From assembly GCF_027359415.1 (NCBI RefSeq), contig NZ_CP114780.1, forward strand, positions 1,696,764-1,760,763: a DNA stretch of 64,000 nucleotides, given 5' to 3'. The position numbers were made by a program, and so were the translations under genes. Below are positions 1-64,000 of the stretch, piece by piece (positions within the stretch are counted from its first letter, which is position 1; each line of letters starts with the position of its first letter). The DNA comes from Prochlorococcus marinus str. MIT 0918. GTDB lineage: Bacteria; Cyanobacteriota; Cyanobacteriia; PCC-6307; Cyanobiaceae. The notes under the pieces are model-generated. The model was not told where the DNA came from, did no database searches, and saw nothing but the letters and a program-made list of their open reading frames with translations.

Positions 1-413
1 TTAACTAAAAACTTCAAAGCGGCAGGTACTAATGCCCACCAGGCAAAAAATATTCCAACAAGAAATAGTAAGCTAGAACCTGCTACAGCAGGAGTAATCA
101 GGTTCTTTTCTTTTTTTGTAAGACCAGGTAAAACAAAAGAAAGAATTTGAAAAACTATATATGGTAGGGCAATAGTTAACCCTCCATAACCAGCAACTTT
201 TATTGATACGAATAAAAACTCACCGGGTGAGAGCTGAAGAAAATGTATACCTTCGGCAGGTAATTCTAATGCTTTAACTAATGGTTTTACAAAAATAATA
301 CATATTAAGGCTCCAATTAAAATAGATAAAAGGCTTTTTAAAACCCTTTGGCGGAGTTCCTCTAGGTGCTCTACTAATGGCATTTGTTTGTCTTGACCAT
401 GTTCATTGACCAT
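1..413 (-). CDS. tatC: Sec-independent (Tat) translocase subunit TatC, 3' end cut by window
   Basis: TatC is the multi-spanning membrane receptor of the twin-arginine pathway, which moves folded proteins such as the Rieske protein across cytoplasmic or thylakoid membranes. The visible N-terminal ~137 residues begin MVNEHGQDKQ and contain the family signature MPLVEHLEELRQR just before the first membrane segment. Further hydrophobic segments and the charged loop LPGLTKKEKN follow. The ATG at 411-413 opens the frame. The gene continues past base 1, so the C-terminal helices are not visible. The family assignment is clear from the signature. Confidence 0.95.
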   Translation of the reverse strand, partial: MVNEHGQDKQMPLVEHLEELRQRVLKSLLSILIGALICIIFVKPLVKALELPAEGIHFLQLSPGEFLFVSIKVAGYGGLTIALPYIVFQILSFVLPGLTKKEKNLITPAVAGSSLLFLVGIFFAWWALVPAALKFLV

Positions 414-560
414 GATTTTTGGTACTAGACAGATTATGAGAAGTCTTTTTTTATTAGTTTAATAATCTTGGTAAACATCTTCTTACTTATTTATTCTATA
501 AAACATTTTTGAAATGATTTCTTTACTGAATTTTTATAGTTTTATAAATGGTTATATCTA

Positions 561-582
561 AAAAGAAAAGGCTAGAGCCTTT
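561..582 (-). terminator. Rho-independent terminator after the 98-residue membrane protein
   Basis: The arms AAAGGC (567-572) and GCCTTT (577-582) are complementary around a 4-base loop. Read on the minus strand the stem is followed by a T-rich run (TTTTCTTTTT). It lies about 10 bases past the stop codon of the minus-strand gene ending at 592, the expected place for its terminator and upstream of tatC. Confidence 0.7.
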
Positions 583-591
583 ATTTAATTA

Positions 592-888
592 TTATGCAAA
601 TCGACCCTTTTTAGAATTATTTTGACGGTTCATTGATGATTTAGGGTTTGTTGGATCAGGCAAAATAAATGGTGGGCAGTCATTTAATGATGATTTCCCA
701 TAGTTTTCATACTCTCTATATCCTCCCATTTTCCCATTAGTTTTCATGAGAGCACTAATGAAAGCCAATAGCAGGAAGACTGTCGGAGCACCTATTATTA
801 ATGCGGCTCCAAAAATGTAACCGACTAAGAATTCAGCAAAAGTATGATTCCCTAGGAATTCATGTGATCCAAGAATAAAATCAAACAT
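592..888 (-). CDS. Small conserved-looking membrane protein, function unknown
   Basis: This 98-residue protein has one or two hydrophobic segments at about residues 17-50 (including AEFLVGYIFGAALIIGA). A soluble tail rich in Gly, Tyr, Asn and Pro follows, with GGYREYENYG and then a Pro-rich, basic end. I do not recognise a family. The clean ATG, the membrane segment, the terminator just downstream and its place between tatC and the NFACT gene argue that it is a real gene. A role in photosynthetic membranes is possible from context only. Confidence 0.75.
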   Translation of the reverse strand: MFDFILGSHEFLGNHTFAEFLVGYIFGAALIIGAPTVFLLLAFISALMKTNGKMGGYREYENYGKSSLNDCPPFILPDPTNPKSSMNRQNNSKKGRFA

Positions 889-924
889 TTTAAAACCTTC
901 ACTGGCCTAAAATAATAAGTCATT

Positions 925-2640
925 CTAGGCTTTTTTTGTGGATTGCTCTAGATATCTTTTGCCATTGGATGGTTGACCCCATACAACCTTTCCTTCTCTA
1001 GGGCTTACAGTTCCTGTTGCCGCACCTTTAAGCTTTTGAAGTTGATTTGTTTGAACCATAAGAACTGAGACTTTATTATTCCCTTTAGCTTTACTCAAAA
1101 ATGAGGCCAAATCAGCGCTAACTTTAATATCCTCTTCTTCTATCGTTCCATTGGAAGCTTTTAAAACTATATGACTTCCAGGACACTCTTGAGCATGAAA
1201 CCAAATATCTCCTTTCTTAGATTTCTTTATACTTATTAATTCATTTTGGCGATGATTCCGACCAATCTGTATGTCTAAGCCACTTGGGCTTTTTATTTGT
1301 AAAATTTGATGAGGCTGTTTTCTTTGTGCCCCTTTTTTAGTATTGGTTTGTTGCTTGTTAAAAAGGTAAGTTTCTATATCTTCTATTAGGTTTTTTATAC
1401 TAGTTAGTTTCTCATGTTCAAGTTGATTCTTATTATTGATAATATATTCAAGAAATAGATTCGTTTCATTTATAAATAAAATTCTTTCTTCATGATGTTT
1501 TACTCTCTCTAGTAATATTGATTTAGCTCTCTTTAGTTTTTTTGCTGTGTTATATAATTTTTGAGCTTCTTTTATTTTTTCTTTGTTTAAGTCATTTAAG
1601 CATAAAATCATATCTGCACTTCTTGTTAAGGAATTAACGTTTAGTGTTTTTTGATATATATCTTGCTGCTTATGTAATAATCTCTCTTCATTTATTTTTC
1701 TTTTAATAAGCTCTGATGATAGTTTTTTATATGCTTCTTCAAGCTTCTTTTGCGCTAGAAATTTAGTATAGTAACCGCCAAGATTTAAACTTAGATTGCA
1801 ATCTGAATCCTTAGCTAATCTTTCAGGTTTCCATACTCTGTATGGACTCGGTCCATTAAAACAAAGGCAGAATTCTTCTTTGTCAATAACCCTTAACCAT
1901 TTTTCCCACCTTGAATATATACATTGCCAATCTTTTGAGGATAGGTTTTGTACAGATGTATTTATTAATGTATTAGCAATATCTTTATTTTCATTAGCTA
2001 GTTGAAGGGATAGGGATGGACTAATACCCTGGAAATTATCATTTAACGCTTTTTTAAGAGATACTGGTACTAGGGATAATATCTTTTTCCACTCTTCAAA
2101 TGATCCAGTTTTCGTAGGACTTAAACCTCTTAATGAAGGTGGCGGTATATATTTGTCGCCAGTACTAATAGGCCTTAAACGAGATTGACTTTCACGTATT
2201 TGTTTCCCCAGAGTTGTTACGTTTCTTTTTTCATCTAATAATAAAAAGTTACTGTGTCTGCCCATTAGTTCAAGAATTAGAAATTTTTGAAAGCTTTCGT
2301 TGGGGCGAAATGCCAAACCAAATTCAATTACTCGATCAAATCCTTGTTGTTTTAATTCGATTAATGCCATTCCTTTTGTGGCATATTTGATTTGTTTACT
2401 TAGGGTGCTTTCACCATGGATTTTGGGAGGAGCCTTTATTTCTATTAATCTTGGAGAATCTGCATGCCAACTTAGTTCTAACCAAATTAAGCTATTTAAA
2501 TTGCGAAATGCAATTTGTACTGTATGAGAATCTGATTGCTGTATTTTTTCAAAACGACTTGGGATTATTTTTTTTCTTAAGTCAGAAAGAACAGCTTTCA
2601 GACTGGTTACATCCATCATTTGAAGAGTTGAATGGTTCAT
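925..2640 (-). CDS. rqcH: NFACT family protein, Rqc2/RqcH homologue
   Basis: Rqc2/RqcH proteins bind 60S/50S subunits carrying stalled nascent chains and recruit tRNA-Ala to add C-terminal tails that mark the peptide for degradation. The 571-residue order fits: an NFACT-N domain with the Asp-Arg pair at D102-R103 (GFDRVIEF), a long charged coiled-coil middle (about 290-430), and a C-terminal NFACT-R domain (about 450-560) with IGRNHRQNE and GDIWFHAQECPGSHIVL. Older annotations call it fibronectin-binding protein. It starts divergently from gmk, with 65 bases between the start codons. Confidence 0.92.
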   Translation of the reverse strand: MNHSTLQMMDVTSLKAVLSDLRKKIIPSRFEKIQQSDSHTVQIAFRNLNSLIWLELSWHADSPRLIEIKAPPKIHGESTLSKQIKYATKGMALIELKQQGFDRVIEFGLAFRPNESFQKFLILELMGRHSNFLLLDEKRNVTTLGKQIRESQSRLRPISTGDKYIPPPSLRGLSPTKTGSFEEWKKILSLVPVSLKKALNDNFQGISPSLSLQLANENKDIANTLINTSVQNLSSKDWQCIYSRWEKWLRVIDKEEFCLCFNGPSPYRVWKPERLAKDSDCNLSLNLGGYYTKFLAQKKLEEAYKKLSSELIKRKINEERLLHKQQDIYQKTLNVNSLTRSADMILCLNDLNKEKIKEAQKLYNTAKKLKRAKSILLERVKHHEERILFINETNLFLEYIINNKNQLEHEKLTSIKNLIEDIETYLFNKQQTNTKKGAQRKQPHQILQIKSPSGLDIQIGRNHRQNELISIKKSKKGDIWFHAQECPGSHIVLKASNGTIEEEDIKVSADLASFLSKAKGNNKVSVLMVQTNQLQKLKGAATGTVSPREGKVVWGQPSNGKRYLEQSTKKA

Positions 2641-2705
2641 ATGATCACATTTAACGTTCTTCTTAGCCCCTTTATTTAATTCTCAAAAGAATTTAAATCA
2701 ATGCT

Positions 2706-3260
2706 ATGACCAATCAAAAAGGCTTGATACTAATAACTGGACCTAGTGGGGTAGGTAAAGGTACTTTAGTCAAAAAACTACTTGCTGAAAACAAGAATAT
2801 TTGGCTTTCAGTTTCTGCAACTACGCGCTTACCTAGGGAAGGAGAGAAAGATGGTAAGGACTATTTCTTTTTAAATAAAAATCAATTTAAGAATTTAATT
2901 GATAGCAATGGTTTTTTGGAGTGGGCGCAATTTGCGGGTAATTTTTATGGAACTCCTAAAGATGAAGTTCAATCAAAACTGTCGTTAGGTAAAAAGGTAT
3001 TACTTGAGATTGAATTAGAAGGTGCAAGACAAGTTAGGAAAAACTTCCCTACAGGATTTCAGATCTTTATAGCACCTCCTAGCTTTCAAGAACTTGAAAG
3101 AAGAATTAGAGAAAGAGGAACTGATTCAGAAGACGCAATTGAGCGTAGATTACTTAGAGCTAAAGAAGAATTAGATGCACAAAAAGAATTTGATGCAGTT
3201 ATTATTAATGATGATATTAATAGAGCTTTAGTAGAAATAAAAAGCTTAATTAATAAATAG
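2706..3260 (+). CDS. gmk: Guanylate kinase
   Basis: Guanylate kinase phosphorylates GMP to GDP with ATP in purine salvage and synthesis. The P-loop GPSGVGKGT is at residues 12-20. The GMP-binding region follows with [19 protein letters not shown], and the lid segment is [17 protein letters not shown]. The 184-residue length is normal for bacteria. It is convergent with psaJ, with only 17 bases between the stop codons. Confidence 0.97.
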
Positions 3261-3277
3261 GAATTTTAAGAATGAAC

Positions 3278-3412
3278 TTATAATCCTGGGTGGAATAGTA
3301 AGTCTGGAACAAATCTATTCCATTCAACTAAAATTCCTGCGGTAATAACAATCCAAAGAGTTGCTACTACAGGAGCTGATCTAAACCATTTTGTTGAGAA
3401 GATTTTAAACAT
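3278..3412 (-). CDS. psaJ: Photosystem I subunit IX (PsaJ)
   Basis: This 44-residue gene is easily missed because of its size. The translation opens [20 protein letters not shown] and ends [15 protein letters not shown]. That is the PsaJ pattern: a short stromal N-terminus, one transmembrane helix (about 11-30) and the conserved WNRFxPDLL segment. PsaJ stabilises PsaF at the periphery of photosystem I. It lies directly downstream of psaF on the same strand with a 61-base gap, the usual psaF-psaJ order, so the two are probably cotranscribed. Confidence 0.96.
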
Positions 3413-3473
3413 TAGTAATTAGGTAAGAAATAGAGTTTAATTGATGAATTCAAGGTCTTGAAATTAAATAATT

Positions 3474-4025
3474 TTAGCGAGGACCATTAAGTGTAATATT
3501 TTCATCTTTTTCTCGAAGATCGCCACTTCTGCCTTGTTTGTTTGCTTCAAAAGGCCATGCAGCTCCTTTGATTAGGCATTGTCTTGCTAAAGCAAAGTCA
3601 ATAAATATTTCGTTGTCAGCTGGCTTTTTAGTTTTCTTTGAAGCCCTTAGATATTCCCTGCCAGACCAGCCAATAATTCCAGCAATATATATGAAAATGT
3701 GACCAGGGATTAGGATATCCCCTTCATGGTGCCTATTTGCCAAGGCTCCGAATGGTTCAATAGTTGCACCAATAATAAGATGAGGTAGGCCATCGTCTCC
3801 ACAGGATGCTTTGCTATACCGCTCAAATCTGGCTATGTCTTTGGGAGTAGTTGCTGCACTAGCACGTTCTTGAAAACGAGCATTTTCTGAACAAGAAGTT
3901 AATCCGGAAGCTGAAAATTCAGTACTGGCCCTGTCTGCATTGAGAGCTTCACCAGCTGCATTTGCCAGAGGTGCTAAGCCTAAAAGCAGAAAAGCTGATA
4001 GGAGGATTGAGAAGAGACGACGCAT
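3474..4025 (-). CDS. psaF: Photosystem I subunit III (PsaF)
   Basis: PsaF is the lumen-exposed photosystem I subunit involved in donor docking and antenna contacts. The 183-residue precursor has a signal peptide (residues 1-23, hydrophobic core LFSILLSAFLLLGL, likely cleavage after ANA). The mature chain carries the conserved Cys pair (LTSC and ASCGDDGLPHLI) and a C-terminal membrane segment around IYIAGIIGWSGREYL. Start choice is supported by AAGGA about 9 bases upstream of the ATG. psaJ follows. The leader holds two competing inverted repeats, listed separately. Confidence 0.97.
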   Translation of the reverse strand: MRRLFSILLSAFLLLGLAPLANAAGEALNADRASTEFSASGLTSCSENARFQERASAATTPKDIARFERYSKASCGDDGLPHLIIGATIEPFGALANRHHEGDILIPGHIFIYIAGIIGWSGREYLRASKKTKKPADNEIFIDFALARQCLIKGAAWPFEANKQGRSGDLREKDENITLNGPR

Positions 4026-4029
4026 TTGT

Positions 4030-4076
4030 TTGAATCCTTATTTAGCCTGTCTTAATTAGAACAGGATTCACTATAC
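4030..4076 (-). promoter_or_regulatory. psaF 5' leader: -10-like box and two mutually exclusive hairpins
   Basis: On the minus strand, a TATAGT box (plus-strand 4070-4075) sits just upstream of GAATCCT (4063-4069). That heptamer is the exact reverse complement of AGGATTC (4032-4038), which contains the psaF ribosome-binding site. A second pair, CCTGT (4061-4065) and ACAGG (4046-4050), extended by CT/AG with one bulge, shares bases with the first arm, so both stems cannot form together. The layout resembles a sequester/anti-sequester leader. The sequence pairing is seen; any regulation is inference. Confidence 0.4.
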
Positions 4077-4100
4077 CTAAGTTAAATGAGATACGCATAA

Positions 4101-5177
4101 ATGATGCAAACAGTACTCGCCCTCGAAACAAGTTGTGACGAGACTGCCGTAGCTGTGGTCCAATTTAAAGGTGGAAAATTTAATGTTTTAGCCAATTGTG
4201 TTGCTTCTCAAGCTGCTGAACATTCTCAATGGGGGGGCGTTGTCCCAGAGATAGCTTCAAGAAGACATCTTGAAAATATGCCTTTGCTTTTAAAAGAAGC
4301 ATTTAGTGCTTCTGGAATTGCTTTCTCTAATATCAACGCAATTGCCTCAACAGTAACCCCTGGATTGCAAGGTGCTTTGTTAGTTGGATCTGTAACTGCT
4401 AGAACTTTATCTTGTTTATATAATCTTCCTTTCTTAGGGATCCACCATTTAGAGGGTCATCTTTCATCAGTATTGCTTTCGGATAAAATTCCTACTCCAC
4501 CTTATTTGGTTTTGTTAGTTAGTGGAGGGCATACAGAATTAATTATGGCTAAGAAGAATTTTAAATATGAAAGAGTTGGCCGTAGTCATGATGATGCAGC
4601 TGGAGAAGCTTTTGATAAGGTTGCGAGGCTATTGGGATTGGCTTATCCAGGTGGACCTGCTATTGAGAAAATAGCTTCAAATGGAGACTCTAAAAGCTTT
4701 GCTTTCCCAAAAGGAAAGGTTTCAAAGCCTGGTGGAGGTTTCTACCCTTATGACTTTTCTTTTAGTGGTCTTAAGACAGCTGTTTTACGTACTGTTGAAA
4801 GTATTAATACAAAAGGTGGAGAGGTTCCAATAGCTAATATCGCAGCAAGTTTTGAGCAAGTTGTGGCTGAAGTCTTAGTAGAAAGAAGCTTGAAATATGT
4901 TCGAGATTATGGACTTAATTCTTTAGTTATGGTCGGAGGTGTTGCTGCTAATGCTCGTTTAAGGAACTTGATGGAAAAACAAGCTTCATCTCAGAATATT
5001 GATGTTTATATTGCACCAAAAGCTTTTTGCACAGATAATGCTGCAATGATTGGTTCAGCTGCTTTGACAAGATTAATATCAGGAACAACTTTTAGTTCAA
5101 TTGATCTTGGCGTCTCAGCAAGGTTTCAATTAGATCAATCTGAACTTCTTTATAAAATTGATGAACCTCCTTTCTAA
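4101..5177 (+). CDS. tsaD: tRNA N6-threonylcarbamoyladenosine synthase subunit TsaD
   Basis: TsaD (formerly Gcp/YgjD) transfers the threonylcarbamoyl group to A37 of ANN-decoding tRNAs together with TsaB, TsaC and TsaE. The 358-residue protein shows the N-terminal ASKHA-fold start ([15 protein letters not shown]), the metal-binding HxxxH (H116-LEG-H120) and [10 protein letters not shown]. It also has the conserved [11 protein letters not shown] and the C-terminal phosphate motif [12 protein letters not shown]. The first ATG (4101) is used; the next codon is also ATG-Gln in frame, so the start could be one codon later. Confidence 0.97.
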
Positions 5178-5219
5178 TATTTCATTTGAAGATTTTCTAA
5201 ATTTAATTATTTTAACTTC

Positions 5220-5408
5220 ATGAATTCTGGACCGACTAAGAAAGAAAAAAAGAATTCCATTGCTCCAGTAAGTAAGCAGGAGCTTAATTCATGGAAGAGG
5301 GGTTTTACTCCTCAAGCGGAAATATGGAATGGGAGAATGGCTACAGTAGGTCTTTTGTTGGGTTTGTTTGTTTTGATATTGATAAATAGTTTCATTGTTG
5401 GCAAATAG
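5220..5408 (+). CDS. hli: High-light-inducible protein (Hli/Scp), single-helix CAB-type
   Basis: Hli proteins bind chlorophyll and carotenoid, protecting photosystem II assembly and pigment handling under stress. This 62-residue protein has a charged N-terminus, then the chlorophyll-binding signature AEIWNGRMATVGLLLGL at about 36-52, and a single transmembrane helix to the C-terminus. It follows tsaD on the same strand with a 42-base gap. Prochlorococcus genomes carry many hli copies; this is the core type, not a phage-like cluster. The same AExWNGRxA motif recurs at the end of ferrochelatase in this window. Confidence 0.93.
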   Translation: MNSGPTKKEKKNSIAPVSKQELNSWKRGFTPQAEIWNGRMATVGLLLGLFVLILINSFIVGK

Positions 5409-5644
5409 TGGAATTATCTGTTTGGCTTAATGTCAATTAGCTAGCTTTGATTTAGGATTGAAATGCGAAGACATTACTTGAATTATTTGCTATGGATTAG
5501 TTGACTTGTTTAAGCTAATAATTGATATTAAAGGTATCTAAGAATTACCAATTCAAATTTGTGAGAGACTTGTTTTGAATATGATTTTTCTTTTTCAAGA
5601 TCATTTATTTGTATTGAAGCTTTTGGCTCAACTGATTCATTTCT

Positions 5645-6850
5645 ATGACTCCTGAGCGGCTAGGACTGCTTTGGGGAGTCACAGTTTTTGCTGGTGCTGG
5701 TGCAAGGCTTTTGTCGGCTTTAACAGGCTTCCCAGGAGTCGTTTTGTTGCTTCTGTCAGGTCTGTTGATAGGCAGATCTGGTTTAGGTTTAGTGGAACCT
5801 CTGGATTTGGGACAAGGTCTTGAAACAATTGTTGGCTTGTTAGTAAGCCTTGTGCTTTTTGATGGAGGATTAAATCTTCGGTTGCCTGGGGACACAATAA
5901 AAGCAACTGTTTTGCGAATATCTTTAATCAGACTTTTTATTTCTTTAGCAGCCATTTTAGTTGCGGCGCATTTACTTGCTGGCTTGGCTTGGAATTTGGC
6001 TGCTGTTTACAGTGCAATAGTTTTAGCAACAGGTCCCACAGTAGTAACCCCACTCATCCAGCAAATTAGACTTGCCCCTCCACTTGGAGATGTTCTAGAG
6101 GCAGAAGGCTTGGTTCTAGAGCCAGTTGGTGCTGTTTTAGCATTACTTTTGCTTGAATTATTGCTTGGTGATCTTCATGGATGGAAAGAATTGCTCCTTG
6201 GTTTATTAGCAAGATTAGGTGGAGGTGTTTTAATTGGGATTTTTGCTGGATGGATTCTGTCTGAAGCCCTTAAAAGAATAAAAACTGATTCTGCAATAGG
6301 GATAAGGCTGCAAATAACATTAGGCGTTTTGTTTTTGCTCTATGGAATTTGTGAATGGATACTCCCTGAGTCTGGTTTACCTGCTTCAGTTGCAGCAGGA
6401 TTTGTTGTAGGAAGAAGCCCATCAATTGAAGTTGATCAGTTAGATGAGCTAATACGAGAGTTGGCTCAGCTAGCTATTACTATGCTCTTCCCACTTTTAG
6501 CAGCTGATGTTTCTTGGAGTGAGTTAAGCCCTTTGGGATGGGGAGGAATATCTTGTGTACTGGTTTTAATGTTGGTAGTTCGTCCATTAGCGGTGAGTCT
6601 TGCAACTATTGGACTACCTTTAGATATTAAACAACGTCTTTTTCTTGGTTGGTTGGCTCCTAGAGGAATAGTTACAGCAGCAGTTGCATCGCTTTTTTCT
6701 ATTCGATTAGAACAGGCTGGTGTTTTGGGAGCAGGGAGACTGCAAGGACTAGTTTTTTTAACTATTCTTATGACTGTAGGTTTGCAGGGACTTACTGCAA
6801 AGTTATTAGCAGATAAATTGGGGTTGCTTGCTGAAAATAAGGTTGGTTAG
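5645..6850 (+). CDS. Na+/H+ antiporter, CPA1 (NhaP) type
   Basis: The 401-residue protein is hydrophobic throughout, with about 11-12 transmembrane segments and no cytoplasmic tail. CPA1 motifs are visible: VLFDGGLNLRL near residue 75, ATGPTVVTPLIQQIRLAPPLGDVLEAEGLVLEPVGAVL (an ND-like pair here read as LEP) around 130-165, and the re-entrant region LGWLAPRGIVTAAVASLFS around 335. It likely exchanges Na+ or K+ for protons for pH and salt balance in seawater. The stop is 8 bases from the convergent gltX stop. The substrate ion is not readable from sequence. Confidence 0.88.
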   Translation: MTPERLGLLWGVTVFAGAGARLLSALTGFPGVVLLLLSGLLIGRSGLGLVEPLDLGQGLETIVGLLVSLVLFDGGLNLRLPGDTIKATVLRISLIRLFISLAAILVAAHLLAGLAWNLAAVYSAIVLATGPTVVTPLIQQIRLAPPLGDVLEAEGLVLEPVGAVLALLLLELLLGDLHGWKELLLGLLARLGGGVLIGIFAGWILSEALKRIKTDSAIGIRLQITLGVLFLLYGICEWILPESGLPASVAAGFVVGRSPSIEVDQLDELIRELAQLAITMLFPLLAADVSWSELSPLGWGGISCVLVLMLVVRPLAVSLATIGLPLDIKQRLFLGWLAPRGIVTAAVASLFSIRLEQAGVLGAGRLQGLVFLTILMTVGLQGLTAKLLADKLGLLAENKVG

Positions 6851-6858
6851 TTTATTGA

Positions 6859-8289
6859 TTAAATGCACTTTCTTATTCGTTCTTTGTCTTTGCCAATTAT
6901 CGCCAATAAGCTCCATGAGGTTATTAAGTCTGGACCTTGAGTGGTTCCAAGAAGAGCAACTCGAAGGCTTTTCATTAAAATCCCTTTCTTTATACCCTCG
7001 GATTTCGCTGAATCATTTATTAATTGCTTAGCGATTTCATAATTAAGGCCATCCCAGGGAGAATCTTCAAGATTTTGAAAAAGTGATCTTAGGCTTTGTT
7101 TTGCCCCTTTAATATTTAATTGTTCAATTCCATTTAGATCAATTTCTGGAGATTCAAAAAATACTCGACTGTGTTCTATTCCTTCATTTATTAGATTAAG
7201 TGATGGTCCTATTAGCCCCGAAAGTTTTACCCCCCATTCATTATTGGGTATTTCCCATCCTTCTTTTATCCAAAGCTTGTTTAACAACTGTAAAAGCTTT
7301 TCAGGAGGCAAACTATGGATAACTTGAGAATTTAGCCATTTGATTTTATCCCAGTCAAATTTTGCACCTGCTTTGTTGACGCGATCAAAATCAAAAACAG
7401 CAGAAGATTCTTCTAGAGTAAATTTTTCTTCCATCCCTTCTGGTGGGGACCAGCCCAGAAGTGTCATGTAGTTAGTAATAGCTTCGGGTGTGTACCCCAT
7501 TTGTTTGAAATCATTGATTGAAGTCACTCCGTCACGTTTAGAAAGCTTTCTTCCTTCTGAGTTAAGTATTAATGGTGTGTGAGCAAACCTTGGTAGCTTT
7601 ATCTCAAAAGCTTTGTATAGGAGTATTTGCTTCGCGGTATTTGCTATATGGTCTTCACCACGAATGACATTAGTAATTTTCATATAACTATCATCTATTA
7701 CAACGGCTAAGTTATAGAGAGGCTCCCCAATCTCGTCTGCTGGTGCTCTTCTTGCAATTACCATATCTCCACCTAAATCTCTTCCTTTCCAATGGATTTG
7801 ACCTTTCACCATATCGTTCCATTCAATAGGTTCTTCGTCGTTGATACGAAAACGAATAACAGCATTTCTTCCCTCATTAATAAATAGTTCCTCTTGTGCT
7901 TTAGTGAGATTTCTATGGCGATTATCGTAGCGAGGAGGACTACTTTCATTGATTTGCTTTTCTCTCATTAATTGCAGTTCTTCTTCAGTTGCGTAGCACC
8001 TGTAAGCCAAGCCTTTTTTCAGCAGGAAAGAGATTGCCTCTTTATGTTTTTCATAGCGACTGCTTTGTATTATCGGTTCCTCATCCCATTGAAGACCGAG
8101 CCATTGAAGTCCTTCAAGGATATTAGAAGTAAATTCATCTTTTGAACGTTCTTTATCGGTATCTTCTACACGAAGTAAAAATGACCCGTTGTTTTTACGT
8201 GCATATAGCCAGTTAAATAAAGCAGTCCTGGCAGTACCTATGTGTAGGTTTCCTGTGGGACTTGGAGCCAGTCTTACTCTAACTTTCAA
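6859..8289 (-). CDS. gltX: Glutamyl-tRNA synthetase
   Basis: GltX charges tRNA-Glu for translation; in cyanobacteria the product also feeds 5-aminolevulinate synthesis, and tRNA-Gln is made via the amidotransferase route. The 476-residue class I enzyme has the HIGH-type motif HIGT at residues 16-19 ([13 protein letters not shown]) and the KMSKS-type motif KLSKR at 248-252. It also has WxGExxI-like recognition regions and a C-terminal anticodon-binding domain. Length is standard. tRNA-Asp lies directly upstream on the same strand. Confidence 0.97.
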
Positions 8290-8309
8290 TTCTTGTGTTT
8301 GATTGATTA

Positions 8310-8383
8310 CGGGACCGACGGGATTCGAACCCGCAACTTCCGCCGTGACAGGGCGGTGCTCTAACCAGTTGAACTACGGTCCC
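8310..8383 (-). tRNA. tRNA-Asp (anticodon GTC)
   Basis: Read on the minus strand, the 74-base cloverleaf has acceptor stem GGGACCG/CGGTCCC with discriminator G. The anticodon stem-loop is CCGCC-CTGTCAC-GGCGG (anticodon GTC), and the T arm has GTTCGAATC. CCA is not encoded. It lies 20 bases upstream of gltX on the same strand. Confidence 0.98.
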
Positions 8384-8487
8384 AAGCTTTTCAATGGACT
8401 TTTCGGGAAAGTCCTATGAGGTTGGTCTTAAGCCAGAAGTAGGGCAAAAGGATTATCAACCTATCACCTTGCCTAATGCAACATTGA

Positions 8488-8542
8488 AAACGATTTAGAT
8501 TTAAATGTTTTATTTTTGAAAAAAACATTTATTAAATCGTTT
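8488..8542. terminator. Long AT-rich hairpin downstream of the hyper-conserved protein gene
   Basis: Nested arms pair almost perfectly: AAACGATTTA (8488-8497) with TAAATCGTTT (8533-8542), and AAATGTTTT (8503-8511) with AAAACATTT (8522-8530). The loop is A/T rich. It lies 12 bases past the minus-strand stop codon at 8555, so it is probably the 3' end of the rplS/hyper-conserved-protein transcript. No long pure T run follows, so a role in RNA stability is also possible. Confidence 0.6.
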
Positions 8543-8554
8543 CCTTTTGCTGGT

Positions 8555-8743
8555 TCATGGGCGAAATCCAGCAGGCTCAATTAGACGCACTTGATTACCT
8601 CTAGCGGTAAATTCGCGACCTTGATCGCTTTGTACGACAACTCTCCCGCCAGATTTGACTCGTATAACACGTGCCCTAACCCAGCCTAGAGCTGCAGACT
8701 CAAGGACTTTTACGACATCGCCAGGTTGAAGATCTAACTCCAT
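8555..8743 (-). CDS. Hyper-conserved protein (HCP) of Prochlorococcus/marine Synechococcus
   Basis: The 62-residue product begins MELDLQPGDVVKVLESAALG and continues WVRARVIRVKSGGRVVVQSD, ending IEPAGFRP. I recognise it as the nearly invariant short protein of marine picocyanobacteria, thought from its SH3-like beta pattern and its place beside rplS and tRNA genes to act in or near translation. A longer frame opens at 8809 but would run into the tRNA-Trp gene, so the ATG at 8741-8743 is preferred. GC content is higher than in neighbouring genes, consistent with strong sequence constraint. The molecular function is not established here. Confidence 0.92.
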   Translation of the reverse strand: MELDLQPGDVVKVLESAALGWVRARVIRVKSGGRVVVQSDQGREFTARGNQVRLIEPAGFRP

Positions 8744-8779
8744 TCTTAAAACAATGAAACTGCTGTAAGGGTTATCAAA

Positions 8780-8852
8780 CGCGCCGTGGAGGACTTGAAC
8801 CCCCGACATCAGGTTTTGGAGACCTGCGTTCTACCAACTGAACTAACGGCGC
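8780..8852 (-). tRNA. tRNA-Trp (anticodon CCA)
   Basis: The minus-strand cloverleaf has acceptor stem GCGCCGT/ACGGCGC with discriminator G. The anticodon stem-loop is CAGGT-CTCCAAA-ACCTG (anticodon CCA), and the T-arm loop has GTTCAAGTC. It sits between rplS and the hyper-conserved protein on the same strand. Confidence 0.98.
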
Positions 8853-8914
8853 ATTGAAGATGCCCTGGTACCAATGATGTGACAATGGTATTTGGATTGA
8901 ACAAGGTCGAAACC

Positions 8915-9397
8915 TTAGCGGTCGAAGCGCTGCTTGACTCGTGTGGCTTTGCCAACTCGATCACGCAGATAAAATAGCTTCGCTCTTCTTACTTTACCGC
9001 GACGTTCAACTTTTATAGAAGCAACTTGCGGACTATGTACCATGAAAATTCTTTCAACACCAATTCCTTGGAAGATACGACGGACAGTAATAGTTTGATT
9101 TAATCCTCCATGACGTTTTGCAATTATTACTCCTTCATAAGGCTGTACCCGCTCTTTATTGCCCTCACTAATACGAACACCTACTCGAACCGTATCCCCT
9201 ACATAAATTTCGGGAACTTTTGTTTTTTGTTGAGAGGTTTCGAAAAGATCTATAAGATCTTGAGCACTTGGGACTTGTTTCGAAGTAGTAACAGAACCCT
9301 TTTTGCTATTTGAGTCATTGAGTTTTTCTTTAGAAGCAGAGGTTGCTTCTTTAGCTTCTTCCTCTTTTGGAGGAGTCTCTTTCAAATCTTCCGTCAT
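8915..9397 (-). CDS. rplS: 50S ribosomal protein L19
   Basis: L19 sits at the 30S-50S interface. The core (about residues 48-160) shows [45 protein letters not shown] and the basic C-terminus [15 protein letters not shown]. The protein is 160 residues, about 40 longer than the usual L19, because of a Glu/Lys/Ser-rich, probably disordered N-terminal extension ([20 protein letters not shown]). Such extensions occur in picocyanobacterial L19. An internal start would shorten it, but no strong alternative ATG is visible. Confidence 0.97.
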
Positions 9398-9572
9398 CCC
9401 AAATTCAATTTTATTTTCCGAAAAATCATTGTAACCGTTTATAAAACACTTTTAGAAAATATTTTGGTTTTGTTTTTAGATAAACAGTTTTTTTAAAACA
9501 AGGTCCTCTTTCTAAATTAAGCATCCTGAGCTGATCAGGTTCAATTGATTATGAAGAAAAGTCTTTCCCAAA

Positions 9573-9755
9573 TTACATCCAATTCAAACTCTCTTGGTGA
9601 TGGAGACTATGCCTTTCAAGTGTCTCTAGTGTAAGTATTTGTAATGATGGACTAGCATTGAGTAGTAGATGATGTGCTTTTTTTGACATCGCTAAAAACA
9701 AATTCATTAACCATGATGAATTTGTTTTTAGGTTTTGATTAAGCCTATTAAACAA
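9573..9755 (-). CDS. Possible small protein, unknown
   Basis: A 60-residue minus-strand frame fills the space between rplS and map. After a polar N-terminus there is an amphipathic stretch WLMNLFLAMSKKAHHLLL, then ILTLETLERHSLHHQESLNW. The composition is protein-like and the frame is open for its whole span. I recognise no family, and an internal Met at residue 17 is another possible start. Support is limited to openness, composition and fit to the gap. Confidence 0.4.
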   Translation of the reverse strand: MFNRLNQNLKTNSSWLMNLFLAMSKKAHHLLLNASPSLQILTLETLERHSLHHQESLNWM

Positions 9756-9850
9756 AATGAGTACTATGAAAGTATTCCGAGCTTGAATTTAGAGTGATGA
9801 AAAAACTCTAAATAGCTTATTAGGGCACTAAAACTTTTATAGATTTCTAC

Positions 9851-10693
9851 ATGAACAAACTTTTTGCCGATTTACTTGCGTCTTCTCTTCCAAATTCAAA
9901 TAAGAATGAAGGCCCTAGGATTCAGCAAAGAAGAGGAGTGGAAATTAAATCCGCCAGAGAAGTAAAGATAATGCGTAAATCGAGTCATATAGTTGCGACA
10001 GTTCTTAAAGAGATAAATCAAATGGTGGAGCCAGGCATGAGTACTGGTGATCTTGATAAATATGCTGAGAAGCGAATAAAGGATATGGGAGCATTGCCAA
10101 GTTTCAAGGGATATCATGGTTTCCCTGGTTGCATCTGTGCAAGTATCAATAATGAGGTGGTTCATGGGATTCCCAGCTCAAAAAAAATCATTAAGGCTGG
10201 TGATCTATTAAAGGTTGATACAGGTGCTTTTTATGATGGTTACCATGGAGATAGCTGTATAACTATTGGAGTTGGGGAGATTTCAGATGAAGCACTTAAA
10301 TTAAGTAGAATTGCTAAAGAATCTTTAATTGCAGGATTATCTCAAATAAAAGCTAACAATACTCTTTTAGATATAGCAGGAGCGATTGAAGATCACGTCA
10401 AAAAAAATAATTTTAGTGTTGTAGAAGATTACACTGGCCATGGTGTAGGCAGAAACCTTCATGAAGAACCTTCTGTCTTTAATTTTAGAACACAAGACTT
10501 GCCAAATGTCACTTTGCGCTCAGGGATGACTTTGGCAGTAGAGCCAATCTTGAATGCAGGCAGTAAGTATTGTAGAACTCTGCAAGATCAATGGACTGTT
10601 GTTACTAAGGATGGAAGTTTATCTGCACAATGGGAGCACACAATTTTAGTAACACAAGATGGATGTGAGATATTGACTGATAGAGGAGATTAA
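9851..10693 (+). CDS. map: Methionine aminopeptidase, type I
   Basis: Removes the initiator Met from nascent proteins using a dinuclear metal centre. Ligands of the pita-bread fold are visible in order: Asp in KVDTGAFYDG, Asp in YHGDSC, His in GHGVGRNLHEEP, Glu in LAVEPIL and Glu near the C-terminus in QWEHTILV. The 280-residue length includes an N-terminal extension of about 30 residues ahead of the catalytic domain (IKSAREVKIMRKSS). It is convergent with the SDR gene, with 10 bases between stops. Confidence 0.96.
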   Translation: MNKLFADLLASSLPNSNKNEGPRIQQRRGVEIKSAREVKIMRKSSHIVATVLKEINQMVEPGMSTGDLDKYAEKRIKDMGALPSFKGYHGFPGCICASINNEVVHGIPSSKKIIKAGDLLKVDTGAFYDGYHGDSCITIGVGEISDEALKLSRIAKESLIAGLSQIKANNTLLDIAGAIEDHVKKNNFSVVEDYTGHGVGRNLHEEPSVFNFRTQDLPNVTLRSGMTLAVEPILNAGSKYCRTLQDQWTVVTKDGSLSAQWEHTILVTQDGCEILTDRGD

Positions 10694-10703
10694 TTATTTT
10701 ATA

Positions 10704-11552
10704 TCATCTATGGATTAATTTAATATAAAGAAATCTGATTAATTCATTTAATGGCAATAGAAAATAAGTCAAAGGATTTGGGGTGACAATTATAAGACTA
10801 CATGGTCTTTTTGCTTGATTAATTATCTGATTAGCTACGAAGTCAGCATCCATTATCCCAATAGGATTTAGGTTTGATCTGAATGGACCAAGTATTAATT
10901 TTTTTATTTTTAACTTTTTACTTTTATCTTCTAATAGTAAAAACCATTTAAAACTAATTAGTTCTCCTATTAGTCTTTTGCTCATTTCATAGGCTGGGCT
11001 AAATGCCGGCTGCACTTCTGCTTCTGAAGTGTTAACCCAGATTTCTCTTGTAGTTAAAGAGTTTTTGTTTTTTCCCGTAAGATGTTCAAATTTCTCAATT
11101 AAGCGCCATTGCGTTAACGCATTTACTTCAAGCGCCTTATTAAGATCACTTGTTTCAATGCTTCGTCCTGGATTAATGCCATGATTGAGAATTAAAATAT
11201 CTATAGTTTCTAGAACATTATTTAGCTTCTCCTCTTCTCCAGATTTCCATTTAATCCATTCATTTGGAGCATCTTTTTCGTGAAACTGTTTAGATATAAG
11301 GCTATGGGTAAAACCAATTACATATGCTCCTTTAGACCGGAAAATTTTTGTTAGTGCTATACCTAGGCTCCCAGAAGCACCAGTGATTCCAATCCGTTTA
11401 TTCTTCCAGGGACACTTGCCGCCATTTTGTGGATTTTGTTTTAAATTAAATAAAAACATATTTTTAGATAAAAATCTAATGTTGCCTTTTTGCAGCTTTA
11501 GGTGTGATCCCTTAATTATTTCTGGTTTTAACAGAAATAATTGTTTAATCAC
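10704..11552 (-). CDS. Short-chain dehydrogenase/reductase (SDR) family enzyme
   Basis: NAD(P)-binding Rossmann protein. The glycine motif TGASGSLG is at residues 57-64, the NHG structural motif follows (ILNHGINPG), and the catalytic Tyr-Lys pair appears as YEMSKRLIGE. The 50 residues before the glycine motif look unlike an SDR start. An ATG at 11457-11459 (MFLFNLKQ) would give about 251 residues and is a credible alternative. The C-terminus is hydrophobic and may contact the membrane. Substrate unknown. AT-rich, like the surroundings. Confidence 0.85.
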   Translation of the reverse strand: MIKQLFLLKPEIIKGSHLKLQKGNIRFLSKNMFLFNLKQNPQNGGKCPWKNKRIGITGASGSLGIALTKIFRSKGAYVIGFTHSLISKQFHEKDAPNEWIKWKSGEEEKLNNVLETIDILILNHGINPGRSIETSDLNKALEVNALTQWRLIEKFEHLTGKNKNSLTTREIWVNTSEAEVQPAFSPAYEMSKRLIGELISFKWFLLLEDKSKKLKIKKLILGPFRSNLNPIGIMDADFVANQIINQAKRPCSLIIVTPNPLTYFLLPLNELIRFLYIKLIHR

Positions 11553-11629
11553 AAATTATTTTGCCAATTACTATTTATAAATTGCTCAAAATGAGTAAAA
11601 TTAAAAAGATTTATTAATGGAGTCTGGTC

Positions 11630-12712
11630 ATGGGGAAGACCTTGATGATCGGATCTTGCGAACCATATAGTGGAAAATCGGCTTTGGTTTTAGGGATTGC
11701 AAGATACTTAGGTGCGCTTGAAATACCATTCCGTTTTGGTAAGCCTCTAGCTACAAGTCTTCAGCAAGACGATCCTTCTAGTAATCTTCCATCTCCTTTA
11801 ATTGATGATGATGTTCGTTTTATTGCGTCAATTATTGGCTTAGAGAAAGATAAATTGATTCATTCTGTTGATTTTTGGTCGCCGCATACGGCTGAAAATC
11901 GTCTTTTTAATGCTTTTTTAAAGCCAGGGAAAGGATTTGATGCTCTTAAAGAGAAATTAAATGATTCTTTTGAGGGAATAAATTTATTAGAAACAGCTGG
12001 AAGTATTAATGAAGGATTACTTTATGGTTTGAGTCTTGTTCAATTGGCTAAAACTTTTAAGGCAAAAGTTTTGCTTGTACATTTATGGAGGGATAGCTGT
12101 AGTGTTGATCCTTTATTGGCAGCCAAAGATCAACTTGGAGATGCCTTTATTGGAGTTATTTTGAATGCTGTTACTCCAGATGACCTAAAGGATATACAGG
12201 ATAATGTTGTGCCATTATTAATTGATTTAGGGATAAATGTTTTTGGTGTAATGCCTCGTTCCCCACTTTTAAGGAGTGTAACTGTAGAAGAATTGGTAAG
12301 CAGACTTAATGCACGAATAATTTGTTGCTCTGACAGACTTGAATTAATGGTTGAGACTTTAAGTATCGGTGCAATGAGCGTTAATTCAGCTATGGAGTTT
12401 TTTAGAAAACGAAGAAATATGGCGGTGGTAACAGGAGCTGATAGGACTGATATTCAGCTTGCGGCATTAGAAGCTTCTACTCAATGTTTGATACTCACTG
12501 GGGCTGGAGATCCTTTACCCCAGTTAATTAATAGAGCAGAAGAATTAGAAGTGCCTTTATTAAAAGTTGACAGTGATACTCTTTCAACTGTAGAAGTTAT
12601 AGAACAAGCTTTTGGTCATGTTCGATTGCATGAGTCTGTGAAAGCATCTTATGCATTTCGATTGGTTGAGGAGCATTGTGATTTAAAGCGCCTATTTGTT
12701 TCACTAAGATGA
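11630..12712 (+). CDS. BioD-like P-loop protein with DRTGG domain (phosphotransacetylase N-terminal type)
   Basis: The 360-residue protein matches the N-terminal half of long phosphate acetyltransferases but has no acetyltransferase domain. Residues 8-22 hold a dethiobiotin-synthetase-like P-loop (SCEPYSGKSALVLG). Residues about 215-340 form a DRTGG-type domain (VVTGADRTDIQLAALE, then ILTGAGDPLPQLI). In phosphotransacetylases this part is regulatory; stand-alone cyanobacterial copies have no assigned role. It heads a plus-strand run with a SLOG-like protein (47-base gap) and YajQ. Nucleotide binding is likely; the reaction is unknown. Confidence 0.82.
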   Translation: MGKTLMIGSCEPYSGKSALVLGIARYLGALEIPFRFGKPLATSLQQDDPSSNLPSPLIDDDVRFIASIIGLEKDKLIHSVDFWSPHTAENRLFNAFLKPGKGFDALKEKLNDSFEGINLLETAGSINEGLLYGLSLVQLAKTFKAKVLLVHLWRDSCSVDPLLAAKDQLGDAFIGVILNAVTPDDLKDIQDNVVPLLIDLGINVFGVMPRSPLLRSVTVEELVSRLNARIICCSDRLELMVETLSIGAMSVNSAMEFFRKRRNMAVVTGADRTDIQLAALEASTQCLILTGAGDPLPQLINRAEELEVPLLKVDSDTLSTVEVIEQAFGHVRLHESVKASYAFRLVEEHCDLKRLFVSLR

Positions 12713-12759
12713 CTACCAAAGATAATGATCATTGCTAGTTTCAGGTTAATAATATAGAA

Positions 12760-13284
12760 ATGTCTTTGAATCGCAGTCGCTCTTTAGATCTTCCTTCTAT
12801 AGGCCGTATTGATACATTGGCTCAGGAATTAGCCTTATTACAAGATAAGGGGAAAAGACGAATAGCTTTTTTAGGCAGTAGGCATGTACCAGTTGTAGCA
12901 ATACATCTTGTTGAGTTAATAGCGCGTTCTTTAACACAGGAAGGTCATTCCTTGATGACTTCTGGTTCACAAGGTGTTAATGCAGCAGTTATTAGAGCGG
13001 TATTGGAGGTTGATCCATCATTGCTAACAGTATTGTTACCACAAAGTCTCAATCGCCAGTCCCCTGAGATTCGCGATTTGCTTGATCAAGTTTTGCATCT
13101 TATTGAGAAACCAGATCATGATGAGCTTTCATTGCCTATGGCTAGTAGCTTATGCAATCAAGAAATAATTAGTAGATGTGATCAACTTATTTGCTTTGCA
13201 TTTCATGATAGTGAGACTCTCTTAAGCAGTTGTCATAGTGCAGAGGATATGGGGAAAGTAGTGAGTTTATTATTTTTTGATTGA
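12760..13284 (+). CDS. SLOG/DprA-like Rossmann-fold protein, picocyanobacterial
   Basis: The 174-residue protein starts with an alpha-helical segment, then a Rossmann-type strand RRIAFLGSRHVPVVAIHLVE and the loop SLMTSGSQGVNAAVIRAVLE. That loop resembles the glycine-rich nucleotide or ribose-phosphate loop of DprA/LOG (SLOG superfamily) proteins. The C-terminal part is helical with ISRCDQLICFAFHD. The LOG catalytic PGGxGTxxE motif is absent, so enzymatic hydrolase activity is doubtful. Position after the DRTGG protein and before YajQ suggests nucleotide sensing, which is inference. Confidence 0.65.
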   Translation: MSLNRSRSLDLPSIGRIDTLAQELALLQDKGKRRIAFLGSRHVPVVAIHLVELIARSLTQEGHSLMTSGSQGVNAAVIRAVLEVDPSLLTVLLPQSLNRQSPEIRDLLDQVLHLIEKPDHDELSLPMASSLCNQEIISRCDQLICFAFHDSETLLSSCHSAEDMGKVVSLLFFD

Positions 13285-13411
13285 TATATGAGCTTAAAAC
13301 AAGGCAATTTTTGCTTTTTTGCTTACTTATTAAATTAAATATTATCAGATATTTTAATTTAAATTTCTAAAGTTTTTCTATAATAAATTAAGAACTTGCA
13401 AGAGAGATTGT

Positions 13412-13909
13412 ATGCCTTCTTCTTTTTCCTTTGATGTTGTTTCGGATTTTGATCGTCAAGAGTTGGTTAATTCAATTGATCAAATGCAAAGAGAAGTTTC
13501 TCAACGATATGATCTTAAGGATTCAAATACAGAAATTGATTTACAAGATGAAGAGATTATTATAAACACGGCTAGTGATATGACTTTAAAGGCTGTAACT
13601 GATATTCTTTTGCAAAAAGCAACTAAGAGAAAGCTGTCTTTAAAGATATTTGATTTCCAAGACCCTATTACTGCTTCTGGAAATAGACTTAAGCAAAGCA
13701 TTATCTTGAAGAAAGGATTGACTCAGGAAACAGCAAAAAAACTTAGTAAATCTGTAAGAGATCAACTGAAAAAAGTTAATGTTTCAATACAAGGTGATAG
13801 TTTGCGAGTCACCGGAAAGAGTAAGGATGATTTGCAGCTTGCTATTGAAATATTAAAGAAGCAAGAGGAAGAATTTAGTGTCCCATTGCAATTTGAGAAT
13901 TATAGATAA
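13412..13909 (+). CDS. yajQ: YajQ-family nucleotide-binding protein
   Basis: YajQ proteins have two ferredoxin-like domains and bind nucleotides; one from Xanthomonas is a cyclic-di-GMP receptor. The 165-residue length and motifs fit: an N-terminal PSSFSFDVVSDFDRQELVNS, RYDLKDS, then KATKRKLSLKIFDFQDP and a C-terminal VTGKSKDDLQLAIEILK. It starts at a clean ATG 127 bases after the SLOG-like gene. No GGDEF or EAL gene is visible in this window, so a cyclic-di-GMP role cannot be inferred from context. Confidence 0.93.
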   Translation: MPSSFSFDVVSDFDRQELVNSIDQMQREVSQRYDLKDSNTEIDLQDEEIIINTASDMTLKAVTDILLQKATKRKLSLKIFDFQDPITASGNRLKQSIILKKGLTQETAKKLSKSVRDQLKKVNVSIQGDSLRVTGKSKDDLQLAIEILKKQEEEFSVPLQFENYR

Positions 13910-13974
13910 TTTATTTTGGTTTTTATCTTAAGAATTTATTTTGACTATACTTGAGTTTTAAATAAATAATTGCA

Positions 13975-14184
13975 ATGGCAGATTTGGACAATGATTTAAA
14001 AATTAGATTACTAGCTAAAGCAATAGAGGTTAAGTCCAACTCTGGTGATGATATTCAAAAGGTTTGCTGGATGGTTGTTCATGAACATCATCATGGCGTC
14101 ATGCCTTCTGAATATGACATCAGGCCTATAGATGAAACTCTTTATCTATCAGTTCTAGAGTCTCTAAAGCAGGAATTAGGCTGA
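13975..14184 (+). CDS. Small conserved-looking hypothetical protein
   Basis: A 69-residue acidic, probably helical soluble protein. It contains WMVVHEHHHGVMPSEYDIRP, with a His triad that could bind metal, and a C-terminal helix. It lies 65 bases after yajQ in the same direction. I recognise no named family. The clean ATG and protein-like composition support a gene. Confidence 0.7.
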   Translation: MADLDNDLKIRLLAKAIEVKSNSGDDIQKVCWMVVHEHHHGVMPSEYDIRPIDETLYLSVLESLKQELG

Positions 14185-14273
14185 TTATTTTATTTTGATT
14201 ACCCAATTAAATAAATTTACTTAATCACGAAATTAGGGATATAAAGATATGCTTTAAGGGTTGAAAGAATTTC

Positions 14274-15083
14274 ATGACTAATCCTATGCGCAATGTTACC
14301 CCAGGAGGCTCTTCTGGTGGTGCAGCAACTCTGGCATTAATAGTTTCATTTACAGGAATATTGTTGCTTACGCAGTCTTTATTTATAGTTCCAGCTGGTC
14401 AAGTGGCCGTAGTTACTACGTTAGGCAAAGTAAGTGGTGGAGCTCGTCGCCCAGGCCTGAATTTCAAAATCCCTTTTGCACAGTCTACTTATCCATTTAA
14501 TGTTCAAACTCAAGTTCGTCCTGAAGAATTTGAGTCATTAACCAAGGATTTACAGGTGATTTCTGCAACTGCGACTGTCAAATACGCTCTTAAACCAAGT
14601 GAAGCAGGTCGTGTTTTTAGAACCATTTCTTACAACGACAGAGAAATTTATAATCGTATTATTAAGCCTTCTTTGTTAAAAGCTTTGAAATCAGTTTTTT
14701 CTAAATATGAATTAGTTACGATTGCCAGCTCTTGGAGTGATATTTCGACAATAGTTGAAAGAACTGTAGCTGAAGAAATTAGTCAATTTGATTATGTAGA
14801 TATTCAAGGACTTGATTTGACTGGATTAGAAATAGCAGAAGAATATAGAGCCGCTATTGAACAAAAACAAATAGCTGAACAGCAATTATTAAAAGCACAA
14901 ACTGAGGTTAAAATTGCTGAGCAGGAAGCTAAAAGATATGACACTTTAAATAGAAGTCTGGATAATCAAGTTTTGTATAAACTCTTCTTAGATAAGTGGG
15001 ACGGACAAACTCAAGTTGTTCCTTCTTTGCCAGGAGATGGTGGTAATAATACCCCAGTAATAGTTGGAGGTAGAAGGAATTAA
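14274..15083 (+). CDS. SPFH/band-7 (prohibitin-like) membrane protein
   Basis: SPFH proteins form large membrane-anchored rings and scaffold proteases such as FtsH. The 269-residue protein has one N-terminal transmembrane segment (about 18-40) and then the band-7 domain (VPAGQVAVVTTLGKV through about 200). A Glu/Gln/Ala-rich coiled coil follows (AAIEQKQIAEQQLLKAQTEVKIAEQEAKR, about 190-225), and the tail is Gly/Asn rich. By homology with Phb1 of other cyanobacteria it probably sits in the plasma or thylakoid membrane. A strong shared terminator with hemL follows. Confidence 0.92.
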   Translation: MTNPMRNVTPGGSSGGAATLALIVSFTGILLLTQSLFIVPAGQVAVVTTLGKVSGGARRPGLNFKIPFAQSTYPFNVQTQVRPEEFESLTKDLQVISATATVKYALKPSEAGRVFRTISYNDREIYNRIIKPSLLKALKSVFSKYELVTIASSWSDISTIVERTVAEEISQFDYVDIQGLDLTGLEIAEEYRAAIEQKQIAEQQLLKAQTEVKIAEQEAKRYDTLNRSLDNQVLYKLFLDKWDGQTQVVPSLPGDGGNNTPVIVGGRRN

Positions 15084-15096
15084 TTTAGTATTGTTG

Positions 15097-15131
15097 ACTT
15101 AGCTAAATAAAAGAGATTTATTTAGCTAAGT
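15097..15131. terminator. Bidirectional terminator between the band-7 gene and hemL
   Basis: A perfect 15-base inverted repeat, ACTTAGCTAAATAAA (15097-15111) and TTTATTTAGCTAAGT (15117-15131), flanks a 5-base loop between convergent genes. The second arm contains the hemL stop codon (15122-15124), so the last hemL codons are part of the stem. Confidence 0.8.
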
Positions 15132-16420
15132 TCGGCAAAGCTATCAGTAAAAGCTTTCAATGTGTAATCAATATCATCTTCTGAGTGGGCTAAAGATGTA
15201 AAACCAGCTTCAAAAGCGCTTGGTGCTAGATAAACACCTTTTTGAAGCATTGATCTATGTAACTTTCCAAAAAAAGCGGAGTTAGTATTTTTAGCTTCTT
15301 GAAAGTTTCTTACAGGTCCTTCACAGAGATAGAAGCCAAACATGCCACTAATACTAGTGCCAGTAATGGGTATGCCTGCTTTTTTCGCTGATTCACAAAT
15401 GCCATTAATTAGCCTTTTAGTAATGCTTTCTAAACGTTCATAAGAGCCTTCTTGTTTAAGTATTTCTAATGTTTTTATACCAGCTGTCATAGCAAGTGGA
15501 TTGCCACTCAATGTTCCTGCTTGATACATAGGCCCTGCAGGAGCAACCATTGACATAATGTCTTTTCTTCCGCCATAAGCACCAACTGGCAAGCCTCCAC
15601 CAATCACCTTGCCCATAGTGGTTAGATCTGGAGTAACGCCAAAACGCTCTTGAGCGCCCCCGTAACTAATTCTAAAGCCAGTCATTACTTCATCAAAAAC
15701 AAGCAATGCTCCATTTTCCTTAGTTAATTCTCTAAGGCCTTCAAGGAAACCTGGTTCAGGGACTATGAAACCTGCATTCCCTACAATTGGTTCAAGAATT
15801 ACACCTGCTATAGCATCAGGATTTTCTGCAAAAAGAGCTTTTACTGCTTCTAAGTCATTGTAGGGGGCAGTAAGAGTATTTGCGGTAGTGCTTCTTGGAA
15901 CTCCAGGAGAGTCAGGTAGTCCTAATGTTGCTACACCTGAGCCTGCTTTCACTAGAAACATATCTGCGTGGCCGTGATAACAACCTTCAAACTTTATTAG
16001 CTTATCTCGACCAGTAAATGCTCTCATTAACCTTAAAACTGCCATGCAGGCTTCTGTGCCGCTATTAACAAAACGAACCATCTCAACACTGGGTACTGCA
16101 TCAATGACCATCTGAGCAAGTTTATTCTCAAGTTCGCAAGGAGCTCCAAAGCTAGTTCCTTTCTCTAAAGCTTCTTGAAGGGCGGAAGTTACTTCAGGAT
16201 GTGAATGGCCGCATATTGCAGGTCCCCAGCTCCCTACATAATCGATGAAACGGTTTCCATCTATATCCCAGGCGTATGCTCCTTTAACTCGATCAAAGAC
16301 AATAGGATCACCATCTACCGATTTAAAAGCTCGAACTGGAGAGCTTACGCCGCCTGGCATTAGCTCCTTAGCTGCGTCAAAGACGGCTTGAGAGCTATTA
16401 GTTTTGAAGGCGTTTGTCAC
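15122..16420 (-). CDS. hemL: Glutamate-1-semialdehyde 2,1-aminomutase
   Basis: Converts glutamate-1-semialdehyde to 5-aminolevulinate, the first committed tetrapyrrole precursor. The 432-residue PLP enzyme shows [15 protein letters not shown] at the N-terminus, [30 protein letters not shown] and the PLP-lysine segment [17 protein letters not shown], all typical. The start at 16420 follows a normal spacer. With gltX, hemC and hemH it makes up the tetrapyrrole component of this window. Confidence 0.97.
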
Positions 16421-16749
16421 AATACCTAGCTAATAATTAGGTGACACAGTTGGACATAATGGCCCAAAACAGTCAAATAAGTCTAAAAGATCTATTTTTT
16501 TCTTTACTTGAAAAGATTATTTTGCAACCCCTTGATAGCCCATTTAGGAGGCCCTTGATCTTAAAAGTATTTGCTATTACTGAATTTCTCGTTTTCATCC
16601 TTTCTTGTTGACTATTCGTAGATTGTTAGAAAACCAGCAATTTTTCTAGGAGGATTTGACAAAAGATTTTCAAAATTTATCGAAGAAAATGGTTTTTTTG
16701 ATTTTTAGAGTTGAAAGTGGAAAAGTCTTCATCATCTACAACAAGTAAC
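16421..16749. other. 329-base spacer between hemL and xth
   Basis: The spacer holds the hemL upstream region and one short plus-strand open frame (16459-16611), described separately. An AGGAGGATTTGACAAAAG stretch near 16650 looks like a ribosome-binding site but is not followed by a usable frame. No tRNA or strong terminator hairpin was seen. Confidence 0.4.
16459..16611 (+). CDS. Candidate 50-residue small protein
   Basis: The frame opens at ATG 16459 (a GTG at 16441 is in frame) and closes with TGA at 16609. The product begins MAQNSQISLKDLFFSLLEKI, carries a basic SPFRRPL centre and ends in a hydrophobic segment FAITEFLVFILSC, like a small membrane-associated peptide. It lies divergent from hemL. 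There is no clear ribosome-binding site and no recognised family, so it could be chance. Confidence 0.25.
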   Translation: MAQNSQISLKDLFFSLLEKIILQPLDSPFRRPLILKVFAITEFLVFILSC

Positions 16750-17577
16750 CTAATAAAAAAAATCATCATCAATTTCCAAAGGAGGCCAGTTAATGTCGAC
16801 AAGAACAGGAGCATGATCACTTGGCTGTTGGTTGCCTCGAAATTTTTTATGAATTACACAGCTCCTTGCATTTTTAATTAATTCATCAGTTAAGTAAATA
16901 TGGTCGATTCTCCATCCTTGATCTTTTTGCCAAGCACCACTGCGATAATCCCACCAACTCCAATGACCACTATGTTGCTCGAAGAGCCTAAAAACATCCT
17001 CTAGCCTATTCCCTAGAATCTTTTTAAGAGCATCTCTTTCTGAAGGGCTTGCCATGATTCCATTGTTAAATCTTTTTTGATTATGAACATCTTTTTTATC
17101 TAAAATTATATTAAAGTCTCCCAGAAGACATAGAGGCTCGTTTCTTAAAGCTTGTATGTTTAAATATTCATTTAAACAATTTAACCATTTAATTTTATAA
17201 TCAAATTTATCAGATTCCAGTGATGAGCCATTGGGTACATAGACATTGACCACTCTAATGCCATCTATCATTGCACTTATTATTCTCTTTTGTTCATCAA
17301 AGAAGATTGATTCCTGATTGTGGCACTCTTCTCCATTCATTCCTATTCTTATATCTTCTAAGGGAAGTTTACTAATTAGTGCAACCCCATTATATGACTT
17401 TTGACCGTATATAAAAGTTTGGTAGCCTTTGCTTTCTATGGTTTCTTTTGGAAATAAATCATCTTGGACTTTTGTTTCTTGCAAACACAATAAATCTGGC
17501 TTTATCTCGTCAAGGAATTGCTCAACTTGATTAAGTCTTGTTCGTATTGAGTTGACATTCCAGGATGCAATTAACAC
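16750..17577 (-). CDS. xth: Exodeoxyribonuclease III
   Basis: An AP endonuclease and 3' exonuclease of base-excision repair. The EEP-fold motifs are clear: ASWNVNSIRTRL, CLQETKVQDDLFP, YNGVALISK, LLGDFNI (catalytic Asp-Asn), and WSWWDYR through RIDHIYLT and PSDHAPV (catalytic His). The frame is open further upstream to an ATG at 17644-17646, but that would overlap the divergent gene at 17635. The GTG at 17575-17577 gives 275 residues, matching the family length, and is preferred. Confidence 0.92.
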   Translation of the reverse strand: MLIASWNVNSIRTRLNQVEQFLDEIKPDLLCLQETKVQDDLFPKETIESKGYQTFIYGQKSYNGVALISKLPLEDIRIGMNGEECHNQESIFFDEQKRIISAMIDGIRVVNVYVPNGSSLESDKFDYKIKWLNCLNEYLNIQALRNEPLCLLGDFNIILDKKDVHNQKRFNNGIMASPSERDALKKILGNRLEDVFRLFEQHSGHWSWWDYRSGAWQKDQGWRIDHIYLTDELIKNARSCVIHKKFRGNQQPSDHAPVLVDINWPPLEIDDDFFY

Positions 17578-17634
17578 AGAGTTAGCGGTTATGTTGTAGC
17601 TTGGGTTGGATTCTACGGGTTTAATTCTTAAGCA

Positions 17635-17970
17635 ATGAATAATCAAAGCCTTTATTTTTTCAGGATAATAATTTGGTTATTTTTTTTCCTAGTAATTCCA
17701 TATTATTTAACAGTTTATTGCGGACTAAAGAAAAATAATTTTGTTATTGCTGGTTTGAAAGGTCCAAATACAGAAAAGAACATTCATTCATCTTTTGATG
17801 ATTCAAATGATTCCTTTTTTCCTACAAACCCTTTAGAATTAATGAATGTTATAAGGAGTATCGAATCAATGAATAATGCCACTAGTCCATCAGATGCAAT
17901 TGATGATGCTTTAAAAGCTTTTGATGAGAAGGGAGAAGAGGGATTGTCTAATGGTGCAAAAAAACCTTGA
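17635..17970 (+). CDS. Hypothetical protein with N-terminal membrane anchor
   Basis: A 111-residue protein: one hydrophobic N-terminal helix (FFRIIIWLFFFLVIPYYLTV, about 8-27), then a polar Ser/Asn/Asp-rich region. The C-terminal segment NPLELMNVIRSIESMNNATSPSDAIDDALKAF is predicted helical. I recognise no family. It is divergent from xth, and a 52-base gap separates it from the next plus-strand gene, so the two may be cotranscribed. Confidence 0.65.
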   Translation: MNNQSLYFFRIIIWLFFFLVIPYYLTVYCGLKKNNFVIAGLKGPNTEKNIHSSFDDSNDSFFPTNPLELMNVIRSIESMNNATSPSDAIDDALKAFDEKGEEGLSNGAKKP

Positions 17971-18022
17971 GAATTACTTAAAAATGGCTAGATTTTGACC
18001 TTGGTTCAGAGAATATTATTTT

Positions 18023-18643
18023 ATGCGAGTTCATCCAATCCCACCAGTTAGTGAACCTTTTCAATACAGAGCAATAGGACTGGTTAGAGGAGTATATGTC
18101 CCTGAAAGCAGTGACAGCTTTTCCAGAGGAAAGATAATAGATGATAAAGGAGAAGAAATTGAAGCTGTAGTTCTAGGGAGAGTGCTCGGCTTGATAAAAA
18201 GGCATTTAACTGTTGAGCAGCCTCATTTATGGGTTGTTTATCCTAGAAGCAGGGATTTTGATCATTTGCATTTGCAAATTAGTGGAATTTGGGAACCAAG
18301 TACTTTGGGTGCAGAAGATGTTCGAAATGAATCTGAAAAAACTCAGAAAAGCATTTTAAAAAGCAACATAGATAAAGTTGATGAAGGAGATAATTATTTT
18401 TCTATTCGCGGAGAGTTAATTTATACAAAGCCAGAGAAAAATGAATTAGTGCTTAAAATTCGTCAGAAACCAAAAAAAAATAGAAAAAAAACTTTTCCTT
18501 TTAAACTAAGCCTAAAAGGTGAGATGCCAATGATCTATTTAAGAAACTTTGTAAGCTTAGATGTACGTAGATCAGGTCAAAATCTTTTTGTTGAAGATAA
18601 TGAAATTCTTGGCCCTATCGATTTAAGAAGTAAAAGAAAATAA
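18023..18643 (+). CDS. Conserved-looking picocyanobacterial hypothetical protein, beta-rich
   Basis: A 206-residue soluble protein. Its N-terminal half (about 12-95) has alternating beta-type segments (FQYRAIGLVRGVYVPE, AVVLGRVLGLIKRHL, HLWVVYPRSRDFDHLHLQISGIW). A charged linker (about 95-125) leads to a second beta-rich, very basic domain (LVLKIRQKPKKNRKKTFPFKLS). The pattern suggests two OB-like folds and possible nucleic-acid contact through the Lys-rich strand. That is inference; I know no assigned function. Confidence 0.7.
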   Translation: MRVHPIPPVSEPFQYRAIGLVRGVYVPESSDSFSRGKIIDDKGEEIEAVVLGRVLGLIKRHLTVEQPHLWVVYPRSRDFDHLHLQISGIWEPSTLGAEDVRNESEKTQKSILKSNIDKVDEGDNYFSIRGELIYTKPEKNELVLKIRQKPKKNRKKTFPFKLSLKGEMPMIYLRNFVSLDVRRSGQNLFVEDNEILGPIDLRSKRK

Positions 18644-18768
18644 TATAACTTTTTAAATCAAAATTAGTATTATATTTTCAAATATTAAATAGGTTTGCTT
18701 CTGAATTAGAACTATTAGAAATATAATAGATATATTAGTAATTATTTTTCTTATTCCTGATTTAAATA

Positions 18769-19995
18769 ATGCAAGACCTCTTTATAGATTGCTCCACTGG
18801 AATTTCAGGAGACATGCTTTTAGCAGGACTTATTGATTTGGGAGTTCCTATTGAAGTTATAAAAAAACCTATGACAGTATTAGGGTTAGATAATGCTTAT
18901 TCATTATCTATTGAGAATTCTAAAAGCTTTGATTTAAGAGGTTGTAAAGTTCTAGTAAAAGATGAAGAGCATAGTTCTAAGAATCGAATTTGGGTTGATA
19001 TCAGAAATTTAATTATGAGATCTTCTTTGAAAAGTTCTTTGAAGGATAAGATCTTGAAAGTATTTAAAATTTTGGCGGAAGCGGAATCTTCTGTACATGG
19101 GATTGAGATTGATAAAGTTCATTTCCATGAAATTGGTGCAATAGATTCAATTGTTGATATTGCAGGAGTTTGTGCAGCTATAGAATATTTGAATCCAAGG
19201 AATCTTTATTGCAGTTCACTTCAGGCTGGATCTGGAGTAGTTTCTACTTCTCATGGCATTTTACCAGTACCTGCACCTGCTGTTTTAGAGCTAGCAAAAA
19301 ATCATCAAATAGAGCTTACTTCTTCTAAAAATACTTCTGACGGAGAGCTTACGACCCCTACTGGTTTGGCTTTGATGATAGTTTTAGCTGATTATTTTGA
19401 AAAACCTAATAATTTAATGATTGACTCTATTGGTATCGGACTTGGTCATAGAACTTTAGACAGGCCAAATTTGTTAAGAATTTGTTTGTTAAATATAAAT
19501 CATATTTCTACTAAAACTATAGAAGGATTTATATGGGAAGAAGTGATCTTACAGGAAACATGGATTGATGACTCTTCACCAGAAGACATATCTTTTTTAA
19601 TCAATCAGCTTAGAGAATCTGGAGCAATTGAGGTTTCTTCTCAAGCCATACAAATGAAGAAAGGACGATTAGGTTTTTGTGTAAAGGCATTGGTTAAAGC
19701 AAATGATGCCAAGAATATTAGAAATGTGTGGTTCTCTTTTGGTACAACAGTTGGAGTTAGGGAAAAGGTTGAAGGTAGATGGATTTTACCCAGACGAATA
19801 GGCACTTGTTTGACTAGTTATGGCAAAGTACTAGTTAAACAAGTACGTAGACCTAATGGACAATTAACTATTAAAGTAGAACATGATGAGTTAAATCGAA
19901 TAGCACTTCAGAAAGGAGTGACCCTTGAAAATGTTCGTAAAGAGGTTTCTTTTGCTTTTGATACTTTTACGCCAGATGAAGATTGGACATGTTAA
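18769..19995 (+). CDS. larC: LarC-type nickel insertion protein (DUF111)
   Basis: LarC inserts nickel into the pincer nucleotide cofactor of lactate racemase in Lactobacillus, with CTP. The 408-residue frame shows the family start DCSTGISGDMLLAGLIDLG, the VHFHEIGAIDSIVDIAG motif, GELTTPTGLALM and a C-terminal ferredoxin-like part. Lactobacillus makes LarC by a programmed frameshift, whereas this copy is one continuous frame. larA, larB and larE are not in the window. In cyanobacteria the client enzyme is not established. Confidence 0.88.
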   Translation: MQDLFIDCSTGISGDMLLAGLIDLGVPIEVIKKPMTVLGLDNAYSLSIENSKSFDLRGCKVLVKDEEHSSKNRIWVDIRNLIMRSSLKSSLKDKILKVFKILAEAESSVHGIEIDKVHFHEIGAIDSIVDIAGVCAAIEYLNPRNLYCSSLQAGSGVVSTSHGILPVPAPAVLELAKNHQIELTSSKNTSDGELTTPTGLALMIVLADYFEKPNNLMIDSIGIGLGHRTLDRPNLLRICLLNINHISTKTIEGFIWEEVILQETWIDDSSPEDISFLINQLRESGAIEVSSQAIQMKKGRLGFCVKALVKANDAKNIRNVWFSFGTTVGVREKVEGRWILPRRIGTCLTSYGKVLVKQVRRPNGQLTIKVEHDELNRIALQKGVTLENVRKEVSFAFDTFTPDEDWTC

Positions 19996-20957
19996 ACAAA
20001 AGATTAAAATTACTATTTAATTCTTTTAATACTTTGTCAAAATTAATTGATAAGAATATTAACCTTAAATCTCTCTTTACGCTATTAAGTTTATCCTTTT
20101 TAAGTTATTCAGTTTTAATTAATTTTGATAAATTAATTAAAACTGAATTAAATGAATCTATTATCATTTACTTAACTCTTTCTCTAATTGTTAGCTCTTT
20201 AAGCTTGTTTTTAAATGCTTTGGCATGGAATTACTTGATGATTTGGTTGGGATTTGATATTGACAATCTAAAAATAGTACCATTATATTTAGATACAAAT
20301 CTTTTAAAATATTTACCAGGTGGTATTTGGCATTTTATAGAGAGATATCGTTCTCTTAAGATCTATATTGGTTCTGTTAAAGCTTTGATTGCAGTTGTTT
20401 TAGAACCATTCTTAATGCTTTCTTCGGCTTTATTTTTAGTGCCTTTTTCTCATTTAAATAATCTTTTTTATTTTATATTCTTTTTCCCTTCAGCTTTACT
20501 TTTTAGAGAATTACATACAGCTTTAATTGTTCAATTAGTTTCTTTTAAATTTCATCAATTTAAGAAATTAGATAACAAACTTTCCTTGGGAGAAGAATCA
20601 CTCTCCTTAATCAGGCCTCAAGCCATCTATCCAATTAAGGCTTTTTTGATAGAAGTTGGATTTGTTTTATTACGCTTCATTGGTTTTTGGCTTTGTCTTC
20701 ATGCCTTCTCCCTTTCAAATCAAATTCATTTTATAGAATGCCTGTCTTTATTCTCATTATCTTGGGTAATTGGTTTAGTAGTTCCCTCTGCACCTGGAGG
20801 TGTAGGTATATTCGAGTCCTCTATCTTATTGTTTTCTGGAAATTCTTTACCTAATGAATTGACTCTGTTAACGTTAATATCTTATAGATTAATAGTTAGC
20901 CTTGCTGATATCATAGCATCAATATTTATTCGATCTAATAATTTAAAATTCTCATAA
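19989..20957 (+). CDS. Multi-spanning membrane protein, MprF/AglD flippase-like (UPF0104 type)
   Basis: About 322 residues with 7-8 hydrophobic segments. The family hallmarks are LKYLPGGIWHFIERY near residue 105 and the C-terminal SAPGGVGIFESSILL, as in lysylphosphatidylglycerol synthase flippase domains and related lipid-linked transporters. The ATG at 19989 overlaps the larC stop codon (ATGTTAA), pointing to translational coupling; a TTG six bases earlier is also in frame. The glycolipid or phospholipid substrate is unknown. Confidence 0.75.
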   Translation: MLNKRLKLLFNSFNTLSKLIDKNINLKSLFTLLSLSFLSYSVLINFDKLIKTELNESIIIYLTLSLIVSSLSLFLNALAWNYLMIWLGFDIDNLKIVPLYLDTNLLKYLPGGIWHFIERYRSLKIYIGSVKALIAVVLEPFLMLSSALFLVPFSHLNNLFYFIFFFPSALLFRELHTALIVQLVSFKFHQFKKLDNKLSLGEESLSLIRPQAIYPIKAFLIEVGFVLLRFIGFWLCLHAFSLSNQIHFIECLSLFSLSWVIGLVVPSAPGGVGIFESSILLFSGNSLPNELTLLTLISYRLIVSLADIIASIFIRSNNLKFS

Positions 20958-20960
20958 TAC

Positions 20961-20990
20961 TTGCATAACTTAATTTAAGTCCTGGCAAGA
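20961..20990. terminator. Probable terminator between convergent genes
   Basis: CTTGC (20961-20965) pairs with GCAAG (20986-20990) and encloses the palindrome ACTTAATTTAAGT (20969-20981). A T-rich run follows on the plus strand (from about 21006). It sits between the flippase-like gene and the iron permease, which converge here. Confidence 0.5.
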
Positions 20991-21005
20991 TAAAGTTATT
21001 AGACA

Positions 21006-22532
21006 TTATTTTTTTTTGTAGTCTAGACTTGGAATTAAGGCAATAGATGCTATTAAGCCTAATAGGAGAACTAATAGACTAGGAATAATAGATTCGGCCA
21101 TTCTTTCATCTCCTGCATATTGAAAAATTCTTACAGAAAGTGTATCAAAATCAAAAGGTCTCAGAATAAATGTGAGAGGTAATTCTTTAATTGTATCTAC
21201 AAAAACCAAGAGTGACCCAACAATTAAAGGTCCTTTTAGTAGTGGTAAATGGATTCTTCTTAAAACTCCAAGCCATTTTTCTCCTAGGCTTAGAGCGGCT
21301 TCATCAATATTAGGATTAATTCTTTCCAAAGCAGCATCAATACCTTGTTTGGAAACTGCTAAGAATCTAGTCGAATATCCCCATATTAATAGCATTATAG
21401 GTGGGAAATTCCATGTAGAATTTCCAAAGGATAAAAGTGCTAATGCTATTACTGCGCCTGGTATAGCGTATCCAATTCCAGAAAGAAATGATATTGAATT
21501 GACCAATTTACTTTTATTCCACCTTTTAGAAATTGCTAAAAAGAGAGCAATAAATGTTGTGATAAATGCTGCTATTAACCCAAGAACTAAACTACGCATT
21601 GTTAATTGAAGTAGTTCTATATTCAGTCCTTGTCTTATTTGTCCTGAGTTAATGATTGTCCAATATAAAGGTATTCCTAAAGTAAATAATGGAGGGGCAA
21701 GAACAATTGTTTGTGCAAGTAGTTTTCTTACACCTTTTAAATACCATTGAGGTGCTTCCCCTCCTGTAACTCCTTCACTCCATCTACGACTTCTTTGCCT
21801 TAACTTTTTTTCGTATAGGACAAGAATAAGGACAATTATTAGTGCAATGAATGCAAGTGCTATAGCTCCAGAAGGATTGTTTTTTGCAATCCAATTTTCA
21901 AAAATTCCAGCTGAGATACTTGGTATGTTTAAGAGTTGTACGGCGCCAAGTTCGTTAATAACTTCCATGCTCATTAATGCAATACCTGCACCTATTGCAG
22001 GTATTGCCATTGGTAGAGCGATTCGTTGAAAACTTTTCCATGGGCCTATCCCAAGGCTTCGACAAGCTTCTAATTGACTTTGTCCGCATTTTGCAAAACT
22101 TTCTGTACTTAGAAGAAAAACATATGGATAAGTGGTTAAAGCCATAATCAAAACACCCCATCCCATGCCATGAATACGTACTCCATAAATGCTTCCAAGA
22201 TCTATTACTATTGCTGATAAAAGATAAGCAGGACATGCTAAAGGTAAAAGTTGTGCAAGCCTAAGTAATTTTCTTCCTTTAAATCTGCAATTAGCTAATA
22301 TCCACCCATTTATTGTTCCAAGACTTCCACCAAATATTCCTGTTAAAAGAAGTAATAATGAAGTTCCTTTTATTTGGTTGAATCCATCTCTCCCTAAATC
22401 TAAAGAACCAGATCTTAATCCATTAAGGCCTTCTACTAAGAGACCTAAAATAGGCCAAAGAATAATAAAAAAAAGAAATACTGAGAAAAAATCTAGAAAC
22501 TTTCGGTTGTTTCCTACCTTTAACTTAGTCAA
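21006..22532 (-). CDS. futB: Iron(III) ABC transporter permease
   Basis: A 508-residue membrane protein built from two homologous halves of about six transmembrane helices each. Each half carries a binding-protein-dependent permease EAA-type loop (LEACRSLGIGPWKSFQRIALP and DEAALSLGEKWLGVLRRIHLP), the layout of FutB/SfuB/HitB iron permeases. It would move Fe(III) delivered by a periplasmic FutA through the inner membrane using an ATPase. Neither partner gene is adjacent. Specificity for iron is from family and habitat, not from a visible site. Confidence 0.88.
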   Translation of the reverse strand: MTKLKVGNNRKFLDFFSVFLFFIILWPILGLLVEGLNGLRSGSLDLGRDGFNQIKGTSLLLLLTGIFGGSLGTINGWILANCRFKGRKLLRLAQLLPLACPAYLLSAIVIDLGSIYGVRIHGMGWGVLIMALTTYPYVFLLSTESFAKCGQSQLEACRSLGIGPWKSFQRIALPMAIPAIGAGIALMSMEVINELGAVQLLNIPSISAGIFENWIAKNNPSGAIALAFIALIIVLILVLYEKKLRQRSRRWSEGVTGGEAPQWYLKGVRKLLAQTIVLAPPLFTLGIPLYWTIINSGQIRQGLNIELLQLTMRSLVLGLIAAFITTFIALFLAISKRWNKSKLVNSISFLSGIGYAIPGAVIALALLSFGNSTWNFPPIMLLIWGYSTRFLAVSKQGIDAALERINPNIDEAALSLGEKWLGVLRRIHLPLLKGPLIVGSLLVFVDTIKELPLTFILRPFDFDTLSVRIFQYAGDERMAESIIPSLLVLLLGLIASIALIPSLDYKKK

Positions 22533-22569
22533 CGCTATTTAAATCCTTTTTGGGTTTGAATTTAATAAT

Positions 22570-22851
22570 TTAAATATCATTGATTTTTTTAGCAAGATTA
22601 AAATCCAGATTACTTATACCACCTAAATCATGTGTTGTTAGATTTATTTCAACAACAGAATAGTTATTACTCCATTCTGGGTGGTGACAATATGATTCGC
22701 AAATTAAAGCAACTTGAGTCATAAAGCTAAAAGCTTCAATAAAATTTTTAAATTTAAATTTTCTATTAAGCTTCAAGCCAGATAAAGTCCATTGAGGAAT
22801 TTCCTTAATAGAAGATTGAATTTGTTCAGGAGATAAAAGTTTTCTTTCCAT
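22570..22851 (-). CDS. phhB: Pterin-4a-carbinolamine dehydratase
   Basis: A 93-residue protein with the family core CHHPEWSNNYSVVEINLTTHD, including the catalytic His pair and the conserved HPEW, and the terminal GGISNLDFNLAKKI. It dehydrates 4a-hydroxytetrahydropterin; in cyanobacteria lacking aromatic hydroxylases the role may concern molybdopterin or folate, which is uncertain. It ends 38 bases before the iron permease start and follows the YjbQ-like gene by 10 bases, so the pair is likely cotranscribed. Confidence 0.93.
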   Translation of the reverse strand: MERKLLSPEQIQSSIKEIPQWTLSGLKLNRKFKFKNFIEAFSFMTQVALICESYCHHPEWSNNYSVVEINLTTHDLGGISNLDFNLAKKINDI

Positions 22852-22861
22852 AATAGTTAGT

Positions 22862-23509
22862 TTATTCCAATTCTTCCTGCAGACTAGCTATATCATGAAT
22901 TCTATCTACTAATAGGTCTAAGTTTGTGTTCAAGGAATCATTTTGAAAAGATTCAGTCTGATTCTGATTGCTCATAACAATTTTATTTAGCTTTGAAGCA
23001 TTTGTTTTTACCATAACTGAGCTCAAGTTGTCTTTTGAACAAGAGTTGATTGTTTTTTCTGCTTCACATATTGAATGGAGATTTATTTTTCTAATATTTC
23101 TAGAATATCTATGTTCCCAAAGATAAATTGCTTGCCAAGTTCCTAGATCTAGCCTTGAATTATTAATGCTTAAACTTAAGTTAGTAGAAGTAAGAGTTGT
23201 TCTTATATGAGCTGGCATGTCATCAACACCTTCTTCTGAATGAAGGTATTCTTGTATATCACCTTTCCCATTAATAGGCTTGAAACTTCTTTCAGGTACT
23301 ATTGACTTCATGTAATTTGAAAGGTCCTCTAAAACTCTAGGATCAGCATTTTCATTAATAATTAGACTACAACTGGTATGTTTTGTTGATATAACTAATA
23401 TACCTTGAATAATGTTCTTTTCTTTTATCCAATTATTGATATTAGAAGTTATGTCTATAAAACCTTCTCCTTTTGTATTAACTGAGATTTCATTGAGGAA
23501 CTGTTCCAC
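22862..23509 (-). CDS. YjbQ-like (UPF0047) protein with C-terminal extension
   Basis: Residues 1-140 match the YjbQ family: GILVISTKHTSCSLIINENAD, GVDDMPAHIRTTLTST and LGTWQAIYLWEHR. The family can show weak thiamine-phosphate synthase activity when overproduced, and its true role is unclear. The protein is 215 residues, about 70 longer than usual; the tail is polar (Ser/Asn/Lys) and ends in a short acidic helix LLVDRIHDIASLQEELE. phhB follows 10 bases downstream. Two small hairpins lie just upstream of the start. Confidence 0.85.
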   Translation of the reverse strand: MEQFLNEISVNTKGEGFIDITSNINNWIKEKNIIQGILVISTKHTSCSLIINENADPRVLEDLSNYMKSIVPERSFKPINGKGDIQEYLHSEEGVDDMPAHIRTTLTSTNLSLSINNSRLDLGTWQAIYLWEHRYSRNIRKINLHSICEAEKTINSCSKDNLSSVMVKTNASKLNKIVMSNQNQTESFQNDSLNTNLDLLVDRIHDIASLQEELE

Positions 23510-23858
23510 TTGCTTTAAATAAGGGTTTAAAAATAGCTTTAGCAGATACCTGCTATTTGACTAGCTTAGCTAGTTATAAAGACTTTTGTAAGAAAATAAA
23601 TACTTAAATCATTTTATATAGTTTAAATCTAGAATTAATTTTTATTTATCCTTTGCATGAACCTTGCTCTAGCCGTTATATTGATATTTTATTATATAGT
23701 AAGGATACAGAGAATCTAACAGGATTATCGGTAAGATTTTAGCTTAACTTAATTACCTGTTGCGCTATTGATATAGATCGCTGTTAAATACACATAATTA
23801 ATGTATTTTTTGTAAAATCAGATTAGGATAAAATTTATTAATAATTTTTGAAAATCAA
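23510..23858. other. 349-base divergent spacer between the YjbQ-like gene and the M32 carboxypeptidase
   Basis: It holds two neighbouring inverted repeats close to the YjbQ-like start: AAATAGC (23531-23537) with GCTATTT (23552-23558), and ACTAGC/GCTAGT (23560-23574) with a 3-base loop. A 20-residue hydrophobic open frame at 23657-23719 has no ribosome-binding site. The rest is AT-rich and presumably carries two divergent promoters. Confidence 0.4.
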
Positions 23859-25400
23859 TTGGCTAATAGTACTTGGCAGAGATTAGGTGAATATCTTCGG
23901 GAAACTCAATTGCTGGGATCTATTCACAGCACTCTTTATTGGGATCAGAATACAACCATGCCTTCGTCTGGGGCTTCATGGCGAGGAGAGCAACTCAGCT
24001 TCCTAGCAAAAAAAATACATGCTAGGCAAAGTAGTGATGATTTTGAAAATTTAATTAATGAGGCTAAAGAAGAGATTAAATGTGAGTTGCAATTAGATGA
24101 AATAAATTCAGTTGAAATGAAAAAAAATATAGAACTTTTAGAATTAGAACTTACTCGTCAGAAAAAACTTGATCCCGATTTGGTTGTTCAAATTGCTATT
24201 GCACAAACTAATGGATACTCTCTTTGGCAGGAGGCTAAATCTAAAAAAGATTTCAGCATATTTGCACCTGCATTAAAAATACTAATAAACCTTAGGCAAG
24301 AACAAGCCAGCCAGTTAAATGAATCAAGAAGTTGTTGGGAAAGCCTTGCTCAGCCATTTGAACCAGATTTAACAATCGATCGTTTGAATGAATTATTTAA
24401 TCCACTTAGAAAACGCTTGCCTGAAATTGTTAACTCTGCAAAAAGTTTTTCTTCTAAAAAAAATATTAAATGGGATTTAGATGAAATATCTCAAAAGAAA
24501 CTTTGTGAAATGCTGCTTAAAGAATGGGGTAGGGATAAAAGTATAACTTCAGTTGGTAGATCACCGCATCCTTTTTCTATTACTCTTGGGCCTAAAGATT
24601 TTCGTTTAACAACCCGAGTAGTTGCTGGACAACCTTTTTCTTGTTTTCTTGCTACTGCACATGAGTGGGGGCATTCCCTATATGAACAAGGCCTTCCATC
24701 GCAAAGTCATCAATGGTTTGCATGGCCATTAGGGCAAGCAACCTCGATGGCTTTACATGAAAGCCAATCTTTGTTTTGGGAAAATAGAGTTGCTCGGAGT
24801 AGGGCTTTCTCTAAACGTTTTTGGCCTTATTTTGTTAAAGCAGGAGTTCCATTTAATGATTATTTAGATGTTTGGAAAGCACTTAATCCATTGTCCCCTG
24901 GATTAAATAGAGTGGAAGCAGATGAATTTAGTTATGGCATACATATACTCATTCGTACTGATCTTGAGATTGCCTTACTTCAAGAAGGTTTAGATGTTAG
25001 GGATCTTCCTCATGAATGGAAGATGAGCTATAAGAATCTCCTTGGTGTTACACCTACAAATGATTCGGAAGGATGTTTGCAAGATGTTCATTGGAGTGAG
25101 GGGGCTTTTGGTTATTTCCCTTCATATTTACTAGGGCATTTGATTAGTGCTCAATTGTCTGAAGCTATGTCTGATGCCTTGAGGAGAGATGCAACCCATG
25201 AAGAAAACCCTCTTGAACTTTGCATTCAAAAAGGCCAAGAGTCTATGCTTTTAGATTGGTTAAGGAATGAAGTCCATCACTATGGACGTAAAGTTAATGC
25301 TGAACAATTGGTGAAAAAAGTAACTGGAAGAGCTCTTTCTAGTAATCCATTTTTGAATTATTTAGAGAATAAATTAAAGATATTAACTACTACCTCTTAA
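23859..25400 (+). CDS. Thermostable carboxypeptidase, M32 family (Taq type)
   Basis: A zinc carboxypeptidase trimming C-terminal residues from peptides in the cytoplasm. The 513-residue mostly helical protein has the metal motif HEWGH at 268-272, the downstream Glu in LHESQSLFWEN, and the M32 motifs DFRLTTRV, ADEFSYGIHILIR and GYFPSYLLG. The frame starts with TTG at 23859 (MANSTWQRLGEYLRE), giving the usual family length; no ATG lies nearby. Confidence 0.94.
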   Translation: MANSTWQRLGEYLRETQLLGSIHSTLYWDQNTTMPSSGASWRGEQLSFLAKKIHARQSSDDFENLINEAKEEIKCELQLDEINSVEMKKNIELLELELTRQKKLDPDLVVQIAIAQTNGYSLWQEAKSKKDFSIFAPALKILINLRQEQASQLNESRSCWESLAQPFEPDLTIDRLNELFNPLRKRLPEIVNSAKSFSSKKNIKWDLDEISQKKLCEMLLKEWGRDKSITSVGRSPHPFSITLGPKDFRLTTRVVAGQPFSCFLATAHEWGHSLYEQGLPSQSHQWFAWPLGQATSMALHESQSLFWENRVARSRAFSKRFWPYFVKAGVPFNDYLDVWKALNPLSPGLNRVEADEFSYGIHILIRTDLEIALLQEGLDVRDLPHEWKMSYKNLLGVTPTNDSEGCLQDVHWSEGAFGYFPSYLLGHLISAQLSEAMSDALRRDATHEENPLELCIQKGQESMLLDWLRNEVHHYGRKVNAEQLVKKVTGRALSSNPFLNYLENKLKILTTTS

Positions 25401-25426
25401 TATGGTGAGTATAAGTTTTGTTATTT

Positions 25427-26014
25427 ATGGCCAATCTTGATCAGGCTCCTAGTCGCATTATGCCAAATTTGTTGCATATTTTGCCTGCTTTTGCTGATGA
25501 AGCAAGTTTAAGAGTGAATACAATCGTTGAACTCAATTCAAATACAATTAATAAATATGAATTAATCACAGAAACAGGCCATCTCAAATTGGATCGAGTG
25601 GGTTATTCATCTTTGGCCTATCCATTTGCCTATGGATGTATTCCTAGAACTTGGGATGAAGATGGGGACCCTTTAGATATAGAGATTGTTGGAGTAACAG
25701 AACCTTTAATTCCAGGATCAATTGTTGAAGCAAGAATAATTGGAATTATGACTTTTGATGATGGAGGTGAAGTTGATGATAAGGTAATTGCTGTTATTGC
25801 AGATGACAAAAGATTAGATCACATCACAAGTTATGAATTATTAGGGGAACATTGGATTAATGAGACTAAGTATTATTGGGAACATTATAAAGATCTTAAG
25901 AAGCCAGGAACATGCAGAGTTAATGGTTTCTTTGGTATTGAAAAAGCAGTGGAAATTATTAAAACTTGCGAGAGTCGCTATCTTTCTGAAATTGATCCAC
26001 AATTAATTAATTGA
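25427..26014 (+). CDS. ppa: Inorganic pyrophosphatase, class I (first copy)
   Basis: Hydrolyses pyrophosphate to phosphate with Mg2+, pulling biosynthetic reactions forward. The 195-residue protein keeps all expected class I residues: the NKYEL lysine/glutamate, DRVGYSSLAYPFAYG, the intact signature DEDGDPLDIEI, DDGGEVDDKV with two Asp and Lys, and HYKDLKKPG. The ATG at 25427 is preferred over TTG at 25418. It follows the carboxypeptidase by 26 bases. Compared with the second copy (41194) it is longer and diverged, with an N-terminal extension (MANLDQAPSRIMPNLLHILP). Confidence 0.95.
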   Translation: MANLDQAPSRIMPNLLHILPAFADEASLRVNTIVELNSNTINKYELITETGHLKLDRVGYSSLAYPFAYGCIPRTWDEDGDPLDIEIVGVTEPLIPGSIVEARIIGIMTFDDGGEVDDKVIAVIADDKRLDHITSYELLGEHWINETKYYWEHYKDLKKPGTCRVNGFFGIEKAVEIIKTCESRYLSEIDPQLIN

Positions 26015-26066
26015 AAAATTAAAGATGAATTTATTAAAAAAGTTTTGCAGTTGATTTCTTTTGTTT

Positions 26067-27014
26067 TTATATTCGAGCTTCTTTAAATATAACTTCAAGA
26101 ATTTCCATTGCTCCTTGATCTTTAAGTGTATTAGCTAGGTCAATACCAATTGTTTCAGGGTTGATAGCAAGACCTTTGGTTTGATCACGGATAAGTTTTG
26201 TCCCATCAAGACTGGCAACCATTCCAGTGAGGATAAGGTTGTCGCCTTCAATTTTGCTATTAACACCAATAGGGACTTGGCAACCTCCTTCTAATTCTTT
26301 AAGAAATGCTCTTTCTGCAAGACATCTTTGAGAAGTTTCTTGATGTTCTAAAGATTTGATTATTTTTAGAATATCTGAATTACCTTGTACGCACTCTATT
26401 CCTAGAGCCCCTTGCCCAACTGCATGAAGTGATATTTCATTTGGAATTAGTTGATGTATTCGATGACTAAATCCAAGCCTTGTAAGACCTGCAGCAGCAA
26501 GTATCAGGCAATCATAGTTACCTGCATCGAGCTTTTCTAATCTTGTAATTACGTTGCCTCTAACGTCTTTGAAAAGAAGATGAGGATAACTGTGACGAAG
26601 TTGAGCAAGGCGTCTCAGGGAACTGGTCCCAACAATTGATCCTGAAGGGAGAGTATTTAGTTCATATTCTTCATTCTTTTTGTTCACTACTAAGGCGTCT
26701 GCAGGGTCCTCTCTTTCTGTTATGCAACCAAGAATTAGCCCATCAGGAAGATTAGTAGGGAGATCTTTGAGAGAATGAACTGCAATATCTGCATGCCCTA
26801 CAAGCATTTGTGCTTCAAGTTCTTTAGTGAAGAGTCCTTTGTCTCCAATCTTTGCAAGAGCTACATCAAGGATTTTGTCTCCTTGAGTAGCCATCGCTTC
26901 TATTGAAATATCAATATTAGGGAAGGCTTTCCCTAACTCTTCTTTAACCCAGTTAGTTTGAACCATAGCTAGCTGGCTGCGTCTTGAGGCGATACGCACT
27001 TGATCTAGAGCCAT
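26067..27014 (-). CDS. hemC: Porphobilinogen deaminase (hydroxymethylbilane synthase)
   Basis: Polymerises four porphobilinogens into hydroxymethylbilane on the heme/chlorophyll/B12 trunk. The 315-residue protein begins with [17 protein letters not shown]. It has the catalytic Asp region [24 protein letters not shown], and the dipyrromethane-cofactor Cys in [13 protein letters not shown] at 27014 ([10 protein letters not shown]) is preferred over an in-frame TTG two codons earlier. It precedes no other heme gene; rpoD lies upstream on the same strand with a 170-base gap. Confidence 0.97.
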
Positions 27015-27187
27015 TAGCAATTCTTGTTACTTAATTACATTACTCATTTGAGTGACATTATTTTAATTCTCAAAGAGATACTTTATAAGTCTGATGTTTA
27101 TTTAATTGATGAGTATCCTAAAGGACTAGATTGCTTGAGTTGATAGATTTGCAGGACACAAATAAATCTGTGGAAAATTAGAAATTT

Positions 27188-28498
27188 CTATTTTATATAT
27201 TCTTTAAGCACACCATTTCTGTTGGGGTGCCGTAATTTTCTTAAGGCTTTTGCCTCTATTTGGCGTATGCGCTCTCGGGTGACATCAAAAATCTGCCCGA
27301 TTTCTTCTAATGTTTTCATTCGTCCATCATCAAGTCCATAACGCAATCTAAGAACGTCTCTTTCTCTAGGGCTAAGAGTAGCAAGAACTCCTTCGAGATC
27401 TTCCCTGAGAAGTGTTTTGGCAACATCTAATTCAGGGTTTTCTGAATCTGATTCAATGAAATCTCCTAGACGAGAATCTTCTTCTTTCCCTATTGGAGTT
27501 TCTAGTGAGATAGGTAGTTGAGCACTTTTAGCTATAAAGCGAAGTTTTTCAATGGTCATCTCCATACTTTCGGCAATTTCTTCTTCACTTGGCTTTCTTC
27601 CAAACTCTTGACTAAGGACTTTTGTGGTTTTTTTGATTCTTGAAATGGTTTCATATAGATGGACAGGGAGCCTTATTGTTCGACTTTGGTCTGCAATTGC
27701 TCTTGTGATTGCTTGACGGATCCACCAAGTTGCATATGTTGAAAACTTATACCCTTTTTCATGATCAAATTTTTCTGCAGCACGAATTAACCCAAGACTT
27801 CCTTCTTGAATGAGATCTTGAAAGGAAAGACCTCTGTTCATATATTTTTTTGCGATTGAAACAACTAGACGGAGGTTTGATTGAACCATTTTTTCTTTTG
27901 CCCTTCGTGCAAGCATTAACCTTCGACGGAACCTTGCCATTGGCATGTTCACTAAAGCGGCCCATTCTTTTTTTGTAGGGTAATTACCATGTTCACTTTC
28001 AAATTGGAGAGCAAGTTCTTCTAGATGAAGAAGATCTGCTATTTTTCTTGCCAGTTCAATTTCTTCATCGGGTCTAAGTAGTCTTATGCGACCAATCTCT
28101 TGAAGATAAACCCTAATGGAGTCTTCTGTATAAACGCCTTTGGGGCCAAGCTTGATACTCGCAAGTGCTTTTTCTCTTGCTTCTTGATCACTTAAATTTA
28201 AATCTTCCTCAGATGAGCTTGATGTTAAATCTAAGTCAGTATCAGTATCAGTTTGGCTATCACTAGCACGAAGAAGCTCATCAGCAACAAGGTCTAAATT
28301 TTGATTTGAAGGATCTAATTCTTCAGCATTAATTTCAGATGAAGTTGCAGTATTAACACTATTGTTTGGGCTGCTTTTTTTCTTTTTCTTTTTTTTGCTC
28401 ACTTCGTTTGTATTGGAAGTAGAGGAAATCTTTTTCTCTTGATTTAATTTTGCTTTGGCAGTTTTAACAGCTTTTTTTTGGGTGATAATAGTGCTCAT
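27188..28498 (-). CDS. rpoD: Principal RNA polymerase sigma factor (RpoD/SigA, group 1)
   Basis: A 436-residue sigma-70. A long Lys/Ser/Asn- and Asp-rich N-terminal segment (about 1-110) replaces the usual region 1.1. Region 1.2 follows ([15 protein letters not shown]), then core-binding and -10 recognition regions 2.1-2.4 ([32 protein letters not shown]), and region 4 with the -35 helix-turn-helix [20 protein letters not shown]. The last residues ([14 protein letters not shown]) match cyanobacterial SigA. The upstream 373-base spacer contains a possible structured RNA. Confidence 0.96.
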
Positions 28499-28871
28499 TT
28501 AAAAACTCACAAAAGGATAGAAGTTAGTGCTTTAGAAAAGATATTTACTTTTGAGCACCTTGAATTTCAATAACAATTCTTTTGAGGTTGGAATTTTATA
28601 ATCAATAAACATCAATTACCCTTCTCAATGGCAAATGATATTTTCAATTAAGAATGAACCTCTTATAAATGTGTTATTAAAATGGCTTAGTGGTTCCTGC
28701 AGAGCTGCTAGGGGCTTTCTCAGGCAGGCTTGACTTTTTTGAGGTTGCACCCCCAAAAAGCTGAGCTTCTTACCTTCCCTCTGAACAGAACTCTGTATTG
28801 TTGAGATAACAGCTATTTGCTGTATCAATTTAAGTTTATGAAAAATTTCTAAAGTAGGCAACTGTTTCTCT
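28499..28871. other. 373-base divergent spacer between rpoD and priA
   Basis: The rpoD-proximal third is ordinary AT-rich DNA. Bases about 28680-28830 are clearly richer in G and C and contain several inverted repeats, listed as a candidate RNA. The rest should hold the divergent rpoD and priA promoters. No convincing coding frame was found; a 78-residue minus frame looks like noise. Confidence 0.45.
28680..28830. ncRNA. Candidate structured RNA or leader upstream of priA/rpoD
   Basis: The block contrasts with the AT-rich spacers of this genome: it includes CCTGC...GCAGG (about 28697-28729), TGAGGTTGCACCCCC, AAGCTGAGCTT, ACAG-AACT-CTGT (28789-28800) and a stem TTGA...ACAGC-TATTT-GCTGT...TCAA (28801-28828). 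Raised GC plus clustered dyads in a non-coding gap is typical of small RNAs or leaders in Prochlorococcus. Neither strand nor ends can be set from sequence, and I cannot match it securely to a Yfr family. Confidence 0.3.
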
Positions 28872-31121
28872 ATGGGCTTTAAAGAAATAGAAGTTTGGCT
28901 AGATGTAGGAAGGGAAGGCCGTTGCTTTACTTATGCTGATGGGAATTGTTTAGGGACAGATATTGGGGACATAGTTCTTGTGCGATTAAAAGGGAGAAAA
29001 ATGCATGGACTTGTCGTTCAAATTAATGAAGGACTTCCTGGTACAACAAAAGAAACTAATTGTCAGACTGAAAATTATTCCTTAAGCAATATTGATGCGC
29101 TTTTGCAGAAAGCCGCAGTAGAACCGTCTTGGCGTGAATGGATTGAATCGACAGCAGCTCAATGTCACATCAGTTCATTCAAAATGATTAAAGCAGCTTT
29201 GCCTTCTGGCTGGCTAGGGAAAGGGAGGAAAAATAATTTTGAGCCTCGAATGTTGTGGTGGTTTTTTTTAAAAACTTCAGATATTTCTTCAGAAAAACTT
29301 TCCCCTAGACAAAGAGCCCTTCAACGGTTCCTATCTGAACATAAAGGTGCTTGGCAGAAAGACCTTCTTTTAGAAGGCTTTTCCATAGCATTTTTAAAAG
29401 GTTGTTTGCAAAAGGGGATAGTAAGGCGTCAGAAACGTTGTTTGAATTTCCAAAAAGAGGTTGGCCTGCAAGCAATTAATCCTTCCCCAGATAATAAAGA
29501 ACGCTCCCTTACTAATGAACAGATCAATGCTTTAGATCTTTATGACAAACAAGTACCAGGTTCAGCACTACTTCTATGGGGTGTCACAGGTTCAGGTAAG
29601 ACAGAAGTCTACTTACAGATGGCAGCAAGAGAATTATCTAAAGGAAGAAATTGTTTAATTTTGACTCCGGAAATAGGACTAATACCTCAACTTGTTGATC
29701 GCTTTGTACAACGCTTCGGGTCTAAAGTTTTGGAATATCACAGTAGCTGCTCAGATAGTCAAAAGGTTAAAACTTGGCGTGCTGTCTTAACAGCTACTTA
29801 CCCAGTAGTAGTAGTAGGAACACGTTCAGCAGTCTTTCTCCCTCTATCTCCTTTAGGATTAATCGTTCTTGATGAAGAACATGATAGCTCTTATAAACAA
29901 GAAAACCCAATGCCTTGTTATCATGCTAGGGAGCTTGCCTTGGAACGTGCGCAAAGAATTGGTTCAAAAGTCGTTTTAGGAAGTGCTACTCCTTCACTAT
30001 CTACCTGGAAAAGGCTCTACCCTAATGGATCTATTTCTTTAGCTCGGTTAACCACTCGAATAGCAGATAAGCCTTTGCCTACGGTCTCTATTGTAGATAT
30101 GAGACAGGAATTGGCTGATGGAAATAGACGAATTCTAAGCAGACCTTTAATTGACCGCCTTGCGGCCTTGCCAAAATTGGGTGAACAAGCTGTGATTTTG
30201 GTGCCAAGGAGAGGTTATAGTACTTTCCTAAGTTGTCGTAGTTGTGGCGATGTCGTTCAATGTCCAAATTGTGATGTATCATTAACTGTTCATAAAAATA
30301 GACATAATCATCAGGTCTTGAGATGTCATTGGTGTGATTATCAAGCAGCTATAGGAATTAAATGTAATGAATGTGGCTCAAATGCTTTTAAACCATTTGG
30401 AGCAGGGACTCAACGTGTAATAGAACAACTCGAGAATGAGCTTGAAGACTTAAGGTTCTTAAGATTTGATAGAGATACTACCCGGGGCCGTGATGGACAT
30501 AGAAAGCTGCTTTCACAGTTCGCAGATGGAGAAGCAGATGTTCTGATTGGGACTCAAATGCTTGCTAAAGGCATGGATTTGCCAAAGGTTACTCTGGCTG
30601 TTGTACTGGCTGCTGATGGCTTATTGCATCGTCCAGATTTATTTGCTGAAGAACAAGCATTGCAGCTGTTTTTACAACTTGCAGGTCGTGCTGGCCGAGG
30701 TGAAAAACCTGGGAAAGTCCTTGTACAGACTTACTCTCCAGAACACCCAGTGATTCAACATCTGATAGATGGGAGTTATGAAAATTTTTTAAAAAAAGAA
30801 GCTGAGTTAAGACGTAATGCTGGAATGGTTCCATATAGCAGAGCATGTTTACTTAGGCTGTCAGGTGAATCTTCTTCTTTGACAGCTACATCTGCAACAG
30901 CATTAGCAGAATATATTAAACCTTTATGTCACAAAACTGGTTGGATTCTTTTAGGTCCTTCTCCTTCATTAGTCGAAAGAGTTGCAGGTAAAAGCCGTTG
31001 GCAACTTTTATTGCACGGTCCCGAATTGAGTGCATTACCGTTGCCTTGTTTGGATGATTTGTATAAATGTCTTCCTAAAGATATAAGCTTGTCTATTGAT
31101 CCAGACCCTATTCAATTATAA
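28872..31121 (+). CDS. priA: Primosomal protein N', replication restart helicase PriA
   Basis: PriA reloads the replisome at stalled forks. The 749-residue protein has a DNA-binding N-terminal domain and the helicase core with Walker A GVTGSGKTEVYLQ and Walker B VLDEEHDSSYKQ. It also has the eight-cysteine zinc module (CRSCGDVVQCPNC, CHWCDYQ, CNECGS) and motifs V-VI (GTQMLAKGMDLPKVTL, QLAGRAGRGEKPG). Length matches the family. It is divergent from rpoD. Confidence 0.96.
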   Translation: MGFKEIEVWLDVGREGRCFTYADGNCLGTDIGDIVLVRLKGRKMHGLVVQINEGLPGTTKETNCQTENYSLSNIDALLQKAAVEPSWREWIESTAAQCHISSFKMIKAALPSGWLGKGRKNNFEPRMLWWFFLKTSDISSEKLSPRQRALQRFLSEHKGAWQKDLLLEGFSIAFLKGCLQKGIVRRQKRCLNFQKEVGLQAINPSPDNKERSLTNEQINALDLYDKQVPGSALLLWGVTGSGKTEVYLQMAARELSKGRNCLILTPEIGLIPQLVDRFVQRFGSKVLEYHSSCSDSQKVKTWRAVLTATYPVVVVGTRSAVFLPLSPLGLIVLDEEHDSSYKQENPMPCYHARELALERAQRIGSKVVLGSATPSLSTWKRLYPNGSISLARLTTRIADKPLPTVSIVDMRQELADGNRRILSRPLIDRLAALPKLGEQAVILVPRRGYSTFLSCRSCGDVVQCPNCDVSLTVHKNRHNHQVLRCHWCDYQAAIGIKCNECGSNAFKPFGAGTQRVIEQLENELEDLRFLRFDRDTTRGRDGHRKLLSQFADGEADVLIGTQMLAKGMDLPKVTLAVVLAADGLLHRPDLFAEEQALQLFLQLAGRAGRGEKPGKVLVQTYSPEHPVIQHLIDGSYENFLKKEAELRRNAGMVPYSRACLLRLSGESSSLTATSATALAEYIKPLCHKTGWILLGPSPSLVERVAGKSRWQLLLHGPELSALPLPCLDDLYKCLPKDISLSIDPDPIQL

Positions 31122-31132
31122 AGATTATTTTG

Positions 31133-32227
31133 TTATGGAGGCAATTCAGGGAAGCCAAATCCCATTTGAAGCTTAATATTTTGAATAATTAAACTTAGAA
31201 GCATTATGCAAATAATCCCTATAGTCCCTAGCCCAAGTCGACTCCAATGCCATTTATGAATAGATAATTTATTTATATTTCCTAATTGAAGTTGCCAATT
31301 GATGTTTTTATCGTTAATTGTTGGTTGAACTGGGCTGCCTTTAGGAATTGACTTAGGCGATAAAGGATTAATATTAACTTCTATTTTTAGTCCTGGTATC
31401 TCTGGGAATTTCGTAAGATCAATATTTAAATCAAGATTTTGTTGTATTCCTATTAGCCAATTTTTTTCCTGCAAATTCATATTTGTTGGAGGCATTTCAA
31501 CTCCAGCTGTATTAGAGGCTCTTAAAAGGGTATTCTTTAATAAAATATTTGCATCTTTCGAATTTAATGATTGAGAATAAATATTTTGAATTCCTTCTTC
31601 AGTAGTTTCTATATTTAATTTAGGAGTTAATTCTCTTATTGAAGAAATAAATTCTTCTTGCCAAGGTAGGATTTTATTAGAATTACTTTTAATAGACCAA
31701 TTTATCGCTAACTTATCTGCCCCTTTTAATTGAATTTCGGTGGTAAACCTCATACACCCACTCAGAAGAAATGTTAATAGTAAAAGAATTGTTAGTGTTG
31801 TTAATGTAAACCCTATCTTTAGATCTTTTGTCTCCCCAGTAGGAGCTTTGGGTTCAATTTTCTTTGGCTTCTGCTTATTAATATAATTCTTATTTTTGCT
31901 TAAACTATTAATATTTAAATTAGGTATCTCGATTGACCAGCTTTTAGGCCTCTCTAATTCAGGCGAGGCTAATATTGAGAGTAATTGTTTAGCTTGTTGG
32001 CGAATAGAATCATCTTTGTGTTTTGTGAGTTGTTTGCAATAAGAAAGAGCTTTTGAGGATTCTCCAGTGCCTACTAAAGCTGTGATCATTAATATTCCTA
32101 ATTTTGCTCCATTTGAGGTAAGAAGAGAATCTTGTTCCAGAAGTGTTTCTAGAGATGTAATACATTCATGGTAAGAACCTCTGGCTAAAGCTTCTTCAGC
32201 TAGTTTTAGAGTCGTTTCCCGACTCAT
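31133..32227 (-). CDS. DUF3153-type membrane protein with N-terminal helical repeats
   Basis: A 364-residue protein. Residues 1-100 are helical and TPR-like (LAEEALARGSYHECITSLETLL). A low-complexity linker and a transmembrane/lipobox-like segment follow (LTILLLLTFLLSGCMRF, with Cys at about 157). The outer domain has GADKLAINWSIKSNSNKILPWQEEFI, and a second transmembrane helix lies near the C-terminus (about 335-352). The core resembles DUF3153 of cyanobacteria. It starts 3 bases after the argB stop, so it is cotranscribed with argB. Function unknown. Confidence 0.75.
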   Translation of the reverse strand: MSRETTLKLAEEALARGSYHECITSLETLLEQDSLLTSNGAKLGILMITALVGTGESSKALSYCKQLTKHKDDSIRQQAKQLLSILASPELERPKSWSIEIPNLNINSLSKNKNYINKQKPKKIEPKAPTGETKDLKIGFTLTTLTILLLLTFLLSGCMRFTTEIQLKGADKLAINWSIKSNSNKILPWQEEFISSIRELTPKLNIETTEEGIQNIYSQSLNSKDANILLKNTLLRASNTAGVEMPPTNMNLQEKNWLIGIQQNLDLNIDLTKFPEIPGLKIEVNINPLSPKSIPKGSPVQPTINDKNINWQLQLGNINKLSIHKWHWSRLGLGTIGIICIMLLSLIIQNIKLQMGFGFPELPP

Positions 32228-32230
32228 TAT

Positions 32231-33145
32231 TTAACCCCGTCCAATAATCATTGTACCTATGCCTTTGTCAGTGAATAATTCTAAAAGGAGGGCATGTGAA
32301 ATGCGGCCATCGATAATATGTGCAGCAGAAACCCCTTGAGCTAAGGCTCGAATACAACATTTGGTCTTTGGCATCATGCCACCTTTTACAATTTCGTTTT
32401 CTATAAGCTTTCGTGCTTCTGATAGACGTATCTGCTGAATAAGTGTATTGGAGTCGTTCTCTTTTTCTAAAATACCAGGAGTATCTGTTAATAAAATCAA
32501 TTTTTCAGCTCCAATGGCAGCTGCTATTTCCCCAGCAACAGTATCTGCATTGATGTTGTAGTTGGTTCCGACTTCAGAGGAAGCAACACTAGAGATCACG
32601 GGTATATAGCCTTTATCTATAAGAGGTTCAATAACTTCTGGGTTGACTCTTGCAACTTCTCCAACTAATCCATGACTCCCATCGCCCAATGGACGTGCCT
32701 CAATTAACCTTCCATCAATTCCACACAGTCCTACTGAGGAAGCTCCTAATTTATTTATTCCATTAACTATTTGCTTATTTACTCTTCCTACAAGAACCAT
32801 TTCGACAATATCCATTGTTGCTGAATCAGTAACTCGTAATCCATCACGGAATTGACTATTGATTTTTAGTTTGCTGAGCCATTGATTTATTTCTGGTCCG
32901 CCTCCATGAATAATTATTGGATGAGCTCCTACTGTTGACAATAATGCAATATCTCTAAAAACAGCTTCTTTTAGCTTTTCATTCTTCATTGCCGCACCGC
33001 CGTATTTGATTACAATTCGACGGCCTGAAAACTTTTGTATATAAGGCAATGCTTCGCTTAGTACAGAGACTCTTATAGAGTCTTGATCGCAATGACTAGT
33101 CTGTATTGATTTTTTTGTGTCTGAAGAATAATTATTTAATATCAT
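32231..33145 (-). CDS. argB: N-acetylglutamate kinase
   Basis: Second step of arginine synthesis, the step usually controlled by arginine and, in cyanobacteria, relieved by PII. The 304-residue amino-acid-kinase fold shows [45 protein letters not shown] and [14 protein letters not shown] near the C-terminus. It lies between DUF2854 (upstream, 5-base gap) and the DUF3153 gene (3-base gap) on one strand. Confidence 0.97.
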
Positions 33146-33150
33146 TTGTT

Positions 33151-33705
33151 TTAGTCATTGTCGGTTGTATTTGTAATTGGAAGAAGTTCAAGGATTATTT
33201 CTTCAGGGTTAGGAGCAGTGATACTTGCTTTTAAATTACTTGCAAAGAATCTGCCTAAACGATCTTTTTTTTCTTCCCATTTCTCTATAGGAACACCACA
33301 AAACAAAAATGTCATTCGAATACCAAATTTTTGATTTTTTTCTATTAATTCAATTTCCCGCAGCTGTGGAGGTTTGTTTTCATCCCAAAGCTTTAATGCC
33401 TGAAGGGATGTTTCAAGATGAGCTCTTTGTCCATAGCGGAATCTTGTAACGTCGCCAATTAGGTTAGAAAGCTCTTTGGGTCCTTTTAAATTTAATTTGT
33501 TTAAGTCTGATTTTTGTATGGAACTTTTAGCAGGAGGTATCTCAGAATTTTTCAAGGCTAACCCGATTAGTAAAATAGGCACACCATAGAAAAAAGTAGG
33601 AACGCTTAAGTTTGCCGCATCATTGAAATAGGAAATAAGTCCTATAATTGCAAGGATTCCACCTGTTATGGAAATTAGACTTGCAGGTGACGGAAGTTTG
33701 TTCAT
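33151..33705 (-). CDS. DUF2854-type membrane protein
   Basis: A 184-residue protein with two N-terminal transmembrane helices ([18 protein letters not shown] and [17 protein letters not shown]). A soluble domain follows that includes [25 protein letters not shown] and [17 protein letters not shown]. This is the layout of the cyanobacterial/plastid DUF2854 family, whose function is unknown. It is the first gene of the argB run. Confidence 0.82.
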
Positions 33706-33757
33706 TTTAGTAATTTGGGCTTGTTAGGGCTTAAATTTTGTTTAGAGAGAAACATTG

Positions 33758-33943
33758 ATGGCATCACCAGATAAACAATCTATTGATTTGCATGAGCTTA
33801 TAGCTCTTTTGGATAATGATAGGGCTTTGTTATTAGAAAAGATTGATAAAGGTTGCTGGCCTGAACTTAGGCATGATTTGGCTGCTTTAGAAAGGGAGCT
33901 TGGTCACTTTCTTGCCGCATCAACTAATCAATTTGGGAGTTAA
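33758..33943 (+). CDS. Small conserved-looking helical protein
   Basis: A 61-residue protein starting at ATG 33758 (a TTG one codon earlier is in frame). The sequence is helical and acidic, with LHELIALLDNDRALLLEKID and ELRHDLAALERELGHFLAAS. I recognise no family. It is divergent from the DUF2854 gene and ends 16 bases before the convergent ssb. Confidence 0.7.
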   Translation: MASPDKQSIDLHELIALLDNDRALLLEKIDKGCWPELRHDLAALERELGHFLAASTNQFGS

Positions 33944-33959
33944 TTATCAGAAAGTTGTT

Positions 33960-34424
33960 TTAAAAAGGAATGTCATCAGTATCAGGTATTAGAGGTGATG
34001 CATTCCACGTAACAGCCTCGTTAGGTTGAGTTGTTGTTGAAGTTTTTTCAGAAGAGTTAGGGCCTTTAGGTGAATTGGAAGTTGTGGACTCTAAATTGGG
34101 ATTTTGCTCTGATGGATTAGATGAGTTATCTGAATGAATTTTTGAAACAGTAAATTCTGCTTTTTTTTCTTTTGTCCCATCTTGTCTAGGGACAGTATTC
34201 ATTCTTAATCGGCCTTCAAGAATAATCTTTTCACCAACTTTAACGTTGTTTTGCAGAGTCTGAGCTTGGTTCCCCCAACCTATAGCTTTTATAGAACCTC
34301 TTGGATCATCTGCCCTAAGCCCTTCGAAGCTAACTTCCATTTCTGCAATGGGAGTTTGACTGTCCTGCGTGTAACGAATGGTCGGGGCAGTCTTGACCAT
34401 TACTTCTAATAAGCAGTGATTCAT
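33960..34424 (-). CDS. ssb: Single-stranded DNA-binding protein
   Basis: A 154-residue SSB: an N-terminal OB fold (about 1-100, with EVMVKTAPTIRYTQDSQTPIAEMEV and VGEKIILEGRLRMNT), a Ser/Asn/Thr-rich linker, and the conserved acidic tip DTDDIPF that binds partners such as PriA and RecO. It is divergent from cobK with a very short gap, so the promoters must overlap. Confidence 0.9.
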   Translation of the reverse strand: MNHCLLEVMVKTAPTIRYTQDSQTPIAEMEVSFEGLRADDPRGSIKAIGWGNQAQTLQNNVKVGEKIILEGRLRMNTVPRQDGTKEKKAEFTVSKIHSDNSSNPSEQNPNLESTTSNSPKGPNSSEKTSTTTQPNEAVTWNASPLIPDTDDIPF

Positions 34425-34459
34425 TTTTCTTTCAATCTGTGAGAGTTATCTTGATACAC

Positions 34460-35251
34460 ATGAGGAGAAATTGCCACCAACATATTTGGTTGTTATCTGG
34501 AACAGGTGAAGGCCCTTTGATAGCAAAAGCTTTAATTTCTAAAGGTTGGAAAGTGAGTGTAAGCGTTGTGACTGTCCAGGCTTCTCAGTCATATGCCCAT
34601 TTACCTTTGGAATCGCTATGGATAGGCGCTTTGGATGGACCTGATGGTATCCGTTTACTCCTGGCAAAAACTAAGGAAAAAAAACAGGGATTTGATGTAA
34701 TTATTGATGCTACGCATCCATTCGCAGCGGTAATAAGTTCTAATCTCAAGACAGTTTGCCAAGAATTGAATCAGCCTTTAATTCGTTTTGAACGCTCTTG
34801 TCGAACTAGCTCAAAAGCCTTTTTAATTAAAACTTACGAAGAATTACTTAATTTTGATTTATCTGGGAAAAGAATTTTATTTGCAATTGGATCAAGATCT
34901 CTACCAGAGGCTATTAATTTAGCTTCTCAAGGAGGCGCAACTGTTTTTGCAAGGGTTTTGCCAACTGTTGAAGGATTGACTAAAGCCTTGGCATGTGAAT
35001 TGCCTGAAAGTCATATAGCAGTGCTTAAACCACTTTTAGGTAAAACTATTGGTGAATTTGAATCAGGGCTATGCAGAAATTGGGAGATAACCGGTGTGGT
35101 TGCTAGGCAGTCTGAAGGGCAGACACAGATGGTTTGGCAAAATATTGCTAAAGAACAAAAACTTGATTTATGGTTGATTTCACGTCCAAGAGTGTCGAAA
35201 GAAGTTAGTGTATTTCATACTATTTCTGAAATGTTTGAGTATTTAAGATAA
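34460..35251 (+). CDS. cobK: Precorrin-6A reductase
   Basis: NAD(P)H-dependent reduction in the corrin ring pathway to B12. The 263-residue protein (ATG 34460; GTG at 34439 would add seven residues) begins IWLLSGTGEGPLIAKALISKG. It has ATHPFAAVISSNLKTVC and FERSCRT, with a second domain RILFAIGSRSLPEAINLA and AVLKPLLGKTIGEFE. It fits the CobK/CbiJ family in length and motifs. cutA follows by 35 bases. Confidence 0.9.
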   Translation: MRRNCHQHIWLLSGTGEGPLIAKALISKGWKVSVSVVTVQASQSYAHLPLESLWIGALDGPDGIRLLLAKTKEKKQGFDVIIDATHPFAAVISSNLKTVCQELNQPLIRFERSCRTSSKAFLIKTYEELLNFDLSGKRILFAIGSRSLPEAINLASQGGATVFARVLPTVEGLTKALACELPESHIAVLKPLLGKTIGEFESGLCRNWEITGVVARQSEGQTQMVWQNIAKEQKLDLWLISRPRVSKEVSVFHTISEMFEYLR

Positions 35252-35286
35252 GTGTTTAATTTTAAAGTAATTAATAATTTTCCCCT

Positions 35287-35613
35287 GTGATTTTTAATGA
35301 GAATGATCTGCTATTGGTTTTAACTAATGAAAGTAATGATAAGAATGCTAAGCAATTAGCGGAAGTTATTTTAAAAAAAAAATTAGCTGCTTGCATAACT
35401 TTTTCTAATATAAGTTCTATTTATTGGTGGAAAGATAAATTAGTAAATGGAGATGAAGTTCAGTTACTTATCAAGACAAGGTTAGACCTAATTCATAAGG
35501 TAAATGACTTAATAAAAAAGTTCCATAGCTATGAAGTTCCAGAGATTATTTATTTGAATGCTTGTGCTAGTAAGGAATATAAAGAATGGTTATATGAAAT
35601 GACTTTCAAATAA
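35287..35613 (+). CDS. cutA: CutA-like divalent cation tolerance protein
   Basis: A 108-residue trimeric ferredoxin-fold protein of the CutA1 family. It has KLAACITFSNISSIYWWKDKLVNGDEVQLLIKTR and HSYEVPEIIYL, both family hallmarks. It starts at GTG 35287. CutA1 resembles PII in fold; the copper-tolerance role is not general. The stop lies 7 bases from the convergent kinase gene. Confidence 0.93.
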   Translation: MIFNENDLLLVLTNESNDKNAKQLAEVILKKKLAACITFSNISSIYWWKDKLVNGDEVQLLIKTRLDLIHKVNDLIKKFHSYEVPEIIYLNACASKEYKEWLYEMTFK

Positions 35614-35620
35614 TATTTAG

Positions 35621-36610
35621 CTAGCAATATTTTTTTATTAAATCACTAAGAGATGCTTCTGATCTAGGACCAAATTGTGTAACTATATGACCTGAACAAA
35701 TTGCTCCAAGTTGTCCACATGCTTGTAAGTCTTTATTGTTTGTATAACCATAAAGAAAGCCACTAGCATACAAATCTCCTGCACCTGTTGTATCTATTGC
35801 CTTGCCGAGATTATAAGAATCTATAAAATAAGTATTGTTTTTTTCAATAATAACAGAGCCCTCCTTTCCTCTTGTTAATACGGCTATTTTACATTTGGGT
35901 CTAATTATTTCCATTGCCGCCTTGAAATCTTCTGATTCGTATAGTGAAATAATTTCAGATTCGTTTGCAAAAATAATATCAACATGATTTTCTATTAAAC
36001 GTTTAAAACTTTCTCTATGACGTTCAATGCAAAAAGAATCAGAAAGTGATAATGCTACTTTGCCCCCATAGTCTTTACATTCCTTTGCGGATATTTCTAA
36101 AGCACTTTTGGCTGAACTTTGATCCCAAAGATACCCTTCTAAATATAAGATTTTTGTTTCCCTTACTAAAGATAGATCTAAGTCTTTAGTGTCTAGAAAA
36201 ACCGATGCACCAAGATATGTGCACATTGTTCTTTCAGCATCAGGGGTAACATAAATAAGGCATCTAGCTGTTGAAGGCCCATCTTTAATAATTGGAGTAT
36301 TAAATAATACTCCAGTAGAACGAATATCATGCATAAATATATTCCCAAGTTGATCTTCTCTAACCCTTCCAATAAAACCAGTTTTAATTCCTAATTTAGA
36401 TAGTCCTGCAATTGTATTAGCTGCAGACCCACCAGAGGTTTCTATCCCTGCTCCACTTTTAGAATAAAGATATTCTGCTTCGGTTTCATTGATTAGTTTC
36501 ATATTGCCTTTTGGCAATGAGTTTTCTAAAAGAAATGAATCTTCTGTCTTGATAAGAATGTCTACGATTGCATTCCCAATTCCAACTACATCATATTTTT
36601 TAGTTTTCAT
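35621..36610 (-). CDS. PfkB-family carbohydrate/nucleoside kinase
   Basis: A 329-residue ribokinase-fold kinase. It begins KYDVVGIGNAIVDIL, has the substrate-side GGSAANTIAGLSKLG (about 59-73), ARCLIYVTPDAERTM, and the ATP/anion-hole motif DTTGAGDLYASGFLYG (catalytic Asp) near residue 280. The pattern fits the adenosine kinase/sugar kinase group often annotated as adenosine kinase in picocyanobacteria. Substrate not provable. It lies downstream of purA on the same strand with a 59-base gap. Confidence 0.85.
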   Translation of the reverse strand: MKTKKYDVVGIGNAIVDILIKTEDSFLLENSLPKGNMKLINETEAEYLYSKSGAGIETSGGSAANTIAGLSKLGIKTGFIGRVREDQLGNIFMHDIRSTGVLFNTPIIKDGPSTARCLIYVTPDAERTMCTYLGASVFLDTKDLDLSLVRETKILYLEGYLWDQSSAKSALEISAKECKDYGGKVALSLSDSFCIERHRESFKRLIENHVDIIFANESEIISLYESEDFKAAMEIIRPKCKIAVLTRGKEGSVIIEKNNTYFIDSYNLGKAIDTTGAGDLYASGFLYGYTNNKDLQACGQLGAICSGHIVTQFGPRSEASLSDLIKKYC

Positions 36611-36669
36611 TGTGATTAATTAATATAGAGGGTTAAATCTTATGATCATTAGAAATATATTGAATAACT

Positions 36670-38037
<1,368 letters not shown>

Positions 38038-38043
38038 TTATGG

Positions 38044-38065
38044 TTAAGTCAATTAAATGACTTAA
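38044..38065 (-). terminator. Hairpin just downstream of psb27
   Basis: TTAAGTCA (38044-38051) and TGACTTAA (38058-38065) form a perfect 8-base stem with a 6-base loop, 4 bases past the psb27 stop codon. Read on the minus strand a short A/T tract follows (CCATAAAAATC). It may terminate or stabilise the psb27 message before purA. Confidence 0.5.
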
Positions 38066-38068
38066 AAG

Positions 38069-38542
38069 TTACGTTTGAATTTCTTTTACTACTGTTTTCT
38101 CAGCTCTTGATAGTTCTTTATTTAGACGCTCTTTTAACTTCTCTGGTAAAGGTCTGTTAGAAAATGTTTTGTAATGGCCTGCCATTGAGTTCAAGGCAGT
38201 TTGCATTGTCGTAAAAGATGAGGAACTATTGACCTGAGGTCGATTCCTATATCTCGAGATATAAGCGGTAATTAACCCTAGTGCTTGATCCTTAGCCTCT
38301 AACTGCTTGTCTACATCTTCAGTTGGCAAAGCAATTGTCTCTTTTAGAGTTTGAGCTACTGAGACTGTATCTTTGACAAAGTCACCTGACATAGAAGGCT
38401 TTTCAGCTGTGACAGTCTGTCCAAAAGGATGTAAGACAATCAAGAGACCTATTAAAAGAGAGAATGAAACTCTTATGAACTTTTGGAAGTACTGAGAAAG
38501 GCTTTCATACATGTTGTATTTAGTAAGTAAATCTAGTTTCAT
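38069..38542 (-). CDS. psb27: Photosystem II assembly protein Psb27
   Basis: Psb27 binds CP43 on the lumen side during photosystem II assembly and repair before the manganese cluster forms. The C-terminal four-helix domain (about 50-157) shows DTVSVAQTLKETIALP, AYISRYRNRPQVNSSSSF and SMAGHYKTFSNRPLPEKLKERL. The 157-residue precursor has a signal segment (about 20-45, FIRVSFSLLIGLLIVLHPFG), but no lipobox cysteine; there is no Cys in the protein at all. A shorter start at Met11 is possible. It sits between proS and purA on one strand. Confidence 0.93.
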   Translation of the reverse strand: MKLDLLTKYNMYESLSQYFQKFIRVSFSLLIGLLIVLHPFGQTVTAEKPSMSGDFVKDTVSVAQTLKETIALPTEDVDKQLEAKDQALGLITAYISRYRNRPQVNSSSSFTTMQTALNSMAGHYKTFSNRPLPEKLKERLNKELSRAEKTVVKEIQT

Positions 38543-38552
38543 AGAGAGTAAG

Positions 38553-40349
38553 TCAAAATCGATTTTTTTGCTGATGAATTTCTTTGATTAATTGTGAAAT
38601 CGCTTCTTCATAATTGAGTACTTGTGAAGCCTTATTAGCTCTATTGATTAATTCCACCTTCTCTGAAGCTGAGTCCCTCCCTGCAATTATTTTCCATGGT
38701 ATACCTATCAAATCTGCATCTTTGAATTTTACACCTGCTCTTTCATCCCTATCATCTATTATCACGTCAATACCCTGTTTCATAAGCTTCAGATATATAC
38801 TTTCACCTAATTTTCTTTGATTATCGTCCTTCATATTTGCTATTAATACAATTGCTTCAAAGGGAGCAATTGTTATGGGCCATATAATCCCTGAGTCGTC
38901 ATGATTCTGTTCTACAGAAGCTTGAGCGAGCCTTGATATTCCTATTCCATAGCATCCCATCCAGAAAGGTTCTTCAAACCCAGATTCATTTGTAAAAGTA
39001 GCTTCAATTGATGAAGAATATTTACGACCTAATTGAAATATATGCCCTATTTCAATACCTCTTTTTTGTGTAAGTTTCTGTGTTGAATCATGAATACATT
39101 TGTCTCCTGCCATTGCTTTTCTAATGTCAACTCCATGAGGCTTTCCTCCAAGAGATAACCATGTAGCAAATGCTCTATGGTAATCAGTTTTATTTGATCC
39201 ACAAACAAAAGACTCTAAATCTAGCGCTGTATGATCTGCTAATCTAATAAACTTTTTATTCCATTTAATTGCTGTTTTTAAACAAGAGTCATCCAAGTCT
39301 GGGCCTATATAACCAAAAGGTATTTCACTTATCCCTTCAGAATCCAAATCTTCTTTAGAAGTGGCTGTGAGTTTAAGTAAAGATTTATTTAGATGTTGAC
39401 TTATTGCATTGCTGAGCTTTACTTCATTAACCTCCTGATCAGCTCTAATACTTATTAGTATTGGTTGTTTTATATTGCCTTCTAAAGTAGCTATGAAAAT
39501 AATTACTTTTACTATTTGAGTCTGATCAAAAGAGTTATTTTTACAAAGATCTTCTATTGTTTTTTGATCTTTTGTTTCTATAAGCTTAGAATTACTAAGT
39601 CTAAGCTTTTGAGCTTCATTTGGATGAGATATAGCCTTTTCTTGATTGGCAGCATATTTTTTATCTGGACTTACTAATATAAGATCTTCACCTGCCTCTG
39701 CTGTAACCATAAACTCTCTTGATTCTGCCCCGCCAATGGCACCACTATCAGCATCTACAGCTACTATTTCAAGACCACATCGTTTAAAAATCTTTTCATA
39801 AGCATTATTCATCTCTTGATATGTATTTTTCAGATCTAACTCATTTGAATGAAACGAATAAGCGTCTTTCATTATAAATTCTCTGCTTCTCATTAGGCCA
39901 AACCTTGGCCTAATTTCATCTCTAAATTTAGTTTGAATTTGATAAAGGTTTGCAGGAAGTTGTTTATAAGATTGCAAAATATCCCCTGCTATTTTTGTAA
40001 TTACTTCTTCATGAGTTGGTGCAAGGCCAAGTTCTCTATTTTGCCTATCTTTAAGATTAAACATTATGCCTTCACCAGCTGTGTAGCTATCCCATCTACC
40101 AGTTTTTTGCCATAACTCTGCAGGATGTAATTGTGGTAAAAGTGTTTGGAGACACCCCCTGTCATCTAATTCTTCTTGGACAATTGAAGTAATCTTCTTA
40201 ATTACTCTCCACATTAATGGCATATAAGCATATATCCCTGAAGTAACACGCTTGATAAATCCGCTTCTGACAAGCAGTTGATGTGAAACTATTTCGGCGT
40301 CGGCGGGTGTATCCCGCAGCGTCACCAGCAACAGGCGGGAGACGCGCAT
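38553..40349 (-). CDS. proS: Prolyl-tRNA synthetase
   Basis: Class II synthetase of bacterial type with an editing insertion. The 598-residue protein starts MRVSRLLLVTLRDTPADAEI and has motif 1-2 features (GIYAYMPLMWRVIKKI, LAPTHEEVIT, FRDEIRPRFGLMRSREFIMKDAYSFH). A long INS editing domain (about 230-380) follows, then motif 3 (GCYGIGISRL) and the anticodon domain. The frame is open to 40388, but GGAGA 5-9 bases before the ATG at 40349 decides the start. psb27 follows with a 10-base gap. Confidence 0.96.
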   Translation of the reverse strand: MRVSRLLLVTLRDTPADAEIVSHQLLVRSGFIKRVTSGIYAYMPLMWRVIKKITSIVQEELDDRGCLQTLLPQLHPAELWQKTGRWDSYTAGEGIMFNLKDRQNRELGLAPTHEEVITKIAGDILQSYKQLPANLYQIQTKFRDEIRPRFGLMRSREFIMKDAYSFHSNELDLKNTYQEMNNAYEKIFKRCGLEIVAVDADSGAIGGAESREFMVTAEAGEDLILVSPDKKYAANQEKAISHPNEAQKLRLSNSKLIETKDQKTIEDLCKNNSFDQTQIVKVIIFIATLEGNIKQPILISIRADQEVNEVKLSNAISQHLNKSLLKLTATSKEDLDSEGISEIPFGYIGPDLDDSCLKTAIKWNKKFIRLADHTALDLESFVCGSNKTDYHRAFATWLSLGGKPHGVDIRKAMAGDKCIHDSTQKLTQKRGIEIGHIFQLGRKYSSSIEATFTNESGFEEPFWMGCYGIGISRLAQASVEQNHDDSGIIWPITIAPFEAIVLIANMKDDNQRKLGESIYLKLMKQGIDVIIDDRDERAGVKFKDADLIGIPWKIIAGRDSASEKVELINRANKASQVLNYEEAISQLIKEIHQQKNRF

Positions 40350-40501
40350 AGAGATTCTCCTTTGATATGAATACTTAGAGACTAACAATAATCTCCCTCG
40401 TGGCTTCCAATTACAAAACTGTCATGACCATAGGATTGTCTGTAGAACTCTTTTGATGGATCTGCTATTTTCTGACAAGGTTTTATGGTTTTAGTAGAAA
40501 T

Positions 40502-40918
40502 ATGTTTAGGGGGGAATTAGATTCTTCGTCATTCAAGTCTTCTTCTGACTATTCAGGTGTGGATACAGAAGCATCATCTTTCAACTCAGCCCAAGACTCT
40601 CTTGTTGGCATAGATGAGGTCCAAAAATCATTGAATCGATCTAGAGCCTCTGTCTATAGATATACAAATACTGACCCACGTAATCTTAACCCTCCTTTTA
40701 ATCCGAGAAAGCTAAACCCTGAATTCAGAAGTGATCAAAAAGACCCGCTTTTGTTCCACTCCAACGAAGTGGCTAGGTTTGCCAAAGACATTCTTAGAAT
40801 AAAAGAGGTTAATGTAGAAGTGCTTAATTCTCCATCTACTGCGACTCAGGAGGTTTTGCTATTAATTCTTGATGAATTAAAGTCTATAAGAATTAAGCTA
40901 GATGGGTTGAATAAATAA
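40502..40918 (+). CDS. Putative helix-turn-helix DNA-binding protein, picocyanobacterial
   Basis: A 138-residue protein. Residues 1-35 are Ser/Asp rich and likely disordered. The middle (about 36-95) has IDEVQKSLNRSRASVYRYTN, which reads as a resolvase/excisionase-like helix-turn-helix, followed by NPPFNPRKLNPEFR and LLFHSNEVARFAKDIL. The C-terminal helix (EVLLLILDELKSIRIKLDGL) could dimerise. The family is conserved in cyanobacteria as far as I recall, but the target is unknown. It is divergent from proS. Confidence 0.7.
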   Translation: MFRGELDSSSFKSSSDYSGVDTEASSFNSAQDSLVGIDEVQKSLNRSRASVYRYTNTDPRNLNPPFNPRKLNPEFRSDQKDPLLFHSNEVARFAKDILRIKEVNVEVLNSPSTATQEVLLLILDELKSIRIKLDGLNK

Positions 40919-41193
40919 TCTGAAAAGATTTACAAATAACCTTTATTTTTTAGATTGATTAATAAATTGTAGAGAATTATTCATAGTCGCATTAAATTAA
41001 TCCTAATATTTTTGTAAATTATATTTTTCTATTAATAATTTAATTTTGCCTTATTTAATTTTTTAAGAAGATCGCTTATCCTTTTAACCTAAGACAATAG
41101 CTTTTGATATTATGGAATTTAAATCCCCATTGATTTTTATTGTTTTCTTAAGGAAAATTAACTTAATTAATTGTTCTACAGTCATAACAAACA

Positions 41194-41715
41194 ATGGATT
41201 TAAACCCTTTATCACCTGCTCCTTCTGCTGGATTAGTCAATTTAGTAGTAGAAATACCTGCTGGTAGTAGGAATAAATACGAATACTTCGCAGAAGCAGG
41301 AATCATGGCTCTAGATCGAGTTCTTCATTCATCGGTTCGTTATCCATTTGATTATGGCTTTATTCCAAATACTCTTGCTGAAGATGGTGCCCCTTTAGAT
41401 GCAATGGTTATTATGCAAGAGCCAACATTTGCTGGTTGTTTAATTAAAGCCAGACCTATTGGCCTATTAGATATGCATGATGAAGGTGCTTATGATGGCA
41501 AGTTATTATGTGTGCCTGTTGCAGATCCACGTCAGAAAGATATTACTAGTATTCGCCAAATTGCCCCCAATCAACTTGAAGATGTAGCAGAATTCTTTAG
41601 AACTTATAAGAGCTTAGAAGGTAGAGTTGTATTGATTGATGGTTGGCGTGATCATGATGCGGTAGAAGATCTATTAAAAGAATGTATCAAGGCAAAAAAA
41701 AATAAGTCTAAATGA
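41194..41715 (+). CDS. ppa: Inorganic pyrophosphatase, class I (second copy, altered signature)
   Basis: The 173-residue protein matches cyanobacterial class I enzymes along its length: LVVEIPAGSRNKYEY, DRVLHSSVRYPFDYGFIPNTL, MHDEGAYDGKLLCVP with both Asp, and RTYKSLEGR. The signature reads EDGAPLDAMV rather than DGDPLD, so the middle Asp (E. coli D67 position) is Ala. The other metal and phosphate ligands are kept. It is upstream of an ArsC/Spx-like gene (54-base gap). The first copy near 25.4 kb has the intact signature. Whether this one is active cannot be read from sequence. Confidence 0.93.
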   Translation: MDLNPLSPAPSAGLVNLVVEIPAGSRNKYEYFAEAGIMALDRVLHSSVRYPFDYGFIPNTLAEDGAPLDAMVIMQEPTFAGCLIKARPIGLLDMHDEGAYDGKLLCVPVADPRQKDITSIRQIAPNQLEDVAEFFRTYKSLEGRVVLIDGWRDHDAVEDLLKECIKAKKNKSK

Positions 41716-41769
41716 ATAATTATTCTATAATTTTTAGAAATTAGTATATATTTGCGTTAGTTCTTCTTT

Positions 41770-42138
41770 ATGGCTAATCAAGTGTTAATTAAAGTTTATA
41801 GTTATTCCCTTTGTGGAAGTTGTAAAAAAGCATTGAGTTGGCTTAGCCAAAATGGTATTGCTTATGAGATAATAGATATAATTAAATGTCCTCCTCCTTC
41901 AAGTCTTATTAAGGAAGGAGTAAAGCAATTGGGTGATAGAAAGTATCTATTAAATACTAGTGGTAAAAGTTATAGAAATATTGGGGCACAATTAATTAAA
42001 CGAATGAAAGATAGTGAGGTGATTGAATTGCTTTCAAAAGATAGCAAGTTGATTAAAAGACCTTTTGTTGTAAATACTAATGGTGAAATAATAGTTGGAT
42101 TTAATGAATCTAAGTGGGAAAGTTTCTTTTTGAATTAA
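41770..42138 (+). CDS. ArsC/Spx-family thioredoxin-fold protein
   Basis: A 122-residue protein with an N-terminal redox motif CGSC (KVYSYSLCGSCKKALSWL), then the alpha-beta insert with NTSGKSYRNIGAQLIKRM and KLIKRPFVVNTNGEIIVGF, the ArsC/Spx/MgsR pattern. It could be an arsenate reductase-like enzyme or a Spx-type regulator. The Arg of true ArsC is not evident, so the function is left open. The last 29 bases overlap the 3' end of the convergent membrane-protein gene. Confidence 0.85.
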   Translation: MANQVLIKVYSYSLCGSCKKALSWLSQNGIAYEIIDIIKCPPPSSLIKEGVKQLGDRKYLLNTSGKSYRNIGAQLIKRMKDSEVIELLSKDSKLIKRPFVVNTNGEIIVGFNESKWESFFLN

Positions 42139-43597
42139 AGTCATCTAATTCACTAATTACTTTATTCATACTGTCTTGACTTGTGAATTCATTAAGACTT
42201 AGTAATTTAAACTCTTCAAGTATTGAAGTTAGAAGGAATTGACTATTTTTTAATAAAGTATCGTCTTCTAATGATGAAGCAATCTCCTCCCAGAAACGAT
42301 CTATTACTTTAAGAGCTAGAGCTTCAAGCACTATGTCTTTTTTAGAAATCTCAGTACCTGTATTTTTTGACCATTCAATTATTGTATCTACTAAGCTTGA
42401 GGCCATTTGTATACTTATTGTTGACTCTGCAATCTCAATGATTTTATTATTTTTTAGTACTTTGGGGAAGGAATTATTTTCAAGACTTCTTTGAATAGCA
42501 TGTTCAAATAATGATATTAATTGAGGGCGCATATTAGGGCCTATCTTTTTGAGAAGTAATGGAACCCATATCCTTATAAAATCTGATATCTCAGAGGTCT
42601 CTTTCTTCTGAATAGATTGATAACTACATAGACCTCTAATTTTTTCTGGAAGAATAGGAGATCTAATTATATTTTGTATTGAATCAATTGTCCTAAAAGT
42701 TAGAATTTCTATTATTTCAATAGCTACTAATGCTACTACCCACTGACTTATAACCGCCCTAATTGGTTCGAATTGTATTAATTTAGCTTTTGATATTCTT
42801 TCTGTTATTGGGATTAATCTTAATAGCCTCATAAATGGTAAAAGAAGAGGTAAGTCAATCCATCTTTTTAAGATTGCATTGCTAAGTTTAATTTTTGGAA
42901 ATTTACGCTTTGTTTTATATATAGATAGGATTATATCTATTAAGAAAAGAATTTGGAAAGGAAAGTCTATTTTCCATGATGACTGCATATAGGTTCCATT
43001 TTGATTAATTATTCTTGAATAATTTGTTCTAATTAAAGGTAGTATCTCTGTTTCCCAAAAGAGTAACTCAGATTTTAGCTGATCATTAGAAATATAATTT
43101 TTACTCAGTAATTTCTTGATTCCAATTATGTAGTTTGATTCTTCTGATCTTTCATATAGATGAGTTTTTATTGTTTCTACTTTGTTAACACTATCAGGCA
43201 ATCGACTGGGCAATGATTTTAGTAAATCAATTGTAGAAGACTCATACTGCTTCAACAATTGCTGTACTAAATTGCTTTCTGTGCGGTCTCCATTTTTTAT
43301 TTCTTTACTAAGGGCTTTGAAAATAATCTGATTTTCCTTGCTCTTTTCATCAGTCTTTATCCCCTTGATTTTGTCATAAGCATCAGTAATGTTAGGAATC
43401 CATTTTAAAGATATTGATGAGGAATTAGTTATATAAATACTTCTATTTAGCCAAAAACTCCTTAAAGGAATGTAGCTAATGTCAAAAAGAATCCAACCAA
43501 GATTGATAATTGCAATGAAAGCTAGAAGCTTTTCCCAGACTTTCCAGGACACACTCTCAGACTCCTGATTTCTTTCTTGCCAACGTGGTATAGCCAT
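42110..43597 (-). CDS. Large conserved-looking membrane protein, function unknown
   Basis: A 495-residue protein. It has an N-terminal membrane segment (WEKLLAFIAIINLGWILFD, about 22-40), a polar region with YERSEESNYIIGIKKLL, and a central hydrophobic stretch (FPFQILFLIDIILSIY) followed by basic helices. Another membrane segment (AVISQWVVALVAIEIIEIL, about 283-300) precedes a long helical C-terminal half. A basic set of helices near 240-270 recalls voltage-channel-like S4-S5 regions but is not proof. It overlaps the ArsC-like gene by 29 bases, tail to tail. Confidence 0.75.
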   Translation of the reverse strand: MAIPRWQERNQESESVSWKVWEKLLAFIAIINLGWILFDISYIPLRSFWLNRSIYITNSSSISLKWIPNITDAYDKIKGIKTDEKSKENQIIFKALSKEIKNGDRTESNLVQQLLKQYESSTIDLLKSLPSRLPDSVNKVETIKTHLYERSEESNYIIGIKKLLSKNYISNDQLKSELLFWETEILPLIRTNYSRIINQNGTYMQSSWKIDFPFQILFLIDIILSIYKTKRKFPKIKLSNAILKRWIDLPLLLPFMRLLRLIPITERISKAKLIQFEPIRAVISQWVVALVAIEIIEILTFRTIDSIQNIIRSPILPEKIRGLCSYQSIQKKETSEISDFIRIWVPLLLKKIGPNMRPQLISLFEHAIQRSLENNSFPKVLKNNKIIEIAESTISIQMASSLVDTIIEWSKNTGTEISKKDIVLEALALKVIDRFWEEIASSLEDDTLLKNSQFLLTSILEEFKLLSLNEFTSQDSMNKVISELDDFNSKRNFPT

Positions 43598-43656
43598 AAT
43601 TATGTAAAGTCCCTTTTAACTTAGATAGATCTAAAATATGTGACTATGGTAAGTAA

Positions 43657-44400
43657 TTGAATTCATTAATAACGTTGGCTGACTTTTCTAAAGATAAGAA
43701 TTTAAGAACAAATTCATCTCTTCAGAGTAAGAAGATTAGCTTATGGGCTTCTTTTTGGGAATTGTTTGGGCCCATATTCTTTGCATTGTCTTTATATGCA
43801 GGAGTAAAGCAATTTATTGCTGAAGCACGATATATCCCTTCAGGATCAATGTTGCCTACTCTTCAAATTAATGATCGGCTTATTATAGAGAAGCTTACTT
43901 ATTTAAGCCGAACTCCTCAACGTGGGGAAATCGTTGTATTTAATTCTCCTCATTCCTTTAATGAGAGTTTGATAGCAGATCGAGCTAGTCCTCTTCCTTC
44001 AACTCTTAAGTGTGCTGTAGTTAGTTTTCCTCTTTTTAACCTCATACCAGGGATAGTTGACAAAGCCTGTTATGCATATATAAAACGTGTTGTTGCTGTT
44101 GGTGGTGATGATGTTGTTATTAATTCTCAAGGGCGCGTGTTTATAAACAATGAATTTGTTAATGAGCCATATGTGACGAATTACTGTTCCTCGGAAAATA
44201 CTAATTTTATGAACTGTCGCTTTCTAAGAACAAAAGTTCCTCTTGGGCATGTTTTGGTTTTAGGAGACAATAGATCTAATAGTTGGGATGGGAGGTATTG
44301 GCCAGGGAATAAGTTTTTACCTGAAGAACAGATTTTAGGTAGGGCGGTTTTGAGGTTTTGGCCTATTAATAGGATTGGGAACCTGAATCAAATTCAATGA
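43657..44400 (+). CDS. lepB: Signal peptidase I
   Basis: Cleaves Sec/Tat signal peptides at the membrane. The 247-residue protein has one N-terminal transmembrane segment (about 33-50), the catalytic Ser in SGSMLPTL (S64), the Lys in YIKRVVAVGGD (K143), and box E GDNRSNSWDGRYWPG. No ATG lies near the start; TTG at 43657 (after an in-frame stop) and TTG at 43675 are both possible. Its 3' end overlaps the convergent dihydroorotase-like gene by 35 bases. Confidence 0.95.
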   Translation: MNSLITLADFSKDKNLRTNSSLQSKKISLWASFWELFGPIFFALSLYAGVKQFIAEARYIPSGSMLPTLQINDRLIIEKLTYLSRTPQRGEIVVFNSPHSFNESLIADRASPLPSTLKCAVVSFPLFNLIPGIVDKACYAYIKRVVAVGGDDVVINSQGRVFINNEFVNEPYVTNYCSSENTNFMNCRFLRTKVPLGHVLVLGDNRSNSWDGRYWPGNKFLPEEQILGRAVLRFWPINRIGNLNQIQ

Positions 44401-45655
44401 GCCCACAATCAATAATTTTCCCTGTAATTTGCTTTCCTTTAAAGGGTTGATTAGAAGAATATGGTTCTCCCCAATGGCTTTGTCTATCAGATGTTTGCTC
44501 CCACTTCCCTTGTGGATCAAAACAAAGCCAACGATAACTTTCAGTGCTTAATGTTTCAGGAGCTAGTCCCAATAGTTTAGATGGGCCGAAACTAATTGCT
44601 TCCCATAATTGTTCAACAGTCCATTGAGACTTTTCTACTAATTCATGCCACAAACAAGGAAGTACTAGGTTATGCCCACTTAAACCTGGCCTTCTCTCAC
44701 CAGTAGGCTTTAATGTCTCAAGTTCATCTAATGGGGTTCCAGTTACAGATACACCCGTTAAGATTCTTTCTTGAAGTGCTTCGATAAGTTTTTTTCTATC
44801 ATTAGCATTCCCCAGAGAAGGTAATACTTTTATACCTAATTCTGTTGAAGAGACTTTTGTTTGGTCTGCTATAAGATGCCACCAGCATACGCTAGCCATT
44901 GGTCGTGGATTACTATGTTTTAAAGCCGAAATTCCAGCAGCAGTAGATAAGTTCATTAACCTTATCGATGCTTCAGGATGTTGTTTTTGTAATGCCAATA
45001 AAAGATTTAATGGAATGATTTCACTATCTGTAGGGTCTTGCTGCAAACCTGAACGAAGCGCCTCAACTCCTTCTCTCACAATCCCATCCCCCTGAATGGA
45101 TGGATCTCTTGGTGCTATTAGAAGAGGCTTATCTTTTAATTCAGCTAGTAAAAGTCCTTTTTTTAATAAATCTATAGGTATGATGAAGTCGTTATCAGCT
45201 AAACCAATAGCACCATTATTAAGTAGATCTTGATGTGAAGATAATACTTTTCCTTCGCCTTTCAAGCTAAAGCCACCCCAAAGATGAATGAAAACATTTC
45301 CCTGAGGATTTAATAGTCCTTGTAAATGTTCAGCAAGGTCTCTCCACAGTATGCTTTTGGGAAGAAGCGCAATTTGTCCGTAACCAGCATATGCCGCTTT
45401 CCTTCGCAAACTTGATAATGTCTCTATGTTGCTATTGAAGTGATTCTCTAGAAAAGAATGAGGATCTACTAAACAAGGTGCAAAAATCCAACTTTGTGCA
45501 TTAGTTCTTTTTATATTTAATTTTTTGGCTAAATTACGCGCATCTTCCCCAAAGGATTTTATTTTCCTATTGGTAATTAAGACGGCATCATTAACTAACT
45601 TTTTGTCAGGACCGTAAAGGATTTGAATAGGGTCAAATAGATATGAATTAGACAT
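44366..45655 (-). CDS. Dihydroorotase-like protein without metal-binding residues
   Basis: The 429-residue protein follows the dihydroorotase chain from end to end but has lost the active site. The N-terminal DPHxHLR metal motif reads DPHSFLENHF, the HxS/T position reads NLSTAAGIS, and the DHAPH segment reads VTGTPLDE. The late signature KPTGERRPGLSGHNLVLP is kept. It is therefore a pseudo-dihydroorotase, perhaps a partner of an active enzyme or a protein with another role. ATG at 45655 is preferred to the start at 45688, which lies inside the upstream histidine-phosphatase gene. Confidence 0.85.
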   Translation of the reverse strand: MSNSYLFDPIQILYGPDKKLVNDAVLITNRKIKSFGEDARNLAKKLNIKRTNAQSWIFAPCLVDPHSFLENHFNSNIETLSSLRRKAAYAGYGQIALLPKSILWRDLAEHLQGLLNPQGNVFIHLWGGFSLKGEGKVLSSHQDLLNNGAIGLADNDFIIPIDLLKKGLLLAELKDKPLLIAPRDPSIQGDGIVREGVEALRSGLQQDPTDSEIIPLNLLLALQKQHPEASIRLMNLSTAAGISALKHSNPRPMASVCWWHLIADQTKVSSTELGIKVLPSLGNANDRKKLIEALQERILTGVSVTGTPLDELETLKPTGERRPGLSGHNLVLPCLWHELVEKSQWTVEQLWEAISFGPSKLLGLAPETLSTESYRWLCFDPQGKWEQTSDRQSHWGEPYSSNQPFKGKQITGKIIDCGLIEFDSGSQSY

Positions 45656-45659
45656 GAAT

Positions 45660-46988
45660 TTATAGTGCTCCTTGAGCTGTCTTGTCAATTACACCTCCTA
45701 AGTGGGAGGTGATATTTAGAGATGTGATTACGTCAAGATCATCTTGTGTTGCTTTTAAGTCGATTATTGTAATGCCACCATTCCCTTGCTTGATTTTCCA
45801 TATATCTGAAGTTGAAAGCCCAAGGAGGTTGCAAATAATTGTTTTGTTGACTGCATCATGAGCGACAACAAGAGCAGTTTCATGAGGCGAAAGCTTCTTA
45901 CAAATAAGCTTCCAACTTTTCATGGCTCTCTTGGACACTTCTTCTATGTTCTCCCCTTGAGGCATTTGAACTTTTTGTGGAGATTGTTTCCACTTGGTTA
46001 ATAAGTCATTCCAATTTAAAGAGATTTCAGACTCTAACTTGCCTTCCCACAGTCCATGGCCAATTTCAATAAGTCCTTTTTGTTCTTGAATTGTAATTGG
46101 GGGATGATTTCTTAAAATGATTTGTGCCGTTTCAATTGGCCTTGACATAGAGCTACAAAAAACCTGGTCAAAAACTATGTCCTCTAAAAAATTACCTGCC
46201 GATATAGCCTGTTGCTTACCTTTCTCATTGAGTGGGACATCTATTTGTCCTTGAAATCGACCTGCTTTATTCCAATCTGTTTCTCCATGCCTAACAAGAA
46301 TAATTCGAGCGGAATTCCCTTTTGGAGATAGTTTTTGTTCAAGGTGCGCTGTATTATTTAGAGTTTGTATTTGAACATCATATTCATTATTTTTATAAGA
46401 GTTTATATTGAAAATCGAGATTGATGAATTATCTAATTTGATTCTTCTATATCCAATATTTGGTTTGTTTAATATCTTTAATATTAAAGAACGAAGAATT
46501 GCATTATGTGCAACTATAACTATGTTCTTATCTTCATCTTGATTATATTTTTCATATAGATTCTGCAAGAAATTTTCTGATTGGTGCATTAATTCTTCAA
46601 TAGGCTTATAGCTATTTCCATTTTCATTTTGAAGAGTAAGTTCATTAGGAGAATCTTTCCAGGTTAAATATAGATCAGGAAATTTTTCTTTGACTTCATG
46701 AACTGTTAGTCCACTCCATGGACCTAAGTCTACCTCTAGCAAATCATTATCAAAAACAGTGGTGATCTGGGGATGATGCTTTGATAATTCTTTTGTTGTA
46801 TCTGCTGCTCGTTTAAGTGGTGAACTGTAAATTGCGTCAATATTTAAATCTTTTAATGCCAACCCAGTTTTTGCAGCTTGGAGAATTCCTTTCTCTGTAA
46901 GCGTTGAGAGATCATTTCGTCCTTGTATCCGTTTTTCAAGGTTATAGGTACTTAACCCATGGCGAATTAATAGAAGGCGTAAGGTCAT
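45660..46988 (-). CDS. Tandem histidine phosphatase (phosphoglycerate mutase-like)
   Basis: A 442-residue fusion of two histidine-phosphatase domains. The first has LIRHGLSTYNLEKRIQGRNDLS with H10 and IVAHNAILRSL. The second has LVRHGETDWNKAGRFQGQ with H234, SRPIETA and VVAHDAVNKTI. Both catalytic His and RHG motifs are intact. In picocyanobacteria the gene is annotated as alpha-ribazole phosphatase or phosphoglycerate mutase; substrate unproven. The dihydroorotase-like gene starts 4 bases beyond its stop, so they are cotranscribed. Confidence 0.88.
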   Translation of the reverse strand: MTLRLLLIRHGLSTYNLEKRIQGRNDLSTLTEKGILQAAKTGLALKDLNIDAIYSSPLKRAADTTKELSKHHPQITTVFDNDLLEVDLGPWSGLTVHEVKEKFPDLYLTWKDSPNELTLQNENGNSYKPIEELMHQSENFLQNLYEKYNQDEDKNIVIVAHNAILRSLILKILNKPNIGYRRIKLDNSSISIFNINSYKNNEYDVQIQTLNNTAHLEQKLSPKGNSARIILVRHGETDWNKAGRFQGQIDVPLNEKGKQQAISAGNFLEDIVFDQVFCSSMSRPIETAQIILRNHPPITIQEQKGLIEIGHGLWEGKLESEISLNWNDLLTKWKQSPQKVQMPQGENIEEVSKRAMKSWKLICKKLSPHETALVVAHDAVNKTIICNLLGLSTSDIWKIKQGNGGITIIDLKATQDDLDVITSLNITSHLGGVIDKTAQGAL

Positions 46989-47097
46989 TGGCAGAGGTTT
47001 TTTACGAATTCATACTATGGATACCCTCTCAACCTAATCTTGATTGTGAGATGAGAGTTGTTTTGTGCTCATTTCTTTTCTTTGAGTGAATCTTCTT

Positions 47098-48456
47098 ATG
47101 CAAAAAGCCTCTCCTGGCTGGAAAGTCTTAGTGGCTATTTTCTCACTTTTGCTAACAATTTTAGTTTGGCAACAAGGACTTCAGGAAAGTTTTGATCGAC
47201 CTTCTGTTAGCCCAAAGCTTGCTTTGAATCAAAAAGAGATTGCCGTTCTTGCTTCACCGTCGTTACCTAAGACTTTTAGACCCTTGTTTGTGGGTATAGA
47301 TCCTTCATTGGAACTAAAAAATACTTTGCAGGAGTTTGATGTTACTCAACTAAAAGAGAGAGAGAGACTTTTGTTGTTTGCGATTGAAGGACCGAATACA
47401 AAAGACCGCTCTCTTCTAGAAGTGGATTTCCAAGATGAGAATTTGGATTTGGTAAAAAATAAGATTTTAGAAAGTCTTGATCAGAAAAGAGACCCTCTTT
47501 TATTAGTTGATGAAATAAAATTCATTAAAAGTGATCCGTTGCTATATCAATTGTCCTGTCTTTCAGTAGGAGCTCCGTCAGATATTTGCATTGACTCAAT
47601 GATCTCCCAGCGAATGGCTATTAGATTGTTTGTGAGTCAAGTCTTACCTTTATTGGCAACTTTATTAGGAATTGCTTTAGTTCTTTGGGAATTTATTCGT
47701 TTTATAGGTAGAAAAAATCATGTATGGCCTGCAATATCTTCGTTGCCTCTTTCGTTGGTTGATATGATTTTGCTTATAGCTGGAGGTTTTGTTGTTTTAG
47801 GGGAGCTTATGTCTCCTTTTATTGCTATTCCTCTTAGTGATTTCATTACTCAAGGAATTGTTAGCCCTACTAAAGAATCCTTTAAAGTTTTTGTTGGATA
47901 TAGTGTGATGACATTACCTCCATTACTTATTCTTTGGCAGCAGATAAAAGCGATATCAAAACTTGAAGCTCCTTTAGATGGAGTTATGCAATGGGGACTT
48001 AATTTAATTCCGAAGTCAATTTTTCAAGCATTTAAAAGTTGGTTTATGGTCCTCCCGTTTGTTTTATTAGCAAGTTGGCTCACGACATTCTTTTTTGGAG
48101 ACCCCGGAGGTAGCAATCCTTTGCTTGAAATGGTATTAAGCAATAAAAGTTTTTGGTCATTATCGATCCTTTTCGTTACAACAGTTTTTATGGCTCCTGT
48201 CTTTGAGGAATTTGTTTTCCGAGGAGTCTTTTTGCCAGTTTTAGTTAATCAAAAAGGTAAGATTTTTGCGGTAATAGTTAGTGCTTTGGTTTTTGCTTTA
48301 GCTCATTTAAGTGTTGGTGAAACACCACCACTGTTTGTTTTAGGTGTTGGTCTAGCTTTATTGCGGTTAAGTTCTGGACGCCTTTTGCCTTGTATGATTA
48401 TGCATTCTTTATGGAATGGAGTTACCTTTGCAAACTTGTTGCTTTTGAGTAGTTAA
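47098..48456 (+). CDS. CPBP-family intramembrane protease
   Basis: A 452-residue membrane protein with an N-terminal transmembrane segment, a 150-residue extracytoplasmic domain, and about seven C-terminal helices. The CPBP/Abi motifs are PVFEEFVFRGVFLPVL (catalytic Glu pair and Arg), FALAHLSVGETPP and MIMHSLWNGVTF. It likely cleaves membrane proteins or peptides, target unknown. ATG 47098 is used; a GTG at 47086 is in frame. Divergent from the histidine phosphatase. Confidence 0.88.
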   Translation: MQKASPGWKVLVAIFSLLLTILVWQQGLQESFDRPSVSPKLALNQKEIAVLASPSLPKTFRPLFVGIDPSLELKNTLQEFDVTQLKERERLLLFAIEGPNTKDRSLLEVDFQDENLDLVKNKILESLDQKRDPLLLVDEIKFIKSDPLLYQLSCLSVGAPSDICIDSMISQRMAIRLFVSQVLPLLATLLGIALVLWEFIRFIGRKNHVWPAISSLPLSLVDMILLIAGGFVVLGELMSPFIAIPLSDFITQGIVSPTKESFKVFVGYSVMTLPPLLILWQQIKAISKLEAPLDGVMQWGLNLIPKSIFQAFKSWFMVLPFVLLASWLTTFFFGDPGGSNPLLEMVLSNKSFWSLSILFVTTVFMAPVFEEFVFRGVFLPVLVNQKGKIFAVIVSALVFALAHLSVGETPPLFVLGVGLALLRLSSGRLLPCMIMHSLWNGVTFANLLLLSS

Positions 48457-48537
48457 TATTAGATTTTTAAATTCACTTTAACTTTAACTTGCCACCTATA
48501 GTGGATAATGGTTGACTAAACTAATTGCTACAGTTAA

Positions 48538-48999
48538 GTGACTTATGAAAGAGGTGTTCAGTCGAAGTGGGATGGATCTAAAAAATATTCAAAAAAGGCT
48601 TTCTTTTTGTTTAAGGGTTATTTCGTTTCACGTAATATTCTAAGAAAATATCCTCTGTTGGGAAGTTTACATAGGGCTATGGATGGAGCTTTATTGGCGG
48701 TTATCTTTTTTGGAGCTTTAATGACTGGCTTGGCATTGCATTCTCAACATCTATGGACACGTAACTTCTCTCGATTACAAACTACAAGAGACTTAACGCA
48801 TAGACTTGAGGAGTCAACAGCAGTTTTAGAAAGGCATTTTTTAAAAACAGTTTTTTCTCCAACTCTTATGGTGGCTACCAAGTCAAGTGATCTTATTTAT
48901 ATAGATAGATCTAGACAAAGGAAAATATCTAAGCGTTTGTTTAATATTTTCAGAGATAAATTTTCTGCTATTAGTTATCCAATAACTCGGGGTTTCTAA
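48538..48999 (+). CDS. FtsL-like bitopic protein preceding ftsI
   Basis: A 153-residue protein: a basic N-terminus, one transmembrane helix (about 50-68, ALLAVIFFGALMTGLAL), then a coiled-coil stretch ARNFSRLQTTRDLTHRLEE-like and a C-terminal tail. Size, topology and place directly before the septal transpeptidase (3-base gap) match FtsL-type division proteins. Sequence similarity is too weak to give the symbol. The start is GTG at 48538. Confidence 0.7.
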   Translation: MTYERGVQSKWDGSKKYSKKAFFLFKGYFVSRNILRKYPLLGSLHRAMDGALLAVIFFGALMTGLALHSQHLWTRNFSRLQTTRDLTHRLEESTAVLERHFLKTVFSPTLMVATKSSDLIYIDRSRQRKISKRLFNIFRDKFSAISYPITRGF

Positions 49000-49002
49000 A
49001 TA

Positions 49003-50805
49003 ATGTCAGCTATAAGATTTTCAAAAGTGCAAAAAAAGATAAAAAAGCGTTTAGATGTTGCACCACTTTCTCCAATACCAACTTATAGGTTAAAACTGGC
49101 TTTTTATATTATTTGCTTAGCTCTCTTTGCTCTTTTAGGGAGGGTAGGATGGTTGCAATTAATTGAAGGTTCTACATTAGAAGCTCGGGCTCGTGATAAT
49201 CAAACTAAGAAAGTTCAACCTATATCTAAAAGACTATCTATTGTAGATCGAAGGGGAAGATTAATAGCGTTGGATGAAAAAAGATATCGATTATATGCTC
49301 AGCCCTTTCGATTCAGATTTCCAGGAGATTTGCGAGGAACTATTCGTAAACCTGACGAGGTAGCTGAAAAACTTGCAGGGAAATTATTTATATCAGCAGA
49401 GAATTTATCCAGACAATTTTCTAATCAGAATTATCGGATGAAAATAGCAGAAGGTTTAAAGCCTGATGTTGCTTCTGAGATACGTGCGCTACGCATTGAG
49501 GGTTTGGACCTTGAACCATATCCACAAAGAATCTATCCACAAGATGAATTATTCTCAAATGTAGTTGGTTTTTTAGATTATGATCGTGTACCACAAGCTG
49601 GCCTAGAATTAAGCTTAAATAAAGAACTTTCTAGAAGAGAAAAAATTAGAAGTTTTAGATTTGGAAGGGATGGTACACCTTTGCCTAGTGATTTGGAGCC
49701 AGGTGTTTTTAATGCTGACAATGTGCTTTTACGGTTAACCCTTGATGCACGATTGCAGGAAGTAGCTCTTAAAGCCTTAAGAGAACAATTAATTAAATGG
49801 AATGCAGATAAGGGAGTAGCAATTGTTATGAATGTTGAGAATGGTGAGATTTTATCCTTGGCATCTACTCCTAGTTATGATCCTAATAAGTACTGGGATT
49901 ATCCAGCATCTAGGTATAAGGAATGGTCTGTTCAAGAATTATTTGAACCTGGATCAACTTTTAAGCCTATTAATCTTGCTTTGGCTCTTGAAGAAGGTGT
50001 GATTAGTCCTGATGGAACAGTTTTTGATTCTGGAGTAGTAACTGTGGGAGGTTGGCCTCTAACAAATTGGGATAAAAAGCCTAATGGATTATTAGACTAT
50101 GCAAAGGTTCTTGAGGTTTCTAGCAACGTTGGGATGGTAAATATTGTGCAAAAAATTAGTCCAGAGAGGTATTGGGAATGGCTTCATCAATTAGGTCTGA
50201 ACAATATTCCTCAAACTGATTTGCCTGGGGCTGTACCTGGTTACATAAAAGATAAGCAAGTATTTATTAAGCAACCTATTCATCAGGCTGTTGCTTCGTA
50301 TGGACAGGGATTTTCTATAACACCATTAAAGCTTGTTCAATTACATGCGCTAATTGCCAATGGAGGAAGGATGATTAGTCCACATATCAAAAAAGAATTT
50401 CTTAATGAATCAATCCAATTTCATAATCGATTTAGACAAAATGATCCAATATTGAGTCCTAATGTCACACAAACAGTTTTAAATTGGATGGAATCAGTAG
50501 TAGAAAATGGAAGTGGAAAAGGTGCCAAAATTGATAATTATCGGATAGGTGGGAAAACGGGTACAGCTGATCAAACAAAAGATGGAAAGACTTATGACTC
50601 TAAAATTTGTAGCTTTGTTGCGATTCTGCCAATAGAGCAGCCTAAGTTTGTCGTTGCTGTAGCCATAGATGGACCGAAAAAAAATCATGCTTATGGATCA
50701 ACTGTTGCAGTACCTGTTGCCAGAAAAATTATTGAAAGTTTGATTGTTATTGAAAAAATACCTCCTGGGAATCCTAAAAAGAATGTTTTATCTGCTCAAC
50801 GTTAA
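49003..50805 (+). CDS. ftsI: Penicillin-binding protein, septal transpeptidase FtsI (PBP2/3)
   Basis: Cross-links septal peptidoglycan. The 600-residue class B PBP has one N-terminal transmembrane helix (about 30-50), a dimerisation domain, and the catalytic motifs SxxK (EPGSTFKP, S318/K321), SSN (374-376) and KTGTADQ. It continues from the FtsL-like gene with a 3-base gap. The class B domain order and neighbour support FtsI. Confidence 0.93.
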   Translation: MSAIRFSKVQKKIKKRLDVAPLSPIPTYRLKLAFYIICLALFALLGRVGWLQLIEGSTLEARARDNQTKKVQPISKRLSIVDRRGRLIALDEKRYRLYAQPFRFRFPGDLRGTIRKPDEVAEKLAGKLFISAENLSRQFSNQNYRMKIAEGLKPDVASEIRALRIEGLDLEPYPQRIYPQDELFSNVVGFLDYDRVPQAGLELSLNKELSRREKIRSFRFGRDGTPLPSDLEPGVFNADNVLLRLTLDARLQEVALKALREQLIKWNADKGVAIVMNVENGEILSLASTPSYDPNKYWDYPASRYKEWSVQELFEPGSTFKPINLALALEEGVISPDGTVFDSGVVTVGGWPLTNWDKKPNGLLDYAKVLEVSSNVGMVNIVQKISPERYWEWLHQLGLNNIPQTDLPGAVPGYIKDKQVFIKQPIHQAVASYGQGFSITPLKLVQLHALIANGGRMISPHIKKEFLNESIQFHNRFRQNDPILSPNVTQTVLNWMESVVENGSGKGAKIDNYRIGGKTGTADQTKDGKTYDSKICSFVAILPIEQPKFVVAVAIDGPKKNHAYGSTVAVPVARKIIESLIVIEKIPPGNPKKNVLSAQR

Positions 50806-50881
50806 GGCTTTTAAAAAAATATATAAGGATGAAATCATAAGGAAATATCGCTAGTTTTTATATGTATGAATTGTAAGGATT

Positions 50882-51889
50882 ATGCCTAGTCTTCTTGAGC
50901 AACTTTCTTCAATGACAGTTGTGGTTGCTGATACGGGTGATTTGGAAGCTATAAGGACTTTTAAACCAAGAGACGCAACTACCAACCCCTCTCTAATTCT
51001 TGCAGCAGCCCAATTACCTGCTTATCAGGATTTAATAGATCAATCTCTTCGGGCTTCAAGAGAAAAGGTAGGACAGCGTGCTTCTGTTAAAGAAGTGGTT
51101 GATGAGGCTTTAGATGAGATTTGTGTGATCTTTGGTAAAGAGATACTTAAAATAATTCCTGGAAGAGTATCAACGGAAGTAGATGCTCGACTTAGCTATG
51201 ATAAAGATAAAACAATTGAAAAAGCAAGAAAGATCATTGCTTTATATAATCAGTTTGGAATAAATAATGATCGTATTTTAATCAAGATTGCATCAACTTG
51301 GGAGGGGATTAAGGCCGCTGAGATTTTGGAGAAAGAAGGAATTCATTGTAATTTAACGCTCTTATTTGGTTTCTCTCAAGCTGTTGCATGTGCAGAAGCC
51401 GAAGTAACACTTATTTCACCATTTGTTGGTCGAATTCTTGATTGGTATAAGGCAGAAACTGGTTTGCAATCTTATCCTGGCCCAGAGGATCCTGGTGTAA
51501 TATCAGTAACTAAGATATTCAATTATTATAAGCTTCATAACTATAAAACTGAGGTTATGGGAGCAAGTTTTAGAAATGTTGATGAGATTATTGAATTATC
51601 TGGATGTGATTTATTAACTATCTCTCCCAAGCTTTTAGATGAGATGTCTAAGACCGAGGCTATTTTAATAAAGAAATTGGATTCATCAAAACCAATAAAT
51701 TCAATAGAGAAGTTACATCTTGATGAATTTTCTTTTAGAAAGATGCTGAAATCAGATCGCATGGCTGATGAGAAGCTAGAAGAAGGGATTGTGAATTTTT
51801 CTAAGGCAATTAAGCAACTTGAAGCTCAGTTAATTGAAAGAATTTCTTTGCTCGAGAATAAAGGATCTCCTGCTTTATCAGCTAGATAA
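50882..51889 (+). CDS. tal: Transaldolase
   Basis: Non-oxidative pentose phosphate step. The 335-residue protein shows the TalB-type start [29 protein letters not shown], the Schiff-base Lys in [13 protein letters not shown] (about residue 140) and [28 protein letters not shown]-terminal helical end follows. AAGGATT precedes the ATG. Phage talC enzymes are much shorter, so this is the host gene. Confidence 0.96.
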
Positions 51890-51908
51890 ATAAACTATTA
51901 GGATTTAA

Positions 51909-53036
51909 TTATCTTTGTAAAAGTAATCGCTTTATTACACGTTGAGCAATATCTCCATATCCCATTTCTCCTGAAAGAATTTGGGCGATTCTTTGAGGTG
52001 CTGTAGGTCTTTTTATTCCTAGTTGATATCCAAGTTTTGGAAGTCTATAAAAAACTTGTGAAATTCTTCTTCCCCATTGCATTGAATCACCCCATTTTGA
52101 TTTCATGTTTTTTGAGTAGTTGCTGAGATCTGTGGTGTCGCCTTTTAAGAAATTGTTTATTGCTTCTGCTGCTTCGCAACCACTTATTAGTGAAGGCCTA
52201 AGCCCTTCAGCAAGAAACGGATCACAGAGAGATGCAGCATCACCGACTAAAACAATTCCATTGCCATGAAGCGCACTATGTCCATTCCAAACTCGAAGTC
52301 TAGAATCTTTTCTTACCCCTGAGTTACATTCAAAACCTAGATTTGGTAGTAATTTGTCAAGAATTCTTTGGCTTTCTAGAACTTGATCTCCTATAAATGT
52401 TCCTACTCCAATATTTATAGAGTTTTTCAAAGGGAAGGCCCACGCAAATCCATGCTTAACGAGACCAAATTCAAATCTTGAAGTTCCTTCTTCTAGTAAC
52501 CCTCTGCCTTCTAACCTCACAGAAGTTGTTGTGGCAAAATGGAGATTTTTAGGACCAATTTTAAATTTCTTTGGCCAAGGCGAGCTTGATCCATCTGCAA
52601 TAACAATGATTTTAGCTTCAATTTGACGACCATTTGTAGAGGTGATGCGCCAAATGTTGTTTACTTTTTGTATTTTTATTGCGTCAAAAGAGTTCTCTAT
52701 ATTTGCCCCTTTATGAATTGCTTCTTTTGTTAAAAGCTCATCGAGTTTTTCTCTTTTGACTATCCAAAAAGGAGAAGATCCTGGCAGATTGGCAACTACA
52801 GTATCTGATAAACACCAGCTAAATTCAACTTTTTTAATTACTTCATCAACAACTTCATTTAGTGAAAAGGGGAAAAGTTTTTGAACTGAAGCAGCCATCC
52901 CCCCGCCACAAGGTCTTAAAAGATGACTTGGTTGTTTTTCTAGAATAGTTACTTGAATCCCTTTGTTGGCCAAGTGAAATGCTGTTGAAGCTCCTGAAGC
53001 CCCTGCGCCTATAACTGCAACTTCAGTAAAATTCAA
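51909..53036 (-). CDS. FAD-dependent oxidoreductase, geranylgeranyl-reductase-like
   Basis: A 375-residue flavoprotein with the N-terminal FAD motif [28 protein letters not shown] (a geranylgeranyl-reductase-type CGG motif), [14 protein letters not shown] and [22 protein letters not shown]. It probably reduces prenyl double bonds; chlP itself is usually separate, so the substrate is open. The start is TTG and overlaps the frr stop (TTGA), pointing to translational coupling with frr. Confidence 0.85.
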
Positions 53037-53581
53037 ACTTTTAGAATTTCTGATTCTTTTTTAGAAAGGTTTTTTTCTATTTCGTTAATAAACTTGTTAG
53101 TTAACTTTTGAACAGTTTCTTGTTGGTCATGGCTTTGATCTTTAGAGATTTCTCCTTCTTTTTCAGCAGTTTTTATTTTTTCTATAGCATCTCTTCGTAT
53201 ATTGCGAAGAGAGACCTTTGCTTCTTCAGCGTATTTAGAAGCTAGCTTGCAAAATTCTTTTCTTCGTTCTTCAGTCAGTGGAGGGATGTTTATTCGAATT
53301 ATCTTGCCATCATTATTTGGTGTAAATCCAAGGTCACTAAGAGATATGGCTTTTTCTATTAGTGATAGAGAACTGATATCAAAGGGTTGAATAGAAATAG
53401 TTTGTGAATCGGGTGTAGAAAGAGTGGCTAATGATTTTAAGGGAGTATCTGCTCCATAATATTCAACTGTTAAACGATCTAAAAGTGATGTATTTGCTCT
53501 GCCTGTTCTTATTGTATTGAAGTTTCGTTGTGAAGCCTCAACGGATTTAATCATGTTTGCTTCTAGCTCTTTAGTAATCAT
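53033..53581 (-). CDS. frr: Ribosome recycling factor
   Basis: Splits post-termination ribosomes with EF-G. The 182-residue protein has [19 protein letters not shown], the [20 protein letters not shown] core and the C-terminal helical bundle. It follows pyrH with a 45-base gap, the common pyrH-frr order. Confidence 0.97.
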
Positions 53582-53626
53582 TTGGTTCCTATATAGTTTT
53601 GGAGAAAAGTATAGTTTAAATAAATA

Positions 53627-54340
53627 TTAGCGGGAATTAGCTATCCTAGAGCCTATCTTTTCTCCTGCTACTGCTTTATTAATATTGCCAGGTTCAAAAA
53701 TATTAAAAACCACTATAGGGATATCATTATCTTTGCAAAGGGCAATTGCAGTACTATCCATTACACCTATTTCTTTACTGAGTACATCTTGAAAAGATAG
53801 AGTTTCATATTTAATTGCATCAGTAAATTCTTTTGGATCTTTGCTATATACACCGTCAACTTTTGTTGCTTTAAATATGACATCAGCATTAATTTCAGCA
53901 GCTCTTAACGCGGAGGTTGTATCTGTTGTAAAGAAAGGGTTCCCGCAACCTCCACCAAATACAACTACTCTTCCTTTTTCAAGATGTCTAATTGCTCTTC
54001 GACGTATATAAGGTTCAGCGATTTGTTGCATTTCTATAGCGGTCTGAACGCGTGTTTCTACCCCTGCTCTTTCCAATCCATCTTGTAATGTTATTGCATT
54101 CATTACAGTTGCAAGCATTCCTACATAATCAGCAGTTGCACGATCCATTCCTGCAGCAGACCCTTTTAGACCTCGAAATATATTTCCTCCGCCAACCACG
54201 ATGGCTAATTGCGTTCCTTTTTCAACAACTTTGGAAACATCTTGTGCTATGGATTGAACAATGGCGGGATCAATTCCATATGGCTTGCTCCCCATTAGAG
54301 CTTCGCCGCTAAGTTTTAAAAGGACACGTGAGTAAGCCAT
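53627..54340 (-). CDS. pyrH: UMP kinase
   Basis: Phosphorylates UMP to UDP. The 237-residue amino-acid-kinase fold shows [46 protein letters not shown] and the [19 protein letters not shown] substrate segment. First gene of the pyrH-frr-oxidoreductase run. Confidence 0.97.
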
Positions 54341-54611
54341 TGAAAATCAATACCTAGATGACAGTAGCAAGATATCTATGATTAGCTTAAAGAGTGTATT
54401 GATTTGCTAGTCAGCATAGATCAAATTGATTTTTAATTGCTTTTTTATATTTTGAGGACAACTAAAGGGATGGAAATTTATTCAGATGAGATTTTTTTAT
54501 TAATTTTTCAGGTGTAAAAGTTAAGTATGAATTTGATTATTGCCTTTATATGCTCCTCTTTAATAATAAAATGTTAATAGTTTTTTGTTACTATTATATC
54601 TAAATATAAAT

Positions 54612-55304
54612 TCAATACTCTACTCCCTGCTGTGCTTTTACACCTTTCTCTTTGAATGGATGATGTATTAATTTCATTTCGGTTACTAAATCAGCAATCT
54701 CAATTAGCTCTGGCTTTGCATTCCTACCAGTTAATACAACATGAGTTAATGGAGGCCTTGCCCTTAGCCCTTTAATTACTTCTTCTAGCGATATATATCC
54801 CAACTTTATTGCAATGTTAATTTCATCTAGTATTACTAGTTTTTGATTTTTATTCCCAAGATAAATAAGGGCTTGTTCCCAAGCTTCCTCGCTTAATTTC
54901 TTATCGCGCTCTCTATTTTGAGTTTCCCAAGTAAAACCTTCACCCATTGCATGCCAATTAATTAAATTGTCAAATCTCTTTAAAGCCTTGGCTTCCCCTG
55001 GTTCCCATCCGCCTTTAATAAACTGAATAATTGATACATTTTCTCCATGACCTAAAGTTCTAAGTGCCATTCCTAAAGCAGCAGTAGTTTTTCCCTTGCC
55101 TTGGCCTGTGAAAACAATTATTAATCCTTTTTCAATATTTCGTTCTTGTACCCTTTTACCCTGTACTTCTTTTCGACGCTGCATTTTTTTTTGGTAATTT
55201 TCTTCATCTATTTCTTCAGATGAATAACCTCCAACCCCTAATTGATTTGACTCTTTGTCTAAATTAATTAGAACAGACTTTTTCTTGTTAGGCTCACTTT
55301 TCAT
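54612..55304 (-). CDS. cobO: Cob(I)yrinic acid a,c-diamide adenosyltransferase
   Basis: Adds the adenosyl ligand in B12 synthesis. The 230-residue protein has the P-loop TGQGKGKTTAALG (about 66-78), IQFIKGGWEPGEAKAL, LVILDEINIAIKLGY and a C-terminal RNAKPELIEIADLVTEM. A Lys-rich N-terminal extension precedes the core. The tyrosine recombinase gene is 22 bases upstream in the same direction. A weak TAATAGT/ACTATTA hairpin follows the gene (54575-54596). Confidence 0.95.
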   Translation of the reverse strand: MKSEPNKKKSVLINLDKESNQLGVGGYSSEEIDEENYQKKMQRRKEVQGKRVQERNIEKGLIIVFTGQGKGKTTAALGMALRTLGHGENVSIIQFIKGGWEPGEAKALKRFDNLINWHAMGEGFTWETQNRERDKKLSEEAWEQALIYLGNKNQKLVILDEINIAIKLGYISLEEVIKGLRARPPLTHVVLTGRNAKPELIEIADLVTEMKLIHHPFKEKGVKAQQGVEY

Positions 55305-55326
55305 AATCTATTTTGAGACTTAAGTA

Positions 55327-56487
55327 TTAACTGAGTTTACTGCCTAAAGCCTTATCAACTGCTTGCTGTTGATCTCTTCTTGTAATCCAATGATGATATG
55401 TACGATTATGAATAGCAACTGAATGCCCCATCATTCGAGCTGAAACTGTATCTGGAAGCCCTATATGTATTGTACGTATTGCCCAAGCATGCCTTAGGTC
55501 ATAAGGGGTAATAGGAAGTTTATATCTTCTAAATTGTTCAGAAACTCTTCTACCTACATTTTGCAAGGTGGTTTTAGTTAAATCAGTATTAATTTCTGGA
55601 AGCAGATTAGAATCTTCAGAAAGTTGAGTTAATTTAAATAATTTAATCCATTCTGGTGGGAATGGCCATACTTGATGCTCGCCAGTTTTTGTATTAGGGA
55701 AAACTCTTAATACTTGGTCGCTATTTTGTCTAAAGCAAGAAAGGTCACAAAAGAAAACTTCATGATTTCTAAGACCATATGTTGCCATTAATCCATAAAC
55801 TAATTTCCATTTAGGATTGGGGATCAAATTATATGTTTTTTCAATAAGACTATCGGGTGGTAGTTTTCTAAATTGTGCTTTATTCATTCCATACCCATAG
55901 GCCATATCTTTCCAATTTTCAGGGAGTTTTATATCTAAAAACTTGGCAAATGCCTTAAGAGTAGTGCCACATTGTTGCCTGCTGCGACTGTTTTCTGAAT
56001 AACTAGTCAAAGTCTTTATAAAGTGCTCTTGATTTATATTTCCTTGTTTTGTTTTTGCTAATGCTTTGAACCTGTATATATAGGGTTGATATGCAGAGAC
56101 CCAATTAGTTTGTTGACTAGATTTTGACTTGCTTTTGAAAGTATCACAGAAGAAATGCTGTTTAAATCTCTCGGTTGCATCTTCTATATCAGAATAATTC
56201 TTTTTAAAAGAGCCTTTAGAATTTTTTGAGCCCCAATTTTTCCAGTTGAATTGATTATGTTCTATTTGTAAATATACAAGTTGGAGTAATTTTTCTGCTT
56301 GCTCAAGGCCTTCCATGGTAGAAGTTAGACCTAAACTGATTCTTTGATCTTTTTTTTTATTAGATTCATTTGGACAGGGCATTGGACCTCTCAAGCCAAG
56401 TCGATTACCACGTTTTTCTATGCGCAGTTTGATCCCTTGAGTGGCAAGTTTGTTATTGATATTAAATAGTTGACTGCTAAAGCTCAT
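55327..56487 (-). CDS. Tyrosine recombinase/phage-integrase family protein
   Basis: A 386-residue protein. The N-terminal half (about 15-200) fits an arm/core-binding region. The C-terminal catalytic part has R240 (TYGLRNHEV), K267 (NTKTGEHQ), Y-DLRH (R332, H333), GH at 354-355 and the nucleophile Y364 (RTYHHW). The first box-II His is Tyr (Y329), seen in some family members. There are no adjacent mobility genes, tRNA target or repeats; it sits between cobO and hemH in a core run, so it may be a host gene rather than a mobile element. Confidence 0.85.
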   Translation of the reverse strand: MSFSSQLFNINNKLATQGIKLRIEKRGNRLGLRGPMPCPNESNKKKDQRISLGLTSTMEGLEQAEKLLQLVYLQIEHNQFNWKNWGSKNSKGSFKKNYSDIEDATERFKQHFFCDTFKSKSKSSQQTNWVSAYQPYIYRFKALAKTKQGNINQEHFIKTLTSYSENSRSRQQCGTTLKAFAKFLDIKLPENWKDMAYGYGMNKAQFRKLPPDSLIEKTYNLIPNPKWKLVYGLMATYGLRNHEVFFCDLSCFRQNSDQVLRVFPNTKTGEHQVWPFPPEWIKLFKLTQLSEDSNLLPEINTDLTKTTLQNVGRRVSEQFRRYKLPITPYDLRHAWAIRTIHIGLPDTVSARMMGHSVAIHNRTYHHWITRRDQQQAVDKALGSKLS

Positions 56488-56560
56488 TGATTTAAATAGT
56501 TATAGCTACATTGACGTTGTTAGGCGATAAGCTCAACCCCTTTCTAGGAGTTTTTCATTA

Positions 56561-57736
56561 ATGGCTCGTATAGGTGTCTTATTGATGAATCTTGGGGGAC
56601 CTGAGAGAATTAAAGATGTAGGACCTTTTTTATATAATCTTTTTTCTGACCCAGAGATCATTAGACTTCCTATTCCATTTTTTCAAAAACCTCTTGCATG
56701 GTTAATAAGTACTCTTAGAAGTTCAAAGTCTCAAAGGGCTTACGAAGCAATTGGTGGAGGATCGCCCTTAAGAAGAATTACTGAGCAACAAGCTAGAGAA
56801 TTGCAGAGCGAACTTCGCAAAAGAGGTGTTGATGCAACAAGTTACATTGCTATGCGTTATTGGCATCCTTTTACTGAATCTGCAGTCGAAGATATTAAGG
56901 CAGATGAAATTGATCAGGTTGTTGTGCTTCCCCTTTATCCACATTTTTCAATTAGTACAAGTGGTTCCAGTTTTAGAGAGTTGCGAAGGCTGAGAGAACT
57001 TGACAAGGATTTTAAAAAATTATCGATTAAATGTATTAGAAGTTGGTTCGATAACCCTGGATATATTTCCTCTATGGCTGAATTAATTCAAAGAGAGATA
57101 TTGCTTTGCGAATCTCCTGAAAAAGTTCATATATGTTTTACAGCTCATGGAGTCCCAAAAAGCTATGTTGAAGAAGCTGGAGATCCTTATAAGAATGAGA
57201 TTGAAGATTGCTCATTATTAATTATTGATCAACTTGAAACTTCTTTAGGGTTTAGTAATTCTTATACGCTCTCTTATCAGAGCAGAGTCGGACCAGAAGA
57301 ATGGCTTCAGCCATATACAGAAAATGTTTTAGAGGATTTAGGTAATAGAAATACAAAAGAAATTGTTGTAGTACCAATTAGTTTTGTTAGTGAACATATA
57401 GAAACATTACAGGAAATTGATATTGAATACAAAGAGATAGCTCTTGATCAAGGAATAACTAATTTTAGACGTGTAAAAGCTTTGGATACCTATCCTTTAT
57501 TTATAAATGGGTTGGCAGATTTGGTTATTTCTTGTTTAAAGGAGAAAAATATGAGTCTTGATGAAGCGGCTAAACTACCTGATAAAGTTAAGCTTTATCC
57601 ACAAGAAAAATGGCAATGGGGCTGGAATAATAGTGCAGAAGTCTGGAATGGAAGAGTTGCAATGTTTGTTTTTATTGTGTGTTTTCTTGAATTAATCATT
57701 GGCAATGGACCCTTGCATTATTTAGGCCTGATTTGA
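56561..57736 (+). CDS. hemH: Ferrochelatase with C-terminal chlorophyll-binding-type helix
   Basis: Inserts Fe2+ into protoporphyrin IX. The core (about 1-330) shows [45 protein letters not shown] (catalytic His) and the [22 protein letters not shown] segment with the catalytic Glu. A linker leads to a Hli-like helix (about 350-391) with [21 protein letters not shown], the cyanobacterial/plastid fusion that binds pigment and links heme to chlorophyll supply. It is divergent from the recombinase gene. Confidence 0.97.
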
Positions 57737-57884
57737 CTTAAATCTCTCTTGAATCAACTTAATCATTTAAAGAGAAATTTAAGAAACATCTTGTTTTATG
57801 ATTTTAAATATTATTTCTTTAGGCAGTTTTACCATTTCCCATATAGGATTTATATTTAATTAGAATATTAAATCTTTCCCTGCC

Positions 57885-59639
57885 GTGACCCTGTTCTCTT
57901 CACCTGCTTTAGGTGATTCAGATCATCAGGAACAAAAACAAACATTAGGGGCTGATGCCCTTATGGACTCTCTTCGGAGACATGGAGTAGATACTGTTTT
58001 TGGTTACCCAGGAGGAGCTATTCTCCCAATTTATGATGCTGTTTATAAAGCAGAGAAGGCTGGGTGGTTAAAGCATATTCTTGTAAGACATGAGCAAGGT
58101 GGGGCTCATGCAGCTGATGGATTCTCAAGGGCGACAGGGAGAGTTGGGGTTTGTTTTGGTACTTCGGGCCCAGGAGCAACAAACCTTGTTACTGGAATTG
58201 CTACTGCGCAAATGGATTCGGTTCCTTTGGTTGTTATTACTGGCCAAGTTCCTCGTCCAGCAATAGGAACTGATGCTTTTCAAGAAACAGATATATTTGG
58301 CATTACTCTTCCAATTGTTAAACATTCGTGGGTGGTCAGAGATCCTTCAGAAATAGCATCTGTCATTGCTCAAGCTTTTTTTATAGCTTCTTCTGGTCGA
58401 CCTGGCCCTGTTTTGGTTGATATACCTAAAGATGTTGGTCAAGAGTACTTTGATTATGACCCAGTTGAACCTGGCTCAATCATCCCTGCAGGATTCAAAC
58501 CTTCTCCTAAGGCAGACCCTTTAACAATTTTAAATGCATTGAATTTTATAGAAAAAGCAGAAAAACCTCTTTTGTATGTTGGAGGAGGAGTTATTTCTGC
58601 TAGTGCGCATGAAAATATATCTGAACTTGCTAAGCGATATAACATTCCTGTAACAACAACTTTAATGGGGAAAGGAGCTTTTGATGAGCGTGATCATTTA
58701 TCTGTTGGCATGTTGGGAATGCATGGAACTGCATATGCAAATTTTGCGGTAACTGAATGCGATTTATTGCTGGCCATAGGAGCTCGATTTGATGATCGTG
58801 TTACAGGGAAGTTAGATACATTTGCTCCTAGAGCTAAAGTTGTTCATTTTGAGGTAGATCCCGCAGAAATAAATAAAAATAGAATTGCTGATGTTGCTGT
58901 GCTTGGAGATTTAGGGAAAAACCTAGAAAAATTATTAGAACTATCTCATCAGAAAAAAGTACATATAAAAACTAGTGAATGGTTATCACAAATAGATAAA
59001 TGGAAGGAGAAATACCCGCTTGTAATTCCTGAAAAGCAAGGCGATATCTTTCCACAAGAAGTTCTATTAGAAGTTAGAGATTTAGCCCCAAATGCTTATG
59101 TAACAACTGATGTTGGTCAGCATCAAATGTGGTCGGCACAATATTTAAGGAATGGCCCTCGACATTGGATTAGCAGTGCTGGCTTAGGAACAATGGGTTT
59201 TGGTGTGCCTGCAGCTTTGGGAGTCCAAGTCGCTTTGCCAAATGAACAAGTAATTTGCATTGCTGGTGATGCAAGTATTCTTATGAATATTCAGGAATTA
59301 GGAACAATTTCTCAATATAAATTAAATACAAAAATAATTATAATTAATAACCATTGGCAAGGAATGGTTAGACAGTGGCAGCAAAGTTTTTATGAAGAGC
59401 GTTATTCAGCAACAAACATGTTACATGGTGAGCCTGATTTTGTGGCTTTGGCAAAGGCATTTGGAGTTGGTGGTTGTTTAATTAAAGAACGAAAGTTCTT
59501 AAGGGATCAATTACAAGAAGCTTTTGCTCATGATGGACCAATGTTGATAGATGTCCATGTTCGAAGAGATGAGAATTGTTATCCAATGGTTCCTCCTGGT
59601 AAGAGTAATGCTCAAATGGTAGGCTTGCCGAAAAATTAG
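57885..59639 (+). CDS. ilvB: Acetolactate synthase large subunit
   Basis: TPP enzyme of branched-chain amino acid synthesis, joining two pyruvates (or pyruvate and 2-oxobutyrate). The 584-residue protein has the TPP glutamate region [19 protein letters not shown], the FAD domain, [20 protein letters not shown] and the [14 protein letters not shown] diphosphate motif. The start is GTG at 57885. A short Ile-rich open frame upstream (57798-57863) was considered as a leader and rejected. Confidence 0.96.
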
Positions 59640-59707
59640 TTTGATTATTTTTTGTGGGTTCAAAAGACGTAACTATTTGTGAATTAATAAGGTTGTTATT
59701 CAGTCCA

Positions 59708-60061
59708 ATGAAAAACATTATTCAATTTCTTTTAATTATAAATATTAGTATCTTCTCTTTTCCTTGTATTAGTTCATCTGCAGAGGTTTTACAGGTAACC
59801 AATTCATCTCTTCTTCAGATAGGAGATCATAACCGTAATTACACAATAAAAATTGCTTGTTTTAATGTAAACCCCCTAAAAAAAGAAGAGGCTGAAAATT
59901 GGCTTAAAAGCTCATTGACTAGAAAAGAAAAAGTTAATCTGCTACCAAGAGGTTCGACTGACGGAGTATTGATTGCAAGAGTGATTAGGATTAGCTCAAA
60001 CAAGGATATTGGCAAAGAAATGGTAGAATTAGGTTTTGGCAGTTCTGAATGTAGGGTTTAA
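59708..60061 (+). CDS. Secreted nuclease-like (SNase-type) small protein
   Basis: Using ATG 59708, the 117-residue precursor has a signal peptide (KNIIQFLLIINISIFSFPCISSSA). The remaining beta-rich domain resembles an OB/SNase fold: VLQVTNSSLLQIGDHNRNYTIKI, then CFNVNPLKKEEAENWLKSSLT, VNLLPRGSTDGVLIARVI and EMVELGFGSSECRV. The typical Arg/Glu catalytic triad is only partly kept. An earlier in-frame start adds 18 residues before the signal peptide and is less likely. It follows ilvB; role unknown. Confidence 0.65.
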   Translation: MKNIIQFLLIINISIFSFPCISSSAEVLQVTNSSLLQIGDHNRNYTIKIACFNVNPLKKEEAENWLKSSLTRKEKVNLLPRGSTDGVLIARVIRISSNKDIGKEMVELGFGSSECRV

Positions 60062-60068
60062 TTATCTT

Positions 60069-60863
60069 TTATCTTTTACTAGAAGCAATACAACTCCATT
60101 GCCTTTCTTTTGTTTGATCTCTTCTCCATGATGAAAAGAATTTAGTTTCGTTAAACGTACAATCATTATTAATACTAATTTGAAAATCCTTTATATGTTC
60201 CAAAATCAATTGATTGTATGCAAATGTTCTTATGTCAAGAAGTACTTTGTTCGAACTTTTGTCATTTTGAATACATCCCATTGCAAACATTGATTCCTTT
60301 GACTTTTCTTTTGAGAAATTACTTCTTCCCCCAAAATTATTATAAAGACAAGTCATTACATCTAGTTCTACCTGATAATTAGAACCACTAATTGCAGGAC
60401 CTAAAGCAATTATTAGATCTTTTCTCTTGCATCCAAGTTGTTCTATTTTAATTAAAGCTTCTCTTATTATATTTTTGCTTAAACCTTTCCATCCTGCATG
60501 TATTGCAGCTACATTACCTGATTTTTTGTCACCCAATAAAATAGGTATACAATCTGCTGTATAAATCCAAAGTCCTTGGTTATTTTCGTCACTTAGAATG
60601 CAATCTGCTTGTATAGGAAAAGGAATATTTGTTTGAGATGCCATGACAATTTCTTTGCCGTGATTTTGAATACAAAAATGAATAGTAGATGATTTATTGA
60701 CTTCATTCTTTAAATACTTAGGTTCATTATATATTGGTATTCTTGTAAAGAATGCATGATTAAAATTATTTTCTAATAGCAAAAGGGATTGTATATATAT
60801 TAATTCATTTTTTTTTACCCATCTCCACCCTTTTCTTTCTGTCAATATTTCCCCTTTACTCAT
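60069..60863 (-). CDS. pgeF: Purine nucleoside phosphorylase-like, laccase-domain protein (YlmD/PgeF family)
   Basis: A 264-residue member of the family once called multicopper polyphenol oxidase; YlmD-type proteins act on purine nucleosides, and PgeF edits peptidoglycan precursors in E. coli. The conserved core has YTADCIPILLGDKK, IHAGWKGLSKNII, LGPAISGSNYQVE and, near the C-terminus, the His/Cys-type ligands. Which activity applies here cannot be told. It is convergent with the nuclease-like gene, with 7 bases between stops. Confidence 0.85.
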   Translation of the reverse strand: MSKGEILTERKGWRWVKKNELIYIQSLLLLENNFNHAFFTRIPIYNEPKYLKNEVNKSSTIHFCIQNHGKEIVMASQTNIPFPIQADCILSDENNQGLWIYTADCIPILLGDKKSGNVAAIHAGWKGLSKNIIREALIKIEQLGCKRKDLIIALGPAISGSNYQVELDVMTCLYNNFGGRSNFSKEKSKESMFAMGCIQNDKSSNKVLLDIRTFAYNQLILEHIKDFQISINNDCTFNETKFFSSWRRDQTKERQWSCIASSKR

Positions 60864-60909
60864 TTAGTAGATAAGTTATTTGATAATAATCTATTGATTT
60901 TAAATTAAA

Positions 60910-61809
60910 TTAAATTAAATCTTTAAGCATCCAAAAACCAAAGAACTTTTCATCTTCAGGAGATTTTTGTATTGAAATAAATTGAATACCATCTCCATCT
61001 TCTTTTCCTTTTTGCAAGCATAGGTTAACTTTTTCAGCATATTGTTTATCCATGTCAGTAACAAGCCATCTTTCCTGTTGACCTGCTTCTAGAACGAGTT
61101 GATTGTTTTGAACTAAAAGCTTTACAGGTTCTATCCCACTCAGCCAAGCTGACAATGCTAGTGCTCTGGTTTTACTGAATAATCGTAGGCCTGGGATTGA
61201 AATATTTTCGTTTAGAGACTCTTTAATGTGAATTAATGAATTGAATTCCATTGGCCATTGATCTGCTTCACGGAGGCTTCCAATAGGTAGAGAAGAAAAA
61301 CTCCAAGCATCACCTCTTAGTGGTTCTGGAAGTGGTTCAGGTTGATTGGAAATTTGCGTATAAGAAGAATCAGGTGCTATAGGGCCAGAGATATAGCCTG
61401 GTTCATTTGGATATATATCTTTTTCTCTTTGATTCATCCATTCAAGAAGGGAATAGGTCCTCCTGCTTTCAATAACTTCTATGCCGATTTTTTCAGAGGC
61501 TTTTTTGATCATTGTTTTCATAGATGATCTCCAGCACCTTAATCTTTTAGGGACTTCCCAGCCTTTGCTTTGAGCCTCTTTCATGGCTTCAACTAATGCT
61601 GTGTTTAACCAGATTGAATTAACTTCATTTGCAGGACATTTTTTTTCCCATCGGAAAGTTTCTTCTCCTGAAAAATTCTCTGTACTAGAAATTAGTAATT
61701 CCCATCTTTTTTTTCCGTCATTTTCTAAAATCGGTCGAGAATAAAAGTCAAGCTCCCAATCAGCGACTTTCTGACTTATTTTTTTTGGAGTATCAAAGGA
61801 AGAGGTCAT
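60910..61809 (-). CDS. Tab2/Atab2-family protein (DUF1092)
   Basis: Tab2 in Chlamydomonas and Atab2 in Arabidopsis are RNA-binding factors needed for photosystem translation. The 299-residue protein starts WELDFYSRPILENDGKKRWELLI and has the conserved AMKEAQSKGWEVPKRLRCWRS, SRRTYSLLEWMNQREKDIYP and GDAWSFSSLPIGSLRE. Its ATG overlaps the stop of the S1-domain gene by one base (TAATG), so the two are translated in step. Confidence 0.88.
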   Translation of the reverse strand: MTSSFDTPKKISQKVADWELDFYSRPILENDGKKRWELLISSTENFSGEETFRWEKKCPANEVNSIWLNTALVEAMKEAQSKGWEVPKRLRCWRSSMKTMIKKASEKIGIEVIESRRTYSLLEWMNQREKDIYPNEPGYISGPIAPDSSYTQISNQPEPLPEPLRGDAWSFSSLPIGSLREADQWPMEFNSLIHIKESLNENISIPGLRLFSKTRALALSAWLSGIEPVKLLVQNNQLVLEAGQQERWLVTDMDKQYAEKVNLCLQKGKEDGDGIQFISIQKSPEDEKFFGFWMLKDLI

Positions 61810-63065
61810 TATTTAATTGGCAAGTCTTCTTTTGGGTTGAGTAGAGTTTTTACCTTTTTGGCACGCTCTTCTGCTTCTGCAAGAACTTTTTCTTTGTCAA
61901 TAAGAATTTCTCCAGGTAGACCTTCTAATAGAGCTGTATTTAATCCAATTCTACCTCTGGTCGGATCTAAATCAGTTATTACTGCTTTTACTTCATCGTC
62001 TTGATTGAAAACTTCTCTAAGGGATCTAAGACTTCCATTTGTAATCATTGATTGATGAAGTAATCCACTAATACCTCCTATATCAACAAAAAATCCATAA
62101 GGTTTGACTGCTAATACTTTTCCTTTTACAAGTTGACCAATTTCTAATTGAGCAAATTTTGCTGCAGTAACAGCTTTTTTTTCAGATAGGATAAGCTTTC
62201 GATTATCAGGAGAAACTTCTATGAAGGCTACATCTAATGTTTTGCCTACTAAGGTTTCATGTTTGTCTCCGTCATTCAATTGAGAGCGAGGAATAAAACC
62301 TCGAAGACCTTCTATATCGCAGGTTAAGCCTCCACGATTAAAGCCATTTATCTTTACTTGTACGACTTTAGAGTCTTTAGCAAATTGAAGAACTGTTTCC
62401 CAGCTTTTTCTAAGGGCCAGTGCTCTACAGCTGATAGTTACCATTCCATCAGCGTTTTGTTCCCTTGTGACCAATACTTCCACTTCAACCCCCTTGGGGA
62501 AAAGTTCTTTGAGATTGGTTATTACTCCAAGGCCACATTCGTGTTTAGGCATAAAACCTGGTGCTTTCCCACCAATATCTACATACACCCCATCACTCTC
62601 AATTCCAATAACTTTTCCTTTCGCAATTTCACCAGTCATTCCAATAGGCTCGTTCTCATCTAAAGCTGCTAAGAATGCATCTTCGTCAAAATCAAAATCA
62701 TCTACGCTTCTTTCTAGGAAATTATTTTCAGTGAAACTTGATTGATTGCTTTTGAATTTATTAGAGGTCTCTTGATCAAGAAGGTCTCCCATTGAAAAAT
62801 TTTCATTTGAATTGTAATCAAATTCATATGAATTTTTCTTTTGATTTGATTCAGATGGTTTTGACGGAGAAACAAGATTTTTTTGAATTTCCGGTGTAGG
62901 TAATTCTTCTGTTTTGCTTGCCTGTTTTAAAGCTTTAGGGTCTTTTTGAGGTTGCTTATCTTCTTTGCGACTGATATGCAAAACCTGCAGAGGCTTACGC
63001 AGATGAGTCTGCGCTTGATTTGGCGGATTAGGCCTTTTAGGTTCGTGGTTTCCTGATTCGGCCAT
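61809..63065 (-). CDS. S1-domain RNA-binding protein (ribosomal protein S1 homologue, short type)
   Basis: A 418-residue protein with a charged Asn/Ser/Glu-rich N-terminal part (about 1-140) and three S1 repeats (IAKGKVIGIESDGVYVDIG, VVQVKINGFNRGGLTCDIEG, VKGKVLAVKPYGFFVDIG). The second repeat is the least typical. It matches the second S1 gene (often rps1b/nbp1) of picocyanobacteria. It is divergent from the creatininase-family gene, and its tail overlaps the tab2 start. Confidence 0.9.
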   Translation of the reverse strand: MAESGNHEPKRPNPPNQAQTHLRKPLQVLHISRKEDKQPQKDPKALKQASKTEELPTPEIQKNLVSPSKPSESNQKKNSYEFDYNSNENFSMGDLLDQETSNKFKSNQSSFTENNFLERSVDDFDFDEDAFLAALDENEPIGMTGEIAKGKVIGIESDGVYVDIGGKAPGFMPKHECGLGVITNLKELFPKGVEVEVLVTREQNADGMVTISCRALALRKSWETVLQFAKDSKVVQVKINGFNRGGLTCDIEGLRGFIPRSQLNDGDKHETLVGKTLDVAFIEVSPDNRKLILSEKKAVTAAKFAQLEIGQLVKGKVLAVKPYGFFVDIGGISGLLHQSMITNGSLRSLREVFNQDDEVKAVITDLDPTRGRIGLNTALLEGLPGEILIDKEKVLAEAEERAKKVKTLLNPKEDLPIK

Positions 63066-63126
63066 TGTGGGCCTATTATGGTTATCGGTAATTCATTCTT
63101 GCAGGAAAAGTTAAATTATTTAAGGC

Positions 63127-63957
63127 TTGGAGGGTATTTCTATTAGTTATCATTCACGCAATTTAGCTTATCTTAGTTGGCCAAAAGCTTCTAAGGCTGC
63201 ATTAAAAAAGGGGGCTACGGTTATTTGGCCTTTTGGAGCATGTGAACAACATGGCCCACATTTACCTTTGATTACAGATACTTTGTTCGCTGAAAAAATT
63301 TTATATGAAACTTGCGATCGATTGCCGGATGAGTTGCCTGTTTGGACTTTACCTTCCCAATCAATAGGGTTTTCACCTGAACATCTAGGCTTCTCGGGCA
63401 CACTTTCCCTTTCAGGAGGATTAATTCTTCAAATTGTTAGTGAGATAGGCCAACAACTTGCTGGGATGGGATTTCAAAGGCTTGTTTTTTTTAACGCTCA
63501 TGGAGGTCAAATAGGACTTTTACAAGCTATTGCAAGAGAACTTAGGGTTAAGTGTCCTTCAATGGCAGTTTTGCCTTGTTTCTTATGGAGTGGTATCGAT
63601 GCTGTAGAAGAATTACTTCCTGATAAGGAAGTTGAGCAAGGACTTCATGCTGGCTTGGCTGAAACTAGCCTTATGCTTTCTTTTGAACCTGACCTGGTCG
63701 GCATTGAAAGGCCATATGATGGAGATTCCCAATTGTTAGAAGGGAAAGATATTTCTGTCCCAGCTGGCTGGAGTCTTGAAGGAGCAGCTCCATGTGCATG
63801 GCTTACAAATGAATTAAGTATTTCAGGAGTTATTGGAGATAGTAGAGAAGCACATCCTTTGCTTGGAGATAAGCTTAGAGAAGTTTTAATTGATCATTGG
63901 GCCCAATTGTTTTTGTCTCTAATGGAGAGTAATTGGCCTCCTGTCGAAACTAAATAA
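63127..63957 (+). CDS. Creatininase-family amidohydrolase
   Basis: A 276-residue metal hydrolase of the creatininase/FAPy deformylase group. Metal-binding residues are visible in FGACEQHGPHLPLITDT, the GFSPEHLGFSGTLSLSG loop and FNAHGGQIGLLQAIARELR, and HAGLAETSLML supplies the later Glu. Start: TTG at 63127 opens the frame; no ATG lies close by. Substrate unknown; creatinine itself is unlikely in this host. The remaining 43 bases of the window hold no further gene start that I can support. Confidence 0.85.
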   Translation: MEGISISYHSRNLAYLSWPKASKAALKKGATVIWPFGACEQHGPHLPLITDTLFAEKILYETCDRLPDELPVWTLPSQSIGFSPEHLGFSGTLSLSGGLILQIVSEIGQQLAGMGFQRLVFFNAHGGQIGLLQAIARELRVKCPSMAVLPCFLWSGIDAVEELLPDKEVEQGLHAGLAETSLMLSFEPDLVGIERPYDGDSQLLEGKDISVPAGWSLEGAAPCAWLTNELSISGVIGDSREAHPLLGDKLREVLIDHWAQLFLSLMESNWPPVETK

Positions 63958-64000
63958 AATTAACTAACAATAATTCCTCTGAAAGAACTCACTTTTTTCT

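Follow-up and report, generated by a model that had tools for sequence, protein, structure and literature searches.

Single tyrosine recombinases that replace the XerCD pair include XerH acting on difH, XerS acting on difSL, and XerL acting on the dif of the Legionellales. XerS and XerH are described as acting together with FtsK, at sites that adjoin their own genes (PMC5357621, PMC2958812), and archaeal XerA as a single recombinase that works without FtsK (PMC2958812). XerL is described as a divergent single recombinase overlooked by homology searches (PMC9765430), and provides a precedent for enzymes of that kind. For cyanobacteria, Kono et al. state that genome-wide dif prediction failed for all five species tried (PMC3025954), a 2016 homology survey gives xerC as rare (PMC5101192), and a review assigns the chromosomal proteins annotated as FtsK in Synechocystis, S. 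elongatus, and Anabaena to the HerA/YjgR clade (PMC7766704). Here we compare with these systems a tyrosine recombinase gene of Prochlorococcus marinus MIT 0918, whose genome is a single contig of 1,789,313 bp. In the open-access PMC literature we found no earlier report of this gene, or of the dyad sites described below.

The window is the whole stretch of DNA that was analysed, 64,000 nucleotides in length. Its relevant features are as follows, in window coordinates.

54612..55304, minus strand: cobO, downstream of the recombinase gene on the same strand.
55327..56487, minus strand: tyrosine recombinase gene, 386 aa, ATG start; catalytic residues R240, K267, Y329, R332, H355, and Y364.
55330..55887, minus strand: catalytic domain, approximately residues 201-386; PF00589 matches residues 228-366, and the structure matches XerA, lambda Int, and XerH.
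55396..55398, minus strand: codon of the nucleophile Tyr364, from the sequence; invariant in 114/114 untruncated orthologs.
56233..56487, minus strand: N-terminal domain, residues 1-85; helix-three strands-helix, arm-DNA-binding-like, with a PF12167 score of 15.1 bits (cut-off 22) and a weak fold match.
56511..56536, plus strand: intergenic motif TTGACGT...CTCAA between hemH and the recombinase gene, conserved in the genus.
56561..57736, plus strand: hemH (ferrochelatase), divergent neighbour of the recombinase gene.

The position of the gene, the gap of 22 bases to cobO, and the adjacency to hemH (73 bases away) are as given in the initial annotation, and so are the residues R240, K267, R332, H333, H355, and Y364 and the replacement of the first box-II His by Tyr (Tyr329). 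The catalytic residues were invariant in 116 aligned orthologs, two of which, being truncated, lack positions 355 and 364, and the box-II His position is Tyr in every aligned ortholog. The earlier expectation that the enzyme should be active is thus upheld as far as residues can speak for activity. Nor did the surroundings suggest a mobile element. No exact direct repeats of at least 14 bp flank the gene within 45327-64000, and the window, which ends 7.5 kb past the gene, has tRNAs solely at 8.3-8.9 kb, approximately 46 kb away. The patchiness, att repeats, and cargo expected of a mobile-element integrase were not found; the annotation had likewise noted no att repeats, tRNA, or cargo.

The catalytic R-K-[H/K/Y]-R-[H/W]-Y set and the PF00589 family score together identify the protein as a tyrosine recombinase. 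The Pfam Phage_integrase score is 25.1 bits for the protein (cut-off 27.1) and 27.3 bits in the genome scan, and the ortholog scores above cut-off in most members of the genus. Among NCBIfam models the best match is archaeal XerA (NF040815), with a score of 37.5 bits where the equivalog cut-off is 220, and this model was matched at E<=0.001 by 11 of 16 orthologs. XerS (NF003462) scored 15.4 bits against a cut-off of 267, with six of the 16 orthologs matching at E<=0.001. The comparison with XerC/D suggested by the annotation did not place the protein in that pair: the XerD equivalog scored 15.8 bits against a cut-off of 329.6, and the XerC equivalog was not listed at E<=1. The recombinase may work like XerCD, XerS, or XerA, yet it falls outside each of these families by their own thresholds.

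The predicted structure (pLDDT 87.8, pTM 0.56, so that domain placement is uncertain) comprises an N-terminal domain, a helical core-binding domain, and the catalytic fold. Foldseek gave archaeal XerA and lambda integrase as the best PDB matches, and XerA was the top solved structure both by sequence and by Foldseek E-value. In the VIA comparison of this model, XerH (Z 13.7, rmsd 4.4, 271 aligned), IntI (Z 13.3, rmsd 4.0, 245 aligned), XerA (Z 13.3, rmsd 14.6, 246 aligned), and lambda integrase (Z 13.1, rmsd 20.7, 306 aligned, model residues 1-378) were tied; the large rmsd of lambda integrase means that its domain placement differs. Taken alone, the N-terminal domain (pLDDT 88.5) yielded no Foldseek match at E<=0.001, and in VIA its Z reached at most 5.0 with unrelated folds tied, as they were for the P4-like integrase domain 3rmp (Z 4.7, rmsd 2.7, 59 aligned). 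XerA is thus the closest described system by several measures, but the bit score is far below its cut-off, an extra N-terminal domain is present here, and the candidate site described below has a different architecture.

The overall architecture resembles that of an arm-domain integrase, a group of which the protein is a possible member. Lambda Int aligns from residue 1, and a signal of Arm-DNA-bind_2 (PF12167) was detected in 13 of 41 aligned members (best E 3.9e-4). Lambda-type integrases differ in that no att sites or cargo were seen here, inheritance is vertical, and the N-terminal domain alone lacks a clear fold match. The nearest named mobile relatives found, at 27-37% identity, are on a 17-kb plasmid of Microcystis NIES-298, on a 13-kb plasmid of Picosynechococcus PCC 8807, and in cyanophage PSS2. 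The viral relatives share the Tyr at the box-II His position (11/11 alignable, of 19), whereas the small replicons that carry the plasmid and phage integrases also encode VapE- or DUF3987-domain proteins, HTH proteins, and hypothetical proteins. Two non-mobilizable cyanobacterial plasmids of 17 and 13 kb (L221 and L222), each with a recombinase relative, a VapE-/DUF3987-domain gene, and HTH regulators, are possibly phage-plasmids.

That distant relatives occur on small plasmids and viral contigs (23-45% identity) would fit a decaying or recently inserted remnant of a mobile element. The locus itself speaks so strongly for the opposite, with vertical descent, purifying selection, a fixed position, and no att repeats, that we give a remnant hardly any credence. 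In 34/34 Cyanobiaceae loci (the 30 best-scoring and four from the phylum sample) hemH is the divergent neighbour and cobO is at most 1.5 kb away, and hemH has the same place in the three strong loci from outside the family (3/3). An outgroup set retained 80 of 487 named relatives (Leptolyngbya, Nodosilinea, Phormidesmis, Thermosynechococcus, Halomicronema, and others), one of which (L143) is the same contig as one of those three non-family loci (L036). The hemH pair was present in 61 of these 80 loci; in three of the other 19 the DNA upstream is shorter than 2 kb, and in the remainder no adjacent hemH was seen in the DNA examined. The synteny asked for in the annotation therefore holds throughout the sampled Cyanobiaceae loci and in most of the outgroup loci. 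Recombinase and hemH trees were congruent (n = 94, Mantel r 0.943, with 0 of 999 permutations as high), and of 48 strongly supported splits in the recombinase tree 37 were shared with hemH and five were in conflict. This congruence within a conserved Cyanobiaceae locus is a further point against a remnant. Joint transfer of the two neighbours is unlikely because of the phylum-wide pattern of synteny. Of 16 close pairs one was saturated; in the other 15 the dN/dS of the recombinase was 0.03-0.26. It was higher than the hemH value in 13 of 14 pairs for which both could be calculated. As far as sequence can show, this is an ancient, vertically inherited, and catalytically competent tyrosine recombinase.

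A search with the protein gave matches in 189 of 201 Cyanobiaceae genomes; among the 130 of high quality, 128 matched. Five of the 189 matches are weak or partial (G019, G043, G049, G055, and G066), and at E<=1e-100 the counts are 184/201 and 127/130, the latter lower by one because G049 gave weak matches only. Thirteen of the 17 genomes with no match or a weak one also lack hemH, probably because their assemblies do not contain the region, and in G087 and G055 a contig breaks at the locus. All 49 single-contig Cyanobiaceae genomes matched at E<=1e-107. Outside the family, matches at E<=1e-110 were obtained in at least 17 other families of the class sample, other families giving weak matches only; any match at all was found in 224 of 291 genomes of that sample. 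The distribution is near-universal (127/130 high-quality genomes at E<=1e-100), not the patchy one that the annotation named as a refutation.

Natural losses were nevertheless observed, and they would be useful for asking what loss of the recombinase costs. In G025 and G049 (loci L216 and L217) hemH is intact and the recombinase gene is absent beside it; G025 has no match genome-wide, and in G049, with its weak matches, a methyltransferase-like frame occupies the place of the gene. In G289, a single-contig genome from outside Cyanobiaceae, the gene is reduced to broken pieces with stops (G289:C1:2296275-2297120). Given these three genomes, the recombinase is not strictly indispensable.

A profile search of the MIT 0918 genome found the recombinase as its sole PF00589 match, and the second XerCD pair that would have spoken against a chromosomal role was not among the matches in this single contig. 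The same is true of eight of the 49 single-contig Cyanobiaceae genomes, the other 41 having two to 12 PF00589 matches. That several streamlined genomes have this one recombinase alone would suit an enzyme acting in trans on tRNA-integrated islands (tycheposon-like) without an integrase of their own, as proposed in the annotation. However, several members of the genus carry other PF00589 genes, the recombinase gene is fixed beside hemH across distant and partly filamentous cyanobacteria beyond the marine clades, and the four tRNAs found in a 400-kb stretch around the MIT 0918 terminus (4/4) had no partial copies of at least 14 bp in that stretch or in the window. We therefore disfavour action on islands and give it a small chance.

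The annotation had also proposed chromosome dimer resolution, and near-universal presence, vertical descent, the kept catalytic residues, and the standing as sole PF00589 match in eight of the 49 single-contig genomes lend it support. Such a role would set the enzyme apart from XerS and XerH: no FtsK was found in 61 family genomes, and the gene lies far from the candidate sites. FtsK_SpoIIIE (PF01580) was above cut-off in none of the 61 Cyanobiaceae genomes, which gave two sub-threshold fragments, and the S. elongatus control likewise lacked a match. The FtsK gamma domain (PF09397) was absent from all 50 high-quality genomes of the phylum, MIT 0918 included, and present in two of all 59. HerA/YjgR was considered as a substitute for FtsK and rejected, HerA_C being found in just one of the 61 family genomes.

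A dif-like site was sought beside the gene and near the replication terminus. The intergenic motif TTGACGT...CTCAA occurs as a single copy in each of 12 of 13 genus genomes (12/20 across the genomes searched). It was rejected as a gene-linked dif, since it is promoter-like and was not seen between hemH and the recombinase gene in outgroup lineages; we read it as a control element of hemH rather than a recombination site. The same motif bears on the idea of a domesticated integrase whose only use is to bind DNA as a regulator, of hemH or of its own promoter for instance. A fixed divergent pair with a conserved motif between its members is what such a regulator would leave in the genus, but in the outgroups a different, TTGTTAAAAT-type promoter-like element occupies the gap in many filamentous lineages, and a mere binding protein would hardly keep all catalytic residues invariant over 116 orthologs. 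This role is improbable.

No convincing dif of the E. coli, B. subtilis, or archaeal type was found in five terminus stretches; the best matches to the consensus letters were two at seven mismatches (B. subtilis dif), both in coding sequence. When conserved palindromes were sought position by position near the terminus, most of the results were tRNAs, coding sequence, or the ends of genes. A conserved block upstream of a upp-like gene was also rejected as the terminus site: in four genomes it lies 36-94 kb away from the T/A-skew maximum, its strong matches are tied to the same two genes, and in high-light genomes it is not beside them. In MIT 0918 this noncoding block (TTTATTCACGTTATTGAAAATA, G000:C1:457644-457665) has a pentapeptide-repeat gene on one side and a divergent upp-like gene on the other. 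It is conserved in many Cyanobiaceae, with some match within three mismatches in 33 of 151 genomes, and the matches of high-light genomes are elsewhere, away from these neighbours.

Comparison of stretches around the T/A-skew maximum did reveal a conserved cluster: visual inspection of several genomes showed repeated boxes downstream of pheT. The first pattern, which allowed up to two mismatches to a row of three AGACT/AGTCT boxes with 12-bp steps, was set on the same eight genomes that it was counted in. All of its matches were in the interval from pheT to the next gene for the genomes taken as MED4-, 9312-, 9301-, and NATL2A-like and for G039, as were three of four in G078, three of six in G010, and none of one in MIT 0918. 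In five genomes fetched afterwards, 12/12 matches were within the pheT interval. The final pattern is a dyad of 47 bp with 21 fixed bases, TCT-N6-AGWCT-N7-AGWCT-N7-AGWCT-N6-AGA, which the position-by-position palindrome searches had missed, its spacers being variable. In the terminus stretches scanned it occurs at 46 sites in 16/16 genomes, two to four in each, in one intergenic region by pheT. The MIT 0918 sites, which are among the weaker ones, are as follows.

G000:C1:343,556: dyad site, 18 of 21.
G000:C1:343,681: dyad site, 17 of 21.
G000:C1:344,140: dyad site, 16 of 21.

At a score of at least 18 of 21, all 31 matches in 13 genomes were within the intervals, which make up 15.9 kb of 1.84 Mb of terminus DNA, against an expectation of 0.2 from block-shuffled sequence; at 17 or more, 35 of 37 were inside, against 2.1 shuffled. 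Three Synechococcus-type genomes were fetched at the step in which the final pattern was set down, and their scan came after it. Of their matches at 17 or more, 11/11 fell within the intervals, 8.0 kb out of 400 kb, where shuffled sequence gave 0.5. These shuffled controls preserve local base composition only, and the scanned stretches were chosen at the terminus. Across the 2.24 Mb of terminus DNA scanned, every match of 18 or more fell within an interval. A further 1.02 Mb from elsewhere, which included the window and non-family loci, had two matches at 17 and none higher. The cluster was 4-24 kb from the T/A-skew maximum in 13/13 genomes (0.2-1.4% of the genome), and the recombinase gene is approximately 298-385 kb from the sites. 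The MIT 0918 terminus (G000:C1:285000-370000) is AT-rich and island-like, with G+C mostly 0.26-0.30 compared to approximately 0.34 before it.

The cluster sits between the convergent pheT and a gene for a protein with ribbon-helix-helix (RHH) and J domains, MIT 0918 having in addition a trmA-like gene there. At the terminus and flanked by two 3' ends, the cluster is poorly placed for ordinary promoter control. The dyads were also considered as hairpins, and this was rejected: there is no covariation in the spacers (mean paired 0.38 vs. 0.37 shuffled), so that the elements look like protein sites, and DNA folding of three sites gave z of -2.2 to -1.3. Rfam found nothing at the sites, and PADLOC found nothing. 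The RHH/J protein of MIT 0918 (G000:C1:344198-345223, L057) joins an N-terminal ribbon-helix-helix (PF01402, 18.9 bits, below the cut-off of 20.5) to a C-terminal J domain (PF00226, 29.7 bits), an unusual combination.

Several observations count against the dyads as the target of the recombinase. There are two to four sites per genome, not one; the first-pattern match of MIT 0918 fell outside the interval and its sites are among the weaker ones; the recombinase gene is distant from the sites, unlike the genes of XerS and XerH; and the sites always adjoin the RHH/J gene, homologs of which are beside them in 16/16 genomes. A ribbon-helix-helix domain is the more usual reader of short tandem boxes, and AGWCT boxes at 11-12 bp steps resemble the tandem operators of such proteins. 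It is accordingly a serious possibility, held below an even chance, that the recombinase resolves dimers but that the dyads are bound by the adjacent RHH/J protein, as terminus-organising or centromere-like sites, with the true crossover elsewhere; sites that look made for a protein suit this as well. On the other hand, the dyads are 3' of the RHH/J gene, between convergent genes and not at its promoter. They also had no match of 18 or more outside the intervals of the 2.24 Mb of terminus stretches, unlike matS sites, which are scattered.

Chromosome dimer resolution is still the best reading of the recombinase. The annotation's proposal gains support from the terminus cluster, although no dif of known type was found in the five terminus stretches and the dyads are no more than a candidate target; that it resolves dimers with the terminus dyads as its target has, in our estimate, about an even chance. 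The enzyme would have its origin among the integrases of small temperate-type cyanobacterial elements, and its present service would be to the chromosome. Most likely it would resolve dimers at the replication terminus as a single enzyme without FtsK, in the manner of archaeal XerA. Its candidate target would be the cluster of 47-bp dyads, in each of which three AGWCT boxes, set at 12-bp steps, stand between the half boxes TCT and AGA, and the core may be two adjacent AGWCT boxes with a 7-bp spacer. More speculatively, the RHH/J-domain protein might be an accessory or synapsis factor. The full picture of a picocyanobacterial terminus machine (a domesticated arm-domain integrase, no FtsK or HerA, a multi-copy five-box dyad of 47 bp, and an RHH/J partner encoded alongside) is put forward tentatively, at somewhat less than even probability.

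In MED4, vesicle DNA is described as enriched over approximately 100 kb at the terminus, including a window at 826-832 kb, with the highest peak at a stated dif site whose position comes from earlier literature (PMC10913375); the text of that paper available to us gave no sequence for the site. In the genome taken as MED4 the dyad sites are at 828,863-829,611, inside this published window. If the proposal is true, the dyads would give cyanobacteria their first dif of known sequence, and the architecture of dimer resolution would be unlike that of XerCD, XerS, XerH, XerL, and XerA. The finding may bear on why Prochlorococcus vesicles contain terminus DNA, and on how cyanobacteria, very abundant marine photosynthesisers among them, part their circular chromosomes, for which it offers one gene, one family of sites, and one neighbour gene as candidates.
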